A stretch of DNA of 64,000 bases from Aquimixticola soesokkakensis (GTDB taxonomy: Bacteria > Pseudomonadota > Alphaproteobacteria > Rhodobacterales > Rhodobacteraceae): assembly GCF_900172375.1 (NCBI RefSeq), contig NZ_FWFS01000010.1, forward strand, positions 62,001 to 126,000, written 5' to 3'. This document shows, one piece after another, positions 1 through 64,000 of this stretch (position 1 is the stretch's first letter; the number at the start of each line of letters is the position of its first letter). Below the pieces are notes generated by a model. That model searched no databases. It saw only the letters and a program-made list of their open reading frames with translations, and was not told the DNA's origin. The translations under genes were made by a program, and so were the position numbers.

Positions 1-1463
1 AGTCGCGCCGAACCCTGGAGGCCATCGGTGCCCTCGGCGTTCAACCCGATGAAGATAACGGTCTCGCGACACTGCGTTTCCCATAGTGGGCCGTAGAGAT
101 TTAGCAGAAGGTCCGGGATCGTTGCAGAATTCCTGCAATAAAGATGCCGCGCGTAATTCTCCATGAATAGCTTAAAATCCTCCCTTTCGAACAACGCGGC
201 CTTATCGTAAAGTTCGTCGAGTGCCGTTTTCAGCGCCCGACCACGCTCCGGCGAAAAAGGAAACTTCGCGGCTTGCGCTTTCGCCTCTGCAGCGACCGCT
301 TCGGCACCCTGCAAGGCGCGCTCGATTTGCGCCGCTTCGCCTTGCAGCAGAACCGTTTCCTGATCGAACTTCTTCTTCGCAGCGGTGTACCTGGTCCGAA
401 ACTCGGCATAGGTAGCCCTTTCGGTTTGTGGATTTTCCGACAGAGCGGCCAGTTCCGCCCGATAGCGCGCGCGAAGGTCGCCGAGGCGTTGCTTTCGGTT
501 CTTCAGCTGCCGCGAAAGCTCGTCCGCCCGGTCTCCAACCCTGTTCCACCAAATGGCAAGCCGCGCGGTCAGGCTGTCCCAATCCACACCATAGGCGATA
601 TCCTCGTGTAGAATTGCCTCGTTCATCACATCAGACCGTTCACTGGTCCAAGTCGGCTCCCAGACATAATTGCCGGCCTCGTCATCCCAATGCGCTGGAT
701 CACAATCGACCATATCTTCAACGGCCCCCAGGCTGCCGCTTGGCGCACGTTCAAGGTACCAGCGCGGCGGGACTTGTCCGGCCTTCCCGAGCGCGGCCTT
801 CAGGCCTTCAGGCTCCATGATCCAGTGCCAATTATGCACGACATCAGCAGGCTGCGGCCGCTCGGCGACGTTTCCGTACACATGCCGCACGGCAACAAGA
901 ACGCATGTTTCGGGATGCGCAAAGAACACGAGCCACCCCTTCCTTGGACCCGCACCTTGCCACAGCCCGTCGGGCATCCCGGACAGAGAGATCTGTGCGA
1001 GGAAGGAGGCCGATTGCCCTTCCAGAACAGGCCAGTCCATATTTTCCGGCAGCAGGGGCAACCCGCCAACCCAGCTGTCTGTTTCCCGTTGAGGCCAACA
1101 AGGGCGCAAGGCGACGCGTTCCTGCGAGCGTCCAAAATGATCGCCAAGCGCCTCTTTCTCTGCGGTGAGCAACCTTTCTCCTGCCTCGTGCCAACGGCGT
1201 CTGACCTCTGGATGGCGAAAATCGAGCGGGTCAATCGGGGGTGATGGCGCCACCGCCCGTCGTTCGATCATTTTCCCGAGCGTTGCCAGCATCATGCCGC
1301 AGATCGTGAGCGCAAGCGCCAGCGGCAGATTGGCGAATTCCTCCGGAAGGGTCTGACTGAGGGCGTTCCATCCAGGTTTGGCAAGGGATAGCCCAAGCCA
1401 CGGAACACCGGCCACGATCATCCCGGTTCCCAGATAATGAAGTACGATTCCAAATCTTTGCAT
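1..1463 (-). CDS. DUF1963 (YwqG-like) protein with N-terminal membrane segments, 3' end outside window
   Basis: An uninterrupted reading frame runs from an ATG at 1463 to the left edge (about 487 codons, no stop seen), so the C-terminus is missing. Residues 1-70 hold two hydrophobic stretches (about 8-27 and 45-65), suggesting membrane anchoring. From about residue 120 the protein matches the DUF1963/YwqG pattern: WVGGLPLLPENMDWP, then FLAQISL and WLVFFAHPE. Residues 280-400 are rich in Lys, Glu, Arg and Ala and look coiled-coil, an insertion not usual for the family. DUF1963 has no settled biochemical function; relatives sit in polymorphic-toxin and immunity neighbourhoods (ywqG region of Bacillus). 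Neighbouring genes at 1822-3002 fit that setting. Family call fairly sure, role unknown. Confidence 0.75.
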   Translation of the reverse strand, partial: MQRFGIVLHYLGTGMIVAGVPWLGLSLAKPGWNALSQTLPEEFANLPLALALTICGMMLATLGKMIERRAVAPSPPIDPLDFRHPEVRRRWHEAGERLLTAEKEALGDHFGRSQERVALRPCWPQRETDSWVGGLPLLPENMDWPVLEGQSASFLAQISLSGMPDGLWQGAGPRKGWLVFFAHPETCVLVAVRHVYGNVAERPQPADVVHNWHWIMEPEGLKAALGKAGQVPPRWYLERAPSGSLGAVEDMVDCDPAHWDDEAGNYVWEPTWTSERSDVMNEAILHEDIAYGVDWDSLTARLAIWWNRVGDRADELSRQLKNRKQRLGDLRARYRAELAALSENPQTERATYAEFRTRYTAAKKKFDQETVLLQGEAAQIERALQGAEAVAAEAKAQAAKFPFSPERGRALKTALDELYDKAALFEREDFKLFMENYARHLYCRNSATIPDLLLNLYGPLWETQCRETVIFIGLNAEGTDGLQGSAR

Positions 1464-1821
1464 TGCTCTGAAAGCCTTTTTTACTCACCTTTCCCGGGAA
1501 AAGAGGCCTAAGAATGACGAATTTCGTTCGAATCTTCGTTTCCGCCCTGCGTACGCTGCGTCGATGGCGCCTTCGGACGCGATACCGCGCCTGTCACTGA
1601 TCGGGCTGTCCCAGCTTTTTGGCAGGACGCTCAGCCGCAGAGAGCGAAAGCCCAGGGGGGAAGGATCGAATCGCTTATTGTCCGGACGCTTTGGCGGAAC
1701 TGGAGCGGCTGCCACCGATGTAACAGTCTCGCTACGAAGATGAACTGCATGAAGCTACCCGGACAGAGTCGGAGGTTTCCGAGATTTCGTCCGGCAGACT
1801 GCCGGGGTTCAGATCTCTGCA
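1464..1821. other. Intergenic region without a convincing gene
   Basis: Between the DUF1963 gene (read leftwards) and the small pair read rightwards. Short open frames exist on both strands, but none has a credible start, ribosome site or recognisable protein. The promoter of the DUF1963 gene should lie in 1464-1560, where a moderately AT-rich stretch occurs. Confidence 0.5.
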
Positions 1822-2337
1822 GTGAACGCCTTCGGCAGCTCGGTCACCGTGGCCTCGGGACGTGTGTTCAGGGAAAGGGCAACTGCGGCCATCAGCCGAT
1901 CAATGCAAAAGCGCCGCTTGTCTCACATCACCAAATGGTTAACGTCCTTGCCGACAAAGGATAGGACCACGAAGAGGCGGACTGAAGTGACGGGGATAAA
2001 TGAGGAAAAGGCGCTCGGGGGGACATTGGCCGCGCGGGAGCATAAGCCAGACCCCAGAACGTTGGAGAAGATAGCCGACCTGCGCGCGCAAATGCGCGAG
2101 ACTGTCCTGCCGTTGCGCCTCAGCGCCGAGAACTTGAACTCCGGCAAGATCAACTCGTTGTCCGATGTAACCGCGTCCGATCAGGCAACGACGTCGCGCG
2201 TCCTGGCCAACTTCAAGCAGGTGACGACGGGCGGCGACCTGCGCCTGCATCCGCTTGTCGACCGGCTGATGGGTGCCGAGACGCTCCGGAAGACAGGCGC
2301 AACGCCGGGCGGGACTGCCGGGGAGACGCTGCAGTGA
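1822..2337 (+). CDS. Small hypothetical protein, first gene of a coupled pair
   Basis: A 171-codon frame starting at GTG 1822; an ATG at 1903 and a GTG at 1989 (after an AGAGGCG ribosome-site-like stretch) are alternative starts, so the N-terminus is uncertain. No family was recognised. The C-terminal 100 residues are the most protein-like: a charged helix (DPRTLEKIADLRAQM) followed by a polar stretch ending GGTAGETLQ. The stop overlaps the GTG start of the next gene (GTGA at 2334-2337), which indicates translational coupling. It could be the remaining C-terminal part of a larger toxin whose N-terminal part has decayed, or an unrelated small protein. Low certainty beyond the coupling. Confidence 0.4.
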   Translation: MNAFGSSVTVASGRVFRERATAAISRSMQKRRLSHITKWLTSLPTKDRTTKRRTEVTGINEEKALGGTLAAREHKPDPRTLEKIADLRAQMRETVLPLRLSAENLNSGKINSLSDVTASDQATTSRVLANFKQVTTGGDLRLHPLVDRLMGAETLRKTGATPGGTAGETLQ

Positions 2338-3002
2338 GCGATGCGCCGATCTGGACGATGCTGCCAATGAGCAACCCTATGCTGAAGACTGTTCCACTTC
2401 GGTTGTTTCGCCCGGGCGCAAAAGGAAAGTGGGATATCACGGAAATTGCGAAGGCTAACGCCTCCTATATCACTGGAAAAGGTCTGAGTGATCAACTCAG
2501 GCCAAGTGGGCTCTGGTATGATAGGGGATCTGCGTGGCTCACTGAAGGTTCGACCGCTGCGCTCCTTGAAACGACCAAGGTGTTCTTGATTAATAGTATG
2601 ATTTTTCTGTCCAGGGATGTTGCAGCAAGCCTTGCGCGGTTGGAGCTAGGTAATGGGCGTCTCACGCGCATGCCGATCTATCGCGCGGATCTTGAGAGTG
2701 AATTCGATGTAGATTTTTTTCTTTTCGAGTTCGCAAACCTCAAGGACACGGTAGATCGCGATCTGACAGAGCGATGCCGCCCCCTCTACCGGTCCCACCC
2801 AGAGAGAGGTTTTAACCTGTCTCAGGATCTATCGCGCTTGGATGTCTTTGTACATCGTGCGGCAGCGAGTGGGCCAGATTTCTGGTTCGATCCGATGATC
2901 AATCAACGTCAATTCCTGAGCGATCGCGCTGCGAAAGTTTTGATTGATCATGGTTTGGAGAGCGAATTCGCCCTTAAGGAATGCCGATTTACTGGCGATT
3001 GA
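2334..3002 (+). CDS. Putative immunity protein, Imm11/DUF1629-like
   Basis: 222 residues from GTG 2334, overlapping the preceding stop by GTGA. The last third carries the pattern typical of Imm11 (DUF1629) proteins: a hydrophobic-acidic block (VFVHRAAASGPDFWFDP), then FLSDRAAKVLIDHGLES and a final phenylalanine-containing strand (ECRF). Family members neutralise secreted or contact-delivered toxins. No complete toxin gene is adjacent in the window, so this would be an orphan immunity gene or part of a decayed toxin locus. The gene is clearly lower in GC than fabB next door and uses rarer codons, pointing to horizontal transfer. The family assignment is by recalled pattern only. Confidence 0.5.
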   Translation: MSDAPIWTMLPMSNPMLKTVPLRLFRPGAKGKWDITEIAKANASYITGKGLSDQLRPSGLWYDRGSAWLTEGSTAALLETTKVFLINSMIFLSRDVAASLARLELGNGRLTRMPIYRADLESEFDVDFFLFEFANLKDTVDRDLTERCRPLYRSHPERGFNLSQDLSRLDVFVHRAAASGPDFWFDPMINQRQFLSDRAAKVLIDHGLESEFALKECRFTGD

Positions 3003-3378
3003 TCGCTGTAATGGATTTACTGCCGCGGTGATTGAAATGTCTGGAACGGGCTTGATCGTATGTGATGCGACCGGAGGCGCCACTGGCCGTAACCGGCGGC
3101 TTGTTGCATATCTCAGTGAAATGGCGTCACCGCAGGATGCCCGATGGTTGGATCCCTGGCATGCCAAAGCCTGCCAAAAGCCGCTAAGTGCAACGAATTG
3201 GGCTGGGAGCGGACGAATGCACCCGCAGCGAGACCCCCGCGCGACCCTGGTCACTCTGGGCTCAAACCTGCCCTTCGCTGCACATTCGCAAATCCCCCTC
3301 CCCCCTTGCCCCTACCCCCCTTGACGCCCTACAAGACCCCCAAGTTTTCAAAGACCAAAATACCCAAGGGAGGTGCCC
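3003..3378. other. Intergenic region upstream of fabB
   Basis: No supportable gene; open frames on both strands lack starts with ribosome sites and resemble no family. The last 80 bases are C-rich (3293-3320), then TTGACG at 3321-3326 could serve as a -35 element for fabB with a poor -10 around 3344-3350. A GGGAGG ribosome site lies at 3368-3373. In related bacteria this position is normally held by fabA, which is absent here. Confidence 0.5.
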
Positions 3379-4608
3379 ATGCGCCGCGTCGTCATCACAG
3401 GTCTCGGGGTCGTCTCGAGCATCGGCAATAACGCCGAAGAAGTCCTCGCCTCGCTCAAAGCGGGCAAATCCGGCATCACCGCCAATGAGGACATGAAGGA
3501 ATACGGCTTTCGCAGCCAGATTGCGGGCGACATCAAGCTCGACATCAAGGATCACGTCGAAAAGCGCGCCCTGCGGTTCATGGGACCCGGCGCGGCCTAT
3601 GCGTCTATCGCCATGTCCCAAGCCATCGCGGACGCAGGTCTTGAGCAATCGGACATCGTGAACGAGCGCACCGGCCTGATCGCAGGCTCCGGTGGTCCCT
3701 CGACCTCGGCCATGTTTGCCGCCCATCAATCCGTCCTCGCGACCAAGGCGACCAAACGCGTCGGGCCTTTCGCGGTGCCCAAATGCATGGGCTCGACCAT
3801 TTCCGCCAACCTTGCGACCGCCTTCCAGATCAAGGGCATCAACTATTCGATCACCTCGGCCTGCTCGACCTCCCTGCATTGCATCGGTGCTGCCTCCGAG
3901 CAGATCATCATGGGCAAACAGGACGTGATGTTTGCAGGCGGCGGCGAGGAACTTGACTGGACGCTGTCGTGCCTCTTTGACGCCATGGGCGCGATGTCGT
4001 CGAAATATAACGACACGCCCGAAAAAGCGTCGCGCGCCTTTGACGCCAACCGCGACGGCTTCGTCATCGGCGGTGGCGGCGCGATCCTGGTGCTCGAAGA
4101 ACTGGAACACGCCAAAGCGCGCGGTGCGAAAATCTACGCCGAAGTCACCGGTTTTGGTGCCACCTCGGACGGCGCCGACATGGTGGCCCCCTCGGGCGAG
4201 GGCGGCGAACGGGCGATGCGTGTGGCCCTGTCCACCCTGGATAAATCGCGCAAAATCAGCTACATCAACGCCCATGGCACCTCGACCCCCGTGGGCGATG
4301 TGGGCGAAGTCGAGGCCGTGCGCCGCGTCTTTGGCACAGGGACGACCCCGCTGATCTCCTCCACCAAATCCATGACGGGCCACTCGCAAGGCGCAACGGG
4401 CGCGCAAGAAGCCGTCTATTGCCTGCTGATGTTGCAAAACGACTTTATCGCCCCCTCGATCAACGTCGACACCCTCGACCCCGCGATCAACGAAGGCGAA
4501 ATCGCCACCAAACTGATCGAGAACGCCGGCCTCGACACGCTGATGACCAACTCCTTCGGATTTGGCGGCACCAACGGCTCGATGCTGATGAGCAAATTCA
4601 CCGGCTGA
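3379..4608 (+). CDS. fabB: 3-oxoacyl-[ACP] synthase I
   Basis: FabB condenses malonyl-ACP with acyl-ACP and is needed for elongating unsaturated intermediates in type II fatty acid synthesis (cytoplasm). The 409-residue protein has the full Cys-His-His set: Cys162 in TSACSTSL, His299 in NAHGTSTP and His335 in MTGHSQGA, with the KS-I style C-terminus [14 protein letters not shown] 3379 is chosen because GGGAGG at 3368-3373 is well spaced; an in-frame GTG six bases earlier is less likely. fabI follows after 155 bases. FabB normally works with FabA, the isomerase that makes the cis-3 double bond, yet fabA is not beside it in this window. Confidence 0.95.
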
Positions 4609-4629
4609 TCTGACGCCAGATCACGTGAC

Positions 4630-4654
4630 GGGCGGTCCCTGCGCAGGGCCGCCC
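4630..4654 (+). terminator. GC-rich hairpin after fabB
   Basis: GGGCGG-T-CCCTG / CAGGG-CCGCCC forms an 11-bp stem with a single bulge and a 2-base loop, followed by GTTTGCGTC. The tail is only weakly T-rich, so termination may be partial and fabI may still be read from fabB. Confidence 0.5.
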
Positions 4655-4679
4655 GTTTGCGTCAGAATCCCGCATTTTC

Positions 4680-4708
4680 TTGACGCTAGGACACAAACCC
4701 GCCATTTA
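4680..4708 (+). promoter_or_regulatory. Candidate fabI promoter
   Basis: TTGACG (4680-4685) and CATTTA (4703-4708) are separated by 17 bases, about 55 bases before the fabI start. The -35 is good and the -10 fair. Position after the fabB hairpin suggests that fabI has its own promoter. Confidence 0.4.
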
Positions 4709-4763
4709 GGCGCGGATTTACTCCACACCGCCTGCGGGCGACCTCCAAAACGAGGGACATATC

Positions 4764-5552
4764 ATGTCTGATCTTCTCAAAGGCAAACGCGGTCTGGTCA
4801 TGGGCGTCGCAAACGAACGCTCCATCGCCTGGGGCATCGCCAAAGCTGCCGCCGATGCGGGCGCAGAACTTGCCTTCACCTATCAGGGCGAAGCCTTTGG
4901 CAAACGCCTCGCACCTTTGGCCCAAAGCGTTGGCTCCTCCCTGCTGGTCGATGTCGATGTCACCAACCCCGACCAGATGGACGCAGCTTTCGCCACCCTG
5001 AAAGACACTTGGGGCAGCCTGGATTTCGTCGTGCATGCCATCGCCTATTCCGACAAGAACGAACTGACAGGGCGGTTCATCAACACCACCCTCGACAACT
5101 TCAAAAACTCGATGGCGATCTCCTGCTTCAGCTTCATCGACGTGGCCAAACGCGCCTCCGAGCTGATGCCGCAGGGCGGTTCGATGATCACCCTGACCTT
5201 CCAGGGCTCCAACACGGTCGTGCCGAACTACAACGTCATGGGCGTGGCCAAAGCGGCGCTGGAATCCTCGGTGCGCTACCTTGCCAATGACCTCGGCCCG
5301 CAGGGCATCCGCGTGAACGCGGTCTCGCCCGGCCCGATGAAAACCCTCGCCGGTGCGGCCATCGGCGGTGCGCGCAAGACCTATCGCCACGCCGAAGAAA
5401 ACGCGCCACTGCGCTCGAATGCGACCCTTGAGGCCGTGGGCGGCACGGCCGTCTACCTCGCGTCAGACGCGGGGGCCTATACGACAGGTGAAATCATCCA
5501 CGTCGATGGCGGCTACCACGTGATCGGCATGCCCCAAGAAGCCAACATCTGA
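4764..5552 (+). CDS. fabI: Enoyl-[ACP] reductase (NADH)
   Basis: FabI reduces trans-2-enoyl-ACP in the last step of each fatty acid elongation cycle. The 262-residue protein is an SDR-fold FabI: N-terminal nucleotide site GVANERSIAWGIA (14-26), catalytic Tyr156 and Lys163 in YNVMGVAK, and the C-terminal IHVDGGYHVIG. Length and numbering match E. coli FabI. The position equivalent to E. coli Tyr146 is Phe (TLTFQG, residue 146), a non-essential but mechanistically discussed residue. An ACGAGGGA ribosome site precedes the ATG. A convergent gene lies beyond a shared terminator. Confidence 0.95.
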   Translation: MSDLLKGKRGLVMGVANERSIAWGIAKAAADAGAELAFTYQGEAFGKRLAPLAQSVGSSLLVDVDVTNPDQMDAAFATLKDTWGSLDFVVHAIAYSDKNELTGRFINTTLDNFKNSMAISCFSFIDVAKRASELMPQGGSMITLTFQGSNTVVPNYNVMGVAKAALESSVRYLANDLGPQGIRVNAVSPGPMKTLAGAAIGGARKTYRHAEENAPLRSNATLEAVGGTAVYLASDAGAYTTGEIIHVDGGYHVIGMPQEANI

Positions 5553-5575
5553 TTTCTTTCGGATAAAAATACCCA

Positions 5576-5609
5576 AAACGGCGCGCCTGTTGCCAAGGAC
5601 GCGCCGTTT
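5576..5609. terminator. Bidirectional terminator between fabI and the convergent gene
   Basis: AAACGGCGCG (5576-5585) pairs perfectly with CGCGCCGTTT (5600-5609) over 10 bp with a 14-base loop. The A-run on one side and T-run on the other give U-tails in both directions, which suits the convergent arrangement. Confidence 0.75.
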
Positions 5610-5626
5610 CACGGACCAGCGGACGC

Positions 5627-6166
5627 TCAGGCCTCGGGCCTGTCCCCGCAGCCCGCGCAGCCCTCACAGGCACGCGCATCCTCTTTGAGCTTGAAAAACT
5701 CCGCATCCCAGCGTGCGCCATCGTCGTGATCGATGAAATTGCCGTAAAACCGATGCGGATTTTTCAGTTTGCGCGCGTGTTTGATCGGACACCAGTAGTA
5801 TTCGGTGCGTCCGGTAACCTCTTGAACATAGGCGGCAACCCCGTTGCAATATTCGCAATAGATACAGTTCAGCCGTTGGAGCGGATTGAGAAAGGCCAGC
5901 TTGCCACGATCCATGGCGATGTAGTCACGCCGGCGCACGCGCGGAATGCGATAGACGGGAAAGCAGGTCCATTGAAACACCGTCACGAACAGGTCGATCA
6001 AAACAAACGGGACGATCATCGCGTAGATAATCGGCGCGGTTAAAAATTCCCACGGGCGCAGGCGATGCAAGATATAGCTGCGCCACTGGGCCTTGTCGCG
6101 CGGTGGGTGGTTTTGGGGGGCTGTCGTGTCTGCAGAGGTTTGGAAACGGTCAAACAAATTTTGCAT
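5627..6166 (-). CDS. Cys-rich single-pass membrane protein, unknown function
   Basis: 179 residues, no named family recognised. Residues about 38-66 are hydrophobic (FLTAPIIYAMIVPFVLIDLF) and should form one membrane helix or a hairpin. After it come a CIYCEYC cluster (about residues 101-107), a further Cys in YYWCPIKH and a C-terminal CEGCAGC cluster, seven to eight cysteines in total, suggesting a metal or Fe-S site or a redox role on one face of the membrane. Conserved-looking aromatic segments (HRFYGNFIDHDD) lie between the clusters. It is convergent with fabI and separated from the next gene by about 220 bases without clear features. Confidence 0.7.
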   Translation of the reverse strand: MQNLFDRFQTSADTTAPQNHPPRDKAQWRSYILHRLRPWEFLTAPIIYAMIVPFVLIDLFVTVFQWTCFPVYRIPRVRRRDYIAMDRGKLAFLNPLQRLNCIYCEYCNGVAAYVQEVTGRTEYYWCPIKHARKLKNPHRFYGNFIDHDDGARWDAEFFKLKEDARACEGCAGCGDRPEA

Positions 6167-6387
6167 GGGCTAAAATCCTGAACTCAAAAAGGGGCGCCGC
6201 GACACGATGTGGCGACGCTTTGCGCCTCGCATCTGACAATAGTTCGGACCGTTTAAAAAGCCAGAGGTTGCCACATCGGAAACACTGCGTTGACGGCGTT
6301 GCGCAGGCCGGCTTTGCCTCATTTGCGCCACAATTCCTGCCCAATATCGACACGAAGCCTGTCGCGTGACCGCCCTGCGGTTTTGCG

Positions 6388-6546
6388 TTGGTCTACAGCT
6401 TTGGGGCCCTGCTGATTTGGGGCCTGCTGCTTTGGGGCCTGCAACTTTGGCACACCAAGGCGCAGGTCACAGGGGCATTGGCCAAATCATTCGATCCCGC
6501 GCAGACCTGCCAGTCGCGCGCGGCGCGCGGTGGGGGACCGCTATGA
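6388..6546 (+). CDS. Possible small membrane protein
   Basis: A 52-codon frame with a TTG start encodes a short hydrophobic helix (YSFGALLIWGLLLWGLQLW) followed by a polar tail, and its stop overlaps the next ATG as ATGA (6543-6546). The overlap and the clean helix make it plausible, but the start codon is weak and no good ribosome site is visible. The stretch could equally be untranslated leader. Confidence 0.25.
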   Translation: MVYSFGALLIWGLLLWGLQLWHTKAQVTGALAKSFDPAQTCQSRAARGGGPL

Positions 6547-7328
6547 CACTGCTTTTCTGCGCTCTCTTGATGTGCGGCGTCACCGTGGCCTTGCTGCGCG
6601 ATGCCGTCAGCCTCCCCTCGGGCGGGCGGGTCGAAACCATCGGGTTTTCGGGGCGCGGCGTGATTGCCGCCTTTACCGCCTTTGTGGTGGTCGCCGTGTT
6701 CACCGCGCCGCTGATCGGCGCGGGTGTCTTGCTTGCGGCGATCCTGCACGACTTTGGCGCTGCATTTGCCTGCCGCAAGCTGGGGCACGCCGTTGCCCGC
6801 GTGCGCATCCTTCCCCAGCCCTTTTTCGGCCCGCCCCGCATCGACCGCCCCCATGCGCGCCTCTTTGACGAAGCCTATGTGGCGCTGTTTGCAGCCGCGA
6901 TCGCCGTGGGGCCCATGGTGCTGTGTTTTGCCCTCTTTCACGCGCTGTCGGGCGCCCTGCCCCAAGTCGCGACCTTCGCCCGCGCCTTTGGCATTGCCAT
7001 CGGCGCCTTCAACTTTTTCCTGTTGCTGCCGTTTTTGCCCCTTGGCGGCGGGCAGGTGATCCGCGCGATTTCACTGTCGGTCTGGCCCGCTTTGGGCGTG
7101 GGGTTGACGGTGTTCATGGCCCTGTGCTTCGGGTTTGCGGCCCTCAAAGAGCATTCTCTGGTGATGCTGGCGCTTGCCGTCACCGGCTTTGCCAGCCTGA
7201 TCTGGCGCAGTCCCGCCCCCGGCGACCGCCTCACCAGCGACGAAGTGCTGCTTGTGCTCGCGGCCTATGCCTTTTGTCTGGCCACGCATTGGCTTGGGGG
7301 CTGGTGGCTGTTGCAGGCGATGCTCTAG
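6543..7328 (+). CDS. Site-2-protease-like membrane protein with degenerate active site
   Basis: About 261 residues, five to six hydrophobic segments. The order of motifs copies bacterial M50 (site-2 protease) proteins: a helix with the zinc motif, a strand pair (GHAVARVRILPQPFFGPPRIDRP), and a later PLDGG-like motif. The expected HExxH reads HDFGA (around residues 69-73) and the expected LPxxPLDGG reads LPFLPLGGG, so two zinc ligands and the catalytic Glu are lost or changed. The protein is therefore probably not a protease; it may retain a substrate-holding or membrane scaffold role. Start chosen at ATG 6543. An alpha/beta hydrolase follows after 38 bases. Confidence 0.65.
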   Translation: MTLLFCALLMCGVTVALLRDAVSLPSGGRVETIGFSGRGVIAAFTAFVVVAVFTAPLIGAGVLLAAILHDFGAAFACRKLGHAVARVRILPQPFFGPPRIDRPHARLFDEAYVALFAAAIAVGPMVLCFALFHALSGALPQVATFARAFGIAIGAFNFFLLLPFLPLGGGQVIRAISLSVWPALGVGLTVFMALCFGFAALKEHSLVMLALAVTGFASLIWRSPAPGDRLTSDEVLLVLAAYAFCLATHWLGGWWLLQAML

Positions 7329-7366
7329 CGGGCCATGCTGAGCGCAACGCAACTGCGGAGAACAAA

Positions 7367-8203
7367 ATGCCCCATTTTACCAGCAGCGACGGGCTTGGGC
7401 TGGCCTATCATGTGCAGGGCAGCGGCCCACCCGTCCTTTGCCTTGCCGGCCTGACCCGCAACATGGCCGATTTTGACGATGTTGCGCAGCAGTTCCAGGA
7501 TCGCGCGCAGATCCTTCGCCTCGACACGCGCGGGCGCGGTGGGTCCGGTTTTGCCAGCGATCCGATGACCTACACCGTGCCCTATGAGGCACGCGATGCG
7601 CTGGAATTGCTTGATCATCTCGGGCTGGAACAGGCGGCGATCCTTGGCACGTCGCGCGGCGGGTTGATCGCCATGGTGATCGCCGCCACCGCAAAAGAAC
7701 GCCTTTCGGGCGTTATGCTCAACGACATCGGCCCCGTGATCGACCCTGTCGGGCTGGAACCCATCCTCGACTATCTGGGCAAGCGCCCCGCCTACCGCAG
7801 CTATGAGGAGGCCGCCCAAAACCTTCCCGCCGCGATGCCCGGCTTTGCCAATGTCACGCCCGCGCAGTGGCTTACCCATGCCAAACGCGTCTTTGGCCCC
7901 GTCCCGCAGGGCCAGGAACGGCTGTCGCTGCGTTATGATCCCAGGCTGCGCGATGCGGTCGCGGCCAGTTCGGCAATCCCTGCGCCGGACCTGTGGCCAC
8001 TGTTTGACGCGTTTGGCGGCCTGCCGCTGGGGGTCATTCGCGGCGCGAATTCCGACCTGCTAAGCCGCGCGACCCTGAGTGAAATGATCCGCCGCCGCCC
8101 CGACATGATCGTCGCCGAGGTGCCCGACCGCGCCCATGTCCCGTTTCTGGACGAACCCGCCGCCGTTGCCGCGTTGAGCGCGTGGATCGAGGCCCTGACA
8201 TGA
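7367..8203 (+). CDS. Alpha/beta hydrolase
   Basis: 278 residues of the alpha/beta-hydrolase fold. The nucleophile elbow is GTSRGG with Ser96; the oxyanion region is CLAGLTRN (25-32) and a late His sits in DRAHVPF. The long lid (about 120-200) and lack of secretion signal suggest a cytoplasmic esterase or C-C hydrolase of small substrates; the substrate cannot be read from sequence. GCGGAGAA precedes ATG 7367. The stop overlaps the next start (ATGA at 8200-8203), so it is co-translated with the PLP ammonia-lyase. Confidence 0.8.
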   Translation: MPHFTSSDGLGLAYHVQGSGPPVLCLAGLTRNMADFDDVAQQFQDRAQILRLDTRGRGGSGFASDPMTYTVPYEARDALELLDHLGLEQAAILGTSRGGLIAMVIAATAKERLSGVMLNDIGPVIDPVGLEPILDYLGKRPAYRSYEEAAQNLPAAMPGFANVTPAQWLTHAKRVFGPVPQGQERLSLRYDPRLRDAVAASSAIPAPDLWPLFDAFGGLPLGVIRGANSDLLSRATLSEMIRRRPDMIVAEVPDRAHVPFLDEPAAVAALSAWIEALT

Positions 8204-9174
8204 CGACCATCACCGCCATTCTGGCCGCCGCCGAGCGCGCCAAGGGCCATGTGCGCCGCACGCCTCTGCTGTCGTCGCCCTTTCTGGACGAGATCGCGGG
8301 GAAACGGGTGCTGATCAAGGCCGAATGCCTGCAACACACCGGATCGTTCAAGTTTCGCGGTGCTTGGGCCGCGCTCACGGCGCTGGACCCCGAAAGACGC
8401 GCAGGCGGTGTTCTGGCGTTTTCCTCGGGGAACCATGCCCAAGGGGTCGCTCTGGCCGCGCGGATGCACGGGGTGCCTGCGGTGATTGTCATGCCCGCCG
8501 ACGCCCCGCAGGTAAAGCTTGCCAACACCCGCGCCCTCGGGGCCGAAGTGGTCACCTATGATCGGGTCACGCAGGACCGCGAAGCGATCGGCCAAGCACT
8601 TGCGACGGCGCGCAACCTCACGCTGGTCAAACCCTATGACGCCGAAATGACCATCGCGGGGCAAGGGACCTGTGGCCTTGAAATCGCCCAGCAGGCTCAA
8701 GAGATCGGCGTCGATCGCGCCGCTGTTCTGGTGCCTTGCGGCGGTGGCGGGCTGACCAGCGGCATTGCCGTGGCCTTGGCCGCGCTTGCCCCCGACATGC
8801 AGGTGATGCCCGTCGAGCCGCAAGGCTTTGACGATGTCGCCCGCTCGCTTGCCACGGGCAGCCCCCAGCGCAATGCGAGCCTGTCAGGATCGATTTGCGA
8901 TGCCATCGTCACCCCGACACCGGGGGTACTGACATTCCCGCTGATGCAGCGGCACTGCGCGCGCGGGCTTGTGGTGAGCGATGCGCAGGCCTTGCAGGCC
9001 GTGGCGCGCGCCTTCGAGCGGTTGCGCATCGTGGTTGAGCCGGGAGGCGCGGTGGCGCTGGCAGCGGCCCTTACCCAGGCGCGCGACATCGCCGCCGATA
9101 CGGTGATCGCCGTGGCCTCGGGCGGCAATATTGACGCCGCCACCATGGCGCAGGCGCTTGCCATGCAAAACTAG
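8200..9174 (+). CDS. Threonine/serine dehydratase-family PLP enzyme
   Basis: 324 residues of fold-type II PLP enzymes. Lys51 in SFKFRG forms the Schiff base, SSGNHAQG (about 76-83) binds the substrate carboxylate and CGGGGLTSG holds the PLP phosphate. It lacks the C-terminal ACT regulatory domain of biosynthetic IlvA, so it matches catabolic threonine dehydratase/serine racemase-type proteins. Likely reaction: threonine or serine (or a hydroxy-amino acid) to 2-oxo acid plus ammonia. Start at ATG 8200, overlapping the hydrolase stop. Residues that would separate racemase from dehydratase were not resolved. Confidence 0.85.
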   Translation: MTTITAILAAAERAKGHVRRTPLLSSPFLDEIAGKRVLIKAECLQHTGSFKFRGAWAALTALDPERRAGGVLAFSSGNHAQGVALAARMHGVPAVIVMPADAPQVKLANTRALGAEVVTYDRVTQDREAIGQALATARNLTLVKPYDAEMTIAGQGTCGLEIAQQAQEIGVDRAAVLVPCGGGGLTSGIAVALAALAPDMQVMPVEPQGFDDVARSLATGSPQRNASLSGSICDAIVTPTPGVLTFPLMQRHCARGLVVSDAQALQAVARAFERLRIVVEPGGAVALAAALTQARDIAADTVIAVASGGNIDAATMAQALAMQN

Positions 9175-9180
9175 TTACCT

Positions 9181-10426
<1,246 letters not shown>

Positions 10427-10427
<1 letters not shown>

Positions 10428-11212
10428 TGAAACTGCCGATTGGCGATATCGAAATCAATGTTGTTGACTCGGGCGCACCGCAAGGCGCGCCCGTTGTCTT
10501 TGCCCATGCCCTGGGTCTGGATCTGAGCGTCTGGGACGCGGTGGTCGCCCTGATGCCCCCCCAATTGCGCCTGATCCGCTTTGATCTGCGCGGTCATGGC
10601 CAAAGCGAAGTCCCGCCCGCCCCCTACACGATGGGCGCGCTGGTGCGCGACGCAGAGGCCCTGCTGGATACGCTGGAAGTGCGCGATGCGGTGTTTGTCG
10701 GAAATTCCATTGGCGGGATGATCGCGCAGGGGCTGGCGGTCAAGCGGCTGGACCAGATCCGCGCTCTGGTGCTGTCCAACACCGCTGCCAAAATCGGCCA
10801 GCCCGCCCTCTGGGCCGAGCGCATCGCCCAGGTGCAGCGCTCAGGCACCGGCGCGATTGCTGCGGCGGCGTTGGACAAATGGTTCAGCCCCGCGGCACGC
10901 AAAACCGAGGCGGCGCAGGCCTGTGCGCGGCGCGTGGCCGAGACGGCGGCCGAGGGCTACACAGGCTGCTGCGCGGCGATCAGTGGAACGGATTTCTACA
11001 CGCCGACATCGGGCCTGCGCCTGCCTGTTCTGGCGATTGCAGGCGGGCACGACGGGTCAACCCCGCCCGATCTGGTGCGCGAAACGCAGCTTTTGGTGCC
11101 CGGATCACAGTTCGCTTTGATCCATCGCGCAGGCCATCTGCCCATGATCGACCAGCCCGAGGCCTTCGCCCAAAGACTGACGGATTTTTTGCACGACATC
11201 GGCCATCTCTAA
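10427..11212 (+). CDS. pcaD: 3-oxoadipate enol-lactonase
   Basis: PcaD hydrolyses 3-oxoadipate enol-lactone to 3-oxoadipate, the point where the protocatechuate and catechol ortho branches meet. The 261-residue alpha/beta hydrolase has the family start (MKLPIGDIEINVVDSG), HALGLDLSVWD oxyanion region, RFDLRGHGQS, nucleophile Ser94 in GNSIGG, an Asp near IAGGHDGSTPP and His in RAGHLPM. It begins inside the pobA stop (TGATG at 10425-10429). It would also serve catechol produced by the neighbouring iac genes if catABC exist elsewhere. Confidence 0.9.
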
Positions 11213-11278
11213 GCGTTGCCAAGCCCGCCGTCGCGGACATATCTTGCGCGCAGACTCTTTCGTGAAAGCCGGTGCCCC

Positions 11279-12529
11279 GTGTCGCAGACCATCCCCCCGA
11301 TCGCCCCCGCTCCCGCGCGCGCCCGCTTGCCGCTGGTCTTCATTCTGGCCACAGTGGCGATTGACAGCATCGGCATCGGGTTGATCTTTCCGGTGATGCC
11401 CGAGTTGATCCGCGACCTCACGGGGCGCTCCTTTTCGGACGCCGCGCTGTGGGGCGGGGTGCTGGCGACCTCCTTTGCCGTGATGCAGTTTCTGTTCGGC
11501 CCCGTTGTGGGCAACCTGTCGGACCGCTTCGGGCGCAAACCCGTGCTGCTGTCGGCCATGGCGATCATGGCCGTGGACTATCTGGCCATGGCGGTGGCCC
11601 ATACGATCTGGCTGTTGCTGCTCACCCGCACGCTGGCGGGGATCACGGCGGCGACCCATTCCACCGCGACTGCCTATATGGCCGATGTGTCCGCGCCCGA
11701 GGACCGCGAAACATCCTTTGGCTACATCGGCGCGGCCTTTGGCGCGGGCTTCGTCCTTGGTCCGTTGATCGGCGGGCTGTTGGCCACGGTGGATGTGCGC
11801 GTGCCCTTCTATGCCGCCGCCGTGCTGGCAGGGGTCAATTTCGTCTTCGGGGCGCTGGTCGTGCCCGAGTCCCTGCCCCGCGACAAACGCCGCGCCTTTT
11901 CATGGGGCCGCTCCAATCCGCTCGCCTCCTTTGCGGCCATCGGCAAGCTGCCGGGGCTTGCGCCGCTTTTGCTGCTGCTTGGCCTCTATCACTTTGCCTT
12001 TTTCGTCTATCCGGCGATCTGGGCCTTTTACGGGCAGGCCAATTTCGGCTGGGGGCCGGATAAGGTCGGCTATTCGCTGGCCACCTTCGGCATCTGCATG
12101 GCCATTGCCCAGGCCTTGCTGGTTGCCCCCGCGATCAAGCGCTTTGGCGCCTATCGCACCGCCCTTGGCGGGCTGGCGCTGGATGCCGTGGTGTTTGCCG
12201 CCTACGGGGTGATCACCGCGCCGCTGTGGATTTTCGTCTTTATCCCCATCTCGGCGCTCGGGTCGGTTGTCGGCCCCGCGATCCAGGGTATCATGTCGCG
12301 CGCTGCCCCCGACGACCAGCAGGGCGAATTGCAGGGGGTTGTCGCCTCCGTCATGGCGGTCGCCACGATCCTGTCGCCCTTGGTGATGACGTGGATTTTT
12401 GCCCGATTCACCCATGAAGGCGTGGCAATCCCGCGCCCCGGAGCGCCGTTTTTACTGTCCTCGCTCATGCTGATCTGCGCGATGGGATTGTTGGTCCTGT
12501 GGCAGCGAAAACAGCGCCCCGATGGCTGA
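11279..12529 (+). CDS. MFS transporter, TCR/Tet (TetA-like) family
   Basis: About 416 residues with 12 predicted membrane helices. The DHA1 motif A is GNLSDRFGRKPVLL in the loop between helices 2 and 3, and GYIGAAFGAGFVLGPLIGG corresponds to the antiporter motif C in helix 5. The start is taken as GTG 11279 because upstream codons in the same frame are unlike a membrane N-terminus. Such proteins are proton-driven exporters; TetA-like sequence does not prove tetracycline transport, and an exporter of aromatic acids or catabolic intermediates would suit the pobA-pcaD context. It follows pcaD after 66 bases. Confidence 0.8.
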   Translation: MSQTIPPIAPAPARARLPLVFILATVAIDSIGIGLIFPVMPELIRDLTGRSFSDAALWGGVLATSFAVMQFLFGPVVGNLSDRFGRKPVLLSAMAIMAVDYLAMAVAHTIWLLLLTRTLAGITAATHSTATAYMADVSAPEDRETSFGYIGAAFGAGFVLGPLIGGLLATVDVRVPFYAAAVLAGVNFVFGALVVPESLPRDKRRAFSWGRSNPLASFAAIGKLPGLAPLLLLLGLYHFAFFVYPAIWAFYGQANFGWGPDKVGYSLATFGICMAIAQALLVAPAIKRFGAYRTALGGLALDAVVFAAYGVITAPLWIFVFIPISALGSVVGPAIQGIMSRAAPDDQQGELQGVVASVMAVATILSPLVMTWIFARFTHEGVAIPRPGAPFLLSSLMLICAMGLLVLWQRKQRPDG

Positions 12530-12736
12530 GCGCGCAAGAACGGCGGGCGATTGGCCAAAGCCTGCCTAAAATGAATGCAGCGCTTACGGTATACAACGGC
12601 ACACATTGACTTGCCCGCCCCCGCGATTTAAGCGGGAAGCGAGCGAGCGGCACAGGGCCGGATTCTGACCTGCCGCCCCACATCTGGCGCAACCCCCGAG
12701 CCACGTGGCATCGGGGAAAGGACGGAGAGACGATCC

Positions 12737-14935
12737 ATGTCGACGAAAACCCCTGACATCATTTACACCATCGTAGACGAGGCCCCCGAACTGGCGCGCG
12801 GCTCCCTGCTGCCCATCGTGCGGTCCTTTGCCAAAGCGGCCGACATTACCATCGAGACCCGCGATATTTCCGTCGCAGGCCGCATCCTGGCTGTTTTCCC
12901 CGAGTATCTCACCGAAGATCAGCGCATTTCCGACGATCTGGCGGAACTGGGCGAGCTGGTGAAAACCCCCGAAGCCAACGTCATCAAACTGCCCAACATC
13001 TCGGCCTCCATGCCGCAGTTGAACGCCACGATCAAAGAACTGCGCGCCCAAGGCTACATGGTGCCCGAATACCCCGCGAACGCCGCCAGCGACGAAGAGA
13101 AATCGGTGCAAAAGCGCTATGATGCGATCAAGGGCTCGGCGGTGAACCCCGTGCTGCGCGAAGGCAATTCGGATCGCCGCTCGGCCAAAGCCGTCAAGGA
13201 ATACGCCAAAGCCAACCCGCACCGCATGGGCGAATGGGTCTCCGATAGCAAAACCCATGTGGCCTCCATGTCCGGCAATGATTTCTTTGCCAATGAGGTC
13301 TCCGCGACCATCACCGCCGCGCAAGCGGGCGGTGCCAAGATCACCTTTACCGATGCCACCGGCACCCAGAGCGTTCTCAAGGACGGTCTGTCCTACAAAG
13401 AAGGCACCGTGGTTGACGCGACCTTCATGTCCGCCAAAGCCCTGCGGGCCTACATCAAGGATCAAATCGCCTCCGTCGAGCCGGGTGTTCTGTTCTCCGC
13501 CCACCTCAAGGCGACGATGATGAAGGTCTCCGACCCGATCCTCTTTGGCCATTTCGTGTCGGTCTACCTTGAGGATTTCCTTGCCAAACACGGCGAGACG
13601 GTCAAGGCGCTGGGGTTCAATCCCAATGGGGGCCTTGGCGGTCTGGAAGACAAGATCAAGGGCAACGCCGACCTCGAAGCCGACTACAAGGCGGCCATGG
13701 CTGCCAAGCCGCCGCTCTATATGGTCAACTCCGACAAGGGCATCACCAACCTGCACGTGCCCTCGGATGTGATCATCGACGCCTCCATGCCCGCCGTGAT
13801 CCGCGCAGGCGGCAAAGGCTGGGGCCCGGACGGCAAGGAAGCCGACACCAAGTGCTGCATCCCCGACAATTGCTATGCTGGCATCTATGATGAAACCATC
13901 GAATACTTCAAAGAAACCGGCAAGCTGGACGTGACCACCTGTGGCGCGGTGTCCAACGTCGGTCTGATGGCGCAAAAGGCCGAAGAATACGGCTCCCACC
14001 CCACCACCTTCGAAATCCCCGCCAACGGCACGATCCGCATCGTGCTCGACAATGGCGATGTGCTGCACGAACAAACGGTGGAAGCGGGCGACATCTGGCG
14101 CTCGTCGTCGGCCAACAAGGCCCCGATCGAGGATTGGGTGAAACTGGGCATCGCGCGCACCAAGGTCACCGGCAAAGCCGCCTTCTGGCTGGATGCGACC
14201 CGTGCCCATGACGCGCAAATCATCAAAGCGGTAAAGCCGATTCTGGCCGCTGAAGGCATCGACATCCCGATCATGGCGCCGCGCGAGGCCACGCGCTTCA
14301 CCCTTGAAGAGATGCGCAAGGGCAACGACGTTGTGACCATTTCGGGCAACGTGCTGCGCGACTACCTGACCGATCTGTTCCCGATCCTCGAACTGGGCAC
14401 CTCGGCCAAAATGCTGTCGGTTGTGAAACTGATGCAGGGCGGTGGCATGTTTGAAACCGGCGCGGGCGGCACCGCGCCCAAGCACATGGATCAGGTGTTC
14501 GAGGAAAACCACCTGCGTTGGGACAGCCTTGGCGAATTCTGCGCCTTGGGCGAAAGCTTCAACTTCTTTGCCGAAGCCCGTGACAAACCCGCCGCTGCCG
14601 TGCTGGGCGCCGCTGTCGATATCGCCACGCAGAAACTGCTCGAAAACGGCAAGTCGCCGCAGGGCCGTGCGGGCAAAGACGACAACCGCACCTCGCACTA
14701 CTGGTTCGCGCGCTACTGGGCCGAAGCCCTCGCCGTGCAGACCGAGGACGCTGCCTTGGCCGAACATTTTGGCAAGGTCGCCAAAGCCTTGGCCGATGGC
14801 GAAGAGGCGATCCTGTCGGAAATGCTGGGCGCCGAAGGCAAGCCCGTTGATCTGGGCGGCTACTACCACGCCGATCCGGCCAAGGTCGAAGCGGTCATGC
14901 GCCCCTCGGCCACGCTGAACGCCATCATCGGCTAA
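12737..14935 (+). CDS. icd: NADP-dependent isocitrate dehydrogenase, monomeric type
   Basis: Converts isocitrate to 2-oxoglutarate, CO2 and NADPH in the TCA cycle. At 732 residues it is the large monomeric IDH class (about 740), not the 400-residue dimeric type. The N-terminus MSTKTPDIIYTIVDEAPELA and the blocks SDRRSAKAVKEYAKANPH, SAHLKATMMKVSDPILFG, CCIPDNCYAG and DNRTSHYWFARYWAEALA are class signatures carrying substrate and metal contacts. A GGAGAGAC ribosome site precedes ATG 12737. The 207-base gap upstream has a TTGACT element (12606-12611) and a CCCGC/GCGGG hairpin. A strong terminator follows. Confidence 0.97.
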   Translation: MSTKTPDIIYTIVDEAPELARGSLLPIVRSFAKAADITIETRDISVAGRILAVFPEYLTEDQRISDDLAELGELVKTPEANVIKLPNISASMPQLNATIKELRAQGYMVPEYPANAASDEEKSVQKRYDAIKGSAVNPVLREGNSDRRSAKAVKEYAKANPHRMGEWVSDSKTHVASMSGNDFFANEVSATITAAQAGGAKITFTDATGTQSVLKDGLSYKEGTVVDATFMSAKALRAYIKDQIASVEPGVLFSAHLKATMMKVSDPILFGHFVSVYLEDFLAKHGETVKALGFNPNGGLGGLEDKIKGNADLEADYKAAMAAKPPLYMVNSDKGITNLHVPSDVIIDASMPAVIRAGGKGWGPDGKEADTKCCIPDNCYAGIYDETIEYFKETGKLDVTTCGAVSNVGLMAQKAEEYGSHPTTFEIPANGTIRIVLDNGDVLHEQTVEAGDIWRSSSANKAPIEDWVKLGIARTKVTGKAAFWLDATRAHDAQIIKAVKPILAAEGIDIPIMAPREATRFTLEEMRKGNDVVTISGNVLRDYLTDLFPILELGTSAKMLSVVKLMQGGGMFETGAGGTAPKHMDQVFEENHLRWDSLGEFCALGESFNFFAEARDKPAAAVLGAAVDIATQKLLENGKSPQGRAGKDDNRTSHYWFARYWAEALAVQTEDAALAEHFGKVAKALADGEEAILSEMLGAEGKPVDLGGYYHADPAKVEAVMRPSATLNAIIG

Positions 14936-14958
14936 ACCGTCCCATCCTCGCAAATTGG

Positions 14959-14987
14959 AAAAGCGCCGGAGCAATCCGGCGCTTTTT
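14959..14987 (+). terminator. icd terminator
   Basis: AAAAGCGCCGGA (14959-14970), 4-base loop, TCCGGCGCTTTTT (14975-14987): a 12-bp stem ending in a T-run, a textbook intrinsic terminator. Confidence 0.9.
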
Positions 14988-15039
14988 CTTTGGGCACATC
15001 GGGTCTGGGCCGCCGGACTGCACAGATGAAACGCCGCAA

Positions 15040-15075
15040 TCACACTTGTGAAAGCGCGAAATGTGATACTTCATC
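15040..15075 (+). promoter_or_regulatory. Candidate operator region of iacR
   Basis: Holds the inverted repeat TCACA-CT-TGTGA (15040-15051), then GCGCGAAATGTGA (15053-15065) and TGATACTTCATCT (15064-15076). The last resembles the ATGAAATTTCATCT site in front of iacH (11 of 14 bases) and the middle one resembles GTGCGATTTGTGA there (10 of 13). The block lies about 90-125 bases before iacR, suitable for autoregulation by the MarR protein. Confidence 0.4.
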
Positions 15076-15163
15076 TTTTTTACGCAAAAGCGCTACGCTA
15101 GGCTTTTTTCCGACGGCGCGCACCCCGTGCGTCCAACCCGCGCCTCCGTGCGACAGGACATCT

Positions 15164-15670
15164 ATGACCGAACCTGCTTCCCATTCCGTGCTTCCCTTTG
15201 CGCCCCGCTCCTCGGGCGAAACCGCGCAAGACCAGCCCCCCCATGAGGCCAGTTTTCACAAAGCCGACTGGCCGTTTTACTGGATCACCCAGACCTCGGC
15301 GCGTTACATGCAGGTGATGGAAGCGCGTCTCAAAGACATTGGCATGGATATCGCCTACTGGCGCGTCCTCATGTCGCTCTATGAGGACCAAAGCCTGTCG
15401 ATTTCGGAAATTTCCGCCTTTTGCATCATCAAACCCAACACGGCGACGAAAATCATCCAGCGCATGACCGCTCAGGAATTGGTCGTCACCGGCGCGCGCG
15501 CCAGCGACGGGCGCGTGACCGAAGTCACCCTGACCCAAGCGGGTCACGACATGCGCAAGAAAGCCCGCGCCATTGCCGACGAGGTGTTCAAGCGCGCCTT
15601 TGAGGACCTGTCACGCGAGGAGCAGATGGTGATGAACCTGCTGCTGGAACGGGTTTTCAAGAAACTTTGA
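15164..15670 (+). CDS. iacR: MarR-family regulator of the iac locus
   Basis: 168 residues with a winged-helix MarR domain: SLSISEISAFCIIKPNTATKIIQRM is the helix-turn-helix (about residues 85-108) and RASDGRVTEVTLTQAG the wing. The N-terminal 35 residues are Pro/Ser-rich and disordered. MarR proteins usually repress catabolic genes until a small aromatic ligand binds; IacR in characterised iac clusters is of this family. It is convergent with the last gene of the iac strand, and its upstream region shares motifs with the iacH promoter region. ATG 15164 chosen for fit to the family; no strong ribosome site is visible. Confidence 0.75.
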   Translation: MTEPASHSVLPFAPRSSGETAQDQPPHEASFHKADWPFYWITQTSARYMQVMEARLKDIGMDIAYWRVLMSLYEDQSLSISEISAFCIIKPNTATKIIQRMTAQELVVTGARASDGRVTEVTLTQAGHDMRKKARAIADEVFKRAFEDLSREEQMVMNLLLERVFKKL

Positions 15671-15688
15671 CCCGCCATCGGTGCACGC

Positions 15689-15725
15689 AAAAGCCCGCCC
15701 ACAGTTCCCTGTGCGCGGGCTTTTT
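15689..15725. terminator. Bidirectional terminator between iacR and the aldolase gene
   Basis: AAAAGCCCGC (15689-15698) pairs with GCGGGCTTTTT (15715-15725), with inner ACAG/CTGT pairing. T-runs on both strands serve both convergent genes. Confidence 0.8.
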
Positions 15726-15741
15726 CAGCTAAGATCGACCT

Positions 15742-16518
15742 TTAGGCGAATTCGGGGCGCTCGCGCTTCATCTTGCGCACCATCGCGTCAAACAGCAATT
15801 CGGCAAAAGAGGAATTGTCTTTCAACCGCTGTGCATCCGCCGCGCAGCGCAGTTTGGTTTCTTCGGGCAGCACCGAATTGGGCCCCGGAATTCCCGCGGC
15901 AGCGCATTGTATTTCCGCCGCGCGCTGCACGGTCCACAGCAACATGAAGGTCAGCGGAATATCCGCCTCGCACACCGCGATGCCGTGGTTCTTCAACACC
16001 AGAACATGTTTGTCGCCCAGGCTTTCGAGCATCCGCGCGCGTTCGGTATCGTAAAGCGTGATGCCTTCGAACGTGTGATAGCCCACCCGCCCGTAAAGCT
16101 GCGCGCCATAAAAACTGTTATGGTCGATGGGAAAGCCTTTCATCGTGATCGCAGACAGCGGCGTGGTGTGGGTATGCACGATGCAGCCCACATCGGCGCG
16201 GTGTTCGTGGATCACACCATGAAGGGCAAAGCCCGCGGGATTGGCCTTGTAGCCCGTGTCTTCGATCAGCTTGCCATCGACCCCGACCTTGATCAGGTTC
16301 TGCGCCGTCACCTCGTCGTAGTGCAGGCCAAAGGGATTGACGAGATAGCTATGACCACCACCGGCGCTGTCGGGCAGGCGCACGGAAATATGGTTGAAAA
16401 TCAGCTCGGTCCAGCCAAGATAGCTCACGAGGTGATAAAAATCGGCCAGCTGGACGCGCAACTCGGCTTCGGTTTTGCCCGCAAGCGGGTCGGCACAAAC
16501 GGGCGCAGGTTTGTTCAT
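15742..16518 (-). CDS. Class II aldolase/adducin-family protein
   Basis: 258 residues of the zinc aldolase/epimerase family (fuculose-phosphate aldolase fold). Metal ligands appear as His115 and His117 (VHTHTTPLS) and His178 (LKNHGI); an acidic residue corresponding to the catalytic Glu is replaced in this branch, as in many adducin-type decarboxylases. It is the last gene of the long minus-strand run and begins inside the stop of the reductase gene (TGATG). Start ATG 16518 preferred over GTG 16521 because of the AAGGAC ribosome site. Possible job: cleaving or decarboxylating the side-chain remnant released in indoleacetate breakdown; this is inference from position. Confidence 0.75.
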   Translation of the reverse strand: MNKPAPVCADPLAGKTEAELRVQLADFYHLVSYLGWTELIFNHISVRLPDSAGGGHSYLVNPFGLHYDEVTAQNLIKVGVDGKLIEDTGYKANPAGFALHGVIHEHRADVGCIVHTHTTPLSAITMKGFPIDHNSFYGAQLYGRVGYHTFEGITLYDTERARMLESLGDKHVLVLKNHGIAVCEADIPLTFMLLWTVQRAAEIQCAAAGIPGPNSVLPEETKLRCAADAQRLKDNSSFAELLFDAMVRKMKRERPEFA

Positions 16519-17540
16519 CACAAAGTCCTTTCGAAAGAGGCAATTGAAGAAAGAGAGCGCAGCAGCGCGCCGGGATCGCCAAGTGGCAGGGCGCGCGCTG
16601 TCGACAGAGGGTCAAGCACCGCATCCACCAGCGGCATCGTCAGGCCACGCGCCTGCGCCATGTCGCGCGGCGCATGCACGATAGCATCCAGTTCCAGACG
16701 CCGCCCCGCGCGCGCGTCCTGCAGCATCGAGGTCGCAAAGTCACCGGCATCGAGCAACAGATCGCCCAGCCACGCGTTGTCGGGCAAGGCATAGCCAAGC
16801 GGCCTCGCCAGCGCGCGAAATTCATCCGCAAGGCCAAAGACAATGGCGCGCTGTACCGGATCGCTGCCCATCGCGCGCAGCGTTGCCCCCGTCAGCGCCG
16901 ACAGCGGGTTGGTGGCAAAATTGGCCAGCAGTTTGACCATGACCTTTTGGCGGATCGCTTCGGGAACATCGACAGCCACACCACCGGCACGCAGTGTCCG
17001 CGCCAGTCGCCCAAGCGCCGCCGCATCCGCCCCCTCTGCGACAGGCGCAAGACTTAGCGTGGGCGTATTGTTGGAAATCGCGCGCCCCTGCGCGTCCAAC
17101 TCGACGGTCATCAACAGCACCGCCCCCAAAACCTGCGCGGGGCGCAACAGCCGCGCCAGCGTGCCCTCGGGGTCGACGCAGGGCACCGCACCGGCGTCAG
17201 GATCATCCGCGAAGAACCAGAACGGCATGCCGTTGACCATCGGCACCACCTGCGTTTGCGCGCCGATTCCGCCTGCGTGCTGTGCAAGGGCTGCGGGCAG
17301 ATCATGGGCTTTGACGCAGGCAAAGATCGCGTCCTGCGGCCGTTCCAGCCGCTCGGTCACCGCGACCTGCGCGCAATGCGGCGTGCCTTTGGCGATTAGG
17401 GTCAACCCGGTGTCGCGCACCGTCTGCGCCCGCGCGCCGCGCGCCACCAAGGTGACCTTTGCGCCGCCTTTGGCCAGCAGGACTGCCATGGCCGAACCGA
17501 TATTGCCCGCGCCGATCACGGCGATTTCAAGAGGTGTCAT
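16518..17540 (-). CDS. Ketopantoate reductase (PanE/ApbA)-family oxidoreductase
   Basis: 340 residues. N-terminal NAD(P) fold with IGAGNIGSAMAVLLA (9-23); the central NGMPFW corresponds to the family NGxxN-type segment, and KVMVKLLANFATNPLSALTG contains the catalytic Lys and Asn of the family. It is therefore probably an NADPH-dependent 2-oxo acid or 3-oxo acid reductase. Its place between a TRAP transporter and an aldolase in the iac run argues against pantothenate synthesis and for a catabolic or detoxifying step. Stop overlaps the aldolase start. Confidence 0.75.
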   Translation of the reverse strand: MTPLEIAVIGAGNIGSAMAVLLAKGGAKVTLVARGARAQTVRDTGLTLIAKGTPHCAQVAVTERLERPQDAIFACVKAHDLPAALAQHAGGIGAQTQVVPMVNGMPFWFFADDPDAGAVPCVDPEGTLARLLRPAQVLGAVLLMTVELDAQGRAISNNTPTLSLAPVAEGADAAALGRLARTLRAGGVAVDVPEAIRQKVMVKLLANFATNPLSALTGATLRAMGSDPVQRAIVFGLADEFRALARPLGYALPDNAWLGDLLLDAGDFATSMLQDARAGRRLELDAIVHAPRDMAQARGLTMPLVDAVLDPLSTARALPLGDPGALLRSLSSIASFERTL

Positions 17541-17550
17541 AGGTCTGTCC

Positions 17551-18831
17551 TCAGGTCAAAAACAGGACGAGCGACGGCACAAGCGTCAACAGGGCCACGC
17601 GCACCACATCCATCATCACAAAGGGGGTCAGCCCTTTGAAGATCGTGCCAAGGCGCACATCGGGCACCACCGAGCGCAGCACGAAAGCGTTCATCCCCAC
17701 GGGCGGCGTGATGTAGCTGATTTCGGTAACCATCACGACAAAGATGCCAAACCAGATCAGGTCGATGCCATGGGCCGCGACGATCGGGTAGAACACCGGC
17801 ACCGTCAGCATGATCATCGACAGGCTTTCCAGCACACATCCCAAGAGCAGATAGATGCACAGGATCACGAGGATCAGCAGCAAACGGCTGTCGCCAAACC
17901 CGCCCAGAAAACTCTGGATGTCGCCCGTCATGCCCGACATGTTCACGTAGTTGGTAAAGGTCAGCGCGCCAAAGAGGATGAAAAACATCATCGCGGTGGT
18001 CTTGATCGTATCAAACAGGACCGACTGCAGCCCCGCCCAGCTGAACTTGCCGTGCAGAATGGTCAGCAACAGCGCCCCCGCTGCGCCCATGCCGGCACTT
18101 TCCGTGGGCGTGAACACCCCCAGATAAATGCCGCCCATCACGAAGACAAAGAGGATAAGCGCGCCCATTGTCCCCTTGAGCGCGCGCAGCCGTGCGCGCA
18201 GCGGCAGTTTGGATTCCACCGGCAGGTCGAGCTTGCCAAAGTGGATCGACAGGCGCACCGCGATGGCATAGCCGATGACACCGATCACGCCCGGAATGAG
18301 GCCCGCAAGGAACAGCTTGCCGATGTCCTGCTGGGTCAGAATGCCGTAAAACACAAGGATGACCGAGGGCGGGATGAGGATGCCCAGCGTGCCACCCGCC
18401 GCAATCGAGGCCGTCGAGAGCTGGTCGGGATAGCCGAACTTGCGCATCGACGGCAGCGAGATCCGCGTCATCGTCGCCGCCGTCGCCATGGACGAGCCGC
18501 AGACCGAGGAAAACGCCCCGCAGGCAATCACAGTGGCCGTTGCGAGCCCGCCCTTGCGGTGCCGCATCCACGCATAGGCAGAGGCGTAAAGTTCATCCGC
18601 GATACCCGATTGCACGACGAAATTGCCCATCATCAAAAACAGCGGCAACACCGACAGGGAATAGTCGCGACCATTGTCGAAAAACGCCGAGCCAAGCAGG
18701 GAAAGCGCGGGCAGCGGGCCAATGATGGCGATCAGGCCGACAAGCCCGATGCCTGCCAGTGCAAAGGCGATCGGCACCCCCGCAAAGAGCAGCGCCATGA
18801 GGATCGCCATGCCGATGGGCCAATGTTCCAT
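17551..18831 (-). CDS. TRAP transporter large membrane subunit (DctM type)
   Basis: 426 residues, about 12 membrane helices, the ion-coupled permease of a TRAP importer. Family blocks seen include GVPIAFALAG near the N-terminus, GSSMATAATMTRISLPSM, GTLGILIPPSVILVFYG and PPVGMNAFV near the C-terminus. It sits four bases downstream of the DctQ gene and works with DctQ and DctP to import organic anions using a sodium gradient. Start at ATG 18831. Confidence 0.92.
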   Translation of the reverse strand: MEHWPIGMAILMALLFAGVPIAFALAGIGLVGLIAIIGPLPALSLLGSAFFDNGRDYSLSVLPLFLMMGNFVVQSGIADELYASAYAWMRHRKGGLATATVIACGAFSSVCGSSMATAATMTRISLPSMRKFGYPDQLSTASIAAGGTLGILIPPSVILVFYGILTQQDIGKLFLAGLIPGVIGVIGYAIAVRLSIHFGKLDLPVESKLPLRARLRALKGTMGALILFVFVMGGIYLGVFTPTESAGMGAAGALLLTILHGKFSWAGLQSVLFDTIKTTAMMFFILFGALTFTNYVNMSGMTGDIQSFLGGFGDSRLLLILVILCIYLLLGCVLESLSMIMLTVPVFYPIVAAHGIDLIWFGIFVVMVTEISYITPPVGMNAFVLRSVVPDVRLGTIFKGLTPFVMMDVVRVALLTLVPSLVLFLT

Positions 18832-18835
18832 GGAA

Positions 18836-19420
18836 TTACCTTTTGCCTTTGAAGGACTTGAAGAGTGTGATGAGGGGGACAGCGGCGCTTAACGCGGCAC
18901 CGACAACCGTGCAGATGGCACAAAAATAGCCCAAGGGTGCGATGGGAATCCGCAGCGACGAGGTCGATCCGCCATAGGCTGCGATCTGGTCCGCATAGAC
19001 CCAGATGCGCCAGGCAACCACCACCAGCACCAGCGCCGACACCAGCCCGATGGCCGCTTTGCGCCAGGGTTGAAGCCGCTGGGCCAAACGGTCGGTGACC
19101 AGATCGACGGTGACATGTTCATTGTTCAGACTGACCGCTGGCAGGCCCAGAAAAATCGTCGCTGCGAGCAGCAGTTCGGTCAATTCCCCTGCCCCCGTCA
19201 GCGGCGCCGAGAAAATATAGCGCCCGATGACATCGACCACAGTGAGCGCCATCATCGCCATCAACATGACGCCACCGCAGGCCGCAATCACACGGTTCAG
19301 AACCTGCCCCGTGCGCGAGGGACTTTGTCCCCCCGCCGAGGGTTCCCCCGTAGACTGTTCCCCCGACAAGCTTGTGCCTGCCGGAGGGGTCGTTACATGT
19401 GCCGAGGTCAGCGGGCTCAT
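18836..19420 (-). CDS. TRAP transporter small membrane subunit (DctQ type)
   Basis: 194 residues with four hydrophobic helices from about residue 40 on; VVDVIGRYIFSAPLTGAGELTELLL is the characteristic DctQ segment between helices 1 and 2. The first 38 residues are Ser/Gly/Pro-rich and probably cytoplasmic and disordered. ATG 19420 overlaps the DctP stop by ATGA, which fixes the start. Confidence 0.9.
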   Translation of the reverse strand: MSPLTSAHVTTPPAGTSLSGEQSTGEPSAGGQSPSRTGQVLNRVIAACGGVMLMAMMALTVVDVIGRYIFSAPLTGAGELTELLLAATIFLGLPAVSLNNEHVTVDLVTDRLAQRLQPWRKAAIGLVSALVLVVVAWRIWVYADQIAAYGGSTSSLRIPIAPLGYFCAICTVVGAALSAAVPLITLFKSFKGKR

Positions 19421-20439
19421 TCTGCCGAAACCGCGTCGATTTCGGACAGAAACATGTCGTAGGCCGCCTGTCCGTCGATGCCGGTTTGCGACACTTCGGC
19501 GATTTTTGCCGCCACGATGGGCGAAAGCGTCTGCGTCCAAGCGGCCAGCTGGGCATCGGTCGCGGGCGTGATGGTGATTTTGCCGTCCATCGCGGTGACG
19601 CCCTCTGCATCCACACGGTCCCACATCGCCCCTGCCATGCGGGCCAAAGCCTCGCCCGTCACACCGTCAATCGCGGCTTGATCCTCGGCCGACAGGCTGT
19701 CCCATTTCGCCTTGTTCATGATGACGTAAAAGGAGGTATTGTAGAGGCCGCCGGGCACGGTAATCGCCGTGTCGAGTTGCGGGATCAACTTGAAAAAGCT
19801 GACGGATTCCGGCGGAAACAGAATTCCGTCCGCCACGCCTTGGCTGAGCAGCTCATAGGCTTTGGACGATGGGCCCTCGACAGGAACAGCCCCCAGCGCG
19901 GAGGCCACTTCGTGAACGATTCCGCCGCCAACACGCAGTTTCTGACCCTTGAGCACATCGGGGTCGGACACATCGACATCCTTGAGGAAAATTTCCCCCG
20001 GACCGTGGGTGAAAACGCCCAGAACCTTGACCTGATCGTATTCGCCCGCCTCTTTCAACAGGGCGTCAAAGGTGCGCCAATAGGCGACCGACATGGCTTC
20101 GGCGCTATCCCCGATAAACGGCAGCTCGGCGATATTGGTGGTTTTGAACCGGCCGGGGTTATAGCCCTGCACCCCGAAGGTGATATCGGCCACGCCGTTT
20201 ACGGCAAAGTCGAAATGCGCGGCAGGCGGCCCCAGCGGTGCGGGCAGGATATTGGCGGTGACATTGCCACCTGTCGCCTCGGCGATCTGCTCGGTCAACG
20301 GAACGATCACATCCGACACCAGCGGGTGCGAGGGCGGCAACCAATTGGCCACGGTCAGCGTAGTCTGGGCAAAAGCGGGGAGCGAGAACATCAGCCCAAG
20401 CGCCGTCACGGCCGCTGTTTTGGGGAGGAGGTATTTCAT
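19417..20439 (-). CDS. TRAP transporter substrate-binding protein (DctP type)
   Basis: 340 residues with a Sec signal peptide (KTAAVTALGLMFSLPAFA, cleavage near residue 24) and the periplasmic DctP fold. The family's conserved helix is VHEVASALGAVPV (about 172-184) and the usual carboxylate-binding Arg lies in LKGQKLRVGGG. It binds the ligand for DctQM. Position directly after iacG (105-base gap) makes indole-3-acetate or a related aromatic carboxylate the best guess for the ligand; not shown. An AGGG ribosome site lies upstream of the ATG. Confidence 0.9.
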   Translation of the reverse strand: MKYLLPKTAAVTALGLMFSLPAFAQTTLTVANWLPPSHPLVSDVIVPLTEQIAEATGGNVTANILPAPLGPPAAHFDFAVNGVADITFGVQGYNPGRFKTTNIAELPFIGDSAEAMSVAYWRTFDALLKEAGEYDQVKVLGVFTHGPGEIFLKDVDVSDPDVLKGQKLRVGGGIVHEVASALGAVPVEGPSSKAYELLSQGVADGILFPPESVSFFKLIPQLDTAITVPGGLYNTSFYVIMNKAKWDSLSAEDQAAIDGVTGEALARMAGAMWDRVDAEGVTAMDGKITITPATDAQLAAWTQTLSPIVAAKIAEVSQTGIDGQAAYDMFLSEIDAVSAE

Positions 20440-20544
20440 GAAGCGTTTCCCTATTGGTGTGTTGGTCTTGTTGGTGGTGCCGCGTCATTCTTGCCCTCTT
20501 CTTGGCGGAGGGCCAGTGGTCGGCGGGTCGTCTGCACAGCTAAA

Positions 20545-21051
20545 TCAACATGCCGCGCGCAAGTGGTGAAAATCGCGGCCAAACCAGATCAGCCCCTCGG
20601 CCTGTGGTTGTCCGATCGCGATATGCTGGACCTCGCAAAAGAACACCGAATGGGTGCCGACGCTCTTTTGATCGGTGATCTGACAGTCGAAAGCGACGGC
20701 GGCGTCTTGCAACACCGGCGCGCCGGTCACGCCCTGTGTCCAATCGCCCGTCGCAAAGCGGTCGTGATCGGAGGGGCGCGCGAAATGCCCCGACAAATCG
20801 CGATGCGCGCCGCTCAACACGTTGACGCACAGCGTGCCGTTTTTCACAAACAGGTCGTGGCTGCGGTTGGTCGTATTCACGCAGACCAGCAAAGTGGGCG
20901 GGCTGTCGGTGACGGAACACACCGCCGACGCCGTCATGCCGTGTTTGCCCGCAGGCCCGTCGGTCGTCAGCACGGTCACGGCCGCCCCCAGACGGCTCAT
21001 CGCCTCGCGAAACAGGGCGCTCGTGTTCTCACGGGAATTCACATCAGACAT
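20545..21051 (-). CDS. iacG: Flavin reductase
   Basis: 168 residues of the flavin-reductase-like (FMN-binding split-barrel) family: MSRLGAAVTVLTTDG, GMTASAVCSVTDSPPTLLVCVN and GLIWFGRDFHHL are typical HpaC/NtaB-type blocks. It supplies reduced flavin to a partner monooxygenase, here the IacA-like oxygenase. The start overlaps the iacF stop by a few bases (21044-21051). Confidence 0.85.
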   Translation of the reverse strand: MSDVNSRENTSALFREAMSRLGAAVTVLTTDGPAGKHGMTASAVCSVTDSPPTLLVCVNTTNRSHDLFVKNGTLCVNVLSGAHRDLSGHFARPSDHDRFATGDWTQGVTGAPVLQDAAVAFDCQITDQKSVGTHSVFFCEVQHIAIGQPQAEGLIWFGRDFHHLRAAC

Positions 21052-22009
21052 CCAGCACCAACCGTTTCGAGCAGGCCCGCGAACAGCAGGCACAGATTTG
21101 ATCGCCGTCCGCGCGCTCGTCCTCGGTGAGGAACATGTCGCGGTGGTCAATCTCGCCCTCGATCACATCCGTCACACAGGTGCCGCAAACGCCTTCCTCG
21201 CATTTCACCTCGATCTTGATGCCCGCCTTGGCCAGAGCCTTGGCAATCGTATCGGTGGGCCCGACGGTGACGGTGACGTCAGAGGCCTGCGCATAGACCT
21301 CGAAACTGTCGCCCGTCGTGTCCACATCGGCGGCGAAATATTCACGGTGGATGTGGTCGGGCGCATGGCCCTTGGCCTCGGCCGCCGCGATCACAGCCGC
21401 CATGTAGGCTTCGGGGCCACAAACATAGAGATGCGTGCCCGCGCTTGGTGCGGGGATATCCGCCAAAAGGTCCAGCCGCGCGCTATCCGAAGGGTGCAAG
21501 ACCGTGCGCCCCGCAAAAGGCGCCGCCTCGACCACATCCAGAAACGCGGTGCGCGCGCGCGATTTGGTGGAATAGTGCAGCGTGAATGCCTTGCCAGCCG
21601 CCGCCAGTTCCAGGCCCATGGCAATCATCGGCGTGACGCCGACACCGCCGCCGTAAAGGACGCTCAGCTCGGCCTCGGGGGTGAGGGCAAAGTGATTGCG
21701 CGGCCCCGCGATGCGCAGGCGCTCGCCAAGTTTCGCCCCCTCGTGAAGGGCCAGCGATCCGCCACGGCTCTGAGGGTCGCGCAGCACGCCCAGCGTGTAG
21801 CTGTCGCGCGTTGCCGGATCACCACAGAGCGAATATTGCCGCCAGACCGGCCCCCCGACCATGTCCACCAGCACGTCGATATGCGCGCCGGCGCTAAAGC
21901 GCGGCAGGTCCGCGCCCGTAAGGGTCACGCGCAAAATATCGCCCAGATCTTTGTGGCGCGCGCTGACGATCACATCATGCTCAAGGCTTTCGGTCTCCGT
22001 TTGTGTCAT
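21044..22009 (-). CDS. iacF: Ferredoxin reductase, PDR/VanB type (dioxygenase electron donor)
   Basis: About 321 residues. N-terminal flavin domain (WRQYSLCG is the flavin-binding RxYSL motif), middle NAD domain (LYGGGVGVTPM; VCGPEAYM) and C-terminal plant-type [2Fe-2S] domain with CEEGVCGTC and a fourth Cys in QICACCSRA. One polypeptide thus passes electrons from NAD(P)H to the Rieske oxygenase IacCD. ATG 22009 is preferred to ATG 22024 because GAGGG lies eight bases before it. Confidence 0.85.
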   Translation of the reverse strand: MTQTETESLEHDVIVSARHKDLGDILRVTLTGADLPRFSAGAHIDVLVDMVGGPVWRQYSLCGDPATRDSYTLGVLRDPQSRGGSLALHEGAKLGERLRIAGPRNHFALTPEAELSVLYGGGVGVTPMIAMGLELAAAGKAFTLHYSTKSRARTAFLDVVEAAPFAGRTVLHPSDSARLDLLADIPAPSAGTHLYVCGPEAYMAAVIAAAEAKGHAPDHIHREYFAADVDTTGDSFEVYAQASDVTVTVGPTDTIAKALAKAGIKIEVKCEEGVCGTCVTDVIEGEIDHRDMFLTEDERADGDQICACCSRACSKRLVLDV

Positions 22010-22020
22010 CGCAACATCCC

Positions 22021-22782
22021 TCATCGCATGTACAACCCGCCGTTCACGTCCCAGCAGGCACCGGTCACAAAAGCCGCATCGCGCCCTGCAAGCATGACCA
22101 CCATTCTCGCCACGAAATCGAGGCTTCCAAGCGCGCCCGTGAGCAGGTTTGCCAAAAAGCCGTCCATCTTTTCGGGCGGCACGATGGCATGCACCATCGG
22201 GCTGTCCATCGGCCCCGGAGAAATCGCGTTGCAGGTCACGCCAAAGGCGGCAAGATCGCGCGCAAACACTTTGGTCAGCGTCAGGATCGCGCCCTTGGAC
22301 GCGGCATAATGTGCGCCGGTCGCCGTGCCGCCGTTCTGCCCCGCAAGCGAGGCCATGTTGATCAAACGGCCATAGCCGCGCTCTTTGAAATGGCGCCCGA
22401 AAATCTGACAGCCCGCAAAACAGCCGCCCGCATTGATCGCAAGGATCGCGTTGAAATCCGCAGGGTCGATGTCGAGAACGGGCTTGGCCTCGGTGCGCGC
22501 GGCATTGTTGACCAGCACTTCACAAGACCCCCAGCGCTCGACCACCTTGTCGAGCACGATTTGATAGTCCTGCGCCTTGCCAATATCGAGGCTGGCCGTA
22601 ACGGCTGTCTCCCCCGCAAGGTCCAGTTCCAGCGCCAGTGCTTGCGCCGCATCGCCGTCGATATCGGTCAAGACCACGCGGTAGCCTGCGGCGTGCAGCG
22701 CCCGCGCCGCGACCGCCCCGAACCCGCGCGCAGCCCCCGTGACAACGGCGGTTTGGGTAACATCGGGCAAGGGCACGCCCAT
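22021..22782 (-). CDS. iacE: Short-chain dehydrogenase
   Basis: 253-residue classical SDR: TGAARGFG cofactor loop (15-22), NNAA (92-95), catalytic Ser145, Tyr159 and Lys163 (YAASK) and PGPMDSPM. Asp40 after the second strand favours NAD. In the known pathway IacE acts early on hydroxylated indole-3-acetate, together with IacA. It begins at the iacD stop and ends in an ATGA-type overlap with the reductase frame. Confidence 0.85.
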   Translation of the reverse strand: MGVPLPDVTQTAVVTGAARGFGAVAARALHAAGYRVVLTDIDGDAAQALALELDLAGETAVTASLDIGKAQDYQIVLDKVVERWGSCEVLVNNAARTEAKPVLDIDPADFNAILAINAGGCFAGCQIFGRHFKERGYGRLINMASLAGQNGGTATGAHYAASKGAILTLTKVFARDLAAFGVTCNAISPGPMDSPMVHAIVPPEKMDGFLANLLTGALGSLDFVARMVVMLAGRDAAFVTGACWDVNGGLYMR

Positions 22783-23279
22783 CAGAACAAATAGCTGATC
22801 GAGGTCAGCACTCCGTTGGAATTGAGCAAGCGCGCGACCTTGTCACGGATCGCAATGCCGGTTTCGCTGCGCACCAGCGTGTAGGTCAGGTTCACCGCGA
22901 AAATGCGCTGGCGGCCGAATTTATCCTCGACGACATGTTCAGCGCAGCGCAGCGTGATCGTGGTGTCATCCACCGCCTCGGCCACAAAGCGCGACAGGGT
23001 GCGCACGGTTTGCGCAGGCGGCGCGGCGGAGATCGAAAACCCGCCTTGCAGACGCTCGACCCGCATTTTGCGCATCGCCGCATCGTCATAGGCAATGTTG
23101 AGCATATTGGCGAAATCGTCGCCGGTTTTCTCTATCGGGATGACGTAGTGACCGCCATCGCCCCAAAGCGCAAGCCACGCATCGTAGTCGCAGGCGTCAA
23201 GCATATCGGCCTCGGCCCAAACGAATTCGACAGCCTCCTGAAGAGAAATCGCCAGATCGGTCACGGGAAAATCCTTCAT
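22782..23279 (-). CDS. iacD: Aromatic-ring-hydroxylating dioxygenase small subunit
   Basis: 165 residues of the beta-subunit family (SnoaL-like cone fold), with the family blocks EADMLDACDYDAWLALW near the N-terminus and RVERLQGGFSISAAPP then TLRCAEHVVEDKFGRQ. It is the structural partner of the Rieske large subunit. ATG 23279 lies within the iacC stop (ATGA), so both subunits are made together. Confidence 0.88.
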   Translation of the reverse strand: MKDFPVTDLAISLQEAVEFVWAEADMLDACDYDAWLALWGDGGHYVIPIEKTGDDFANMLNIAYDDAAMRKMRVERLQGGFSISAAPPAQTVRTLSRFVAEAVDDTTITLRCAEHVVEDKFGRQRIFAVNLTYTLVRSETGIAIRDKVARLLNSNGVLTSISYLF

Positions 23280-24550
23280 TGTACCGCCTCCGGCGCATCC
23301 ATCATCTTTTTCCATTGGGCATAGGCCGCGCGCATGCCGGTTTCCGCCGACACATCGCCTTTGGGCAGGCCGTTCTCGGAGGGCGTTTCCAAGCCCAGCC
23401 CACGGTTGACCATCACCGGCAAATCAGGGCCACCCGCCGAGCCGCGCTGCACGCGTTCCCACACTTCGGCATCATCGGGGGACCCGAACCCCATCGGCCC
23501 CTGAAAGTGTTCGTGCAGGCGCATCCGCATCTGGTTGGCCGCTTGCGGCCCCCCCTCCATCCCCAGCGCGATGTGGCGGATTTCGGTTTCATTCACCGCC
23601 ACAGGGCGCAAAATCCGAAAAAACGACAGCGAACATCCCGCATTCGGGAACAGGTTCAGGTTGAACCCGCAGCCCCCCACGGCGCGCACGATCCGCTTGA
23701 CCTGATCCTCGTCGTAATCCTTGCGCAATGTGGCGGCAAGATCTTGAAAACGCTCAGGGATCGGGGCGTCGAGATTTTCGTCCAGATCGTTCAGCTCGGG
23801 CATCATCACCATGACGGAATGCCCGTTCCCAAGGTCTTCGACCCAGCCGTCATCGTCATCGAGAAAGGAAAACTGTTCGGTTGCCTCGCCGTCGAGCGAC
23901 TGCATGAAGGACTTGTGGACAACGGGAAAATGGTAGGCGTCGGTGGTGTTTTCCAACTGGATTTTCCAGTTCATCGGCACTTTGAACTGATGCTCGCCCA
24001 GCGTCTTGATCGGGAAACCGCCGCCCTGTTTCATGAACAGGCGAATCCAGGGTTTCGCATTGCCAAGGAAGTCTTCCAGCGGCTCCACATCCATGTTGAA
24101 GGACGCAAAAATCATGCCCTCGAAGGTCTCGACCTTCAGCTTTTTCAACCCGTAGTCTTTCTTGTCGAAATCGGTGTTATAGCCTTCGGTGTAGGGCACG
24201 CCGCGCAGCTCGCCGTTCAGCGCGTAGCCCCAGCCGTGATAGGGGCATTGAAAGGACGATGTCTTGCCTTTCTGGATTTCACAGACGCTGGCCGCGCGGT
24301 GACGGCAGCGGTTCACGAGCACATGCAATTCATTCTTGCGGTCGCGCGAAATAATGACCGGCTGGGTGCCGACATGGGACAGTTTGAACGAGCCTTTGTC
24401 GGGCACCTCCGAAACATGACCGACCCAAACCCACGCCTTGCCAAAGATTTTGTCCATCTCGAGGTCAAAGAGGGCCGGGTCTTCGTACATCGGGGTTGCG
24501 ACGCGGTCGGGGGCGACCAATTCGTCCGTTTTGGGATAATCCAGAGACAT
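23276..24550 (-). CDS. iacC: Rieske aromatic-ring-hydroxylating dioxygenase large subunit
   Basis: About 424 residues. The Rieske [2Fe-2S] site is CRHR (Cys83, His85) and CPYHGW (Cys103, His106); the mononuclear iron site uses His208 and His213 in DAYHFPVVH with bridging Asp205 and an Asp at 360/361 (SPDDAEVW); numbering counts from the upstream ATG at 24553. In iac pathways IacCD with IacF forms the dioxygenase that releases catechol from the ring-opened intermediate. ATG 24550 is favoured by spacing from AAAGG. The gene follows iacI by 12 bases. Confidence 0.9.
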   Translation of the reverse strand: MSLDYPKTDELVAPDRVATPMYEDPALFDLEMDKIFGKAWVWVGHVSEVPDKGSFKLSHVGTQPVIISRDRKNELHVLVNRCRHRAASVCEIQKGKTSSFQCPYHGWGYALNGELRGVPYTEGYNTDFDKKDYGLKKLKVETFEGMIFASFNMDVEPLEDFLGNAKPWIRLFMKQGGGFPIKTLGEHQFKVPMNWKIQLENTTDAYHFPVVHKSFMQSLDGEATEQFSFLDDDDGWVEDLGNGHSVMVMMPELNDLDENLDAPIPERFQDLAATLRKDYDEDQVKRIVRAVGGCGFNLNLFPNAGCSLSFFRILRPVAVNETEIRHIALGMEGGPQAANQMRMRLHEHFQGPMGFGSPDDAEVWERVQRGSAGGPDLPVMVNRGLGLETPSENGLPKGDVSAETGMRAAYAQWKKMMDAPEAVQ

Positions 24551-24562
24551 CATCGAGCCTTT

Positions 24563-25087
24563 CTAATCATGCACGCTGCCGGTTGGCGACGGGATCTGCA
24601 CGGGCTGGTTCCAATCGGACACCGCGCGGGCATAGAGGTTTTCAGTGGAAAAGCGGTGCATGCGCCACGCTTCGTTTTCTTTTTTAAAATCAATGACAAG
24701 CCTTGCCGCCATCACGAAGTTCTGCCCATCGGCAAAACGCGGCGTTTGCAGCATCAACCAGCGTCCGGTGACGCCTTCGTCCCTGTGGGTCAGCGACTCT
24801 GACGACAGGAAATGCGCGTTCATCGCGAAATGCGGCGGCGTGGTGCAAAACTGCGCCAGCCAGTCCACAATCGCCGCCCGCCCGTGATGCTGACCGAAAT
24901 CCGCCGCGTAGCGCGCCCCCGCCCCGCCCCAGACCGCGCCCTCGGTAAACAGCGCAGCCAGCGCCTCTAGGTCGGTGTTGGCATCCAGCCGGTCGCAGAT
25001 GTCCATGTAATCGGACAGGCAGGCACGACAGGCGCTTTCGGCCTCAAGCCGCGCGACACGGTGCAAAAGGGCGGCAAGATCGCTCAC
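24563..25087 (-). CDS. iacI: SnoaL/NTF2-like protein
   Basis: 174 residues, GTG start overlapping the previous stop (GTGA at 25084-25087). The pattern of an N-terminal helix (LEAESACRACLSDYMD), LFTEGAVWGG and central strands fits the SnoaL-like cone fold. IacI of known iac clusters is a protein of this kind; it has been proposed to help a hydrolytic or isomerising step in side-chain processing, but its reaction is not settled. Context decides the name. Confidence 0.72.
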   Translation of the reverse strand: MSDLAALLHRVARLEAESACRACLSDYMDICDRLDANTDLEALAALFTEGAVWGGAGARYAADFGQHHGRAAIVDWLAQFCTTPPHFAMNAHFLSSESLTHRDEGVTGRWLMLQTPRFADGQNFVMAARLVIDFKKENEAWRMHRFSTENLYARAVSDWNQPVQIPSPTGSVHD

Positions 25088-25431
25088 AGCTGCGGGATCT
25101 CCAGCGCGCGCCCCATGCGGGCCTCGACCGTCATATATTTCCACAGCCGATCATTGCCCTCCCCGACCACGATGGTGCGCAGCAGGTTGCAGGCCGCTTG
25201 TACGTCCTCGCGTGTCGGGAAATCGGCCAGAATATACCATGTGTAGGGAAAGCCCTGCGTGGCCCCGACCAGCGTCTGATCGTCGTCAAAAGTGCCCACA
25301 ATCGTGACGCCCTCCATTTTGTCGATCCCCGACATAAGCTGTTGGGTTGCCGTCCAGACGGGGCCGATCTGATCGAAGGGCAGAGAAAAGAAAGTGGGGT
25401 GGTTGTTAAAACAAAGCAGGGTACGGATCAT
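25084..25431 (-). CDS. iacB: Small conserved protein of iac clusters
   Basis: 115 residues starting MIRTLLCFNN. A ferredoxin-like (dimeric alpha/beta barrel) fold is plausible from alternating strands and helices; no catalytic motif can be named. Small proteins of this size lie next to iacA in characterised clusters as IacB, required or helpful for conversion of dioxindole-type intermediates. The name rests on size and position. GTGA overlap with the next gene; ribosome site AAAAAGGA before ATG 25431. Confidence 0.65.
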   Translation of the reverse strand: MIRTLLCFNNHPTFFSLPFDQIGPVWTATQQLMSGIDKMEGVTIVGTFDDDQTLVGATQGFPYTWYILADFPTREDVQAACNLLRTIVVGEGNDRLWKYMTVEARMGRALEIPQL

Positions 25432-25473
25432 GTTGTTGCGTCCTTTTTCGGGGATCAAATCAAATTGGAATAT

Positions 25474-26619
25474 CTATGGAAAACCCGGCGGGGTCTGTTC
25501 GCCAAACATGGCCGCGCCCGCGCTGGTCCAGGTGCCTTCCCCCATGAAAGCGTGTTGGGCCACGCAGGCCGCATCGACCATCAAACGGCCCAGGGGGTGA
25601 TCGGCCATCATCGCACTGGCGCCGCCCATCACAAAGGCCAGCCGCGCCACCTCGGCGCCCTCATGGGCGGCCACCGTCGAGGCAAGGCGCAAGCGCACAT
25701 GGGTCTCGCGCGACACGTTTGGCGCGTGCTGCAATTCGTCCCAGGCCTGCGCCGTGGCGTCAAAAAACTGCGCCCGCGCGCCGGCCAGTTTGCCTTCGGC
25801 GCGCGCCAGATGCGCCTGGACATAGGGCCGCGATCCCGCCGTGGGCGCACCCGTAATCGAGGCCTTGCCTGCCGCTTCATTTCTTATGAAATCAAGGGCT
25901 TCACGTGCAGCCCCAAGGGCGACCACCGCCAAAACCTGCGCCGCCAGCGCCATCGCGGGATACCGGAAAATCGCATCTTCCATGACCGAGGGCGCACCGC
26001 GCACAAAGGTCCAGTCCTCGGGCACCACGACCTTCTCGACGACCAGATCATGGCTACCAGTCGCGCGCAGGCCGATGGTGCGCCATGTTTCGTCAATCGT
26101 GATCCTGTCGCGCGGCATCACCGCCGTGCGCGGCAAGGGCGTGTCATCGCCGTCCACCTTGATTCCGCCACCAAGCAGATCCGCCCCCATCGCGCCGGAA
26201 CACCAGGACCAACGCCCGCTGACTTGGACTCCGCCCGCAACGCGCAGCGCCTTTTGCGGCGGGAACAGGCCGCCTGCAAACACGGTATCGGGATTATTCC
26301 CGTAAATTTGCGCAAAAGTTTCGGGCGGAAGGGCGGCCAGATAAGTGGACGACACCCCGAAACTGGCCACCCATCCGGCCGAGGCATCCGCCGCCGAAAT
26401 GGTTTCCACAAGCTGGAGAAACGCCATCGGCGTCAGCGCGTCCCCGCCGAATTTCGTGGGAACAAACGCGCGGTACACCCCGACGGATTTGAAACCCTCG
26501 ACGATATCTTGGGGGATATGGCGCAGGCGGTCGAACTCTGCGCGCCGCCGGCGGATCGTGTCACACAGAGCGGTGAGCGCTGCGGCCTTTCGCGCAAGGG
26601 CTGGCTCGTGTCGGGTCAT
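25474..26619 (-). CDS. iacA: Indole-3-acetate monooxygenase, acyl-CoA-dehydrogenase-like flavin oxygenase
   Basis: 381 residues with the acyl-CoA dehydrogenase fold used by two-component FADH2 monooxygenases (group D; HpaB2/HsaA/DszC type). Features: N-terminal helical domain with GVYRAFVPTKFGG, central barrel (WSWCSGAMGADLLGGG; TWRTIGLRATGSHDLVVEKVVVP) and C-terminal helical bundle. The catalytic base of true dehydrogenases is not conserved. IacA starts indoleacetate attack by oxygenating the indole ring, using flavin reduced by IacG. Start ATG 26619 overlaps the iacH stop (ATGA). Confidence 0.85.
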   Translation of the reverse strand: MTRHEPALARKAAALTALCDTIRRRRAEFDRLRHIPQDIVEGFKSVGVYRAFVPTKFGGDALTPMAFLQLVETISAADASAGWVASFGVSSTYLAALPPETFAQIYGNNPDTVFAGGLFPPQKALRVAGGVQVSGRWSWCSGAMGADLLGGGIKVDGDDTPLPRTAVMPRDRITIDETWRTIGLRATGSHDLVVEKVVVPEDWTFVRGAPSVMEDAIFRYPAMALAAQVLAVVALGAAREALDFIRNEAAGKASITGAPTAGSRPYVQAHLARAEGKLAGARAQFFDATAQAWDELQHAPNVSRETHVRLRLASTVAAHEGAEVARLAFVMGGASAMMADHPLGRLMVDAACVAQHAFMGEGTWTSAGAAMFGEQTPPGFP

Positions 26620-27779
26620 CGGGTACACTCCGTTTGGCGGTCAGAAAGGGCCGGATCGGCCAGATGTCGGGCAAGGCGTTCGGCCACGGCGCAGAGCCGC
26701 GCATCCTCGCCTTTGCGCCCCACCAGCTGCAGACCCGCCGCAAGCCCCTCGGCGGTGCGCAGCGGAATGGTAAGCGCGGGGTGGCCCGAAAGGTTGAACG
26801 GGCGCACCAGCGATGTCAGCGGGATCAGGGACTGCGGATCGCGCGCCTCGTCGAGCGTTGGCGGCACGCAGGGCATGGTCGGCAAGACCAGCGCATCCAC
26901 CCGCGCAAGCGCTGCATCGACTTCGTCACAAAACCGCGCGCGCACGGCCTCGGCCTGGTCCACCTGCGCATCCGTCACCGCGAGCGCGGCAAGGATGCGC
27001 GTTTTTACATCCGCCCCCAGCGTCGCGTTTGAACGCGCCAAATGTCCGAATTCATTCGCTATTTCAGCGTTGATCAAAACGAGGCCCGCATTGAAAGCCG
27101 CCTCGAGGCTCGGCAGGGCAACATAGGGAACATCCCAAGGCTCAAGCGCGCGCTCAACGGCCGCAAGCACATCCGGCTCCGCCGCCACGGCGACACCGTT
27201 GAGAGAAAAATCCTCCAGAACAACCGGCTCGAAAGCGGGGATCATCAGGCTTGCCGCCTTGGTCAACATCGGCGCAGTGGCGGCGAGCGGACCGATACAA
27301 TCCAGCGTCGAGGCCCGCGGAATCGCGCCGCGCCTGTCTACCGAACCAAAGGTCGGCTTTAATCCGAAAGTGCCACAGCAGCACGCCGGTTGGCGGATCG
27401 AGCCCCCCGTGTCGGTGCCCACGGCGAAATCACAAAGCCCCGCCGCAACGGCAGCGGCCGCGCCCGAAGAGGACCCTCCCGGAATGCGGTCCGGCCAAGT
27501 CGGATTGAGCGCGGTGCCCGCATAGGCGTTCACGCCGGACACGCCAAAGGCCAATTCATGCATGGTGACCGTGCCCTCAATGGCGCATCCCTGCTCGAGA
27601 AGGCGCGCGACAATCGCACTATGCGCCGTTTCAACGGGCGCGTCCTCAAAGGCATGGGACCCGCAGCGTGTCGCAACACCTTGGACGCCAAGGCACTCCT
27701 TGATCAGAACCCGCGGCGCCTCCCCGCCAAGCGCGAGGCGTCTGGTAATCGTCTGGGGATCGGTCACGATCTGGGGCAT
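26616..27779 (-). CDS. iacH: Amidase-signature hydrolase
   Basis: 387 residues of the amidase signature family. The Ser-cisSer-Lys triad is visible: Lys27 (IKECLGV), cis-Ser within GGSSSG (101-106) and nucleophile Ser127 in GTDTGGSIRQPA. It is shorter than GatA (about 480) at the N-terminus, as in catabolic amidases. In the indoleacetate pathway IacH is thought to open the lactam ring of the oxindole intermediate. First gene of a run of 14 consecutive same-strand genes, so the main promoter lies upstream in 27780-27970. Confidence 0.85.
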   Translation of the reverse strand: MPQIVTDPQTITRRLALGGEAPRVLIKECLGVQGVATRCGSHAFEDAPVETAHSAIVARLLEQGCAIEGTVTMHELAFGVSGVNAYAGTALNPTWPDRIPGGSSSGAAAAVAAGLCDFAVGTDTGGSIRQPACCCGTFGLKPTFGSVDRRGAIPRASTLDCIGPLAATAPMLTKAASLMIPAFEPVVLEDFSLNGVAVAAEPDVLAAVERALEPWDVPYVALPSLEAAFNAGLVLINAEIANEFGHLARSNATLGADVKTRILAALAVTDAQVDQAEAVRARFCDEVDAALARVDALVLPTMPCVPPTLDEARDPQSLIPLTSLVRPFNLSGHPALTIPLRTAEGLAAGLQLVGRKGEDARLCAVAERLARHLADPALSDRQTECTR

Positions 27780-27914
27780 GGTGGTCCTTACGCTCTGCGG
27801 CTCAACTTATGTGAATATTACGCAATATCTCGGACCGAGATAGCGCGCCTTGCCGCGATGGCCGCATTTCGGGCGAGAGGCCGCGGATCACGGCAGCCTC
27901 GTGCAAAATTTAAT

Positions 27915-27926
27915 ATGAAATTTCAT
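27915..27926. promoter_or_regulatory. Palindrome ATGAAATTTCAT upstream of iacH
   Basis: A perfect 12-bp palindrome 136 bases before the iacH start. On the minus strand it sits just ahead of a TATTAA -10-like hexamer, so a bound repressor would block the operon promoter. A related sequence lies before iacR. Size and symmetry fit a MarR dimer site; assignment to IacR is inference. Confidence 0.5.
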
Positions 27927-27945
27927 CTAGTTGACGCGCACTGCC

Positions 27946-27963
27946 CAAATCGCGTGCGATTTG
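27946..27963. promoter_or_regulatory. Inverted repeat CAAATCGC-GT-GCGATTTG upstream of iacH
   Basis: Eight-base arms pair perfectly with a two-base centre, about 170 bases before iacH. GTGCGATTTGTGA, which includes its right arm, is similar to GCGCGAAATGTGA before iacR. Candidate second operator for IacR or another regulator of the auxin locus. The rest of 27780-28205 shows no gene. Confidence 0.45.
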
Positions 27964-28205
27964 TGAACCTGCGTCAAAACAGCCTTTTTTCTGAGACTTC
28001 CCGCCTCGAAAAAGGATTAGACCCGCCGCGCATCGCAGGCCGCAGCACGGGTTTGGGGCAGTTTTTCAAGCTGAGTCGGCGCCAGATGCGTGCCACAGGC
28101 TCCCCGCTGCCCATATGCCATCACCGCGGGATGCTCTGCGCGCGGCGCAATCGCTCACGGGGGAAAACTACCCCTGATACGGGAATATTTAGGTGACTTG
28201 TCACT

Positions 28206-28231
28206 AAAATGTGCTCAAACAAGCAGCACAT
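28206..28231 (-). terminator. Terminator after galM
   Basis: On the minus strand ATGTGCT, a 9-base loop and AGCACAT form a 7-bp stem followed by TTTTAG. It ends the galactose/arabinose run about 34 bases after the galM stop and separates it from the iac promoter region. Confidence 0.5.
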
Positions 28232-28264
28232 CTCGTGATTTTCAGCCCCAAAATTGGGCGGCGG

Positions 28265-29305
28265 TCAGATTGTGGAAAAGCGCAGAACAATCGCGGCGCG
28301 ATAGGGAACACCGGGGCGCAGGATCGTCTCCCGCGCGCCAAAGCTTGCGGGCATATTCACCGCATTGGGATAGCTCTGCGGTTCAAGGCAAATCGCGTCG
28401 TGAGGGCGGTAGCTTAGCCCGTCTTTCCCGGCGATGCCGCCCGCGATGACATTGCCGGTATAAACCTGCAGCCCTTCCTGATCGGTCTCCAGCTCCAGAC
28501 GCCGCCCGCTGATGTGATCGTCCAGCGTGGTCGTGCCGCCATCCAGACACAGACAATGGTCATAGCCGCTCAAGGCACCTGCGTTTATCGCCTCGCGAGG
28601 CTGGCGGGGGCTGCGAAAATCAAAAGGTGTCTGCGCCACGGTTGCGATGCCGGTCGGAACTTTGGCGTCATCCACCACAAGGTAGCGCGCGGCGGGAACC
28701 TGCAGATGATAGTCCAGCGCCGTAGCCGCGCGGCTGCGCAAGGCTTTTGCACCGCATAGCGCAAAGAAGCTGTGGTTGGTCAGGCCCAGCGGTGTCGGCG
28801 CGTCGCTTGTCGCGTGGTAGTCGATGTCGAGCTGCACAGACCGGTCGCGCGGCACAAGCCGGTAGGTCACCCGCGCCGCAACACGGCCCGCAAATCCTTG
28901 ATCGCCCGCAGGGCTGGTGAGCGAAAACGTGACACTGTCGTCGCTGACGGCATCCACCGCCCAAAGCCGCAGGTCAAATCCCTCGGGCCCGCCGTGCAGG
29001 GTCGTCGTGCCCTCGTTTTGCGCAAGCCGATGCTCCTGCCCGTCGATGCAAAACCGCCCGCCAGCGATGCGGTTGGCGACACGTCCGATGGTGGCGCCAA
29101 AGAAACTGCGCCGCGCAAGATAGCCCGCGAGGCTGTCGTGGCCCAGAACGATATCGTCCTGCACCCCGGCACGATCCGGCGTCACAATGGACTGGATCGA
29201 CGCGCCCAGACTAAGCAGGCGCACCCGCGTCTGCCCCGCCTCAAGGGTGATGGCTTCCACCGCGCGCCCGTCGGGCAGCGTGCCAAAACCCGCGCGCCGA
29301 CTCAT
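28265..29305 (-). CDS. galM: Aldose 1-epimerase
   Basis: 346 residues of the galactose mutarotase family. It interconverts alpha and beta anomers so that the beta-sugar can be oxidised by the dehydrogenase. Motifs: RVANRIAGGRF, TTLHGGPEGFD with the His contacting the sugar, GLTNHSFFAL with the catalytic His, SGYDHCL and LEPQSYPNAVN with the catalytic Glu. It overlaps the dehydrogenase gene by ATGA-type spacing and is last in the operon. Confidence 0.9.
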   Translation of the reverse strand: MSRRAGFGTLPDGRAVEAITLEAGQTRVRLLSLGASIQSIVTPDRAGVQDDIVLGHDSLAGYLARRSFFGATIGRVANRIAGGRFCIDGQEHRLAQNEGTTTLHGGPEGFDLRLWAVDAVSDDSVTFSLTSPAGDQGFAGRVAARVTYRLVPRDRSVQLDIDYHATSDAPTPLGLTNHSFFALCGAKALRSRAATALDYHLQVPAARYLVVDDAKVPTGIATVAQTPFDFRSPRQPREAINAGALSGYDHCLCLDGGTTTLDDHISGRRLELETDQEGLQVYTGNVIAGGIAGKDGLSYRPHDAICLEPQSYPNAVNMPASFGARETILRPGVPYRAAIVLRFSTI

Positions 29306-30228
29306 TCGACAAAGGCCTCGACGACACGGCGTTCTCCCAGCAAAAAAGCATCCGCTACAAGCTGCAACGGCGCAAGGTCAACGTCGCTTTGCCCGCGCGC
29401 AATCAGGTCGACAAACCGTGCATAGAGGCGTTTATATTCGGCATCGCTTGCGTTGATCTGTGCCACTCCCGCCACCACCAACCGCGCGCCGCCCTCTTGC
29501 AACACCACCTCGCCCAGATCGCTTTGTACGCGGATATCCCATGTTTGCGGGCCGGTCTGACGCCAGTCGAACACCGCCTCGACAGGCGCGCCCGCCCCCG
29601 TGACCATCGACATCTGCGCGGCAATGGGCGCTTGTTTGTTGGCAGGCACTTCCAAAATCGCGCCGGTCGGATGCACAGGGTCTGGCAGGATGCGCGTGAG
29701 GATGGAAAGCGCGTTGATGGCGGGATCAAAGACCCCCAGGCCTCCCGCTTCCCAGATCCATTCCTGACCGGGGTGCCAGTGGCGCACATCCTCTTTCCAC
29801 GCGATATCCACGCGCTGAATCGTCGCATTTGCTAACAGGGTGCGCGCTTGCTCGACCGCTGCCGCTTCGCGCGAATGCCATGTCGCAAACAGGGTGACGC
29901 CGCGATCGCGGGCCAGTTGCGCAAGCGCTTGCACCTCGCTGACGCTGGCACCGGGAGGCTTTTCCAGCATCACATGTTTGCCCGCGCGCAGGGCGGCCTG
30001 TGCCTGTGCAAAGCGGCCCTGCGGAGGGGTGCACAGCGACACCGCGTCCACGCGGACATCGGACGCCAGCAATGCCGCGACATCGTAAAACGCCGCAATA
30101 TCGTCAAGGCGCGCGTTGCGGCTTGCGATCGCCGCAAGCGACAGCGCCGGCGTGGCCGCCAGCGCCGGCAGATGTTGATTGCGCGCAATCGTGCCAAGGC
30201 CGACGAGGCCCAAAGAAATCGGTGTCAT
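29302..30228 (-). CDS. Sugar 1-dehydrogenase, Gfo/Idh/MocA family (D-galactose/L-arabinose)
   Basis: 308 residues: N-terminal Rossmann fold (LVGLGTIARNQHLPAL), the EKPPGAS motif containing the conserved Lys, and a C-terminal alpha/beta domain with WIWEAGGLGVFDPAINAL. The WEAGGLGVFDPGINALSI-type block is characteristic of D-galactose/L-arabinose 1-dehydrogenases, which form the 1,4-lactone with NAD(P). Neighbouring lactonase, dehydratase and KDPGal enzymes support this. ATG 30228 chosen because it overlaps the lactonase stop (ATGA). Confidence 0.85.
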   Translation of the reverse strand: MTPISLGLVGLGTIARNQHLPALAATPALSLAAIASRNARLDDIAAFYDVAALLASDVRVDAVSLCTPPQGRFAQAQAALRAGKHVMLEKPPGASVSEVQALAQLARDRGVTLFATWHSREAAAVEQARTLLANATIQRVDIAWKEDVRHWHPGQEWIWEAGGLGVFDPAINALSILTRILPDPVHPTGAILEVPANKQAPIAAQMSMVTGAGAPVEAVFDWRQTGPQTWDIRVQSDLGEVVLQEGGARLVVAGVAQINASDAEYKRLYARFVDLIARGQSDVDLAPLQLVADAFLLGERRVVEAFVE

Positions 30229-31115
30229 TTGAAGTCTCCGCAAAGGTCGAGGCGAAAGGCGGGTTCGGCTTTGCCCTGCCCTGCCTGCGCAACGGTGAAT
30301 GTTTTGCCCGCATCGGGGTCGGCGCGCCGCGCCTCGGGCGTCATATGTTCGGTGGCCGAGGTGACGAAGAGGGTGGTGAAGTCAGCGCCACCAAAGGCCG
30401 GACAACTGCTTTGGGTCGCGCCAACGGGCGTGCGTGCGCCCAGCGTCGCGTCCGGCGCGACCGCCACCACACAGCCCGCCCCCCACAGGGCCACCCGCAG
30501 GCTCCCATCGGCCAGCGTCACCGCCCCGTCGGGATTGAGGCCAAGCGCCGCAAAATCCACGAAGGTCTCGCGCGCGCCAAGGGGCCAGCCGTCACCGTCC
30601 AACGCTTGGCGATAGAGCAGGCCCAGCGCGGTGTCGGCGTAATAGGCGCAGCTTTTGTCAGGGGCAAAACAGATGGCGTTCGCAATGGTCAACTCCGCCG
30701 CGACCTGTCGCATTTCGCCCGCAACATAGCGATAGAGCGCGCCGGCTTTTGGCGCTGCGCTCTTGCTCATGGTCGAGGTCCAGAAACCACCCCAAGGATC
30801 GGCGCGCCCGTCGTTCGAGCGGGTCTGCGCGACATCCGCTTCGATGCCGATCAGACGCTGCAGGCCCCCGCTTTCGATGTCAAATACCCACAGCCCCGTT
30901 TCGGAGGCCAGCAACAATCGGTCTGCGTCAATCCAGGCCGCCGCCGAAAACAGTTCCGGCAGCGCGTAGCTGCGCCGCGCATCGGGGGCGGCGTCATCGG
31001 GGCGCCGGACATGCAGGGTTCGGCCCAAAATATCAAACCAGAACAATTCGCCGCGCTGCGGATGCCAGAGCGGCCCCTCCCCCAAATGACAGACCTGTTC
31101 GTCGAAAATCGCCAT
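30225..31115 (-). CDS. SMP-30/gluconolaconase-family sugar lactonase
   Basis: 296-residue six-bladed propeller of the SMP-30 family. Expected metal ligands are present: Glu13/14 in HLGEGPLWHP, Asn in TRSNDGRADPWGGFW, Asn in IANAICFAPDK and Asp in ALGLNPDGAVTLADG. It hydrolyses galactono- or arabinono-lactone to the acid, the step after the sugar dehydrogenase. It lies two bases after dgoA and overlaps the dehydrogenase start. Confidence 0.88.
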   Translation of the reverse strand: MAIFDEQVCHLGEGPLWHPQRGELFWFDILGRTLHVRRPDDAAPDARRSYALPELFSAAAWIDADRLLLASETGLWVFDIESGGLQRLIGIEADVAQTRSNDGRADPWGGFWTSTMSKSAAPKAGALYRYVAGEMRQVAAELTIANAICFAPDKSCAYYADTALGLLYRQALDGDGWPLGARETFVDFAALGLNPDGAVTLADGSLRVALWGAGCVVAVAPDATLGARTPVGATQSSCPAFGGADFTTLFVTSATEHMTPEARRADPDAGKTFTVAQAGQGKAEPAFRLDLCGDFK

Positions 31116-31117
31116 GT

Positions 31118-31726
31118 TCAGTCCTCGATTGCCGCGTCATAGGCCGCAACGATGCTGCGCGCCCGCGTAGCCACAGACTGGACGGACAAACCGGGCGTGT
31201 ACAGCGCCGTGCCGATGCCAAAGCCGCGCGCCCCCGCCGCGCGCCACTGCGCGAAATTCGCTGGCCCTGCGCCGCCGACCGCATAGACCGGCACGCTGTG
31301 GGGGATCACGGCGCACATGGCTTTCAGGCCCTCAGGCCCCGCCATCGTGCCGGGGAAAAGTTTCAACCCCGTGGCCCCCGCGTCAATCGCCGCGAAGGCT
31401 TCGGTGGGGGTGAAAAACCCCGGCCAGGATTGCAGGCCAGCGTCCACAGTCGCGCGGATCACCGCGCCGTTCACATTGGGCGAGACGATGATGCTGCCCC
31501 CCGCTGCGGCGACCTGTTTGACCTGCGCGACGCTCAGAACCGTGCCCGCGCCGATCACGGCGCTTTTGCCGACCGCCGCGACCATCGCCTGAATCGAGGT
31601 CAGCGGATCGGGCGAATTCAGCGGCACTTCGATGGTGGTGATGCCGGCATCCACCAAGACTTGCGCGCAGGCGGCGGCGTCTTTGGGGGTGATGCCGCGC
31701 AGAATGGCAATCAGGGGGCGGGTCAT
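31118..31726 (-). CDS. dgoA: 2-dehydro-3-deoxy-6-phosphogalactonate aldolase
   Basis: 202-residue KDPG/KDPGal aldolase: Glu39 region TIEVPLNSPDP, GAGTVLSV, and the Schiff-base Lys in GLKLFPG. EVPLNSPxP distinguishes the galactonate enzyme from Eda (EVxLRTP). It splits KDPGal to pyruvate and glyceraldehyde-3-phosphate. Start overlaps the dgoK stop. Confidence 0.9.
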   Translation of the reverse strand: MTRPLIAILRGITPKDAAACAQVLVDAGITTIEVPLNSPDPLTSIQAMVAAVGKSAVIGAGTVLSVAQVKQVAAAGGSIIVSPNVNGAVIRATVDAGLQSWPGFFTPTEAFAAIDAGATGLKLFPGTMAGPEGLKAMCAVIPHSVPVYAVGGAGPANFAQWRAAGARGFGIGTALYTPGLSVQSVATRARSIVAAYDAAIED

Positions 31727-32619
31727 TTTTGGTCTCCCAGTCGGTAGGCGGTCAATCCCTCGCGCACGAGGTCTGCGCCGTCACAAAGCTCAGCCACAAC
31801 CCCGCGCTGTGCAAGGGCGGCTTGGTAGGCTTGGGCGATATCGCCGCTGCCGATGATCACACAGGTTTGCAATTCGCTCTGCGAAAGCTCCGCGCCGATC
31901 AGCAGGCCCGAAAGCCGCGCGCGCGCCGCTGTCGGGGTCAGATCGGCCACAAGCGCCTCGGCGCGCAGGGCAAAAAGCGCCGCAAACGCGCCCCCCGCGA
32001 GCCCCTGTGCAACCCCTGCGGCGAAGGCCTCGGGATCGGTGCCATGGGGCGCAATGCTGTGGCGCAGAACGGATTTTTCCGCCAGCAAAGCAAAGAGTTC
32101 GCCCGTCATATGGGTCGTGAACCCGATGACCTGTCCCGCTTCGATTTGCACATGTTTGCAATGTGTTCCGGGCAAAAGGATCGTCCCGTTGAACGCAGGG
32201 CGCTGTGCCAGAAATCCTGCAATCTGGGTCTCTTCGCCGCGCATCACATCGCTTGGCGCGCTTTGGCGCAAACCGGGAAGGATGCGCACACAGATGCGCG
32301 GATCCCTGGTGGGAACCTGCACCGCTTTGCCGGCTGCAACCGGGGCGCAGGGCACGGCGCGATAGGGGGCTTCGCGCCAGCCCTGACGCGCACCAACCAT
32401 GCCACAGGCAAGCACGGGCATGACTTGCCCCGCCTGTAACCAAGGCGCGATCAGTTCCAACAACGCAGGCTCGAACGCCTCCGCCGCCACCTTGCCCATG
32501 CCCTGATCGGACTGGCGCGTGTCAAGGCACCGGGCCCCGCGCATGGCAAACACGCGCAGGCGGCTGGTGCCCCAATCGACGCCAATCCAATCGGGCGTTT
32601 GAGACGGGCTTTCGCTCAC
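31723..32619 (-). CDS. dgoK: 2-dehydro-3-deoxygalactonokinase
   Basis: 298 residues of the DgoK family: WIGVDWGTSRLRVF phosphate loop near the N-terminus, ACGMVGARQGWREAPY, DVMRGEETQIAGFL and LLPGTHCKHV. It phosphorylates 2-keto-3-deoxygalactonate to KDPGal for DgoA. GTG 32619 overlaps the aldehyde dehydrogenase stop (GTGA), which fixes the start. Confidence 0.9.
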   Translation of the reverse strand: MSESPSQTPDWIGVDWGTSRLRVFAMRGARCLDTRQSDQGMGKVAAEAFEPALLELIAPWLQAGQVMPVLACGMVGARQGWREAPYRAVPCAPVAAGKAVQVPTRDPRICVRILPGLRQSAPSDVMRGEETQIAGFLAQRPAFNGTILLPGTHCKHVQIEAGQVIGFTTHMTGELFALLAEKSVLRHSIAPHGTDPEAFAAGVAQGLAGGAFAALFALRAEALVADLTPTAARARLSGLLIGAELSQSELQTCVIIGSGDIAQAYQAALAQRGVVAELCDGADLVREGLTAYRLGDQK

Positions 32620-34127
32620 CGCAGATCCTCGGGCAACAGGGCGGCGGGCAGGTTCTGGTAGCACACAGGCCGCAAGAACCGGCGGATCGCCATCGTGCCG
32701 ACCGAGGTCGCGCCAAAGTTCGTCGAGGCCGGATAAGGCCCGCCGTGCACCATCGTGTCGGCCACTTCCACGCCGGTCGGAAAGCCGTTGACCATCAGGC
32801 GACCCGCTTTGCGTTCCAACACCGGCAAGAGGCGCTGCGCCAAGGCCGTGTCGCCGTCATCCATGTGCAACGTCGTGGTCAACTGCCCCTCGAAACTGCG
32901 GGCAAGGGCGACCATCTCGTCGATGCTTTCAACCGTGATCAGCAACCCAAGCGGGCCAAAGACCTCATGCGCCAGATCGGCATCGGCCAGCCAGTCGGCG
33001 GCGCAGACCACAAAGAGGTTGGGCGCAGCTTCGCGCGCAGTGCAGCTGGTTGTCAGCGCGGCGTGAACACCTGTCCCTTTGGCGATGGTTTCAACGCCTT
33101 TGCGGTAGGACTGCGCGATGCCTTCGCTCAACATCACCTGCGCCCCGACCGGTTCAAGCGCGCCGCGCGCGGCCTCGATCACCGTTTGCGCCTGATCCGC
33201 CAACACCACCGCGATCCCGGGGTTGGTGCAAAACTGCCCCACGCCCATGGTCAGCGAATTTGCCCAGCCTGCGCCGATCTGCGCCCCGCGCGCCTTGACC
33301 GCTTGGGGCAGCAAAAACATCGGGTTGACCGAGCCGAGTTCGCCAAAAAACGGGATCGGTGTCGGGCGGGCGGCGCAAAGATCAAACAGCGCGCGCCCCG
33401 CGCCAAGCGATCCGGTAAACCCCACGGCCGTGATCAGCGGATGCTGCACCAGCGCGCTGCCCACCTCGATCGATCCGCCCTGCACGAAGGAAAAGATGCC
33501 CGCTGGCAGGCCGCATTTCGCAATGGCCGCCGTAATGGCCTCGGCCACGATCTCGCCGGTGGCGGGGTGTGCTTCGTGGCCTTTGACCACCACCGGACAG
33601 CCAGCGGCAAGGGCCGAAGCCGTATCCCCCCCTGCGACCGAAAAGGCGAGCGGAAAGTTCGAGGCGCCAAACACAGCCACAGGGCCGATGGGACGCTGCA
33701 TCATCCGCAGATCGGGGCGCGGCAGGGGCGCGCGGTCGGGCAAAGCGGGGTCGAACCGGCGATCCAGATAGGCACCGTCGCGGATATGGCTGGCAAAGAG
33801 GCGCAACTGTCCGGTGGTGCGCCCGCGCTCTCCCGTCAGCCGCGCAGCAGGCAGGCCGGTCTCGACCGTCGCAAAGGCGGTGATGTCGTCCCCGCAGGCG
33901 TCGATTTCTTCGGCGATTGTCTCGAGCAGCCTTGCGCGATCCTCGCGCGTGGTGGCGGCAAAGGCGTCGAATGCGCCTTCGGCCGCTTGCACGGCAGCAT
34001 CCACCAGATCGCGCGTTCCGGCCTGCGTGCTGCGGGTGGTGCCATCCAGCAAAGCGGTCTCAAAACGGGTCTGTCCGGCGGTGCGGGTGCCAGCGATCAA
34101 ATGCTGGCCGTGAAATTCGTAGGTCAT
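32616..34127 (-). CDS. 2,5-dioxovalerate (alpha-ketoglutarate semialdehyde) dehydrogenase
   Basis: 503-residue aldehyde dehydrogenase with Glu263 (FGELGSVNP) and nucleophile Cys300 (GQFCTNPG). The GELGSxNP and GQFCTxPG blocks match the KGSADH class that oxidises 2-oxoglutarate semialdehyde to 2-oxoglutarate, the last step of non-phosphorylating L-arabinose oxidation. It lies 66 bases downstream of the sugar-acid dehydratase. ATG 34127 follows a GGACCTCCC-flanked ribosome site (GGGAGGTCC upstream on the coding strand is absent, AAAAGGACC is seen). Confidence 0.88.
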   Translation of the reverse strand: MTYEFHGQHLIAGTRTAGQTRFETALLDGTTRSTQAGTRDLVDAAVQAAEGAFDAFAATTREDRARLLETIAEEIDACGDDITAFATVETGLPAARLTGERGRTTGQLRLFASHIRDGAYLDRRFDPALPDRAPLPRPDLRMMQRPIGPVAVFGASNFPLAFSVAGGDTASALAAGCPVVVKGHEAHPATGEIVAEAITAAIAKCGLPAGIFSFVQGGSIEVGSALVQHPLITAVGFTGSLGAGRALFDLCAARPTPIPFFGELGSVNPMFLLPQAVKARGAQIGAGWANSLTMGVGQFCTNPGIAVVLADQAQTVIEAARGALEPVGAQVMLSEGIAQSYRKGVETIAKGTGVHAALTTSCTAREAAPNLFVVCAADWLADADLAHEVFGPLGLLITVESIDEMVALARSFEGQLTTTLHMDDGDTALAQRLLPVLERKAGRLMVNGFPTGVEVADTMVHGGPYPASTNFGATSVGTMAIRRFLRPVCYQNLPAALLPEDLR

Positions 34128-34193
34128 GGGAGGTCCTTTTGCGAAAAGACCTGCGGCGCGGGGAGGAAGACACGCCGCAGGAAACATAAGACG

Positions 34194-35945
34194 TCAGTGG
34201 CTGTCTTTCCCGACAGGATTGCCGCGACAGCCTTTGAGAAAATCGAGGTCAGCGCCGGTATCGGCCCCCTCGACATGGGTCTGGTGCAACCACGCATAGC
34301 CCGAGGGCGCGCGCTCATGGGCAGGGGCCCAAGCGTCGAGCCGCGCCGCAAGTTCGGCGTCACTGATATCAAGGTGGAGACGACGGTTGGGCACATCAAG
34401 GGTGATCATGTCCCCGTTTTGCACCACAGCCAGCGGACCACCGGCGGCAGCTTCGGGGGAGGTATGCAGCACAACGGTGCCATAGGCCGTCCCCGACATG
34501 CGCGCATCCGAAATGCGCACCATATCCGTGATGCCCTTTTTGAGCACCTTGGGCGGCAGGCCCATATTGCCCACTTCGGCCATACCGGGGTAGCCCTTAG
34601 GCCCGCAGTTTTTCAGCACCAGAACACAGGTTTCATCCACATCGAGATCCGGATCTTCGATCTTGGCTTTATAGTCGTCGATATCCTCGAACACGACCGC
34701 GCGCCCCGTGTGGGTCAGCAGATGCGCAGAGGCCGCAGAGGGTTTCACCACCGCGCCCTTGGGGGCCAGATTGCCTTTGACCACCGCGATTCCGCCCTGT
34801 TTGGTCAGCGCCTTGTCAAGCGGCAGGATCACGTCCTCGTTGTGGTTGACCACATCCTTGACCTCTTCCCAGATCGAGCGGCCCGACACGGTCAGCGCGT
34901 CGCGGTGCAACTGCCCGCCCTCGCCCAGACGTTTGAGCACCACGGGCAGGCCACCGGCGTAAAAGAACTCCTCCATCAGGTATTTTCCCGAGGGCATCAG
35001 GTTCACGATCGTGGCCACATCGCGCCCGCACCGATCCCAGTCTTCCAAGGTCAGGTCAATCTCGCAGCGTCCCGCCATCGCGAGCAGGTGGATCACCGCG
35101 TTGGTCGAGCCGCCAATCGCGCCATTGGTGCGGATCGCATTCTCGAATGCCTCTTTGGTCATGATATCGGAGGGCTTCAGATCATCCTTGACCATCTGCA
35201 CGATGCGCCGCCCCGACAGCTGCGCCATGACGCGGCGGCGCGAATCCACCGCGGGGATGGCCGCATTGCCCGACAGCGCCATGCCCAGCGCTTCGGCCAT
35301 TGAGGCCATGGTGCTTGCCGTGCCCATCGTGTTGCAGGTGCCGCTCGAGCGCGACATGGACGCTTCGGCCTCAAGAAAGTCCTCTTGCGACATCTCGCCC
35401 GCCTTGACCGCTTCGGAGAATTTCCACAGATGCGTCCCCGAGCCGACCCGTTCGCCCCGAAAATAACCGTTCAGCATCGGGCCGCCCGTCACAACGATCG
35501 AGGGAATGTCACAGCTGGCCGCCGCCATCAGCAGCGAAGGCGTGGTTTTATCGCAGCCCACCAGCAACACACAGCCATCCATCGGTTGCCCGCGAATGGT
35601 TTCCTCGATCGCCAGCGCCGCGAGGTTGCGATACATCATCGCCGTGGGGCGAAAGGTGTTTTCCGAAGCCGAAAATACCGGCACTTCGACCGGAAAACCG
35701 CCCGCTTCCCAAATGCCCGCTTTCACCTTTTCCGCCAGTTCGCGAAGATGCCCGTTGCAGGGCGTGAGGTCAGACCAGGTGTTGAGGATGCCGATGATCG
35801 GGCGCCCGTCAAAGAGGTCATGCGGGTAGCCCTGGTTTTTCATCCAGCCACGGTGGTAAATCGTGTCGCGCGACGTGCCCTCGTACCAATGGGTCGAGCG
35901 CAGCTTGCGCGGCCAGGGAGCGGGGGTGAAGGTTTTCGCAGACAT
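34194..35945 (-). CDS. Sugar-acid dehydratase, IlvD/Edd family (L-arabinonate/D-galactonate)
   Basis: 583 residues. Fe-S cluster cysteines Cys63 (LTPCNGH), Cys131 (GCDKTTPS) and Cys204 (SGTCNTMGTA) are present, with Lys133 and the SGTCNTMGTASTM Mg-binding segment. Length and the N-terminus RSTHWYEGTSRDTIYHRGWMKNQG match pentonate dehydratases rather than IlvD. It removes water from L-arabinonate and probably D-galactonate to give the 2-keto-3-deoxy acids. Start ATG 35945 (an in-frame ATG 12 bases earlier exists). Twelve bases separate it from the gguC-like gene. Confidence 0.9.
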   Translation of the reverse strand: MSAKTFTPAPWPRKLRSTHWYEGTSRDTIYHRGWMKNQGYPHDLFDGRPIIGILNTWSDLTPCNGHLRELAEKVKAGIWEAGGFPVEVPVFSASENTFRPTAMMYRNLAALAIEETIRGQPMDGCVLLVGCDKTTPSLLMAAASCDIPSIVVTGGPMLNGYFRGERVGSGTHLWKFSEAVKAGEMSQEDFLEAEASMSRSSGTCNTMGTASTMASMAEALGMALSGNAAIPAVDSRRRVMAQLSGRRIVQMVKDDLKPSDIMTKEAFENAIRTNGAIGGSTNAVIHLLAMAGRCEIDLTLEDWDRCGRDVATIVNLMPSGKYLMEEFFYAGGLPVVLKRLGEGGQLHRDALTVSGRSIWEEVKDVVNHNEDVILPLDKALTKQGGIAVVKGNLAPKGAVVKPSAASAHLLTHTGRAVVFEDIDDYKAKIEDPDLDVDETCVLVLKNCGPKGYPGMAEVGNMGLPPKVLKKGITDMVRISDARMSGTAYGTVVLHTSPEAAAGGPLAVVQNGDMITLDVPNRRLHLDISDAELAARLDAWAPAHERAPSGYAWLHQTHVEGADTGADLDFLKGCRGNPVGKDSH

Positions 35946-35957
35946 CAGGGGCTCCAA

Positions 35958-36926
35958 TCACAAAGCGCGGATGCGAGTCGGCGCCACGGGGGCATCAATC
36001 GCGAGAGGGTTGATCAGCGGCAGGCCGAACTGCGGCGCGGAGATTTCGAACACATCGCCCGCCTGCGTTTGCACGCCAGCCCCGAAAGACAGGGTCGCGG
36101 TGCCAAACATATGGACGTGCAGATCCCCTGCACGCCGGAAGGGCGCATATTTGAAATGGTGGTGTTCCAGGTTCGCAATCGTGTGGGACATGTTGTCCTC
36201 GCCCGACACAAAGGGCGCATCGAAAATCACCTGATCGCCGCGCAGGATACGCGAGCGCCCTTCGATGTTGCGCGGCAGATCACCCACCAGCAACTCCGGC
36301 CCAAAGGACGCAGGGCGCAGTTTGGAATGGGCCAGAAACAGGTAGTTCACCTTTTCCGTAACGTGATCGGAAAACTCGTTGGCCAGCGTAAAGCCGATGC
36401 GATGCGGCGTGCCATCGGGTCCGTTGAGGTAAAAGGCAGCGATTTCGGGTTCCTCGCCACCGTCCAGCGCGAACCCCGGCGAGGTCAGCGGATCGCCCGG
36501 CGCCACAGCTTCTGTGCCGGGGCCTTTGTAGAACCACTCCGGCTGCACGCCAGCCTCGCCTGCGGCGGGTTTTCCGCCCTCAAGCCCCATTTTGAACATG
36601 CGCATGGAGTCGGTTTCGCTTGCGACGTCGCCGCCGGCCCCGTGCATGGCGTTGCGGGTCGACGCCGATCCCAGATGGGTGAGCCCCGTGCCACACAGAT
36701 ACATGCGCGCAGGTTCGGGGTGGCGCACCGGCACATCCAGCGCGCCTTTTGCAGCCAGTTGCACGAGGTCCACCGCCTCCCCCCCTGCGGGGATCACATC
36801 GGCCAGTGTCGCGCCCGCCGCCACGGCGTTTTGCGCAAGTTCAAAGACAGTGACGGCGGGGATCAGACGGGCCGTTTCGCCCTCGCGCACCACAACACCG
36901 CCGGATTTCAATTGGCTCAAATACAT
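35958..36926 (-). CDS. gguC: GguC/AraD1-family FAH-fold protein
   Basis: 322 residues with a C-terminal fumarylacetoacetase-like fold: EPEIAAFYLNGPDG (metal-binding Glu pair region), ANEFSDHVTEKVNYLFLAHSKL and FGTATLSFGAGV. GguC proteins follow the chvE-gguAB importer in Agrobacterium; the related AraD1 is proposed to dehydrate 2-keto-3-deoxy-L-arabinonate to 2-oxoglutarate semialdehyde. The neighbouring semialdehyde dehydrogenase and absence of another KDA dehydratase support that role here. Confidence 0.85.
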   Translation of the reverse strand: MYLSQLKSGGVVVREGETARLIPAVTVFELAQNAVAAGATLADVIPAGGEAVDLVQLAAKGALDVPVRHPEPARMYLCGTGLTHLGSASTRNAMHGAGGDVASETDSMRMFKMGLEGGKPAAGEAGVQPEWFYKGPGTEAVAPGDPLTSPGFALDGGEEPEIAAFYLNGPDGTPHRIGFTLANEFSDHVTEKVNYLFLAHSKLRPASFGPELLVGDLPRNIEGRSRILRGDQVIFDAPFVSGEDNMSHTIANLEHHHFKYAPFRRAGDLHVHMFGTATLSFGAGVQTQAGDVFEISAPQFGLPLINPLAIDAPVAPTRIRAL

Positions 36927-36931
36927 CGCTC

Positions 36932-38164
36932 TTAGCCTTGTTTTTGTTTGTTGTAGACGTCGAAGATCACCGCAGCCAAAAGGACCAACCCCTTGATCAC
37001 CTGTTGGTAATCAATGCCGATGCCCATGATCGACATGCCGTTGTTCATCACGCCCATGATAAAGGCCCCGACCACAGCGCCCACGATCTTGCCCGAGCCG
37101 CCCGACATCGACGCCCCGCCGATGAACACCGCCGCAATCACGTCCAGTTCCAGCGAAAAGCCCGCTTTGGGGGTCGCGGTGTTCAGCCGCGCGGCGAAAA
37201 TCAGACCGGCAAGCGCGGCAAGAAAGCCCATGTTGACAAACGCAAGGAAGGTCAGCCGTTCGGTCTTGATGCCCGACAGTTTGGCCGCCTTTTCATTGCC
37301 GCCCAGCGCGTAGATCCGCCGCCCGATCACCGTGTTCTGGGTCAGGAAGGAATAGATGATGATCAGCACGCCCATGGTCACGGCCACATTGGGCAGGCCA
37401 CGGAAGGTCGAGAGTTTGAAGGTCAGGAACAGCAAACCCCCGATCACGATGGCATTGCGTGCCCAAAAGAAATTCGACGGTTCAAGCTCGATACCATATG
37501 CCGCGTTGCGGGCCCGTGCGCGCAGTCCCATCCAGACGATGGCCGCAGAGGCAACGATGCCGACGCCCATCGCAAGGACGTTGAAATTGCGCGCGCCAAA
37601 CAGGGCCGCAAGCCCTTCGGTGGCACTGCGCGGTAGAATGTCGGGAACAAAGCCGGTCGACAAAAGCTGGAAGGTGGGCGGAAACGGCCCGATGGATTGG
37701 CCCTGCAACAGCCACAGCGACAATCCGCGAAACACCAGCATCCCCGCCAGCGTCACGATGAAGGACGGGATTTTCCAATAGGCGACCCAGTACCCCTGTG
37801 CCGCGCCCACCACCGTTCCCAGCAAGAGCGAAATCACCACGGCAAGCGGAACGGGCAGTCCCCAATCGACGATCATCACGGCGGCAAACGCCCCGACAAA
37901 CCCCATCACAGAGCCGACCGAAAGGTCGATATGCCCTGCGACAATCACGATCAACATGCCCAGCGCCATGATGATGATGTAGCTGTTTTGCAGGAACAGG
38001 TTGGTGATATTGACGGGGCGCATCAGCGTGCCACCGGTCACGATCTGGAAAAACACCATGATCGCGATCAGGGCAAACAGCAGGCCGTATTCGCGCATAT
38101 GCGCCTTGAGATAGGCCATCAGCGGGCTTTGCGCGCCCTGTTCAGTGGTTGATTGGCTCGACAT
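36932..38164 (-). CDS. gguB: Multiple sugar ABC transporter permease
   Basis: 410 residues, about 10 membrane helices, BPD_transp_2 family. GHIDLSVGSVMGFVGAFAAVM and RGLSLWLLQG are conserved family blocks; the periplasmic insertion between helices 5 and 6 is typical of XylH/GguB permeases, which are longer than RbsC. Pairs with the ATPase next to it (9-base gap). Confidence 0.92.
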   Translation of the reverse strand: MSSQSTTEQGAQSPLMAYLKAHMREYGLLFALIAIMVFFQIVTGGTLMRPVNITNLFLQNSYIIIMALGMLIVIVAGHIDLSVGSVMGFVGAFAAVMIVDWGLPVPLAVVISLLLGTVVGAAQGYWVAYWKIPSFIVTLAGMLVFRGLSLWLLQGQSIGPFPPTFQLLSTGFVPDILPRSATEGLAALFGARNFNVLAMGVGIVASAAIVWMGLRARARNAAYGIELEPSNFFWARNAIVIGGLLFLTFKLSTFRGLPNVAVTMGVLIIIYSFLTQNTVIGRRIYALGGNEKAAKLSGIKTERLTFLAFVNMGFLAALAGLIFAARLNTATPKAGFSLELDVIAAVFIGGASMSGGSGKIVGAVVGAFIMGVMNNGMSIMGIGIDYQQVIKGLVLLAAVIFDVYNKQKQG

Positions 38165-38173
38165 TTCTTCCCC

Positions 38174-39688
38174 TCACTCGGTGACGATGAGCGACATGAT
38201 GCGCTCCTGCGTGGCCTCACGAGCGTCAAGTTCGCCCACAAAAGCCCCTTCGTTCATGACGTAAATCCGGTCGCACATGCCCAAAAGTTCGGGCATCTCC
38301 GACGAGATCATCACCACGGCTTTGCCCTGCGCGGACAGGTCGTTGATGATGGAATAGATTTCATATTTTGCGCCCACGTCGATGCCGCGCGTCGGCTCGT
38401 CGAGGATCAGCACTTCGGGTTCGGTGAACAGCCATTTGGCCAGCACCACCTTTTGCTGGTTGCCCCCCGACAGATTGCCGACCTTTTGCATCACAGAGGG
38501 CGTGCGGGTCGCCAGCGCCGTGCGATAGCGTTCGGCGACCTCGGTTTCCTCGGCCTCGCGCAGCACGCCTTTGGAGGACACCCCCTCAAGATGGGCCAGC
38601 GTGGTGTTGAACCGGATGGTTTCATCCAGGATCAGCCCCAGCGATTTGCGGTCCTCGGTCACATAGGCCAGCCCCGCGTCAATCGCGCGGTCCACCTTGG
38701 ACACATCCACTGGCGTGCCGTGCACTTTGAGCGTGCCGGAAATATTGCGCCCCCAGCTTTTGCCAAAAACCGACATGGCCAGCTCGGTGCGCCCCGATCC
38801 CATAACGCCCGCGATGCCGACGACTTCGCCCGCACGCACATTCATCGAGATGTTCTTGATCACCTGCCGCTCGGCGTGGTCGGGATGCCAGACGTTCCAG
38901 CCCTCGACCTCCATGACCATCTCCCCCGCCACGCGGGGGCGTTCGGGATAGCGCGCCGACATATCCCGCCCGACCATGTCGCGCACGATCGCGTCTTCGG
39001 ACAGGCCCTTGGCATCAAGGCGCGAAACAGTCATCCCGTCGCGGATCACGGTCACCGTGTCGGCGACATAGCGCACTTCCCCGAGCTTGTGGGAAATGAT
39101 GATGCAGGTGACACCTTGGGCTTTGAGTTCCAGCATCAGATCCAGCAACTTGCGGCTGTCGTTTTCCTGCAAAGCCGCAGTAGGTTCGTCCAAAATCAGC
39201 AATTTAACGTGCTTTGACAGGGCCTTGGCGATTTCCACCAATTGCTGCTTGCCCACACCGATCTTGTCGACAAGTGTGCCCGGCGCATCGCGCAAGCCCA
39301 CTTTTGCCAGCAAGTCGACCGTGCGGCTGAAGGTTTCCTGCCATTGCATCACGCCACTCTTGGCGCGCTCGTTGCCCAGAAAAATGTTCTCGGCAATCGA
39401 CAGTTGCGGCACCAGAGCGAGTTCCTGGTGAATGATGACAATGCCGCGGCTTTCGGAATCCGACAGGGTTTTGAACTCGGCCAAAGCGCCGTCGTAATGG
39501 ATTTCGCCGTCGTAGCTGCCCACGGGATAGACCCCCGACAGCACCTTCATCAGCGTTGATTTACCCGCCCCGTTTTCACCGCAAATCGCGTGGATTTCAC
39601 CCTGCGCGACGCTCAGGTTCACCCGGTCCAGCGCTTTGACGCCGGGAAATTCTTTGGTGATGTCGCGCATCTCCAACAGCACTGTCAT
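38174..39688 (-). CDS. gguA: Multiple sugar ABC transporter ATP-binding protein
   Basis: 504 residues with two ABC domains. The first has Walker [10 protein letters not shown] (37-45) and [17 protein letters not shown]; the second has a degenerate Walker A (GVMGSGRTE) and [15 protein letters not shown] followed by [10 protein letters not shown], as normal for RbsA/XylG/GguA proteins. ATG 39688 chosen because earlier in-frame codons do not resemble the family. Confidence 0.93.
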
Positions 39689-39782
39689 GGTCGCTCCCCC
39701 GACTATCTTTGTGCGCCTCCGACAACCGGAGACAACAAGGCCGCCCCACCCGATGAGCGGGGCGGCCCTTGGGATCAAAAAC

Positions 39783-40838
39783 TTACTTGATCTGGTCTTC
39801 GGTGTAGTAACCGGTGTCGATCAGACGCTCCTCGATGTTGGTCGCATCCACGGGAAGCGGTTCGAGCAGATACGCGGGGATCACCTTGACGCCGTTGTCG
39901 TAGGTTTCGGTGTCGTTGAGTTCCGGCTCGCTGCCCTCAAGCACGGCGTTGACCATGCCAACGGTGACGCGCGCCAGTTCACGGGTGTCCTTGAAGATCG
40001 AGGAATACTGCTCGCCTGCGAGGATGGATTTCACCGACTGGATTTCCGCATCCTGACCGGTGACGATGGGCATTTTCAGATCGCCCGAGCCATAGCCAAC
40101 GCCCTTGAGGGACGACAGGATGCCGATGGACAGACCGTCATAGGGCGCCAGCACACCATGGACCTCTTTGTCGGTGTAATTGGCCGACAGGATGTTATCC
40201 ATGCGGGCCTGCGCAACCGCGCCGTCCCAGCGCAGGGTGCCGACCTTATCCATGCCCATCTGGCCCGATTGCACGACAACCGTGCCATCGTCGATCATCG
40301 GCTGCAGCACCGACATCGCGCCATCGTAGAAGAAATAGGCGTTGTTGTCGTCGGGCGAACCGCCGAACAGCTCGACGTTATAGGGACCATCGCCAAAGCG
40401 CGTTTTCAGACCCTCCACAAGCGACGTAGCCTGCAGCACCCCCACTTTGAAGTTATCGAAGGTGGCGTAGTAATCCACGTCACCGCTGTCGCGGATCAGG
40501 CGGTCATAGGCGATGACCTTGACGCCGGAGGCGGCCGCATTGGCCAAAGCGTTCGACAGGGTGGTGCCATCGATGGCCGCAATCACCAACACGTCCACAC
40601 CCTTGGTGACCATGTTTTCGATCTGGGCCAACTGGTTGGGGATATCGTCCTCGGCGTATTGCAGGTCGGTCTCGTAGCCGGCATCCTCGAACTGCTTGAC
40701 CATGTTGTTGCCGTCATCGATCCACCGCGCGGAGGATTTCGTCGGCATGGAAATGCCCACAGTGCCTTCGGCGTGAAGCGCGCTGGTAAGCGCAACAAAG
40801 CTGACCGCGAGCGCACCCGCGAGTTTCATCAATTTCAT
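39783..40838 (-). CDS. chvE: Sugar-binding periplasmic protein ChvE
   Basis: 351 residues with a signal peptide ([18 protein letters not shown], cleavage near residue 23). Mature part begins [20 protein letters not shown], the ChvE/XylF-type block with the sugar-stacking Trp and Arg; [17 protein letters not shown] and YDGLSIGI line the ligand site. ChvE binds arabinose, galactose, xylose and glucose and in Agrobacterium also works in plant-sugar sensing. GGGAGG at 40845-40850 precedes ATG 40838. First gene of the sugar operon. Confidence 0.92.
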
Positions 40839-40852
40839 GTCTATCCTCCCTG

Positions 40853-40870
40853 ACAGGGGCAAACCCCTGT
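40853..40870 (-). promoter_or_regulatory. Leader hairpin before chvE
   Basis: ACAGGGG-(4)-CCCCTGT, a perfect 7-bp stem directly upstream of the chvE ribosome site. It may stabilise the mRNA 5' end or tune translation of the most abundant subunit. No T-run follows, so a terminator is unlikely. Confidence 0.4.
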
Positions 40871-40948
40871 GCACATAAACCCCGTCTCCCGAGGGGCTGC
40901 ACCGAGTCGTAACGGGGAATGACATACCAAACAAATACCAATATAAAG

Positions 40949-40971
40949 ATTCCATATATCATAATTGGAAT
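40949..40971. promoter_or_regulatory. LysR-type operator between chvE and gbpR
   Basis: ATTCCA-N11-TGGAAT, a dyad with LysR-like T-N11-A geometry in the AT-rich 138-base divergent region. It overlaps the likely gbpR ribosome/start region, so one bound regulator could activate chvE and repress its own gene. Confidence 0.6.
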
Positions 40972-40976
40972 GACAG

Positions 40977-41903
40977 ATGGAGCTTCTCAAAAACCTGCGC
41001 CCCGCCCAGGCGCGCCTTGTCGCGGCCATTGCCGAACACGGCCAGCTTCAGGTGGCGGCTTCGGCCTGCCAGATGACCCAGCCCGCGGCCTCAAGGATGC
41101 TTGCAGAACTCGAACGCCAGATCGACGCCAAGCTGTTTGCCCGCACGCCCAAGGGCATGGAGCCGACGAAAGCGGGCCAGTTGGTCGCGCGCCACGCAAC
41201 GCGCATCACCCATGATCTGGCGCAGATGGCGGCGGAGTTTTCGGAACTACGCGCGGGGCTGGCAGGGTCGATCCGCGTTGGCGCCGTCACCGGACCGGCG
41301 TTGGGACGGCTTGTGCCAGCGATCCAGCGGCTCAAGGCACAGGCCCCCTCGGTGGATATTTCGGTAGAGGTCGCGCCCTCGGTGCAGCTGGTGCAATCGC
41401 TCAAACGCGGCGATCTGGATTTCGTGCTGGCCCGCCTGCCCGCCTATGAGGACCAGCGCGATTTCGAACTGGAGCCTGCGCGCGATGAAACCGTGCAACT
41501 GATGGTGCGCGCGGGCCATCCGATGCTGCGCGGCGGTCCCCTCAGTATCGGCGCGCTGCACGGGTTTCCCTGGATCCTGCAAGATCGCGGAGCCCCGATC
41601 CGCCACGCCATCGAGCGCGCCTTTCACGCCGAGGCCCTGCCAGCCCCCAACAATATCACCACCACCTCGTCGCTGTTGGTGATCATCGCGCTGCTCAAGG
41701 ATACCAACGCGATTTCCCCGATGTCCCAGGAGGTGATCGACCTGCTGCTTGACCCGCCCGTGAGTGCCAATCTGCGCAAGTTGGATGTGGTGCAAAACGT
41801 CACGGTCGAGCCCTATCTGATCCTGCGCGCGCGTGGGCGGACCCTGTCGCGCGCCGCAGAGCGGCTGTTGGGACTGGTGCGCGAAACCATCGATGCGCCG
41901 TGA
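40977..41903 (+). CDS. gbpR: LysR-family regulator, GbpR-like
   Basis: 308 residues: HTH at about 25-45 (LQVAASACQMTQPAASRMLAELE), linker and effector domain starting GSIRVGAVTGPAL. GbpR regulates chvE-gguABC in Agrobacterium in response to L-arabinose, D-galactose and D-fucose; the same divergent position and effector-domain opening (GxVTGPAxxxLVPAI) support the name. Convergent with the cupin gene across a palindromic hairpin. Confidence 0.8.
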   Translation: MELLKNLRPAQARLVAAIAEHGQLQVAASACQMTQPAASRMLAELERQIDAKLFARTPKGMEPTKAGQLVARHATRITHDLAQMAAEFSELRAGLAGSIRVGAVTGPALGRLVPAIQRLKAQAPSVDISVEVAPSVQLVQSLKRGDLDFVLARLPAYEDQRDFELEPARDETVQLMVRAGHPMLRGGPLSIGALHGFPWILQDRGAPIRHAIERAFHAEALPAPNNITTTSSLLVIIALLKDTNAISPMSQEVIDLLLDPPVSANLRKLDVVQNVTVEPYLILRARGRTLSRAAERLLGLVRETIDAP

Positions 41904-41906
41904 CCC

Positions 41907-41954
41907 CTGCGCAACCGCCCTGCCGCCCGCCTGATATCAGGCGACAGGGCGCAG
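41907..41954. terminator. Nested palindromic hairpin between convergent genes
   Basis: A perfect 16-bp palindrome CGCCTGATATCAGGCG (41928-41943) is enclosed by GCCCTG/CAGGGC (41917-41922/41945-41950) and CTGCGC/GCGCAG. A long stem can form on either strand. Tails are only weakly T-rich, so it is a probable bidirectional terminator or mRNA end protector. Confidence 0.5.
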
Positions 41955-41958
41955 GCGT

Positions 41959-42975
41959 TTACACCAAGGCGGCGTCCACACCCTCCAGCGCGGCAACCGA
42001 CACAGCCTCGCTCGCCAGCAGGCCACTGCGCGCCTGATAGCTGGTGACATCGGTCGCGGTGCCGATCCTGGACCACAGGCTCACACCGTTGCCGTTGCCC
42101 CCCGTCAGCACCCAGCGCGCCGAGCCCGACACCACGCGCGTGGCATAGGCGGTGCCTGCGGGAATATTGGCAAAATCACCCGCATGCAGCAGATGGGTTT
42201 CGCCGTCGAGCACCAGCTCCAACGCGCCGTCCATCAGATAGGCGCAGACATGGGTGGTCGCGTGGCGCAGCGCCGGCATGGCAGCGCCACGTCCCGCCTC
42301 GAGCGTCACCATATCCAGCGCGCCCGCCGAAATCGCGCCGTTCAGCATGACCGTGGCCAAATGCCCGTCAAAGCGGTAGCGCGCGCCCTGCCCCGCCTGC
42401 AAAACATAGGACGCCGGCCCCTCGGGCAGCACCCGATCCGTGGCATCGCCGTTGGCAACGGGCGCAAAATCCTGTTGCACCGGATGCACGTCGAATTTGC
42501 CCATTGCCGGACCCATTTTGGAAAAATCGTAAGGGTGATCCAGTTCGGGCAGGCCATTGCCCTCCCATGGCTCGCCCGCCATGTCGAAAAAGCCTTCCCA
42601 GCCGCCGGGCGCGACGATGCCGAAAAACCGCGTCAGCGGCGCGACACATTGGTAGCTGTGCACATCGCCCGGTTGGACATAGGCGAAATCGCCCTCTGTC
42701 AACACCCGCGCGCTGTCATTGGCCCAGACCTGCAAGCGGCCCCGCAGACACAGCCATGTGTCGTGTTCGCGGTCGTGGTAGTGCAGCGGAATGGGGCGCT
42801 TGTCGTGGACGCTTTCGCAGATCACCGCTCCATAGGCGCCATTGGTCTGCGCCGTGCCTGCCAGCATATGCAGCGCCTGGCCTGCGACCAGCAACTTGCG
42901 GGCATCGCCGCTTTTCACAACAAAGGCTGTTGCGGGTTTGGGGCCGGTTTGCGGCTCAAGAGTTGGTTCACTCAT
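41959..42975 (-). CDS. Bicupin dioxygenase, quercetin 2,3-dioxygenase-like
   Basis: 338 residues with two cupin barrels. The first (about 65-125) has the metal motif PIPLHYHDREHDTWLCLRG and GDFAYVQPGDVHSYQ; the second (about 235-300) has RHATTHVCAYLMDG and GDFANIPAGTAYA but fewer His ligands, so metal probably sits in the N-terminal barrel. This double-barrel layout is that of quercetin 2,3-dioxygenases, which cleave the flavonol C-ring releasing CO; other bicupin dioxygenases (gentisate-like) are possible. GGAGGAG precedes ATG 42975. Last gene of a five-gene run starting with a LysR gene. Confidence 0.75.
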   Translation of the reverse strand: MSEPTLEPQTGPKPATAFVVKSGDARKLLVAGQALHMLAGTAQTNGAYGAVICESVHDKRPIPLHYHDREHDTWLCLRGRLQVWANDSARVLTEGDFAYVQPGDVHSYQCVAPLTRFFGIVAPGGWEGFFDMAGEPWEGNGLPELDHPYDFSKMGPAMGKFDVHPVQQDFAPVANGDATDRVLPEGPASYVLQAGQGARYRFDGHLATVMLNGAISAGALDMVTLEAGRGAAMPALRHATTHVCAYLMDGALELVLDGETHLLHAGDFANIPAGTAYATRVVSGSARWVLTGGNGNGVSLWSRIGTATDVTSYQARSGLLASEAVSVAALEGVDAALV

Positions 42976-43020
42976 CGGGGTCTCCTCCCTGAATGCGCAG
43001 CGCCTGCGGGCGCTCAAAAG

Positions 43021-43917
43021 TTATCGAACAAAGGGCACGGCCAGTTGCGCGGCCTTGCACTCATCCGTTTTCGGCGGGCAAATGCCCCATTTATCCACGC
43101 GACCTTCCGGCCAGATCCAGTCGTCGGGACCGCCTACAGGGTAGCTGTCATCGACCTGCTCCACCTCGGCGGTGTGTTCGATCACGATCCCGAAGGGGTC
43201 GACGAAATAGAAAAACACGTTGTCACCGGGCCCGTGGCGTCCGGGGCCCCAGCCAATGGCATGGCCTGCATCGCACATCTTGCCCCCTGCCCGCATCATG
43301 TCGTCGTAGTGGTCGTGCAAAAAGGAGACATGGTTCAACGTGTTCACCGTCCCCTTGGCCAGCACGATCGCGTGGTGATCATCGTTGCAGCGCAAAAAGC
43401 CCATCGCGGCGGACAGATCCGTCAGGACCATCCCCATCCCGTCGCGATGAAAGGCAATGTCGCGCTGCACGTCATCGGTGTTGAGGTTCACATGCGCAAG
43501 CCGCACAGGACGGTAGGCGTCATTTTCCAGCCGCGCGGGGCGCGCATCGCCCTGCGCCACGCCGATGCGCCGTCCCGCCGGATCGAAAACGCTAAATCCC
43601 GTCCCCCCGCCAAAGTCGCGCCGCGGACCGACGGGTTGATCCGGCGCTGCCCCTGCGGCAATCATCCTCGCATGAAGCGCCGCCAGATCGGCGGCGGGAT
43701 CGGCATGCCAGGTCACCTCGGCAATCGCGGCTTGGGGCCCTGCACTGAGGGCAACGAGATAGGCATCCTCGCCAATGCCGCGCAGGTAATGCGTCCCGTC
43801 TTGCGTGGCGACATCGATCAGCCCCCAGACCTCGGTGTAAAACCGCAGCGCCGCAGCAAGATCGGGCACCACCAAATGGACCGAGCGCAGCCCGTCAACA
43901 GGAAAGCGCGGCGCCAT
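43021..43917 (-). CDS. VOC-family ring-cleavage (extradiol) dioxygenase
   Basis: 298 residues, two VOC modules. In the C-terminal module the extradiol iron triad is visible as His142 (LAHVNLNT), His196 (LNHVSFL) and Glu247 (GIVIEHTAE), so an active Fe(II) dioxygenase is likely. It would open a catecholic or polyhydroxylated ring produced by the adjacent FAD hydroxylase. Start one base after the preceding stop. Substrate not readable from sequence; a flavonoid A-ring is suggested by context. Confidence 0.82.
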   Translation of the reverse strand: MAPRFPVDGLRSVHLVVPDLAAALRFYTEVWGLIDVATQDGTHYLRGIGEDAYLVALSAGPQAAIAEVTWHADPAADLAALHARMIAAGAAPDQPVGPRRDFGGGTGFSVFDPAGRRIGVAQGDARPARLENDAYRPVRLAHVNLNTDDVQRDIAFHRDGMGMVLTDLSAAMGFLRCNDDHHAIVLAKGTVNTLNHVSFLHDHYDDMMRAGGKMCDAGHAIGWGPGRHGPGDNVFFYFVDPFGIVIEHTAEVEQVDDSYPVGGPDDWIWPEGRVDKWGICPPKTDECKAAQLAVPFVR

Positions 43918-43918
43918 G

Positions 43919-44743
43919 TCAGACCTCATCCGCGATGCGCGACACCAGACGACCGATGCCCGAAATCTCGACCACGATCTCGTCGCCCGCTTTCATCCAG
44001 ACGGGCGGCGTGCGCTTGGCCCCCACACCGCCGGGCGTGCCCGTGGCAATGACATCGCCCGCCGAAAGCGGGGTGAAACGGGAAATATATTCGATGATCA
44101 CGGGGATCGGAAACAGCATGTGATCCAGCGTGGCGCTTTGCATGACCGTGCCGTTCAGGATCGCCTGCACCCGCACCGCATCCAGATCCCCCACCTCGTC
44201 GGGCGTGACCAGTTCGGGCCCGAAGGGCGCTGTGTCGGGAAAGTTCTTGCCCGGTGTGAACTGGCGCGAATGCCATTGCCAATCGCGCACGGAGGCATCG
44301 TTGAAACAGGCAAAGCCCGCCACATGGCGCATCGCATCCGCTTGGGAAATATTGCGCCCCCCCGTGCCGATCACCACCGCCAGTTCCGCCTCGTAATCAA
44401 GGTCGCTCGACACGCGCGGCCGCACGATCGGGTCCTGCGCGCCCGTCAGCGTGTCGGCAAAACGGGTGAAAATCGACGGGTAATCCGTCGCTGCGCGCCC
44501 CGTTTCCACGCGGTGGCTTTCGTAGTTATGGCCAACGCAGAAAATCTTGGCCGGATTCGGGACCACGGGCAAAAGCGTGACCTCGGCGCGCGGCAGTTTC
44601 GGGCCGGTCGCGGGCGCGGCGTCCAGCCCCCGCTCGAGCGCGGTTTTCAGGTCGGGCGCATAGCCGGCGAGGTCGATGATGCTCTCGCCCTCGACACGGC
44701 CCCACGCGGGGGTGCCTTGATGGGTATAGCTGACGTAGCGCAT
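43919..44743 (-). CDS. Fumarylacetoacetate hydrolase-family protein
   Basis: 274 residues. The FAH core shows IFCVGHNYESH, PSIFTRFADTLTG, the metal-binding Glu/Glu/Asp group in SDLDYEAELAVVIG and FNDASVRDWQ, and ATGTPGGVGAKRTPPVWMKAGD near the end. Such proteins cleave C-C bonds or hydrate and decarboxylate ring-fission products. Lying between a ring hydroxylase and a ring-cleavage dioxygenase, it probably processes their product. Confidence 0.85.
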   Translation of the reverse strand: MRYVSYTHQGTPAWGRVEGESIIDLAGYAPDLKTALERGLDAAPATGPKLPRAEVTLLPVVPNPAKIFCVGHNYESHRVETGRAATDYPSIFTRFADTLTGAQDPIVRPRVSSDLDYEAELAVVIGTGGRNISQADAMRHVAGFACFNDASVRDWQWHSRQFTPGKNFPDTAPFGPELVTPDEVGDLDAVRVQAILNGTVMQSATLDHMLFPIPVIIEYISRFTPLSAGDVIATGTPGGVGAKRTPPVWMKAGDEIVVEISGIGRLVSRIADEV

Positions 44744-44760
44744 GAAAAAATGTCCTCTTT

Positions 44761-46311
44761 TCAGTCGGTTGTCTCGGGAAGTCGCAGGGCGGCATTTTGG
44801 GCCATCGCCGCGAGCGCTGCCCTGAATTCAGCGGGATTTCTGGCCAGAACAGCCACATAGTGATCCGGCCGCAAAAGCACGAAACCGGCCTCGCGCGCGT
44901 CAAACCACGCGGCCAGATGGCCCTCGGGGTCGGGCAGATCGGCAAGGGAAACACAGCGCGCAGCCAAGAGGTCCAGCACCTGATGGGCGAGCAGATCGGC
45001 GCGTGCAATCACCCGCCAGCCCTGTCCCAAAACATCATCCAGCAGCCGCCCCCCGCCCAGTGTCGGGTTGATGAACCGCTCGCCAGCCCCTGCGCCGATG
45101 ATCTGCGACGCAATCGGCGCGATCAAATCGGAGGCGGTGCGCATGCCCGTCTGCGCCCGGAGACGCGCATCGCGAGCGGCGGCTTTTGCGGGGTCCAATT
45201 CGCAAATATACCGCCCCGCTTCAACGGCTGCGCCGATGACATGGCGCACCTGCGCGTCGCGCTCGCGTTGATAGGTCGCAAAAAGCGCAGCACCTGCCTT
45301 TTGCCCGATCACAAGGTCAAGTTTCCACGCAAGGTTCGCCGCATCGCGAAACCCGTGGCACAGGCCTTGGCCAAAGAACGGTGGCGTCTGATGCGCCGCG
45401 TCCCCGGCCAGAAACACACGGCCCTGTTGCCAGTCCTCGGCCACCAACCCGTGAAAGCGGTAGGTCGCGGCGCGGATGATTTTATGCGCGGCCTCCCCGA
45501 CCCACGGCGCAACCATGGCCGCCACGCGCGCAGGTTCTGCCATTTCGCTGTCGCTTTCCCCGGGAAGAAGCATGAATTCCCATCGGCGGTGATTGCCCCG
45601 CCCCGGCACGATGGTCGCCGGGCGCGCGGGGTCGCATTGCATCAACGACAGGTTTTGCAAATTCGCCCCCGCAGGCAGGCCCGTATAGGCGGGGAAAGTG
45701 ATCGGCCCCTCAACCTCGGCGTCCACCACCAGCCACGGCTCTTCGAACTGCAAATCATCAAGCGCGATGCCCAGCGCCTTGCGCACAGTAGAGCGCGCCC
45801 CGTCACATCCAATCACCCAAGCCGCCGTATCCGTGGTGCCATCGCTCAGCGTCACCGTCACGCTGTCCGCATCTTGGGAAAGCGTTTCCACCGCCAGACC
45901 GGTGTCCAGTTGCACCTGCGCATATCGGGCCAGCCCCGCGCGCAGGATTTGCTCCATTTCCGGCTGGTAGAAAAAATAGTCGTTCGCATGACCAAAGGGG
46001 CGCGGTTTGCCCGCTGCCGACAAAAACCGGATCACGCCCTGATCCGCGCCGATGTGGATATGCCCGTCGCCTGCGCGCATCACCTTGTGAAAGGTATTAA
46101 ACAGTCCTATGCCATTGAAAAGGCGCATAATTTCGTGATCGACATGCACTGCGCGCGGCAAGGAATAGGGGGCGGGATCGCGTTCGATGATCCGCACGCG
46201 ATGCCCCGAACGTGCCAACAGATGGGCGGCAAAAACCCCCACCGGACCACCGCCAACGATGATCACGTCCCACTGCTTGCGCGCGACAGTCTGGGTCTTT
46301 GCGTCGCTCAT
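44761..46311 (-). CDS. FAD-dependent aromatic hydroxylase (MhpA/PheA-like)
   Basis: 516 residues of the class A flavoprotein monooxygenases. GGGPVG (20-25) binds FAD, GCDGARS (about 168-174) is the DG motif and FLAGDAAHQTPPFFGQG the GD motif with the conserved Pro; a C-terminal thioredoxin-like domain follows (about 400-516). Closest in layout to 3-(3-hydroxyphenyl)propionate hydroxylase. In the flavonoid reading it would add a hydroxyl to the A-ring before meta cleavage, as FdeE does for naringenin in Herbaspirillum. 95 bases downstream of a LysR gene on the same strand. Confidence 0.85.
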   Translation of the reverse strand: MSDAKTQTVARKQWDVIIVGGGPVGVFAAHLLARSGHRVRIIERDPAPYSLPRAVHVDHEIMRLFNGIGLFNTFHKVMRAGDGHIHIGADQGVIRFLSAAGKPRPFGHANDYFFYQPEMEQILRAGLARYAQVQLDTGLAVETLSQDADSVTVTLSDGTTDTAAWVIGCDGARSTVRKALGIALDDLQFEEPWLVVDAEVEGPITFPAYTGLPAGANLQNLSLMQCDPARPATIVPGRGNHRRWEFMLLPGESDSEMAEPARVAAMVAPWVGEAAHKIIRAATYRFHGLVAEDWQQGRVFLAGDAAHQTPPFFGQGLCHGFRDAANLAWKLDLVIGQKAGAALFATYQRERDAQVRHVIGAAVEAGRYICELDPAKAAARDARLRAQTGMRTASDLIAPIASQIIGAGAGERFINPTLGGGRLLDDVLGQGWRVIARADLLAHQVLDLLAARCVSLADLPDPEGHLAAWFDAREAGFVLLRPDHYVAVLARNPAEFRAALAAMAQNAALRLPETTD

Positions 46312-46356
46312 ATGCCCCCCGGAACCAATTCTTTTCCTTGGTATGGCGCGCGGCGA

Positions 46357-46367
46357 TCAAAGTTTGA
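46357..46367. promoter_or_regulatory. Palindrome TCAAAGTTTGA before the hydroxylase gene
   Basis: An 11-base odd palindrome 46-56 bases upstream of the hydroxylase start. Its TCAAACTT core (minus strand) recurs in ATAAGTCAAACTTAT at 47354-47368, so one LysR regulator may bind both places. Confidence 0.4.
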
Positions 46368-46406
46368 AATAATGGTTTACCCAGACAGTATAAATGTAAT
46401 TGATAT

Positions 46407-47309
46407 TCAAAGGTCCTGCGCGACGGTGCGACAGGCGGCAGTCACGAACCGCTCCGCGAGGGGCGACAAGGGGCTGTCGCGCAGCTTGAGGCAGACCAGT
46501 TTGCGCGGCGGCGGAGCGCCCATCAACGGGGCGCTGGACAGGATGCCCGCGGCCAGTTCCGTTGCCACAGCAGAGCGCGGCAAGAGAGCCAAAGCATTGC
46601 CCTGGCGCAAGATTTCCTTTTGCGTGGCCAGCATGTCGCAGCGGATCACATTGGCGGGCACGGGCACGCCCGCGCTGATGAACACGGCTTCCAATTGGCG
46701 TTTTGTTTCCCCCGAAACGCGCGGAAACACCCAAGGGCGCAGCGCCGCCTGCGCGATGTTCAGCCCCTCTGGCGGCAATTTTCCCGCCCCCGACACCAAG
46801 ACGAACGGCTCGCGGGTCAGCGGGATTTCTTCCAGCCCCGGCGCCAGCGCATCAAGGCGCGCAGAACAGAGCGCGATGTCGATCTCGCGCCGTCGAAGCG
46901 CCTCGCCGATCATTTCATCCGCAAGGTGGACCAGCGTCACATCCAGCGCGTCGAGTTCATCCTGCAGCACCGCGATCACAGGCGGCACCAGCGCCAGAAA
47001 CGCCCCCGTCGTGCCGCCAATCACCATTGGCCCCGCAATTTGCTGATCTTTGGCGGCGAGTTCGGCCATGGCGTGATCCAGGATATTTTCCATCGCGCTG
47101 GCATGGCGGATCAGGATGTGCCCCTCCGGCGTAAGCAGCGCCCCCTTGCGGTCGCGGATCACCACCTGCTTGCCCAAACGGTCCTCAAGCTGTGCAATCG
47201 CCATCGATACCGAGGGCTGCGTCATGTTCAACACCGCCGCAGCCGCCGAAAACGAGCCCTGCCGGACAACGGCCAGAAGGATGCGCAGATGGCGCGGATC
47301 AATGGACAT
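46407..47309 (-). CDS. LysR-family transcriptional regulator
   Basis: 300 residues. HTH: SFSAAAAVLNMTQPSVSMAIAQLEDRLG (about 17-44); effector domain starts GPMVIGGTTGAFLALVPPVI. It is transcribed ahead of the hydroxylase-FAH-VOC-cupin genes and divergently from the NodD-like regulator, with GGGAGGCAGTG before ATG 47309. Probably controls the ring-cleavage genes in response to an aromatic acid. Confidence 0.85.
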   Translation of the reverse strand: MSIDPRHLRILLAVVRQGSFSAAAAVLNMTQPSVSMAIAQLEDRLGKQVVIRDRKGALLTPEGHILIRHASAMENILDHAMAELAAKDQQIAGPMVIGGTTGAFLALVPPVIAVLQDELDALDVTLVHLADEMIGEALRRREIDIALCSARLDALAPGLEEIPLTREPFVLVSGAGKLPPEGLNIAQAALRPWVFPRVSGETKRQLEAVFISAGVPVPANVIRCDMLATQKEILRQGNALALLPRSAVATELAAGILSSAPLMGAPPPRKLVCLKLRDSPLSPLAERFVTAACRTVAQDL

Positions 47310-47353
47310 CACTGCCTCCCTATTGACGCCAAACATGGGTCGCCGGGGCCAAC

Positions 47354-47368
47354 ATAAGTCAAACTTAT
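47354..47368. promoter_or_regulatory. LysR-type operator ATAAGT-CAA-ACTTAT
   Basis: Perfect 6-3-6 dyad with T-N11-A geometry in the 136-base region between the two divergent LysR genes; 45 bases before the minus-strand start and 78 bases before the plus-strand start. Could regulate both. Confidence 0.6.
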
Positions 47369-47445
47369 ACGCATCGCCAAATTCATTTCTTTGATTTTGA
47401 TCCATCGACGGCAATAGTACAGACAAGAGGGGGAGGAAGAGATTT

Positions 47446-48369
47446 ATGAAATTCAGACGCTTAGACCTGAACTTATTGGTCGCGCTGGAGGCGCTTCTGG
47501 ACGAATGTTCCGTCACGCGCGCCGCAGATCGGGTGCATTTGTCACAAGCCGCGATGAGCAACGCCCTGACGCGGCTGCGCGAATATTTCGACGATGATCT
47601 CCTCGTGCGGGTCGGGCGGCGCATGGTGATGACGGATCGCGCGCGCGCCATGCATTCCGAGGTCAGCGAGATTTTGCGCCGCATCGAAACCCGCGTCATG
47701 GCAAGCCAGGATTTCGACCCGACCGAGCAGGAGCGCGAGGTGCGCTGCATGATGTCGGATGTGATGGCGAAAACCTTTTTCACCGATCTCACCCGCCACA
47801 TTGCCCGACAGGCCCCGCTGATCACCCTGTCCTCGCGCCCTATCGAGGACCCGCCGCATCTGCAACTGGAACAGGGGCGGGTCGATTTCCTGATGATGCC
47901 GCGCCAATATGCCTCCTCCGCCCATCCAATGATCGAGCTGTACCGCGAAGGTTTCGAATGCGTGATGGAGCCCGACAACCCTTTGCTGCAAAAAGATTTT
48001 ACGCGCGACGCCTATCTTGCGGCGACCCATGTCGTCATCGAACTCGGCTCGGCGCGCAAGATTTCGGCAGATCGCGCGACGATTGAACAGCGCTATGGGC
48101 CGCTCAAGGTCGGGGCCAAAGTGTACAGCCAAAGCATGGTGCCGTGGATGGTGCGCGATACCAACTGGATCGGCACCCTGCCCGCCTCTCTAGCGCGCAA
48201 CTACGCCCGCGCTTTGGGGCTGGTCAGCGTTGCGCTGCCCATCGAGGTCCTGCCCAATGTGCTGGTGCTGCAATGGGGGCATTTCGCCGATCAGGATGCC
48301 TGTCTTGCGTGGCTGCGCTCGGAAATTTCCAACTTTGCGGTCGGGTCCGGACTGCGCGCTGCGGCCTGA
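47446..48369 (+). CDS. NodD-like LysR-family regulator
   Basis: 307 residues. The N-terminus (RLDLNLLVALEALLDECSVTRAADRVHLSQAAMSNALTRLR) and the effector domain blocks FDPTEQEREVRCMMSD and VDFLMMPRQYASSAHP align with rhizobial NodD (which has FDPTQ..RRFRIILSD and VDFLIFPELFMSSAHP at matching places). NodD proteins sense plant flavonoids and activate target promoters. No nodulation genes are present; beside a quercetinase-like enzyme and a rhamnosidase, flavonoid sensing for catabolism is the natural reading. GGGGGAGGAAG precedes ATG 47446. Confidence 0.85.
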   Translation: MKFRRLDLNLLVALEALLDECSVTRAADRVHLSQAAMSNALTRLREYFDDDLLVRVGRRMVMTDRARAMHSEVSEILRRIETRVMASQDFDPTEQEREVRCMMSDVMAKTFFTDLTRHIARQAPLITLSSRPIEDPPHLQLEQGRVDFLMMPRQYASSAHPMIELYREGFECVMEPDNPLLQKDFTRDAYLAATHVVIELGSARKISADRATIEQRYGPLKVGAKVYSQSMVPWMVRDTNWIGTLPASLARNYARALGLVSVALPIEVLPNVLVLQWGHFADQDACLAWLRSEISNFAVGSGLRAAA

Positions 48370-48397
48370 CCGCCCCCCCACACAGGCAGAGCACGGC

Positions 48398-48426
48398 AAA
48401 ACGGGCGCAAATTCTGCGCCCGTTTT
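48398..48426. terminator. Bidirectional terminator between the NodD-like gene and the porin
   Basis: AAAACGGGCGCA (48398-48409) pairs perfectly with TGCGCCCGTTTT (48415-48426), 12 bp with a 5-base loop and U-tails in both directions. Confidence 0.85.
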
Positions 48427-48478
48427 GGTGTCGTCACGCGCCAACACGGAGGTCGGCGCGCGTTTGCAGACCCGCGGA

Positions 48479-49558
48479 TCAAAAGGTGATGCTCAGACCG
48501 AACTCATAGGATTCGCGGCGTTCGGGCGCAAAAACCGGCGGCTCGTAGCGATCATCAAACCCTTCGAGAAACTCATGGCCGCTGTCCCAGCCCGCATAGG
48601 CCGTCATCGTGTCGCTGATCTTGTAGCCGCCCTCGACCGCGTAGTTCTGATCGCTGTCCATGCCGATTTTGACATCCCAGTTTTCGCCGCCCCAATTGGT
48701 GGAAACGAGGAACTTTTCAAGATCGAAGGTGCCCTTGGTGTAGGTCGCAAAGAACCCCTTGAACAGACCCGCATCTTTGGTGTTGTAGATCGCTGTCAGA
48801 TCCGCGTTATACAGCGCACGATCATCGCCGTTGCTGGCATAGCTTGCCGCAAGTACCAGCCCCGTGCCCTTCACCGGATAGACCACATCGATCTGTGCAT
48901 CGCCCAGATCATTGGCCTTGAAAGCGTAGATCCCAAAGGCGGTCGGATAGGTCAGTTTGACTTCGCCAAGCGGGCGGTCGGACCCGTCGGTGGTGACAAC
49001 ATCGTCGCCGTAGACCGGCCCGTAGATTTGGAACGGATCTGCGGTCATTTCGACGCCGAGCTTGCCGAAATGGGTTTCGTATTTGATCTGGAAATCTTCC
49101 TGAACCTTCTGCAGTTCCCCATCGACAATCAGCGCCGCCTTGTCGCCAATCGCCCGATAGCGCCGCGGCACTGCCGGAAACACAGCGACCGAGCCGCGAT
49201 TGCGCAGTTCGCCGTCCGCCCAGGGCTTTTGGCCCAGAGTGCCAAAGGTCGACACAGACAGCTTGCCGTTCGGCCCCATATCCAATGCGGCAGAAAAATC
49301 GACGTAATTGTCGTCAATATATCCGATGTCATCCTGATCCGAACGCAGGTTGGCCTGCACCTTGGCCTCAAGCGTACCCAGATCGCCAAAGCTGAAGCTC
49401 TCGGTTGCAAAGACTGACAGCTGCGCCAATGCGCCCGAAGCATCCCCGGCATTGCCATAGCCCAGATAGGCCTCGCCGCCGAATTTAACCTCTGCTGCAG
49501 CCAAAGTGGGGCTTAGGGCAAGGGCCGTCAGGGCCAGAATCTGTGTGTGTTTTTTCAT
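48479..49558 (-). CDS. Outer-membrane porin
   Basis: 359 residues with a signal peptide (ILALTALALSPTLAAA, cleavage near residue 21) followed by alternating amphipathic strands and a C-terminal Phe (LSITF), the signal for beta-barrel assembly. VKFGGEAYLGYGN and WDSGHEFLEGFDDRYEPP are typical of trimeric Gram-negative porins. Its location between catabolic regulators and the glycosidase/importer genes suggests outer-membrane entry for the same substrates. AAGGAGGAC lies before ATG 49558. Confidence 0.85.
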   Translation of the reverse strand: MKKHTQILALTALALSPTLAAAEVKFGGEAYLGYGNAGDASGALAQLSVFATESFSFGDLGTLEAKVQANLRSDQDDIGYIDDNYVDFSAALDMGPNGKLSVSTFGTLGQKPWADGELRNRGSVAVFPAVPRRYRAIGDKAALIVDGELQKVQEDFQIKYETHFGKLGVEMTADPFQIYGPVYGDDVVTTDGSDRPLGEVKLTYPTAFGIYAFKANDLGDAQIDVVYPVKGTGLVLAASYASNGDDRALYNADLTAIYNTKDAGLFKGFFATYTKGTFDLEKFLVSTNWGGENWDVKIGMDSDQNYAVEGGYKISDTMTAYAGWDSGHEFLEGFDDRYEPPVFAPERRESYEFGLSITF

Positions 49559-49577
49559 GTGTGTCCTCCTTGAATGC

Positions 49578-49595
49578 CCGCAGTCCTCCCTGCGG
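49578..49595 (-). promoter_or_regulatory. Porin leader hairpin with SD-like loop
   Basis: CCGCAG-GGAGGA-CTGCGG on the minus strand: a 6-bp stem presenting GGAGGA in the loop, 20 bases upstream of the porin start and just before the true ribosome site. Further upstream (49660-49705) an AT-rich block is the likely promoter. Nothing else stands out in 49600-49800. Confidence 0.35.
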
Positions 49596-49802
49596 TAAGA
49601 CGACAAAACACAGCCCCCCGCATGAAGGAAAATTGATAGGCCAGAAGGGAGGAAATCCACCAAATCTATCTTTTAAGTATTTGATTTTTAATTATAAATA
49701 ACGAACAAAGCGGTTCAGAAAATCACGCCCCCTGACATCTCTTTCAAGCGTTGCAAAACCGTCACACAGCCAGTGGCCCGCCTCTGCTGTGACAGGCCCA
49801 AA

Positions 49803-49831
49803 CGAAAACAGCGGCCCCCGAAAGGACCGCT
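49803..49831 (-). terminator. Terminator of the GH3 gene
   Basis: On the minus strand AGCGGTCC, 6-base loop, GGGCCGCT (8 bp including one G-U pair) followed by GTTTTCGTTT, 28 bases after the GH3 stop. Confidence 0.65.
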
Positions 49832-49858
49832 GCACCGGCTGATGTCGGAACGTCTTTT

Positions 49859-51556
49859 TCAGCTTTCGAAATAGGCAGGATCAAGCCCGCAAAACGCATC
49901 GACGGGCGAGACACCTTCAAACGCGCGCTGGCCCATCAAGGCCTCAAGAGTGATTTCCAACATCTTGGGATGCGCCATATAGGCGTTGACGTAGGTGTGG
50001 ACGCGATTGGCCTCGAAAAGGTGATACGGCCAGCCGAACGACACCATCACACAGGGCAAATCGTTCCAGAACCGCTTCATCGCCTGCTCGAACTGACCGG
50101 TCATTCCGCCCCAATCATTCGTGATCGTGCCGCGTGTCAGCAGGCATTCCTCGGCATAGGCATAGAGCAAAAGATCACAGCCCTCGGGATCGACGGGCGT
50201 GCCCCAGGCATGTTCGACCACCTCGAATCCGCGCGCGCGCAACAGATCGGCCAGCCCGAGCGGCAAGGGGCGCGTGGTCGAGGCGGGCGGAAAGCCCTTT
50301 CCACGGGTCACAAGGCAGATTTTCTTGTAGCGCGCGGGGGTCATCGGCAGCAGGTCGTCGCGGGTTTTGACCAGCGTCGGCGCGCGCTCCAGCACACTCA
50401 GGATCGTAGCGCGATCGGCGGCGGGGTCGCGGGGTTCGGGCGTGGAGTCGCGATGCGCGCCAAGCGCTGCTTTGAACGCCAACTGCCGTGCGACCGCCGC
50501 GTCCAGACGCGCCCGGGGCAAACGCCCGTCCGCCAGAGCTGCCAGAATCGTGTCAACGTCGCGCGCCAGATCCGGCGCATCGAGAATCACGTCGTTGCCC
50601 GCATTCAGCGCGTCGATTACCAAGGCGTCGCGCGGCAAAATTCCACTGATTCCCGCCATCGCTGTCGCATCGGAAATCAACAGGCCATTAAAGCCCAGAC
50701 GCCCGCGCAACAGGTTTTCGTTCAGCGCAGCGTTGAGCGAGGCCGGAACAAAGGCCGCGGCCCCCTCCACGCCCTCGACTTCGCGCATGTAGGACGGCAG
50801 CGCGATATGGGCGGGCATGATGGCCAGAACGCCCGCATCGATCGCCGCGCGGTACAGCGTGCCAAAACTCGCCTCCCACTGCGCAAACGACAGGGGGTTT
50901 ACGGTGGTGACAAGGTGCTGGTCGCGCGGGTCATAGCCTTCGCCGGGCCAATGTTTGGCCGTCGCGCCGATCCCTTCGCTTTGCAGGCCTTTCAAGGTCG
51001 CCAGCGCATGGTCGCGTACCTTTTCAAGGTCAGAGCCGTAGCTGCGCGTCCCCGTAATCGACGAGCGGAACGCCACGTTCAAATCCAGCGCGGGCGTAAA
51101 ACTCCAGCCCAGCCCATGCGCGCGCGCCTCGCGGGCCATCGCAGCCGCTGCGGCCTGGGTCAATGCGGGATCATTCGCCGCCGAAAAGGCCAGCGGAACG
51201 GGGGATGGTGTGGCTTCGATGGGGGTTGTCGAGCTGCCTTCAAGGTCGGTCGAAAACATCACCGGCACTGCGAATTCGCCGTTCAGCCGCGCCAGTTGCG
51301 CCCGTTCCTGCGCTGCTGACCCGCCCGCCATGCGGGTGATGAACCCCGGCTGCAAGCCCTTCAGGCGCGCCAGATCGACTTGCGGCCCGAAGGTAAAGAC
51401 GCAAAACACCAGCGCCGCTTTGGCGCGATCATCCAGCTTTTCGAATGTTTGCGCGACCCACTCCCGGGACGCCGCATCCAGATGAAAGGGTGCTTTTGCA
51501 AACCCTTCCCACAGGTGCTCGGTCGCGCGATCCGCGACCTGTTCGATGCTCTCCAC
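49859..51556 (-). CDS. Glycoside hydrolase family 3
   Basis: 565 residues. N-terminal GH3 barrel with the nucleophile Asp296 in LLISDATAM and the KHWPGEGYDPRDQH loop (201-214), equivalent to KHFPGHGxxxxDSH of NagZ-type enzymes but with Glu at the variable His position. A second alpha/beta domain (about 400-565) follows. No signal peptide: cytoplasmic. GTG 51556 follows GGGGAGGAG. Activity may be beta-glucosidase or N-acetylhexosaminidase; beside a rhamnosidase, beta-glucosidase acting on a deglycosylated rutinoside-like substrate is attractive but unproven. Confidence 0.82.
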   Translation of the reverse strand: MESIEQVADRATEHLWEGFAKAPFHLDAASREWVAQTFEKLDDRAKAALVFCVFTFGPQVDLARLKGLQPGFITRMAGGSAAQERAQLARLNGEFAVPVMFSTDLEGSSTTPIEATPSPVPLAFSAANDPALTQAAAAAMAREARAHGLGWSFTPALDLNVAFRSSITGTRSYGSDLEKVRDHALATLKGLQSEGIGATAKHWPGEGYDPRDQHLVTTVNPLSFAQWEASFGTLYRAAIDAGVLAIMPAHIALPSYMREVEGVEGAAAFVPASLNAALNENLLRGRLGFNGLLISDATAMAGISGILPRDALVIDALNAGNDVILDAPDLARDVDTILAALADGRLPRARLDAAVARQLAFKAALGAHRDSTPEPRDPAADRATILSVLERAPTLVKTRDDLLPMTPARYKKICLVTRGKGFPPASTTRPLPLGLADLLRARGFEVVEHAWGTPVDPEGCDLLLYAYAEECLLTRGTITNDWGGMTGQFEQAMKRFWNDLPCVMVSFGWPYHLFEANRVHTYVNAYMAHPKMLEITLEALMGQRAFEGVSPVDAFCGLDPAYFES

Positions 51557-51694
51557 GGTGGTCTCCTCCCCTTTTGGTCCCCATCCGGGGTGTTTTTTAG
51601 GTTTTAGAAAGCGCGCGCCCATCTGCGAAATTGATTTTTCGGATCATCCCCCATTCGCGGCATCAATACGTCCTGCGCCGCACAACCATTCACG

Positions 51695-51734
51695 AGAGTG
51701 ATACTCTTTCCTTTAATCTTTCAATTTTTTGAAA
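51695..51734. promoter_or_regulatory. Two inverted repeats between the GH3 and importer genes
   Basis: AGAGT-GAT-ACTCT (51695-51707) and TTTCAA-TTTT-TTGAAA (51719-51734) lie in the 275-base divergent region. The second shares TTTCAA-N4/5-TTGA with the palindrome before the hydroxylase gene. Placement suits control of both directions by one regulator. No gene is seen in the rest of 51557-51831. Confidence 0.45.
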
Positions 51735-51831
51735 TGGTCCAATCCGCCTAGGGTCCAGATGCCAAGGGAGGGCACGAAGCGCTGGAGGAGCGCGTCCCCC
51801 GCAGCCTGAACACGATCAATGGAGGATCCCC

Positions 51832-52782
51832 ATGACATCCGCACGGACAGCCACGCGTCTGATGAAAACCTGTACCGCCTGCGTCGCGCTGATCGCCGCT
51901 ATCGCCGCGACACCCGGCGCGCAGGCCGCAGACCCCGCAAAATCCATCGCCTTTTCGCCCATCGCGCTGGATATTCCCGCAATGCAGGGCCTGTCGGGCG
52001 CTGTTGAACATTTTGCACAGGACGCCGGCATCGGCTTTGTGTCCCTCGACCCCAAATTCGACCCCGGTCAACAAGCGCAGCAGCTTTCGCAGGTGATCGA
52101 AACCGGCAAGGTGCAGGGCGCGTGGTCCATCGTGATTCGCGCCGCCGCCCTGCGCGGCGTTGTCAAAACCGCCATCGACAAAAACGTGGCCCTCGTGGTC
52201 TCAGGGCGTCCCGCCGACTACGGGTTGGACGGTCCGCAACCGGGCATCGCCTTTTCCGACATCAACTATGAGGACTATGGCGCCAGTTTGGCCGATCAAC
52301 TGGCGCAGTGCATCACCGAAAAGCTCGACGGTTCGGCGCAGGTGCTGTTCTTTGGCGATTCGTCGGGCACGAAAGCCGCAGAACTGACGGATAACGCCGC
52401 CAAAGCCGCCCTTGCCAGCGGCGCGCCGCAGGCAAGCATCGTCGCCACAGCGATCAGCCTTGAGCGTTTGGAAAGCCAGCAAAAAGCAGCCCAGATGCTG
52501 CAATCCAAACCCGATGCCACGGCCGTTTATGCCGCCAATGATGAAAATGCCATGGGCGCGATCACGGCCTTTCGCGCGGCAGGCAAGGACCTACCCTGTG
52601 TCGTGTCGGGCGGCGGGGGCGCAGAGGCGCTCGAGGCTGTGAGCAGCGGCGATCTCTATGCCGTGGCCGGTTTCGATTTCGAAGGCGATGCGCATCAGAA
52701 TTTCGAAACCCTCGTGTCGATGATGGAGGACCCCACCACGGCGGGCCCGATCCTCGAAATTCCGATTAAAGTCACGAAGTAA
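51832..52782 (+). CDS. Sugar-type ABC transporter substrate-binding protein
   Basis: 316 residues, signal peptide with cleavage near AQA-A (residue 32-33), then the type-I periplasmic binding fold of the ribose/ChvE family (VKTAIDKNVALVVSG, AANDENAMGAITAFRAAGK). First gene of an importer-esterase-rhamnosidase operon. A ligand cannot be read from sequence; glycosides or rhamnose are candidates by context. GGAGGATCCC precedes ATG 51832. Confidence 0.85.
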   Translation: MTSARTATRLMKTCTACVALIAAIAATPGAQAADPAKSIAFSPIALDIPAMQGLSGAVEHFAQDAGIGFVSLDPKFDPGQQAQQLSQVIETGKVQGAWSIVIRAAALRGVVKTAIDKNVALVVSGRPADYGLDGPQPGIAFSDINYEDYGASLADQLAQCITEKLDGSAQVLFFGDSSGTKAAELTDNAAKAALASGAPQASIVATAISLERLESQQKAAQMLQSKPDATAVYAANDENAMGAITAFRAAGKDLPCVVSGGGGAEALEAVSSGDLYAVAGFDFEGDAHQNFETLVSMMEDPTTAGPILEIPIKVTK

Positions 52783-52793
52783 GGAGCACTCTC

Positions 52794-53888
52794 GTGAGTG
52801 TCAAACCCCCCATGTCACATGCAAAAACAGGCGGCCCTTTGGGGGCCGCCGCCCCCAAGGCCCCTTTGAAAACCGCCCGCCCATCGTCCGCGGTGCCACG
52901 CGATGTGGCGCTGCTGGTGTTTCTGCGCGATCGCGGCATTCTGGTGCTTTGGGCGGTGCTTCTGATCGGCTTTGCCATCTGGAACGCCCCCTATTTTGCC
53001 ACCGCCAACAACGCGATGCTGATCCTGAGCGCCTCTTCGGTGACGGCCGTTTACGCCGCAGCCGTGGCCATCGGGCTTTTCTCGGGCGCTTTTGACCTTT
53101 CGCTGCCCGGTGTGGGGGCTTTGGCTTCCTGCGTCACGGCCGTCGCCTTGCAAAACTTCGGGTTTGCGATCCCGCTGGCCCTCGCGCTTGGGGTGGTCAT
53201 CGGCGCGCTGTGCGGTTTCGTGAACGGGTGGATTTCGCTCAAGGGGCTCAACCCGTTGATCGTGACCATCGGCACCCTGTCCGTCACCTCCGGCCTGGCG
53301 GCCAAAGTCGTCGGCGGCTATTCGATTTACGGGCTGTTCCAGTTGGAATTCATGGGCTCGGCGCGCTATTTCGGCATCCCCTCGCACGCCTTCATCGTTG
53401 CCGCCCTCTACATCGGGCTTACCGTTTTCCTGACCCAGACACGTGCGGGTATTCGCATGCGTGCGGTGGGCGGAAACGCCGAAGCCGTGCGCCGTGCGGG
53501 TCTTAACGAGCGCCAGTACCGCATGATGGGTTTTGTCTTTTCGGGAACACTTGCGGGCATCGCGGGCATGATGACCATGGCGCTGGTCGGTGAGGCCTCG
53601 CCCACCGCCAGTCCGGGGGTCATTTTCACTGCGCTGACAGCCGTTGCGCTGGCCGGTGTGTCCTTGCAGGGCGGGCGCGGATCCTTGCCGCGCGTGTTGA
53701 TCGGCGCGCTGATCCTGGGGACCATTGCCGACGGTCTGACGATTGCAGGGGTCGAGCCCTATTGGGCGACCGTGTCCACCGGGGCGCTGATGATCGGCGC
53801 GCTTTTGCTCGACAAATATCTCACCGAAGCGATTTCAACGCGGCTTGTGCGCATTTCGACGCTCAACGTACATGATGGAGTGAAATGA
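52794..53888 (+). CDS. Sugar-type ABC transporter permease
   Basis: 364 residues from GTG 52794 (AAGGAGC ribosome site). BPD_transp_2 family, about nine membrane helices; GAFDLSLPGVGALASCVTAV and RRAGLNERQYRMMGFVFSGTLAGIAG are family blocks. The first 38 residues are Pro/Ala-rich and cytoplasmic. ATGA overlap with the ATPase gene. Confidence 0.88.
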   Translation: MSVKPPMSHAKTGGPLGAAAPKAPLKTARPSSAVPRDVALLVFLRDRGILVLWAVLLIGFAIWNAPYFATANNAMLILSASSVTAVYAAAVAIGLFSGAFDLSLPGVGALASCVTAVALQNFGFAIPLALALGVVIGALCGFVNGWISLKGLNPLIVTIGTLSVTSGLAAKVVGGYSIYGLFQLEFMGSARYFGIPSHAFIVAALYIGLTVFLTQTRAGIRMRAVGGNAEAVRRAGLNERQYRMMGFVFSGTLAGIAGMMTMALVGEASPTASPGVIFTALTAVALAGVSLQGGRGSLPRVLIGALILGTIADGLTIAGVEPYWATVSTGALMIGALLLDKYLTEAISTRLVRISTLNVHDGVK

Positions 53889-54679
53889 TGGCACATCCTG
53901 ACTCCCCCCCCGCCCTCGCGCTTGGGGGCATTGCCAAACACTACGGCTATGTCAAAGCGCTCGATGGGGTGGATTTCCACGTGAACGCCGGTGAAATCGT
54001 CAGCCTTCTGGGCGACAATGGTGCCGGAAAATCCACCCTGCTCAAGGTGATGTCCGGCGCCCATGCGCCCTCCGAGGGCACGATCCGCATCGACGGCAAA
54101 CTGGTCACCAAATATACCCCGTCCGTGGCCTCCGATTTGGGGGTGGAAATGGTCTATCAGGACCTCGCGCTGGTCGACACACTGGATATTTCGACCAACC
54201 TGCAACTGGGGCGCGAGCCCCTGCGCCCCTTTCCGCTCTCGCTGTTTGGCTTTGTCGACTTTGGCAAAATGCACAAAGCCACCCGCACCCAACTCGACAA
54301 GCTTGGCGTGCGCACCGCCCCGCCCGAGCGGGCGGTGGAAATGCTGTCGGGCGGGCAGCGTCAGGTCACGGCGATCTCGCGCGCCGCTGTGCGCTTGTTT
54401 GAACGCGGCGGCGGTGTCATTTTGATGGACGAGCCCACGGCGGCGCTCGGATATGAACAAACGCTGATGGTCGAAGCGCTGATCAAACGCATGGCCGCGG
54501 CGGGGTTTGCCATCGTTCTGGTGACCCACAACCTGCCGCTGTGCCTGAACGTGTCCGATCGCATCGTCGTGCTCAATCGCGGACGAAAAGTGGCCGATGT
54601 GATGCGCGCGCAGGCCGATCACAACAAGATCGTGTCGTGGATCACCGGCGCGGATCGGGCAGAGGAGGCTGTCGCGTGA
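53885..54679 (+). CDS. ABC transporter ATP-binding protein, single-domain
   Basis: 264 residues with one complete ABC domain: Walker A GDNGAGKST (43-51), signature LSGGQRQ (about 153-159), Walker B VILMDEPTAALG and a switch His in VTHNLP. Most partners of ribose-type permeases are fused double-ABC proteins of about 500 residues (see gguA); here a homodimer of the short form is needed, as in the FrcA-type systems. ATG 53885 overlaps the permease stop; ATG 53888 is equally possible. Confidence 0.88.
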   Translation: MMAHPDSPPALALGGIAKHYGYVKALDGVDFHVNAGEIVSLLGDNGAGKSTLLKVMSGAHAPSEGTIRIDGKLVTKYTPSVASDLGVEMVYQDLALVDTLDISTNLQLGREPLRPFPLSLFGFVDFGKMHKATRTQLDKLGVRTAPPERAVEMLSGGQRQVTAISRAAVRLFERGGGVILMDEPTAALGYEQTLMVEALIKRMAAAGFAIVLVTHNLPLCLNVSDRIVVLNRGRKVADVMRAQADHNKIVSWITGADRAEEAVA

Positions 54680-55479
54680 CCGCCCATTCTGCGCCCCCCG
54701 CGGCTAGTGTGCAAACCGTCGCGCTCACGCCAACGCTGAACGCCGACCTCTTTGTGCCCACGCAGGGCATCCGGCATCCACTGATTGTCGCGGCCTCGGG
54801 GGGCGGGTGGCGGCGCGGCGGGCGCGCGGACCTCAATCACTGGGGGGCGTTTTTCGCCCGACACGGCATCGCCTTTGCCTCGGTGGATTATCGCCGCTCG
54901 ACCGAGGGGGCGGTGTTTCCGGACAATCTTTGCGACCTTGAAACAGGCATCTGCGCCCTGCACGCACAGGCACAAGACCTCGGGCTGGACGGGGCGCGTA
55001 TCGCCCTTCTGGGCGCTTCCGCCGGAGCGCATCTGAGCGCCCTCGCCGCCCTTGGCGACCGCCTGCCGCCCCTGCGCGCAATGGCCTGTATTTACGGCCC
55101 CTATGATCTGCTCAAGCACTGGCAGGAGGACATCGCCAAATCCCCCGAGCGCAGCGCCAATCTGACCGAGAGGATGCTTGGCTGCGGTCCCTTTGATGAC
55201 CCCCTGCGCTACCATCGCGCCTCGCCCTTGCGCCAGATCACCACGGCGCGCGCGCTGCCCGTGTTCCTGTCCTGGGGGCTGCTTGATCCGGCGATTGATC
55301 CGCAGCAATCGCTGGATTTTGCTCAGGCTCTGCAGCAGGCGGGCTTTCCCGTGCGCCGGCGCGTGTTTCCCGATGCAGGCCATTTCTGGTTTACAGAGGA
55401 CGATCTGGCCGATCCCCAAACCCATGCCGCAAAGCTTTCGGGCGATTTACTGCGGTTTTTCACCCGCGTTCTGGCCTGA
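54676..55479 (+). CDS. Alpha/beta hydrolase, HSL-type esterase
   Basis: 267 residues, GTG start overlapping the ATPase stop (GTGA). AASGGGWRRGG (39-49) is the oxyanion-hole loop replacing HGGG, Ser115 in GASAGA is the nucleophile, and Asp/His follow in WGLLDPAID and DAGHFWF. Cytoplasmic. Candidate roles in this operon: removing acyl groups from acylated glycosides, or hydrolysing the depside formed by quercetinase. Both are inference. Confidence 0.8.
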   Translation: MTAHSAPPAASVQTVALTPTLNADLFVPTQGIRHPLIVAASGGGWRRGGRADLNHWGAFFARHGIAFASVDYRRSTEGAVFPDNLCDLETGICALHAQAQDLGLDGARIALLGASAGAHLSALAALGDRLPPLRAMACIYGPYDLLKHWQEDIAKSPERSANLTERMLGCGPFDDPLRYHRASPLRQITTARALPVFLSWGLLDPAIDPQQSLDFAQALQQAGFPVRRRVFPDAGHFWFTEDDLADPQTHAAKLSGDLLRFFTRVLA

Positions 55480-55505
55480 CGGGCTGCCTCTCAAGAAAGA
55501 CCGAC

Positions 55506-58031
55506 ATGACACCGCCTGCATCGCCAAGCACAGCCGCGCCCTCACACCACACCCCCGATTGGCCCCGTCTCTGGAAAGGGCACTGGATCTGGGTTGCAGA
55601 TCCCGGCACATCCCAAGGCAACCCGATTTCGCCCGACCGGCGCGAGCGCCCGCCCGCGCTGGCGCTGTTTCGCAAACCTCTGATACTGGACCGCGTCCCG
55701 GACCGCTTTGACGCGCGCCTCACCGCCGACAGCCGCTATCGTTTGCGCGTGAACGGTCGCATCATCGGGCGCGGGCCGGTGCGCGGCCAGCCCCGCCGCC
55801 TCAGCTTTGACACCTATGATATTGCGCCCTACCTGCAGACCGGTGCCAATGTCATCGCCCTTGAGGTGCGCTACTACGGGCGGGCCAATTCGCTCTGGAT
55901 GCCCGCGGTGGGCAATGCCACGCTGGGGCGCAGCGGTGTGGCCGTGTTCGAGGGGCACTACACCGATGCGTCGGGCGCGCAGGTCTGGGTGACCAGCGAC
56001 GACAGCTGGGCCGCTCAGCTATGTGCGGGGATGCGCGACGATGCCCATGACCCTGACGCCAGTCTGGTGGGGGGCGGCGTTGCGGCCGAAAGTTTTGATG
56101 CACGGGGGCGCGCGGGCGACTGGGCGCAGCTCGGCTTTGACGACAGCTCCTGGCCGCGTGCGCTTAAAATCACCCCTATCCACATGGGCGGACCGGGGCG
56201 CTCCCGCCCCCCCAGCGACCCCTACGGCGCGCTTTTGCCCCATGGTCTGGCCCCCATGAGCTGTGAAGTCATCGCCCCCCGCAGCGTCACGGTTCAAGCC
56301 GCTCAGGGCGCAATCGATACCGCGCTTGCAGCCCCTGCCGCGCGCGTCGAGGCGTCGGTTTTGCAGGCCCAAACCCTGTCCAACCAGTCATGCGCCCTCC
56401 CCGCGGCGACGTTGGACAAGGGCGAGCACCACCGCGTGATCGTTGACATGGGCCGCATGGTTGCAGGCTATGTCGCGTTCACCATCGCAGCCGAGCAGGG
56501 CGCGCGGCTCGACATCTCCTACCTTGAGGCCCCGATCCGCGAGGCGGCGCATTTTGGCGCCCATGGCGGCACGCGCTATGTGGCGCGCGGCACCCAAGAT
56601 CACTTTGAAACCTTCGACCGACAGGGCTTTCGCTACGTCGTTCTGATCAGCGACACGGCCTTTACGCTTCAGGACCTGCACTGCATCGAAGCGCTCTATC
56701 CCTGGCGCGGAGCGCATGACTTCGTCAGTTCCGATACAGGGCTGGACCGGCTGTATGCGGCGTCCAAACGCACCGTTGCGCTGAATTCATGGGATTGTTT
56801 CATCGACTGCCCCTCGCGCGAACAACGCGCCTGGGCGGGCGATAGCGTTGTGCATGTGCTGACCCATCTGGCCTGCAACGATGACATCGCGCTGTGCTGG
56901 CGCAACCTTGAACTGGCCGCCTCGCCCCGCAGCGATGGGATTTTGCCCATGAGCGTCGCCGGAGATGTCGAATTTGGCGAAGGCTTCACCATCCCCGACT
57001 GGTCGCTGCACTGGCTGCACGCGCTGTTCGAAACCTATCTGCACAGCGGCGATGTCGCGCGCACCCGTGCGCTGATGGGGCCGGCGGAAGGGATTTTGCG
57101 CTGGTATCTGCCCTTTCTCGACGACAGCGGGCTGCTCACGGATGTGACCGAGTGGAACCTCGTGGATTGGTCCGCCATCGACACGACCGCAACAAGCGCC
57201 GCCCTGAACGGGCTTTGGGCGCGCGGCCTGCGCGAGTTTGCGCAGATGGCGCGGGATCTGGGCGATCTGGGGCGCGCGACATGGGCCCAAGACCTCTACG
57301 CCGGGGTGCAGCGCGGCTTTGAGGGGTTTTGGGACGCGGCGCGCGGCCTCTATGTCGACCGCCTTGTCGACGGCGTTTCCCAACCCGCCACCAACCAGAT
57401 TTCCACCGCCCTTGCTTTGGTGGCAGGGCTGGTGCCCCCTGACCGCCAGCCCCGCGCCGCCGAGGCGATGACGCGCAACCTCGTCGAGCGCAGCTGGCTG
57501 TTCAAACGTCCCGAGGATCCGGCCGACGACACCGGCGCGCGGTTCCGCTCGGTCATCACCAGCCGCTTTACCCCCGATTGGGATGTGTCGCGCGACGTGG
57601 TGCGCGCCCAGCCTTTCATGAGCTACGTTGTGCATGATGCACTGGCCGTGGCGGGGCGTAGCGACCTTTTGCCTGCGCAGTTGCGCCGCTGGGACAGTCT
57701 GATCGCACAGGGGTACGACAGTTTCAACGAAATCTGGACCGGCAACAGCCACGCCCATGGCTGGAGCAGCACCCCCGCGCGCGATCTGGTGGGGCAGGTT
57801 CTGGGCGTGCGCCCCGCACAGGCGGGGTTTACCCGCGCGCGTATCGCGCCCTGCCTTGGCGATCTGACGCATCTGCGCGCCAGCGTTCCGACGCCGCAGG
57901 GGCCGATTTCCATGCATCTCGAGGGCGGCACCTTGCGGATCGACAGCCCTGTGCCCGTCGATCTCGTGCCCCCGGCGCAGGGCTGGGGGACGCTTGAGGT
58001 GATCTGCCCGCAGGCCCTGTCAGCCCCTTAG
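55506..58031 (+). CDS. Alpha-L-rhamnosidase, GH78
   Basis: 841 residues. N-terminal beta-sandwich domains (HWIWVADPG, RLTADSRYRLRVNG, RRLSFDTYDIAPYLQTGANVIAL) precede an (alpha/alpha)6 barrel. The GH78 catalytic block is DCPSREQRAWAGD (434-446), whose Asp434, Glu439 and Asp446 keep the spacing of the essential acidic residues in Bacillus RhaB; a later Glu in DSFNEIW fits the catalytic base. No signal peptide, so it cleaves rhamnosides after import by the upstream ABC system. The end overlaps the convergent VOC gene by 12 bases. Confidence 0.9.
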   Translation: MTPPASPSTAAPSHHTPDWPRLWKGHWIWVADPGTSQGNPISPDRRERPPALALFRKPLILDRVPDRFDARLTADSRYRLRVNGRIIGRGPVRGQPRRLSFDTYDIAPYLQTGANVIALEVRYYGRANSLWMPAVGNATLGRSGVAVFEGHYTDASGAQVWVTSDDSWAAQLCAGMRDDAHDPDASLVGGGVAAESFDARGRAGDWAQLGFDDSSWPRALKITPIHMGGPGRSRPPSDPYGALLPHGLAPMSCEVIAPRSVTVQAAQGAIDTALAAPAARVEASVLQAQTLSNQSCALPAATLDKGEHHRVIVDMGRMVAGYVAFTIAAEQGARLDISYLEAPIREAAHFGAHGGTRYVARGTQDHFETFDRQGFRYVVLISDTAFTLQDLHCIEALYPWRGAHDFVSSDTGLDRLYAASKRTVALNSWDCFIDCPSREQRAWAGDSVVHVLTHLACNDDIALCWRNLELAASPRSDGILPMSVAGDVEFGEGFTIPDWSLHWLHALFETYLHSGDVARTRALMGPAEGILRWYLPFLDDSGLLTDVTEWNLVDWSAIDTTATSAALNGLWARGLREFAQMARDLGDLGRATWAQDLYAGVQRGFEGFWDAARGLYVDRLVDGVSQPATNQISTALALVAGLVPPDRQPRAAEAMTRNLVERSWLFKRPEDPADDTGARFRSVITSRFTPDWDVSRDVVRAQPFMSYVVHDALAVAGRSDLLPAQLRRWDSLIAQGYDSFNEIWTGNSHAHGWSSTPARDLVGQVLGVRPAQAGFTRARIAPCLGDLTHLRASVPTPQGPISMHLEGGTLRIDSPVPVDLVPPAQGWGTLEVICPQALSAP

Positions 58032-58406
58032 GCTTTGCGGCGCACCGCCTTCTCGATCCGAGCGTCCGAATTTGAGCAAAACGCCCCAAGGGTCGGAGAG
58101 GTAGAATTCGAACATCCCCCAGGGGCGATGCACAAAGGGGCGCAAGCCCGCAACCCCGCGCGCGGTGAATTCGTCGTAAAGCGCGTCGATGCCACCGCCG
58201 CGGATGTAGCAACTGCTTTCGGTTGCGCGCCCGTCCCGCACATCGGGCGGGCAGAAATGCAACTCGATCCCGCTGCGGCGCAGGATCAGGTAATCGGGCG
58301 TCACCCGTTCGGGCACAAAGCCAAGCTGCGTCTCATAAAACGCCTGTGTGCCGTCCAGATCGGGGGAGCGTAGAACCGGAAGAACGCTGAGGTCGGGGGC
58401 GCTCAT
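58020..58406 (-). CDS. VOC (glyoxalase/bleomycin-resistance fold) protein
   Basis: 128 residues with one VOC unit pair: VLPVLRSPDLDGTQAFYETQLGF, ELHFCPPD and a closing MFEFYLSDPWGVLLKFGR. ATG 58406 overlaps the hmuV stop (ATGA), so it is the last gene of the haem operon. The role is unknown; related proteins bind and sequester small molecules or act on alpha-ketoacid/dicarbonyl substrates. Confidence 0.78.
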   Translation of the reverse strand: MSAPDLSVLPVLRSPDLDGTQAFYETQLGFVPERVTPDYLILRRSGIELHFCPPDVRDGRATESSCYIRGGGIDALYDEFTARGVAGLRPFVHRPWGMFEFYLSDPWGVLLKFGRSDREGGAPQSLRG

Positions 58407-59254
58407 GACAGGCTCCCCTGCCCCAAAGATAGACCCGCCGATTGACTGGGCGATTGACCCGTGGCTTGGGGCAAAATCCACGTTCCGCCAAAGGGCGGCG
58501 GCGTGTTGGTGCGCAGCGCACAGCCATAGCAGGCCGACAGGTCGCGGTCCGTCAGCACCTCCTGGGGCGCACCGCTGGCGCGCACCTGCCCTGCCCCCAA
58601 CAGCGTGACGTGATCGGCAAACATCGCCGTCAGGTTGAGGTCATGCATCACCGCAACCACCCCGCCGCCCGCTTGCGCATAATCATGCGCAAGCTGCATC
58701 ACGATCAACTGATGCCCGATATCCAGCGCCGACACCGGTTCGTCCAGAAACAGCCACCGCGGCGCGCCCTCCAGGACCGGCTCCCAGATCTGCACAAGGA
58801 CGCGTGCCAGATGCACGCGCTGGCGCTCGCCGCCCGACAGATCCTGCACCAGACGGCTTTCGAAACCCGCCAGTCCAACCCGCGCCAGCGCCGCCTGCGG
58901 TAGGGTTGCCTGCGCCTGCGGGCAGGCAGTGGCAAGCCCCGCTGTCAGCCCCAGACGCACCAGTTCCAGAACGGTGAAGGGAAAGGCGACACTGCCCGAT
59001 TGTGGCAGGACCGCGCGCAGGCGGGCCAGTTCGACGGGACGCAGGCTGGCGGTCTCGCGCCCGTTGATCCAGACCTTGCCGCTATGGGCGACGTCGCCGG
59101 TCAAGGCGCGCAACAGCGTCGTCTTGCCCGAGCCGTTGGGGCCGACAATGGCCGTCAACTGACCGGCCTGTGCGCTAAAATCCACACCGTTGAGCGCCGT
59201 ATGGCGCCCGAAGCGCACGCGCAGTTTGCTGGCGGTAATCGAGGTCTCAGACAT
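58403..59254 (-). CDS. hmuV: Haem ABC transporter ATP-binding protein
   Basis: 283 residues, one ABC domain: Walker A GPNGSGKTT (38-46), LSGGERQRVHLARVL, Walker B WLFLDEPVSAL and switch His in VMHDLNL. The typical HmuV insertion between signature and Walker B (QIWEPVLEGAPR) is present. The C-terminal 25 residues are Gln/Ser-rich. Overlaps hmuU by 8 bases. Confidence 0.93.
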   Translation of the reverse strand: MSETSITASKLRVRFGRHTALNGVDFSAQAGQLTAIVGPNGSGKTTLLRALTGDVAHSGKVWINGRETASLRPVELARLRAVLPQSGSVAFPFTVLELVRLGLTAGLATACPQAQATLPQAALARVGLAGFESRLVQDLSGGERQRVHLARVLVQIWEPVLEGAPRWLFLDEPVSALDIGHQLIVMQLAHDYAQAGGGVVAVMHDLNLTAMFADHVTLLGAGQVRASGAPQEVLTDRDLSACYGCALRTNTPPPFGGTWILPQATGQSPSQSAGLSLGQGSLS

Positions 59255-60332
59255 CCGACAGACTCCTGTTTTTCAACAAAATCCACATAAAGACAGGCCC
59301 GCCCAGAATGGCTGTCACGATCCCGATGGGCAGTTCGGCAGGCGCAACAACAACGCGGCTGACCATATCGGCAAGCAACAGCACCACCGCCCCCAGCAGG
59401 GCGGCATTGGGCAAGAGGTTGCGGTGTTCGGGCCCCTGCACAAGGCGCAGCAGATGCGGCACGACGATGCCGACAAACCCGATGCCGCCGGTGATCGCAA
59501 CGCAGGCCCCCACCGAGCCTGCCACCGACAGGATGGCAACGCGTTTCATCATCTGGGTGTCGATGCCCATGTGGCTGGCGACGGCCTCGCCCAGCGCCAG
59601 AGCATCCAGCGCGCGGGCCAGAAAGGGGGCAACGAAGAGGCTTGCAAGGATCAGCGGCGCGGCCGCCCAGAGTTTCGCCCAAGTGGCACCCGCCACCGAT
59701 CCCATGCCCCAAAAGGTCAGGTCACGCAGCTGGCTGTCATCGGCTTTGTACACGATGATCCCGGTGATCGCGCCCGTCAGCGCCCCCAACGCGATGCCCG
59801 CGAGCAACATCGTCGCCACCGAGGTCCGCCCGCCGCGCGTTGCGATCCGGTACAGCACCAGCGTGCTCGCCCAGCCACCCAAAAAGGCCGAAAACGGCAC
59901 AAGGTAGGCCCCGCTTGCGACCTGCACCGCAAGTGGCAACAGCCCGCCCAAAACGATGGCCGCCACCGCGCCAAGCCCTGCCCCCGCGCTGACACCGACC
60001 AATCCGGGATCTGCGAGCGGATTGCGAAACAACCCCTGCATCACCGCCCCCGCCACCGCCAGCGCCGCCCCCACAAGCGCCGCCGTCATCACCCGCGGCA
60101 TGCGGATATCCCAAATGATCGTCACATCGCGCGCCGAGGCGGTTGCGAGGCCGAATTTGGTCAAAAGCCCCCCCCAGACATCGGTATCCGAGGCCGCGCC
60201 GCCGCCCAGCCCAAGCACCATCGAAAGCCCCAGCGCCACGATCAGCCCGATGCGCACAACGCGCGCGCGGGCCCGCCGGTCGCCGCTTTGGCGTGCGGAT
60301 GGGAACGGCGGGGCGATGCTTGCGAGGGCCAT
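59247..60332 (-). CDS. hmuU: Haem ABC transporter permease (FecCD family)
   Basis: 361 residues, about 10 helices. RMPRVMTAALVGAALAVAGAVMQGLFRNPLADPGLVGVSAGAGLGAV is the FecCD signature region (around 78-122), and GGIGFVGIVVPHLLRL near the end contacts the ATPase. Moves haem into the cytoplasm with HmuV. Starts on the last base of hmuT. Confidence 0.95.
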   Translation of the reverse strand: MALASIAPPFPSARQSGDRRARARVVRIGLIVALGLSMVLGLGGGAASDTDVWGGLLTKFGLATASARDVTIIWDIRMPRVMTAALVGAALAVAGAVMQGLFRNPLADPGLVGVSAGAGLGAVAAIVLGGLLPLAVQVASGAYLVPFSAFLGGWASTLVLYRIATRGGRTSVATMLLAGIALGALTGAITGIIVYKADDSQLRDLTFWGMGSVAGATWAKLWAAAPLILASLFVAPFLARALDALALGEAVASHMGIDTQMMKRVAILSVAGSVGACVAITGGIGFVGIVVPHLLRLVQGPEHRNLLPNAALLGAVVLLLADMVSRVVVAPAELPIGIVTAILGGPVFMWILLKNRSLSDV

Positions 60333-61222
60333 CAGTTCACCGAGCGCCCGACAGCATCCGCCAGCGCCGCGTGCAAGCCGGTCGCAAATTGTGCCGTGCG
60401 CGGGCCAAAGCCCAGAGCGCTGGGCGCGACCAGCACGAAGGCAGCGTTGCGGCCTGCGGGCGTCAAGGCGATGGCAGGCAGGGCCAGAACCTCGGCGCGG
60501 CGCGCGTCATGCGCGCTATCGGCCGCGGGGTCGGTGTCTTCCATCATCACGATGACATCCGGTGCGGCGGTGATAATCGCCTCGTCGGACATGATCTTAT
60601 AGCCCTGATAGGCGGCGCCCATGACATTTTGCGCCCCCGCGAGCGCGAGGATGCCATCGGCCCCTGTGCCCCCGCCCGCCACATTCAACCTGCCTGCCTG
60701 ATTGGACAGGATGAACATGGCGCGCGGGGCGTCTTCAAGGGCCTGGGCGGCGTTGCGATCCGCCAGCGCCTTGAATTGCTGTGTGACCTCTGCGGCCAGC
60801 GCGTCGGATTTCTCCGGCACGCCCAGCGCCGCGCCCACGGTATGAATGGCCTCCACGACCGCCTCCGCGCTAAACCCGTCGTGCACAGCAACCACCGGCA
60901 CCGACGCGGCGCGCAACTGGTCGAGCACCTCGGGCGGGCCGGCTGTGTCGCGCGTGAGGATCAGATCGGGGTTCACCGACAGAACGCCCTCGGCGGAGAG
61001 CTGGCGCATGTAGCCCACATCGGGCAAGGCGGTGACGTCTTGGGGAAAGGTCGAGGTGGTGTCACGCGCGACAACCCGCGCGCCCTCGCCCAGCGCATAG
61101 ATGATTTCGCTGACGGGACCGCCGATGGACACGATACGCTGCGCCGCAGCAGTGTTTTGGGCCTGCGCCCCCCCAAGGCCAAGCGGGGCGGCAAGCAGCG
61201 CCGCAAGGATCAGCTGTTTCAT
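60332..61222 (-). CDS. hmuT: Periplasmic haem-binding protein
   Basis: 296 residues with signal peptide (LAALLAAPLGLGGAQA, cleavage near 21). Cluster A/B binding fold; RIVSIGGPVSEIIYALGEG and DVGYMRQLSAEGVLSVNPDLIL, with Tyr in GYMRQL the expected haem ligand. Delivers haem from the outer-membrane receptor to HmuUV. ATGA-type overlap with hmuS. Confidence 0.93.
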   Translation of the reverse strand: MKQLILAALLAAPLGLGGAQAQNTAAAQRIVSIGGPVSEIIYALGEGARVVARDTTSTFPQDVTALPDVGYMRQLSAEGVLSVNPDLILTRDTAGPPEVLDQLRAASVPVVAVHDGFSAEAVVEAIHTVGAALGVPEKSDALAAEVTQQFKALADRNAAQALEDAPRAMFILSNQAGRLNVAGGGTGADGILALAGAQNVMGAAYQGYKIMSDEAIITAAPDVIVMMEDTDPAADSAHDARRAEVLALPAIALTPAGRNAAFVLVAPSALGFGPRTAQFATGLHAALADAVGRSVN

Positions 61223-62292
61223 TGTGCCGCCACCGCTGCGGGGACAAGCGCATCGACGATGCCCTGCCAGACCGACAGATCACCGGCGTCATCGCGCTGG
61301 CCAAAGCATTGGAAAATAAGCCCGCCCTCGGCATCAAACGCCTCAAGCGAAATCGCCGGTCCCCGTTTGGTCGGCTTGTCCACCACAAACACCTGCGCGA
61401 TGTGGTCGGCGCGCAGATGCAGGTTGAACTGCGGATCCATCACGTTGATCCACGGCCCCATCACCTTGATGGTGTCGAGCCTGCCCCAGTGGATCTGGAT
61501 ATTGCCCGGATTGCCGACAAAGAGGATGACTTTCTGACCGGCTGCCGCCACCGCGTGGAAAAACGGCTCCACCGCCGCCAGCGGAACGGGGCGCGCAAAG
61601 GGCGCACCGGCCACAAGATAGGCCCCCAGCCGGTTCATCCCCAAACGCGCGGTGATGCGGTTGAACTGGTGGGTGTCGCTCATGCCCTTCCATTCGTCGA
61701 TCAACACGTCACGCTTGTCTTCGTTGACCTTTGGCCCTTCGGTGGGCGCAGAGGGCGTGACGGTGATCGCGTCGGATTGATCCTCGAGGCGCAGCCGGGC
61801 AACCAGCGGTTCCCATGCCTCAAGGGTAGAGGACTCGCGCAGGTGGATTTTCTGCAGGGCATCGCCTGCAAAATCGAAAAACTGCAACGAGCGGCGGACG
61901 CCATTGTCCGTTTGCTTTTCAACCGCGAAGCCGAAGGCCCAATGTTTGGGGAAAATCCGCGTGTCGATATCGGGCCCCAGCACCATCGAGGCATGCGGGC
62001 CAGCGCGGTAGTCTTCAAAGGTGCCCACACGTTCGTGCACACAGGACGCGTTGCGCGTCAGGGCCATCACCTCGCCCAGCGCCTTGACGGCGGGCATGAC
62101 CGCATCCGGATGCGCAACGATCCGGGTCACGCTTTGCGCGCCGCTTTGGGCGCTCAACGGCTGACCTGTGTAGCTTGCGACAAGCTGGGCCTCGCAAATC
62201 CCGAGGCTTTGGGCAAAATCGCGGTCACGGGTTTGGGGTGCCTGCGCGCGGGCGGCGCGGATTTCAGCGGCAGTCATTTGGGCCTGTGTCAT
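61219..62292 (-). CDS. hmuS: Haem-handling protein HmuS (HemS/ChuS family)
   Basis: 357 residues made of two ChuX/HutX-like repeats (about 30-180 and 200-345); VMALTRNASCVHERVG and FVGNPGNIQIHWGRL mark each half, the second containing a candidate haem-ligating His. Such proteins bind imported haem and degrade or traffic it. Start ATG 62292. Confidence 0.92.
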   Translation of the reverse strand: MTQAQMTAAEIRAARAQAPQTRDRDFAQSLGICEAQLVASYTGQPLSAQSGAQSVTRIVAHPDAVMPAVKALGEVMALTRNASCVHERVGTFEDYRAGPHASMVLGPDIDTRIFPKHWAFGFAVEKQTDNGVRRSLQFFDFAGDALQKIHLRESSTLEAWEPLVARLRLEDQSDAITVTPSAPTEGPKVNEDKRDVLIDEWKGMSDTHQFNRITARLGMNRLGAYLVAGAPFARPVPLAAVEPFFHAVAAAGQKVILFVGNPGNIQIHWGRLDTIKVMGPWINVMDPQFNLHLRADHIAQVFVVDKPTKRGPAISLEAFDAEGGLIFQCFGQRDDAGDLSVWQGIVDALVPAAVAAQ

Positions 62293-62360
62293 GGCAAGGG
62301 TGCTCCGATGGCAAATCTGGGGGTGGCGCGCCGGATCGGGCGCGCCGCAAGATCAAGACC

Positions 62361-64000
62361 TTAAAAGGTTTTGGACAGGCTCAGTTTGAGGCTGCGCCCC
62401 GTGGCGTTGCGCGTGCTCAGGTAGGGGCGATAGGTTTCGTCAAACAGGTTTTCGACCGTTGCGCGAAACTCGATGCCCTCTGCCAGACCGGCGTTGGGGG
62501 TGTAGCCCGCCGAAACCGTGTAGACCGTATAGGCCTGCGAGGGCACCGTTCCGGGGTAATAGGTGGCGTTGGTATCGGGGGTGCGGTTCTGCGCCCAGGC
62601 GTGTTTGGCCTCCACCGACAGATCAAGTTGTTCGGCCAGCATTTTCTTGCCCAGCGTCACCTGTAGCGCATCGGCGGGGGCCCATTTGTAATCCTCATCC
62701 GTCCCGTTGATCGTGCCCCGTGTACGGGCCGCGTTCACATCGGCGTAAAAGGACGGATGCACGTAGGACAGTTCGACTTCAGCCCCCTTCAGGCGCGCAG
62801 AGTCCACGCCCGAATAGGTGGTGCCATCCCAGATCGCGGTGTCAAAGGCGGTGAATTTTGCCCGCAGCGCATCGCTGCCGGTCAGCACGCTTACCGCATC
62901 ATAGGACAGGCCCAGTTCAAAGGTGCGCGCCTTTTCGCTTTGTTCGCGATAGGCATCCGAGCGCAGATCGTCGAGGATAGGCAGGTTTTCGTTATAGGCC
63001 GCCGAACCGAAGACCGCCAGATCGGGGGTCAGTTCGTAGCGCGCCGACAGCGCGCCAGTGGTGGCTTTTGCACGGTAGGTTGCGCCATCGGGGACACCGT
63101 AAACGGTGGTATAGCTGACGGCGTCGTAATCATTCCCCTCCGAGCGCAGCGTTTGCTCTTCGTAGCGCAGTTGCGGGGTCAGCGTCAGCTTGTCGCCCAG
63201 CGCAATTTCATCCGTCACATAGAGCGAGAAACTGGTGTCATAGCCGCCCGGGGCAGAGGCATCGTTATAGCCGATGTAATCGCCCGCCAAGAGGGTCGAG
63301 GACCGTTCGCGCTGCTTGACCTCCACCCCGGTGAGCAGGCTGTGGCCCAAAGCGCCCGTGGCAAACCGCGCCTCGTTTTCCAGACGCAATGCGTAGGTCT
63401 CGGTGCTGTGATCGGCATTGTAGATGCCGCTGGTCGATGTCCCGGCCACATCGAAGATACGCATGTCTTCTTTCTTGTAGGTCAGCCGCGCTTCGACATT
63501 GATCAGGTCGTTGTCGATCGGGTTGTAGCGGTAGGCAAGATAGGCGGTGCTATCCTTGGTCTCGCGATCCACAAGCGTATCCGACCAGCTCGGAAGATAG
63601 GCGTTATAGGGCACATCGTATTCGGGCACCTCGTTGTAGGACACCGAGAACGTCAGCTTGTGCGCGTCGTTAAAGGCATAGTTTGCCTTCAACAGCGCCG
63701 AAGGCTGGTCGAAACCGGTGGCATCCTGCGTGGTGCCGCTGCCGTCCTTGCGATCTCCCACCGAGCGGTAGCCCAGAAAGGCAATCACATCGAGCTTGGA
63801 ATCGGGCGCAAACGCAAGGATCGTGGAGGTCGAATAACCGTTGCCGTTGCTCTCGTAGCCCAGTTTCTGGCGCAGCGCGAAGGTGTCGTCGCCGTCCAGA
63901 AAATCGGACGCCTCCTTGGTTTCGGCCTCGATCGTGCCGCCAATGGCCCCCGAGGAATAGCGGAAACTTTCCGCCGGTCCCCGCGTCACGGTGACAGTGC
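62361..64000 (-). CDS. hmuR: TonB-dependent haem/haemoglobin receptor, 5' end outside window
   Basis: The frame is open from the right edge to the stop at 62361 (about 546 codons), so signal peptide and most of the plug are missing. At the edge the plug end VTVTRGPAESFRYSSGAIGG is visible, followed by beta-barrel strands and the final YRPYLSTRNATGRSLKLSLSKTF with terminal Phe. First gene of hmuRSTUV by order; the promoter and any Irr/Fur box lie beyond the window. Confidence 0.9.
   Translation of the reverse strand, partial: TVTVTRGPAESFRYSSGAIGGTIEAETKEASDFLDGDDTFALRQKLGYESNGNGYSTSTILAFAPDSKLDVIAFLGYRSVGDRKDGSGTTQDATGFDQPSALLKANYAFNDAHKLTFSVSYNEVPEYDVPYNAYLPSWSDTLVDRETKDSTAYLAYRYNPIDNDLINVEARLTYKKEDMRIFDVAGTSTSGIYNADHSTETYALRLENEARFATGALGHSLLTGVEVKQRERSSTLLAGDYIGYNDASAPGGYDTSFSLYVTDEIALGDKLTLTPQLRYEEQTLRSEGNDYDAVSYTTVYGVPDGATYRAKATTGALSARYELTPDLAVFGSAAYNENLPILDDLRSDAYREQSEKARTFELGLSYDAVSVLTGSDALRAKFTAFDTAIWDGTTYSGVDSARLKGAEVELSYVHPSFYADVNAARTRGTINGTDEDYKWAPADALQVTLGKKMLAEQLDLSVEAKHAWAQNRTPDTNATYYPGTVPSQAYTVYTVSAGYTPNAGLAEGIEFRATVENLFDETYRPYLSTRNATGRSLKLSLSKTF

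Follow-up and report, generated by a model that had tools for sequence, protein, structure and literature searches.

A probable indole-3-acetate catabolic operon with a conserved kpr/ald module in Aquimixticola soesokkakensis

We describe in Aquimixticola soesokkakensis a run of genes that we read, with a probability of roughly 0.7, as a roseobacter-type operon for aerobic indole-3-acetate catabolism (iac), in which two genes, kpr (ketopantoate-reductase-like) and ald (class II aldolase-like), form a conserved accessory module acting most likely after DOAA (3-hydroxy-2-oxindole-3-acetate). New here are the co-occurrence of ald with iac in the family and the observation that kpr/ald and a module of maleylacetate reductase and hydroxyquinol dioxygenase are never seen together at core iac loci. 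The iac genes were first described in 2008 (as cited in passages of PMC6624763). According to passages of PMC7225977, IacA and then IacE yield DOAA, the DOAA-to-catechol gap 'remains unfilled' with no intermediate proposed, and several Iac proteins still lack an assigned function. The co-occurrence names two small gene modules as candidates for this gap; we read the operon as a roseobacter variant of iac whose lower half, corresponding to the gap, may differ, and kpr/ald may hold part of the lower pathway.

Organization and identity of the operon

The iac run occupies the minus strand of the window (the whole 64-kb stretch analysed) from 27779 to 15742, tightly packed in the order iacH-A-B-I-C-D-E-F-G, TRAP transporter, kpr and ald, with overlapping starts and stops that fit a single transcript. 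A MarR gene (15164-15670, plus strand) is convergent with the operon end. The first gene, iacH (26616..27779), encodes an amidase of 387 aa (PF01425, 225 bits) that is 66-69% identical to its counterparts in the nearest operons (L002, L047-L052). The iacA product (25474..26628) is an ACAD-fold flavin-dependent oxygenase (HsaA model 152 bits, far below the cut-off of 450), 75-81% identical to IacA of these same operons and 46-53% to gamma- and betaproteobacterial IacA. IacB (25084..25431), a small iac marker protein of 115 aa, had no family match in the Pfam/NCBIfam search and is 41-94% identical to 51 IacB proteins from other loci; its model (pLDDT 92) has a ferredoxin-like fold with weak structural matches (best Z 8.6, near noise level). 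The SnoaL-like iacI (24563..25087; PF13577, SnoaL_4, 51.7 bits) lies in an ORF extending to 25144, and its GTG start at 25087 was inferred from the 4-bp overlap with the iacB stop and from comparison with L002. The Rieske dioxygenase alpha subunit iacC (23276..24553; PF00355 and PF00848), for which the best NCBIfam model was anthranilate 1,2-dioxygenase (203 bits; cut-off 672), is 79-90% identical to the nearest operons (L002, L047-L052, L070, L071, L120) and 62-65% in gamma- and betaproteobacterial loci. The beta subunit iacD (22782..23279; PF00866, Ring_hydroxyl_B, 65.5 bits) has an inferred ATG start at 23279 that overlaps iacC by 4 bp, in an ORF extending to 23315. There follow iacE (22021..22782), an SDR (PF13561, 169 bits) of the type that in another species turns Ox-IAA into DOAA, iacF (21044..22024), a VanB-type reductase (Fer2, 52 bits), and iacG (20545..21051), a flavin reductase (PF01613, 139 bits).

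Downstream are the TRAP genes for the solute-binding protein DctP (19417..20439; NF037995, 59 bits, cut-off 50), the small permease DctQ (18836..19420; assigned from position and a sub-cut-off YiaM-like match of 26 bits, its start overlapping the DctP stop) and the large permease DctM (17551..18831; TIGR00786, 297 bits, cut-off 268). The run closes with kpr (16518..17540; NF005089, 211 bits, below the cut-off of 223; PDB match 3ghy, E 7e-36) and ald (15742..16521), a class II aldolase/adducin-fold metalloenzyme (NF005451, 244 bits, cut-off 207). Just upstream of iacH, the minus-strand element GTAATATTCACATAA (27807..27821) is a candidate promoter or IacR operator; it has one exact copy in the window, and the same or a similar element was seen by eye near the iacH start in L047-L052, L070, L071 and L120. 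A sigma-70 scan upstream of iacH gave no match.

Each product named in the sequence-only reading was located at the coordinates stated there. That reading called the iac cluster complete, which overlooks the TRAP-kpr-ald part: five genes within its span went unmentioned, namely DctP/DctQ/DctM (17551-20439), kpr and ald. Its suggestion of a probable roseobacter fits a genome whose family holds roseobacters, in a family group that includes genomes matching Gemmobacter fulvus and Thalassovita taeanensis.

Identity as an iac cluster is well supported by gene order, by the IacA, IacB and IacI markers, all three of which are present, and by the IacR-type MarR. The order iacHABICDEFG recurs in Klebsiella (L023) and Acinetobacter (L004, with G by that locus's own annotation), and the complete 14-gene order is repeated in Thalassovita (L047) and on two plasmids of Thioclava (L002, L024), with protein identities of 56-93%. 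These recurrences exclude a chance grouping. Loci of Pseudooceanicola marinus and Donghicola likewise keep all 14 genes in order, although sequence differs throughout this set (L002, L024, L047-L052) and an adjoining MarR gene was seen only in L047, L051 and L052. The iacA-I content and an IacR-type MarR are shared with P. putida 1290, Acinetobacter and Klebsiella, relative to which the operon here adds TRAP, kpr and ald in a genome without a CatC match; in P. putida 1290 the arrangement is iacABCDEFG-R-HI with catR-catBCA upstream (PMC6624763). By sequence, the MarR product is closest among solved structures to 7L19 from E. soli (E 6e-30) and to the P. putida IacR 7KUA (E 3e-29), with 3CDH (IadR) far behind (E 2e-6). 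With the IacR labels taken from passages of PMC9613470 and PMC11630574, it is a predicted IacR-type regulator. An iad locus of the isatin/anthranilate type was ruled out by the presence of iacA and iacB: iad of Variovorax, Achromobacter and R. pomeroyi (IadR) has homologous IacCDEF-type genes but lacks iacA and leads to anthranilate (passages of PMC9613470). No iorB/iotA-like product was found among the cluster's 15 products. Counting against the iac assignment, IacA and IacE are 46-55% identical to gamma- and betaproteobacterial iac loci (IacE 48-55%; among alphaproteobacterial core loci IacE is mostly at 66-80%, with 56% for L021), when set beside the identity thresholds of one survey against reported IacA and IacE, >50% in screening MAGs and >40% in annotating the surveyors' own strains (passages of PMC11630574).

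By analogy with studied Iac proteins, and for some steps following proposals, the TRAP transporter would import auxin or a related indole acid, a cargo assumed from co-location alone. IacA with IacG would hydroxylate it to 2-oxoindole-3-acetate, which IacE would convert to DOAA. The lactam would be opened probably by IacH and the ring dioxygenated by IacCD with the reductase IacF, while IacR would repress the operon until auxin is bound. Most likely kpr and ald would act after DOAA, with a mandelate-like side chain or a released fragment as their target.

Fate of the aromatic ring

The sequence-only reading predicted conversion of auxin to catechol, a claim that is not well supported: searches of the genome gave matches neither to CatC (PF02426 profile) nor to maleylacetate reductase, and no catechol 1,2-dioxygenase passed the cut-off. 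Its further prediction, an interaction with plants or algae, we would at most infer. The genome's single CatA-size intradiol enzyme is of the hydroxyquinol type, far below catechol 1,2-dioxygenase cut-offs. A hydroxyquinol route of the genome's own is itself weakened, as maleylacetate reductase gave no match and the dioxygenase lies in another cluster (at C23), with HpaH- and HpaI-like genes and, by our reading, AroQ.

A serious possibility, a little short of even odds, is that this is an ordinary iac pathway ending in catechol, which would be opened by extradiol cleavage by an enzyme at C13 or leave the cell, with kpr/ald merely disposing of a side-chain fragment. Catechol is the end of published iac pathways (PMC6624763; passages of PMC9613470), and the C13 enzyme is a sub-threshold candidate, scoring 298 bits on TIGR03211 (catechol 2,3-dioxygenase), 357 bits against the deposited 9wgj (named catechol 1,2-dioxygenase) and 198 bits against 3lm4 (catechol 2,3-dioxygenase). 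However, the TIGR03211 score lies under the cut-off of 320, and by eye the gene adjoins a TRAP set and a PIG-L-like gene. Moreover, five of the 10 family genomes carrying IacB and ald lack an extradiol match of at least 290 bits, four lack one of at least 200 bits, and CatC is missing in nine. No ring-cleavage gene was found among the gene groups shared by at least four of 30 kpr/ald stretches (some genomes counted twice); the four such groups were by eye an ABC ATPase and components of a further TRAP set. In the gammaproteobacterial loci, too, the stretches contained no intradiol enzyme above 60 bits, so missing neighbours alone prove nothing.

Association of kpr and ald with iac

In the family, ald was present in 11 of 394 genomes, 10 of them IacB-positive; this amounts to 10/12 IacB-positive against 1/382 IacB-negative genomes (Fisher p 3e-17). 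In each of the 10, ald lies within 10 kb of iacB. The exception, G214, combines ald and kpr with an amidase but has no iac genes, and the module can thus exist apart from iac. Beyond the family, kpr and ald were also found near iac in Sphaerotilus (L125), Pseudomonas (L126) and Marinomonas. Marinomonas sp. MWYL1 and NFXS50 resemble the operon here in carrying iacABICDEFG with a class II aldolase, a 2-dehydropantoate 2-reductase and iacR, but have an ABC transporter in place of TRAP and another gene order; their IacH is only 28.6% identical to that of P. putida, NFXS50 has catechol pathway genes, and the aldolase and reductase genes beside iac were already noted there without a function (PMC11373566). 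A literature search for iac with aldolase and dehydropantoate reductase returned no match beyond that paper, and one for iac with Rhodobacteraceae, Roseobacter or hydroxyquinol nothing beyond PMC10805672; the 221 genera of PMC9613470 may well include such loci. Some members of this large, partly marine family thus pair auxin degradation with a transporter, mostly without CatC, which is relevant to the consumption of auxin that algae and bacteria exchange.

Alternatively, kpr and ald may serve the TRAP cargo, an unrelated hydroxy acid, their adjacency to iac being an accident of operon building. TRAP, kpr and ald are consecutive in the closest relatives, and TRAP type splits accordingly: across the 22 core loci with both kpr and this TRAP, DctP identity is 71-82%, as against 46-60% for other TRAP-bearing core loci. 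We consider this unlikely, as kpr/ald precede iacH, separate from TRAP, in L070, L071 and L120, no such TRAP accompanies them in L125 and L126, the Marinomonas clusters have an ABC transporter, and ald is so rare among IacB-negative family genomes. A non-core locus, L064, has a DctP of 71% identity and no kpr within its stretch.

Modelled structure of ald and two proposed lower modules

The ald product has the three metal-binding histidines expected of a class II (zinc) sugar-phosphate aldolase, and His116, His118 and His179 are invariant in 19/19 alignment rows. Its model is closest to 3ocr, NovR, pyruvic oxime dioxygenase (POD) and 4xxf; best-chain comparisons gave Z 26.7 for NovR (237 residues, rmsd 2.4), 25.9 for POD (224 residues, rmsd 2.2) and 24.2 for TqaM (238 residues, rmsd 2.8), against Z 20-21 for E. 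coli FucA. As modelled, ald would thus have the fold and metal triad of the non-haem Fe(II) oxygenases NovR, POD and TqaM, features that are not decisive because aldolases and decarboxylases share them. By ungapped counting from the first metal histidine, which we take to be His92 in FucA, Gly97 of ald falls at the position of FucA Glu73. Passages of PMC5216522, after which the triad is named here, describe POD as Fe(II)-dependent, with a triad of this kind and with the other active-site residues of FucA absent.

These features raise the idea, which we regard as doubtful, of a catechol-free lower route in which ald is an O2-using iron enzyme splitting a DOAA-derived hydroxy acid and kpr handles the keto product. 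The higher scores to the oxygenases than to FucA and the retained histidines are consistent with it, as are the absence of CatC from 14/16 alphaproteobacterial kpr/ald genomes and two of the 10 family genomes (G133, G259) with neither a full-length hydroxyquinol dioxygenase match nor an extradiol match of 200 bits. However, a shared fold is no proof of function, and 4xxf (named fuculose-phosphate aldolase, Z 25.4), 2z7b (pyridine-dicarboxylate decarboxylase, 24.5) and adducin (24.2) score equally well. Both beta/gammaproteobacterial kpr/ald genomes searched carry CatC, and CatC is found in 0/8 IacB-negative family genomes too, so that its absence is no sign of iac.

The broader proposal is that roseobacter iac avoids catechol by using ald as an iron oxygenase, with kpr, after DOAA, and that alphaproteobacterial iac often comes with either of two lower modules. 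Among 73 other core iac loci, kpr/ald lie near iac in 24 and maleylacetate reductase/hydroxyquinol dioxygenase in 23, never together. Loci of Rhizobium, Azospirillum, Gemmobacter and Sagittula share the H A B C D E F G core with the operon here, but there maleylacetate reductase and hydroxyquinol dioxygenase (with or without an aldehyde dehydrogenase) replace kpr/ald, and the SnoaL gene is divergently placed and about 32% identical. If the proposal were true, the gap after DOAA would have more than one natural answer and the second module would be a hydroxyquinol branch. We nevertheless hold it improbable. Near iac, L081 (core) and L114 (not core) each carry a hydroxyquinol-type dioxygenase as well as a true catechol 1,2-dioxygenase. 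CatC is also present in 10/15 genomes that carry the maleylacetate/hydroxyquinol module; in G039 and G238 ald lies near iacB and that module's enzymes are encoded elsewhere, and G424, which has that module, carries ald at 62%. CatC against ald across all 48 genomes was not significant (Fisher p 0.08).

Least probable is a natural substrate other than indole-3-acetate (indole-3-propionate, indole or a conjugate): an amidase gene heads the operon, and indole-3-propionate and indole-3-butyrate are both converted by the IacA and IacE of Caballeronia, but P. putida 1290 does not grow on most such homologues (both from passages of PMC7225977), and the operon here has the full iac set with an IacR-type regulator.

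The iac operon and its surroundings

Fourteen tightly spaced minus-strand genes run from 27779 down to 15742, in the 5'->3' order amidase, ACAD-like oxygenase, 115-aa protein, SnoaL-like protein, Rieske alpha, Rieske beta, SDR, VanB-type reductase, flavin reductase, TRAP DctP, DctQ and DctM, a ketopantoate-reductase-like gene (kpr) and a class II aldolase-like gene (ald). The largest intergenic gap is about 105 bases, 5' of DctP, and likely starts overlap the preceding stop by 4 bases at iacI (25087), iacD (23279), iacF (22024), DctQ (19420) and ald (16521), the iacI and iacD starts being inferred positions. A plus-strand MarR gene (15164-15670) is convergent with the operon end. The sequence-only reading had placed a cluster at 15164-27779, and we confirm these bounds, which match the MarR start and amidase end exactly; the genes it named are present, but the five between iacG and the MarR gene went unmentioned.

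Its assignment of the cluster to indole-3-acetate (iac) catabolism is supported by gene order, iac markers, an IacR-type MarR and IacA identities, and at the sequence level the operon's membership of iac is established. Two plasmids share the order H-A-B-I-C-D-E-F-G: one from Klebsiella, whose third product bears the annotation IacB, and one from Acinetobacter, with G assigned there from annotation and not by our own match. IacA, IacB and IacI are markers separating iac from iad (PMC9613470). Among solved structures, the MarR protein best matched 7L19 from E. soli (E 6e-30; PMC11630574) and 7KUA, P. putida IacR (3e-29; PMC9613470), then 7L1I from A. baumannii at 1e-12 (PMC11630574), with the IadR structure 3CDH behind these (E 2e-6). 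IacA shares 75-81% identity with its counterparts in the nearest operons and 46-53% with the IacA of gamma- and betaproteobacterial iac clusters. In a quick tree of joined IacA and IacC (73 rows, the window plus 72 of 73 core loci; SH-aLRT support only) the window grouped with Thalassovita, Thioclava, Pseudooceanicola marinus, Donghicola and two MAGs (SH-aLRT 100); the tree program warned of long branches among gammaproteobacterial rows.

An exact GTAATATTCACATAA lies at 27807-27821, 28-42 bases upstream of iacH. At up to 3 mismatches there are 2 matches in the window, the second within iacA with 3 mismatches; shuffled controls averaged 0.32 matches and reached 2 in 5/100. By eye, the same or a similar element occurs near iacH in loci L047-L052, L070, L071 and L120, and at a greater distance from iacH in two Thioclava loci (L002, L024). 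The window scan found none upstream of the MarR gene. Elsewhere in the window, an MFS transporter (11216-12529) scored near Tet(A)/Tet(C) models but under cut-offs (316 of 475 bits, family model) and is probably an ordinary efflux relative. Genes for a ChvE-GguA-GguB sugar ABC transporter lie together with those for L-arabinonate dehydratase and SMP-30 (30225-40955), a likely oxidative sugar route.

Linkage of kpr/ald with iac and an alternative module

We compared 93 IacA-centred loci, comprising the best 80 of 409 from a genome scan and 13 chosen among 40 listed of 366 plasmid records; 73/93 passed the thresholds set for H, A, B and C and formed the core, and the other 20 were left out. Of these sampled core loci, which are not independent, some coming from one species, 24/73 had kpr or ald in the stretch (kpr in 24/24, ald in 20/24), 23 had maleylacetate reductase or hydroxyquinol dioxygenase, 26 had neither module and 0 had both (Fisher p 1e-5). 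The stretches reach about 10 kb, which makes 26 a maximum for 'neither' and 0 a minimum for 'both'. Module labels on the IacA and IacC tree need 5 changes, at least 3 of them forced by starred branches, and modules differ within Celeribacter. A genome-wide check covered 48 genomes, drawn from 50 of the 64 core loci of the genome scan; with an identity threshold of 58%, chosen after the list was seen, ald was present in 18/18 with kpr/ald nearby, 1/15 with the other module and 4/15 with neither.

Loci L105-L109, L115 and L117, from alphaproteobacteria, mostly Rhizobiales, are Iac-like units that gave matches to A, B, E and G but none to C, D, F or H within the stretch covered. These units might be a half pathway stopping at 3-hydroxy-2-oxindole-3-acetate (DOAA), the IacE product.

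Among 394 genomes of the Rhodobacteraceae family group, IacB occurred in 12, including a divergent locus (G357; IacB 37% identity) with no iacA or iacC match within the 20 kb searched. ald (E at most 1e-60; matches 76% identity or more) was found in 11/394, of which 10 were IacB-positive and 1 IacB-negative (Fisher p 3e-17), and lay less than 10 kb from iacB in 10/10 genomes with both. The IacB-negative genome (G214; L135 11354-14578) has ald, kpr and amidase side by side without iac, a hint that all three may share one substrate. Marinomonas iac clusters contain aldolase and 2-dehydropantoate 2-reductase genes too, with no function assigned in that paper's account of them (PMC11373566), so kpr and ald as iac neighbours are not new as such. 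Our literature search found only this paper on aldolase/reductase genes with iac, and none linking iac and hydroxyquinol; what is new here is the cross-genome association of kpr/ald with iac and the mutual exclusion of the two modules.

Predicted structures and a possible route beyond DOAA

The predicted ald model (pLDDT 79, pTM 0.83, 17 sequences) aligned best with the uncharacterised 3ocr (Z 29.6), followed by NovR (26.7), pyruvic oxime dioxygenase (POD; 25.9), 4xxf, named fuculose-phosphate aldolase (25.4), the decarboxylase 2z7b (24.5), adducin (24.2), TqaM (24.2) and E. coli FucA (20-21). NovR and TqaM are non-haem iron enzymes according to their PDB titles, as is POD (PMC5216522). The three metal histidines of ald are invariant in 19/19 sequences. 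Substrates of NovR/CloR-type enzymes are keto and mandelate-type acids. We hypothesize that opening of the DOAA lactam would give a mandelate-like tertiary alcohol, at which an oxidative split may then occur. The IacB model has a ferredoxin-like fold (pLDDT 92), with structural matches at noise level only.

Fate of the aromatic ring

Published iac pathways end in catechol, which is consumed via cat genes (PMC6624763; likewise PMC7225977). The sequence-only reading had carried this end product over, but in the window's genome neither catechol as the end product nor an unchanged pathway is shown. CatC (PF02426) and maleylacetate reductase gave no match. Contig C13 encodes an extradiol enzyme of 321 aa that scored 298 bits on the catechol 2,3-dioxygenase model, whose cut-off is 320. 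PF00775 matched twice: one match is short and weak (33 bits), and the other is a full-length enzyme that resembles hydroxyquinol dioxygenases (167 bits to 8r2x) more closely than catechol 1,2-dioxygenases (at most 100 bits). This hydroxyquinol-type intradiol dioxygenase lies in a gene cluster other than iac (L009 5427-9136), together with an HpaH-like hydratase, an HpaI-like aldolase and an AroQ-like ORF.

In the family genomes that carry both IacB and ald, we found CatC in 1/10, maleylacetate reductase above 50% identity in 2/10 and an extradiol match of 290 bits or more in 5/10; two (G133, G259) had the intradiol type as short stretches only and no extradiol match of 200 bits. Across the 48 genomes, CatC occurred in 2/16 alphaproteobacterial and 2/2 beta/gamma members of the kpr/ald group, 10/15 with the other module and 5/15 with neither. 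CatC was found in 0/8 sampled IacB-negative family genomes, so its absence looks like a family trait that bears on iac only indirectly.

In the window, a second extradiol enzyme (43021-43929), weaker than that on C13, belongs to a further aromatic operon (41959-46311) next to a LysR gene. This gentisate-type cluster also holds genes for a cupin, which we read as gentisate-type, a fumarylacetoacetate-hydrolase-like protein and an FAD monooxygenase.
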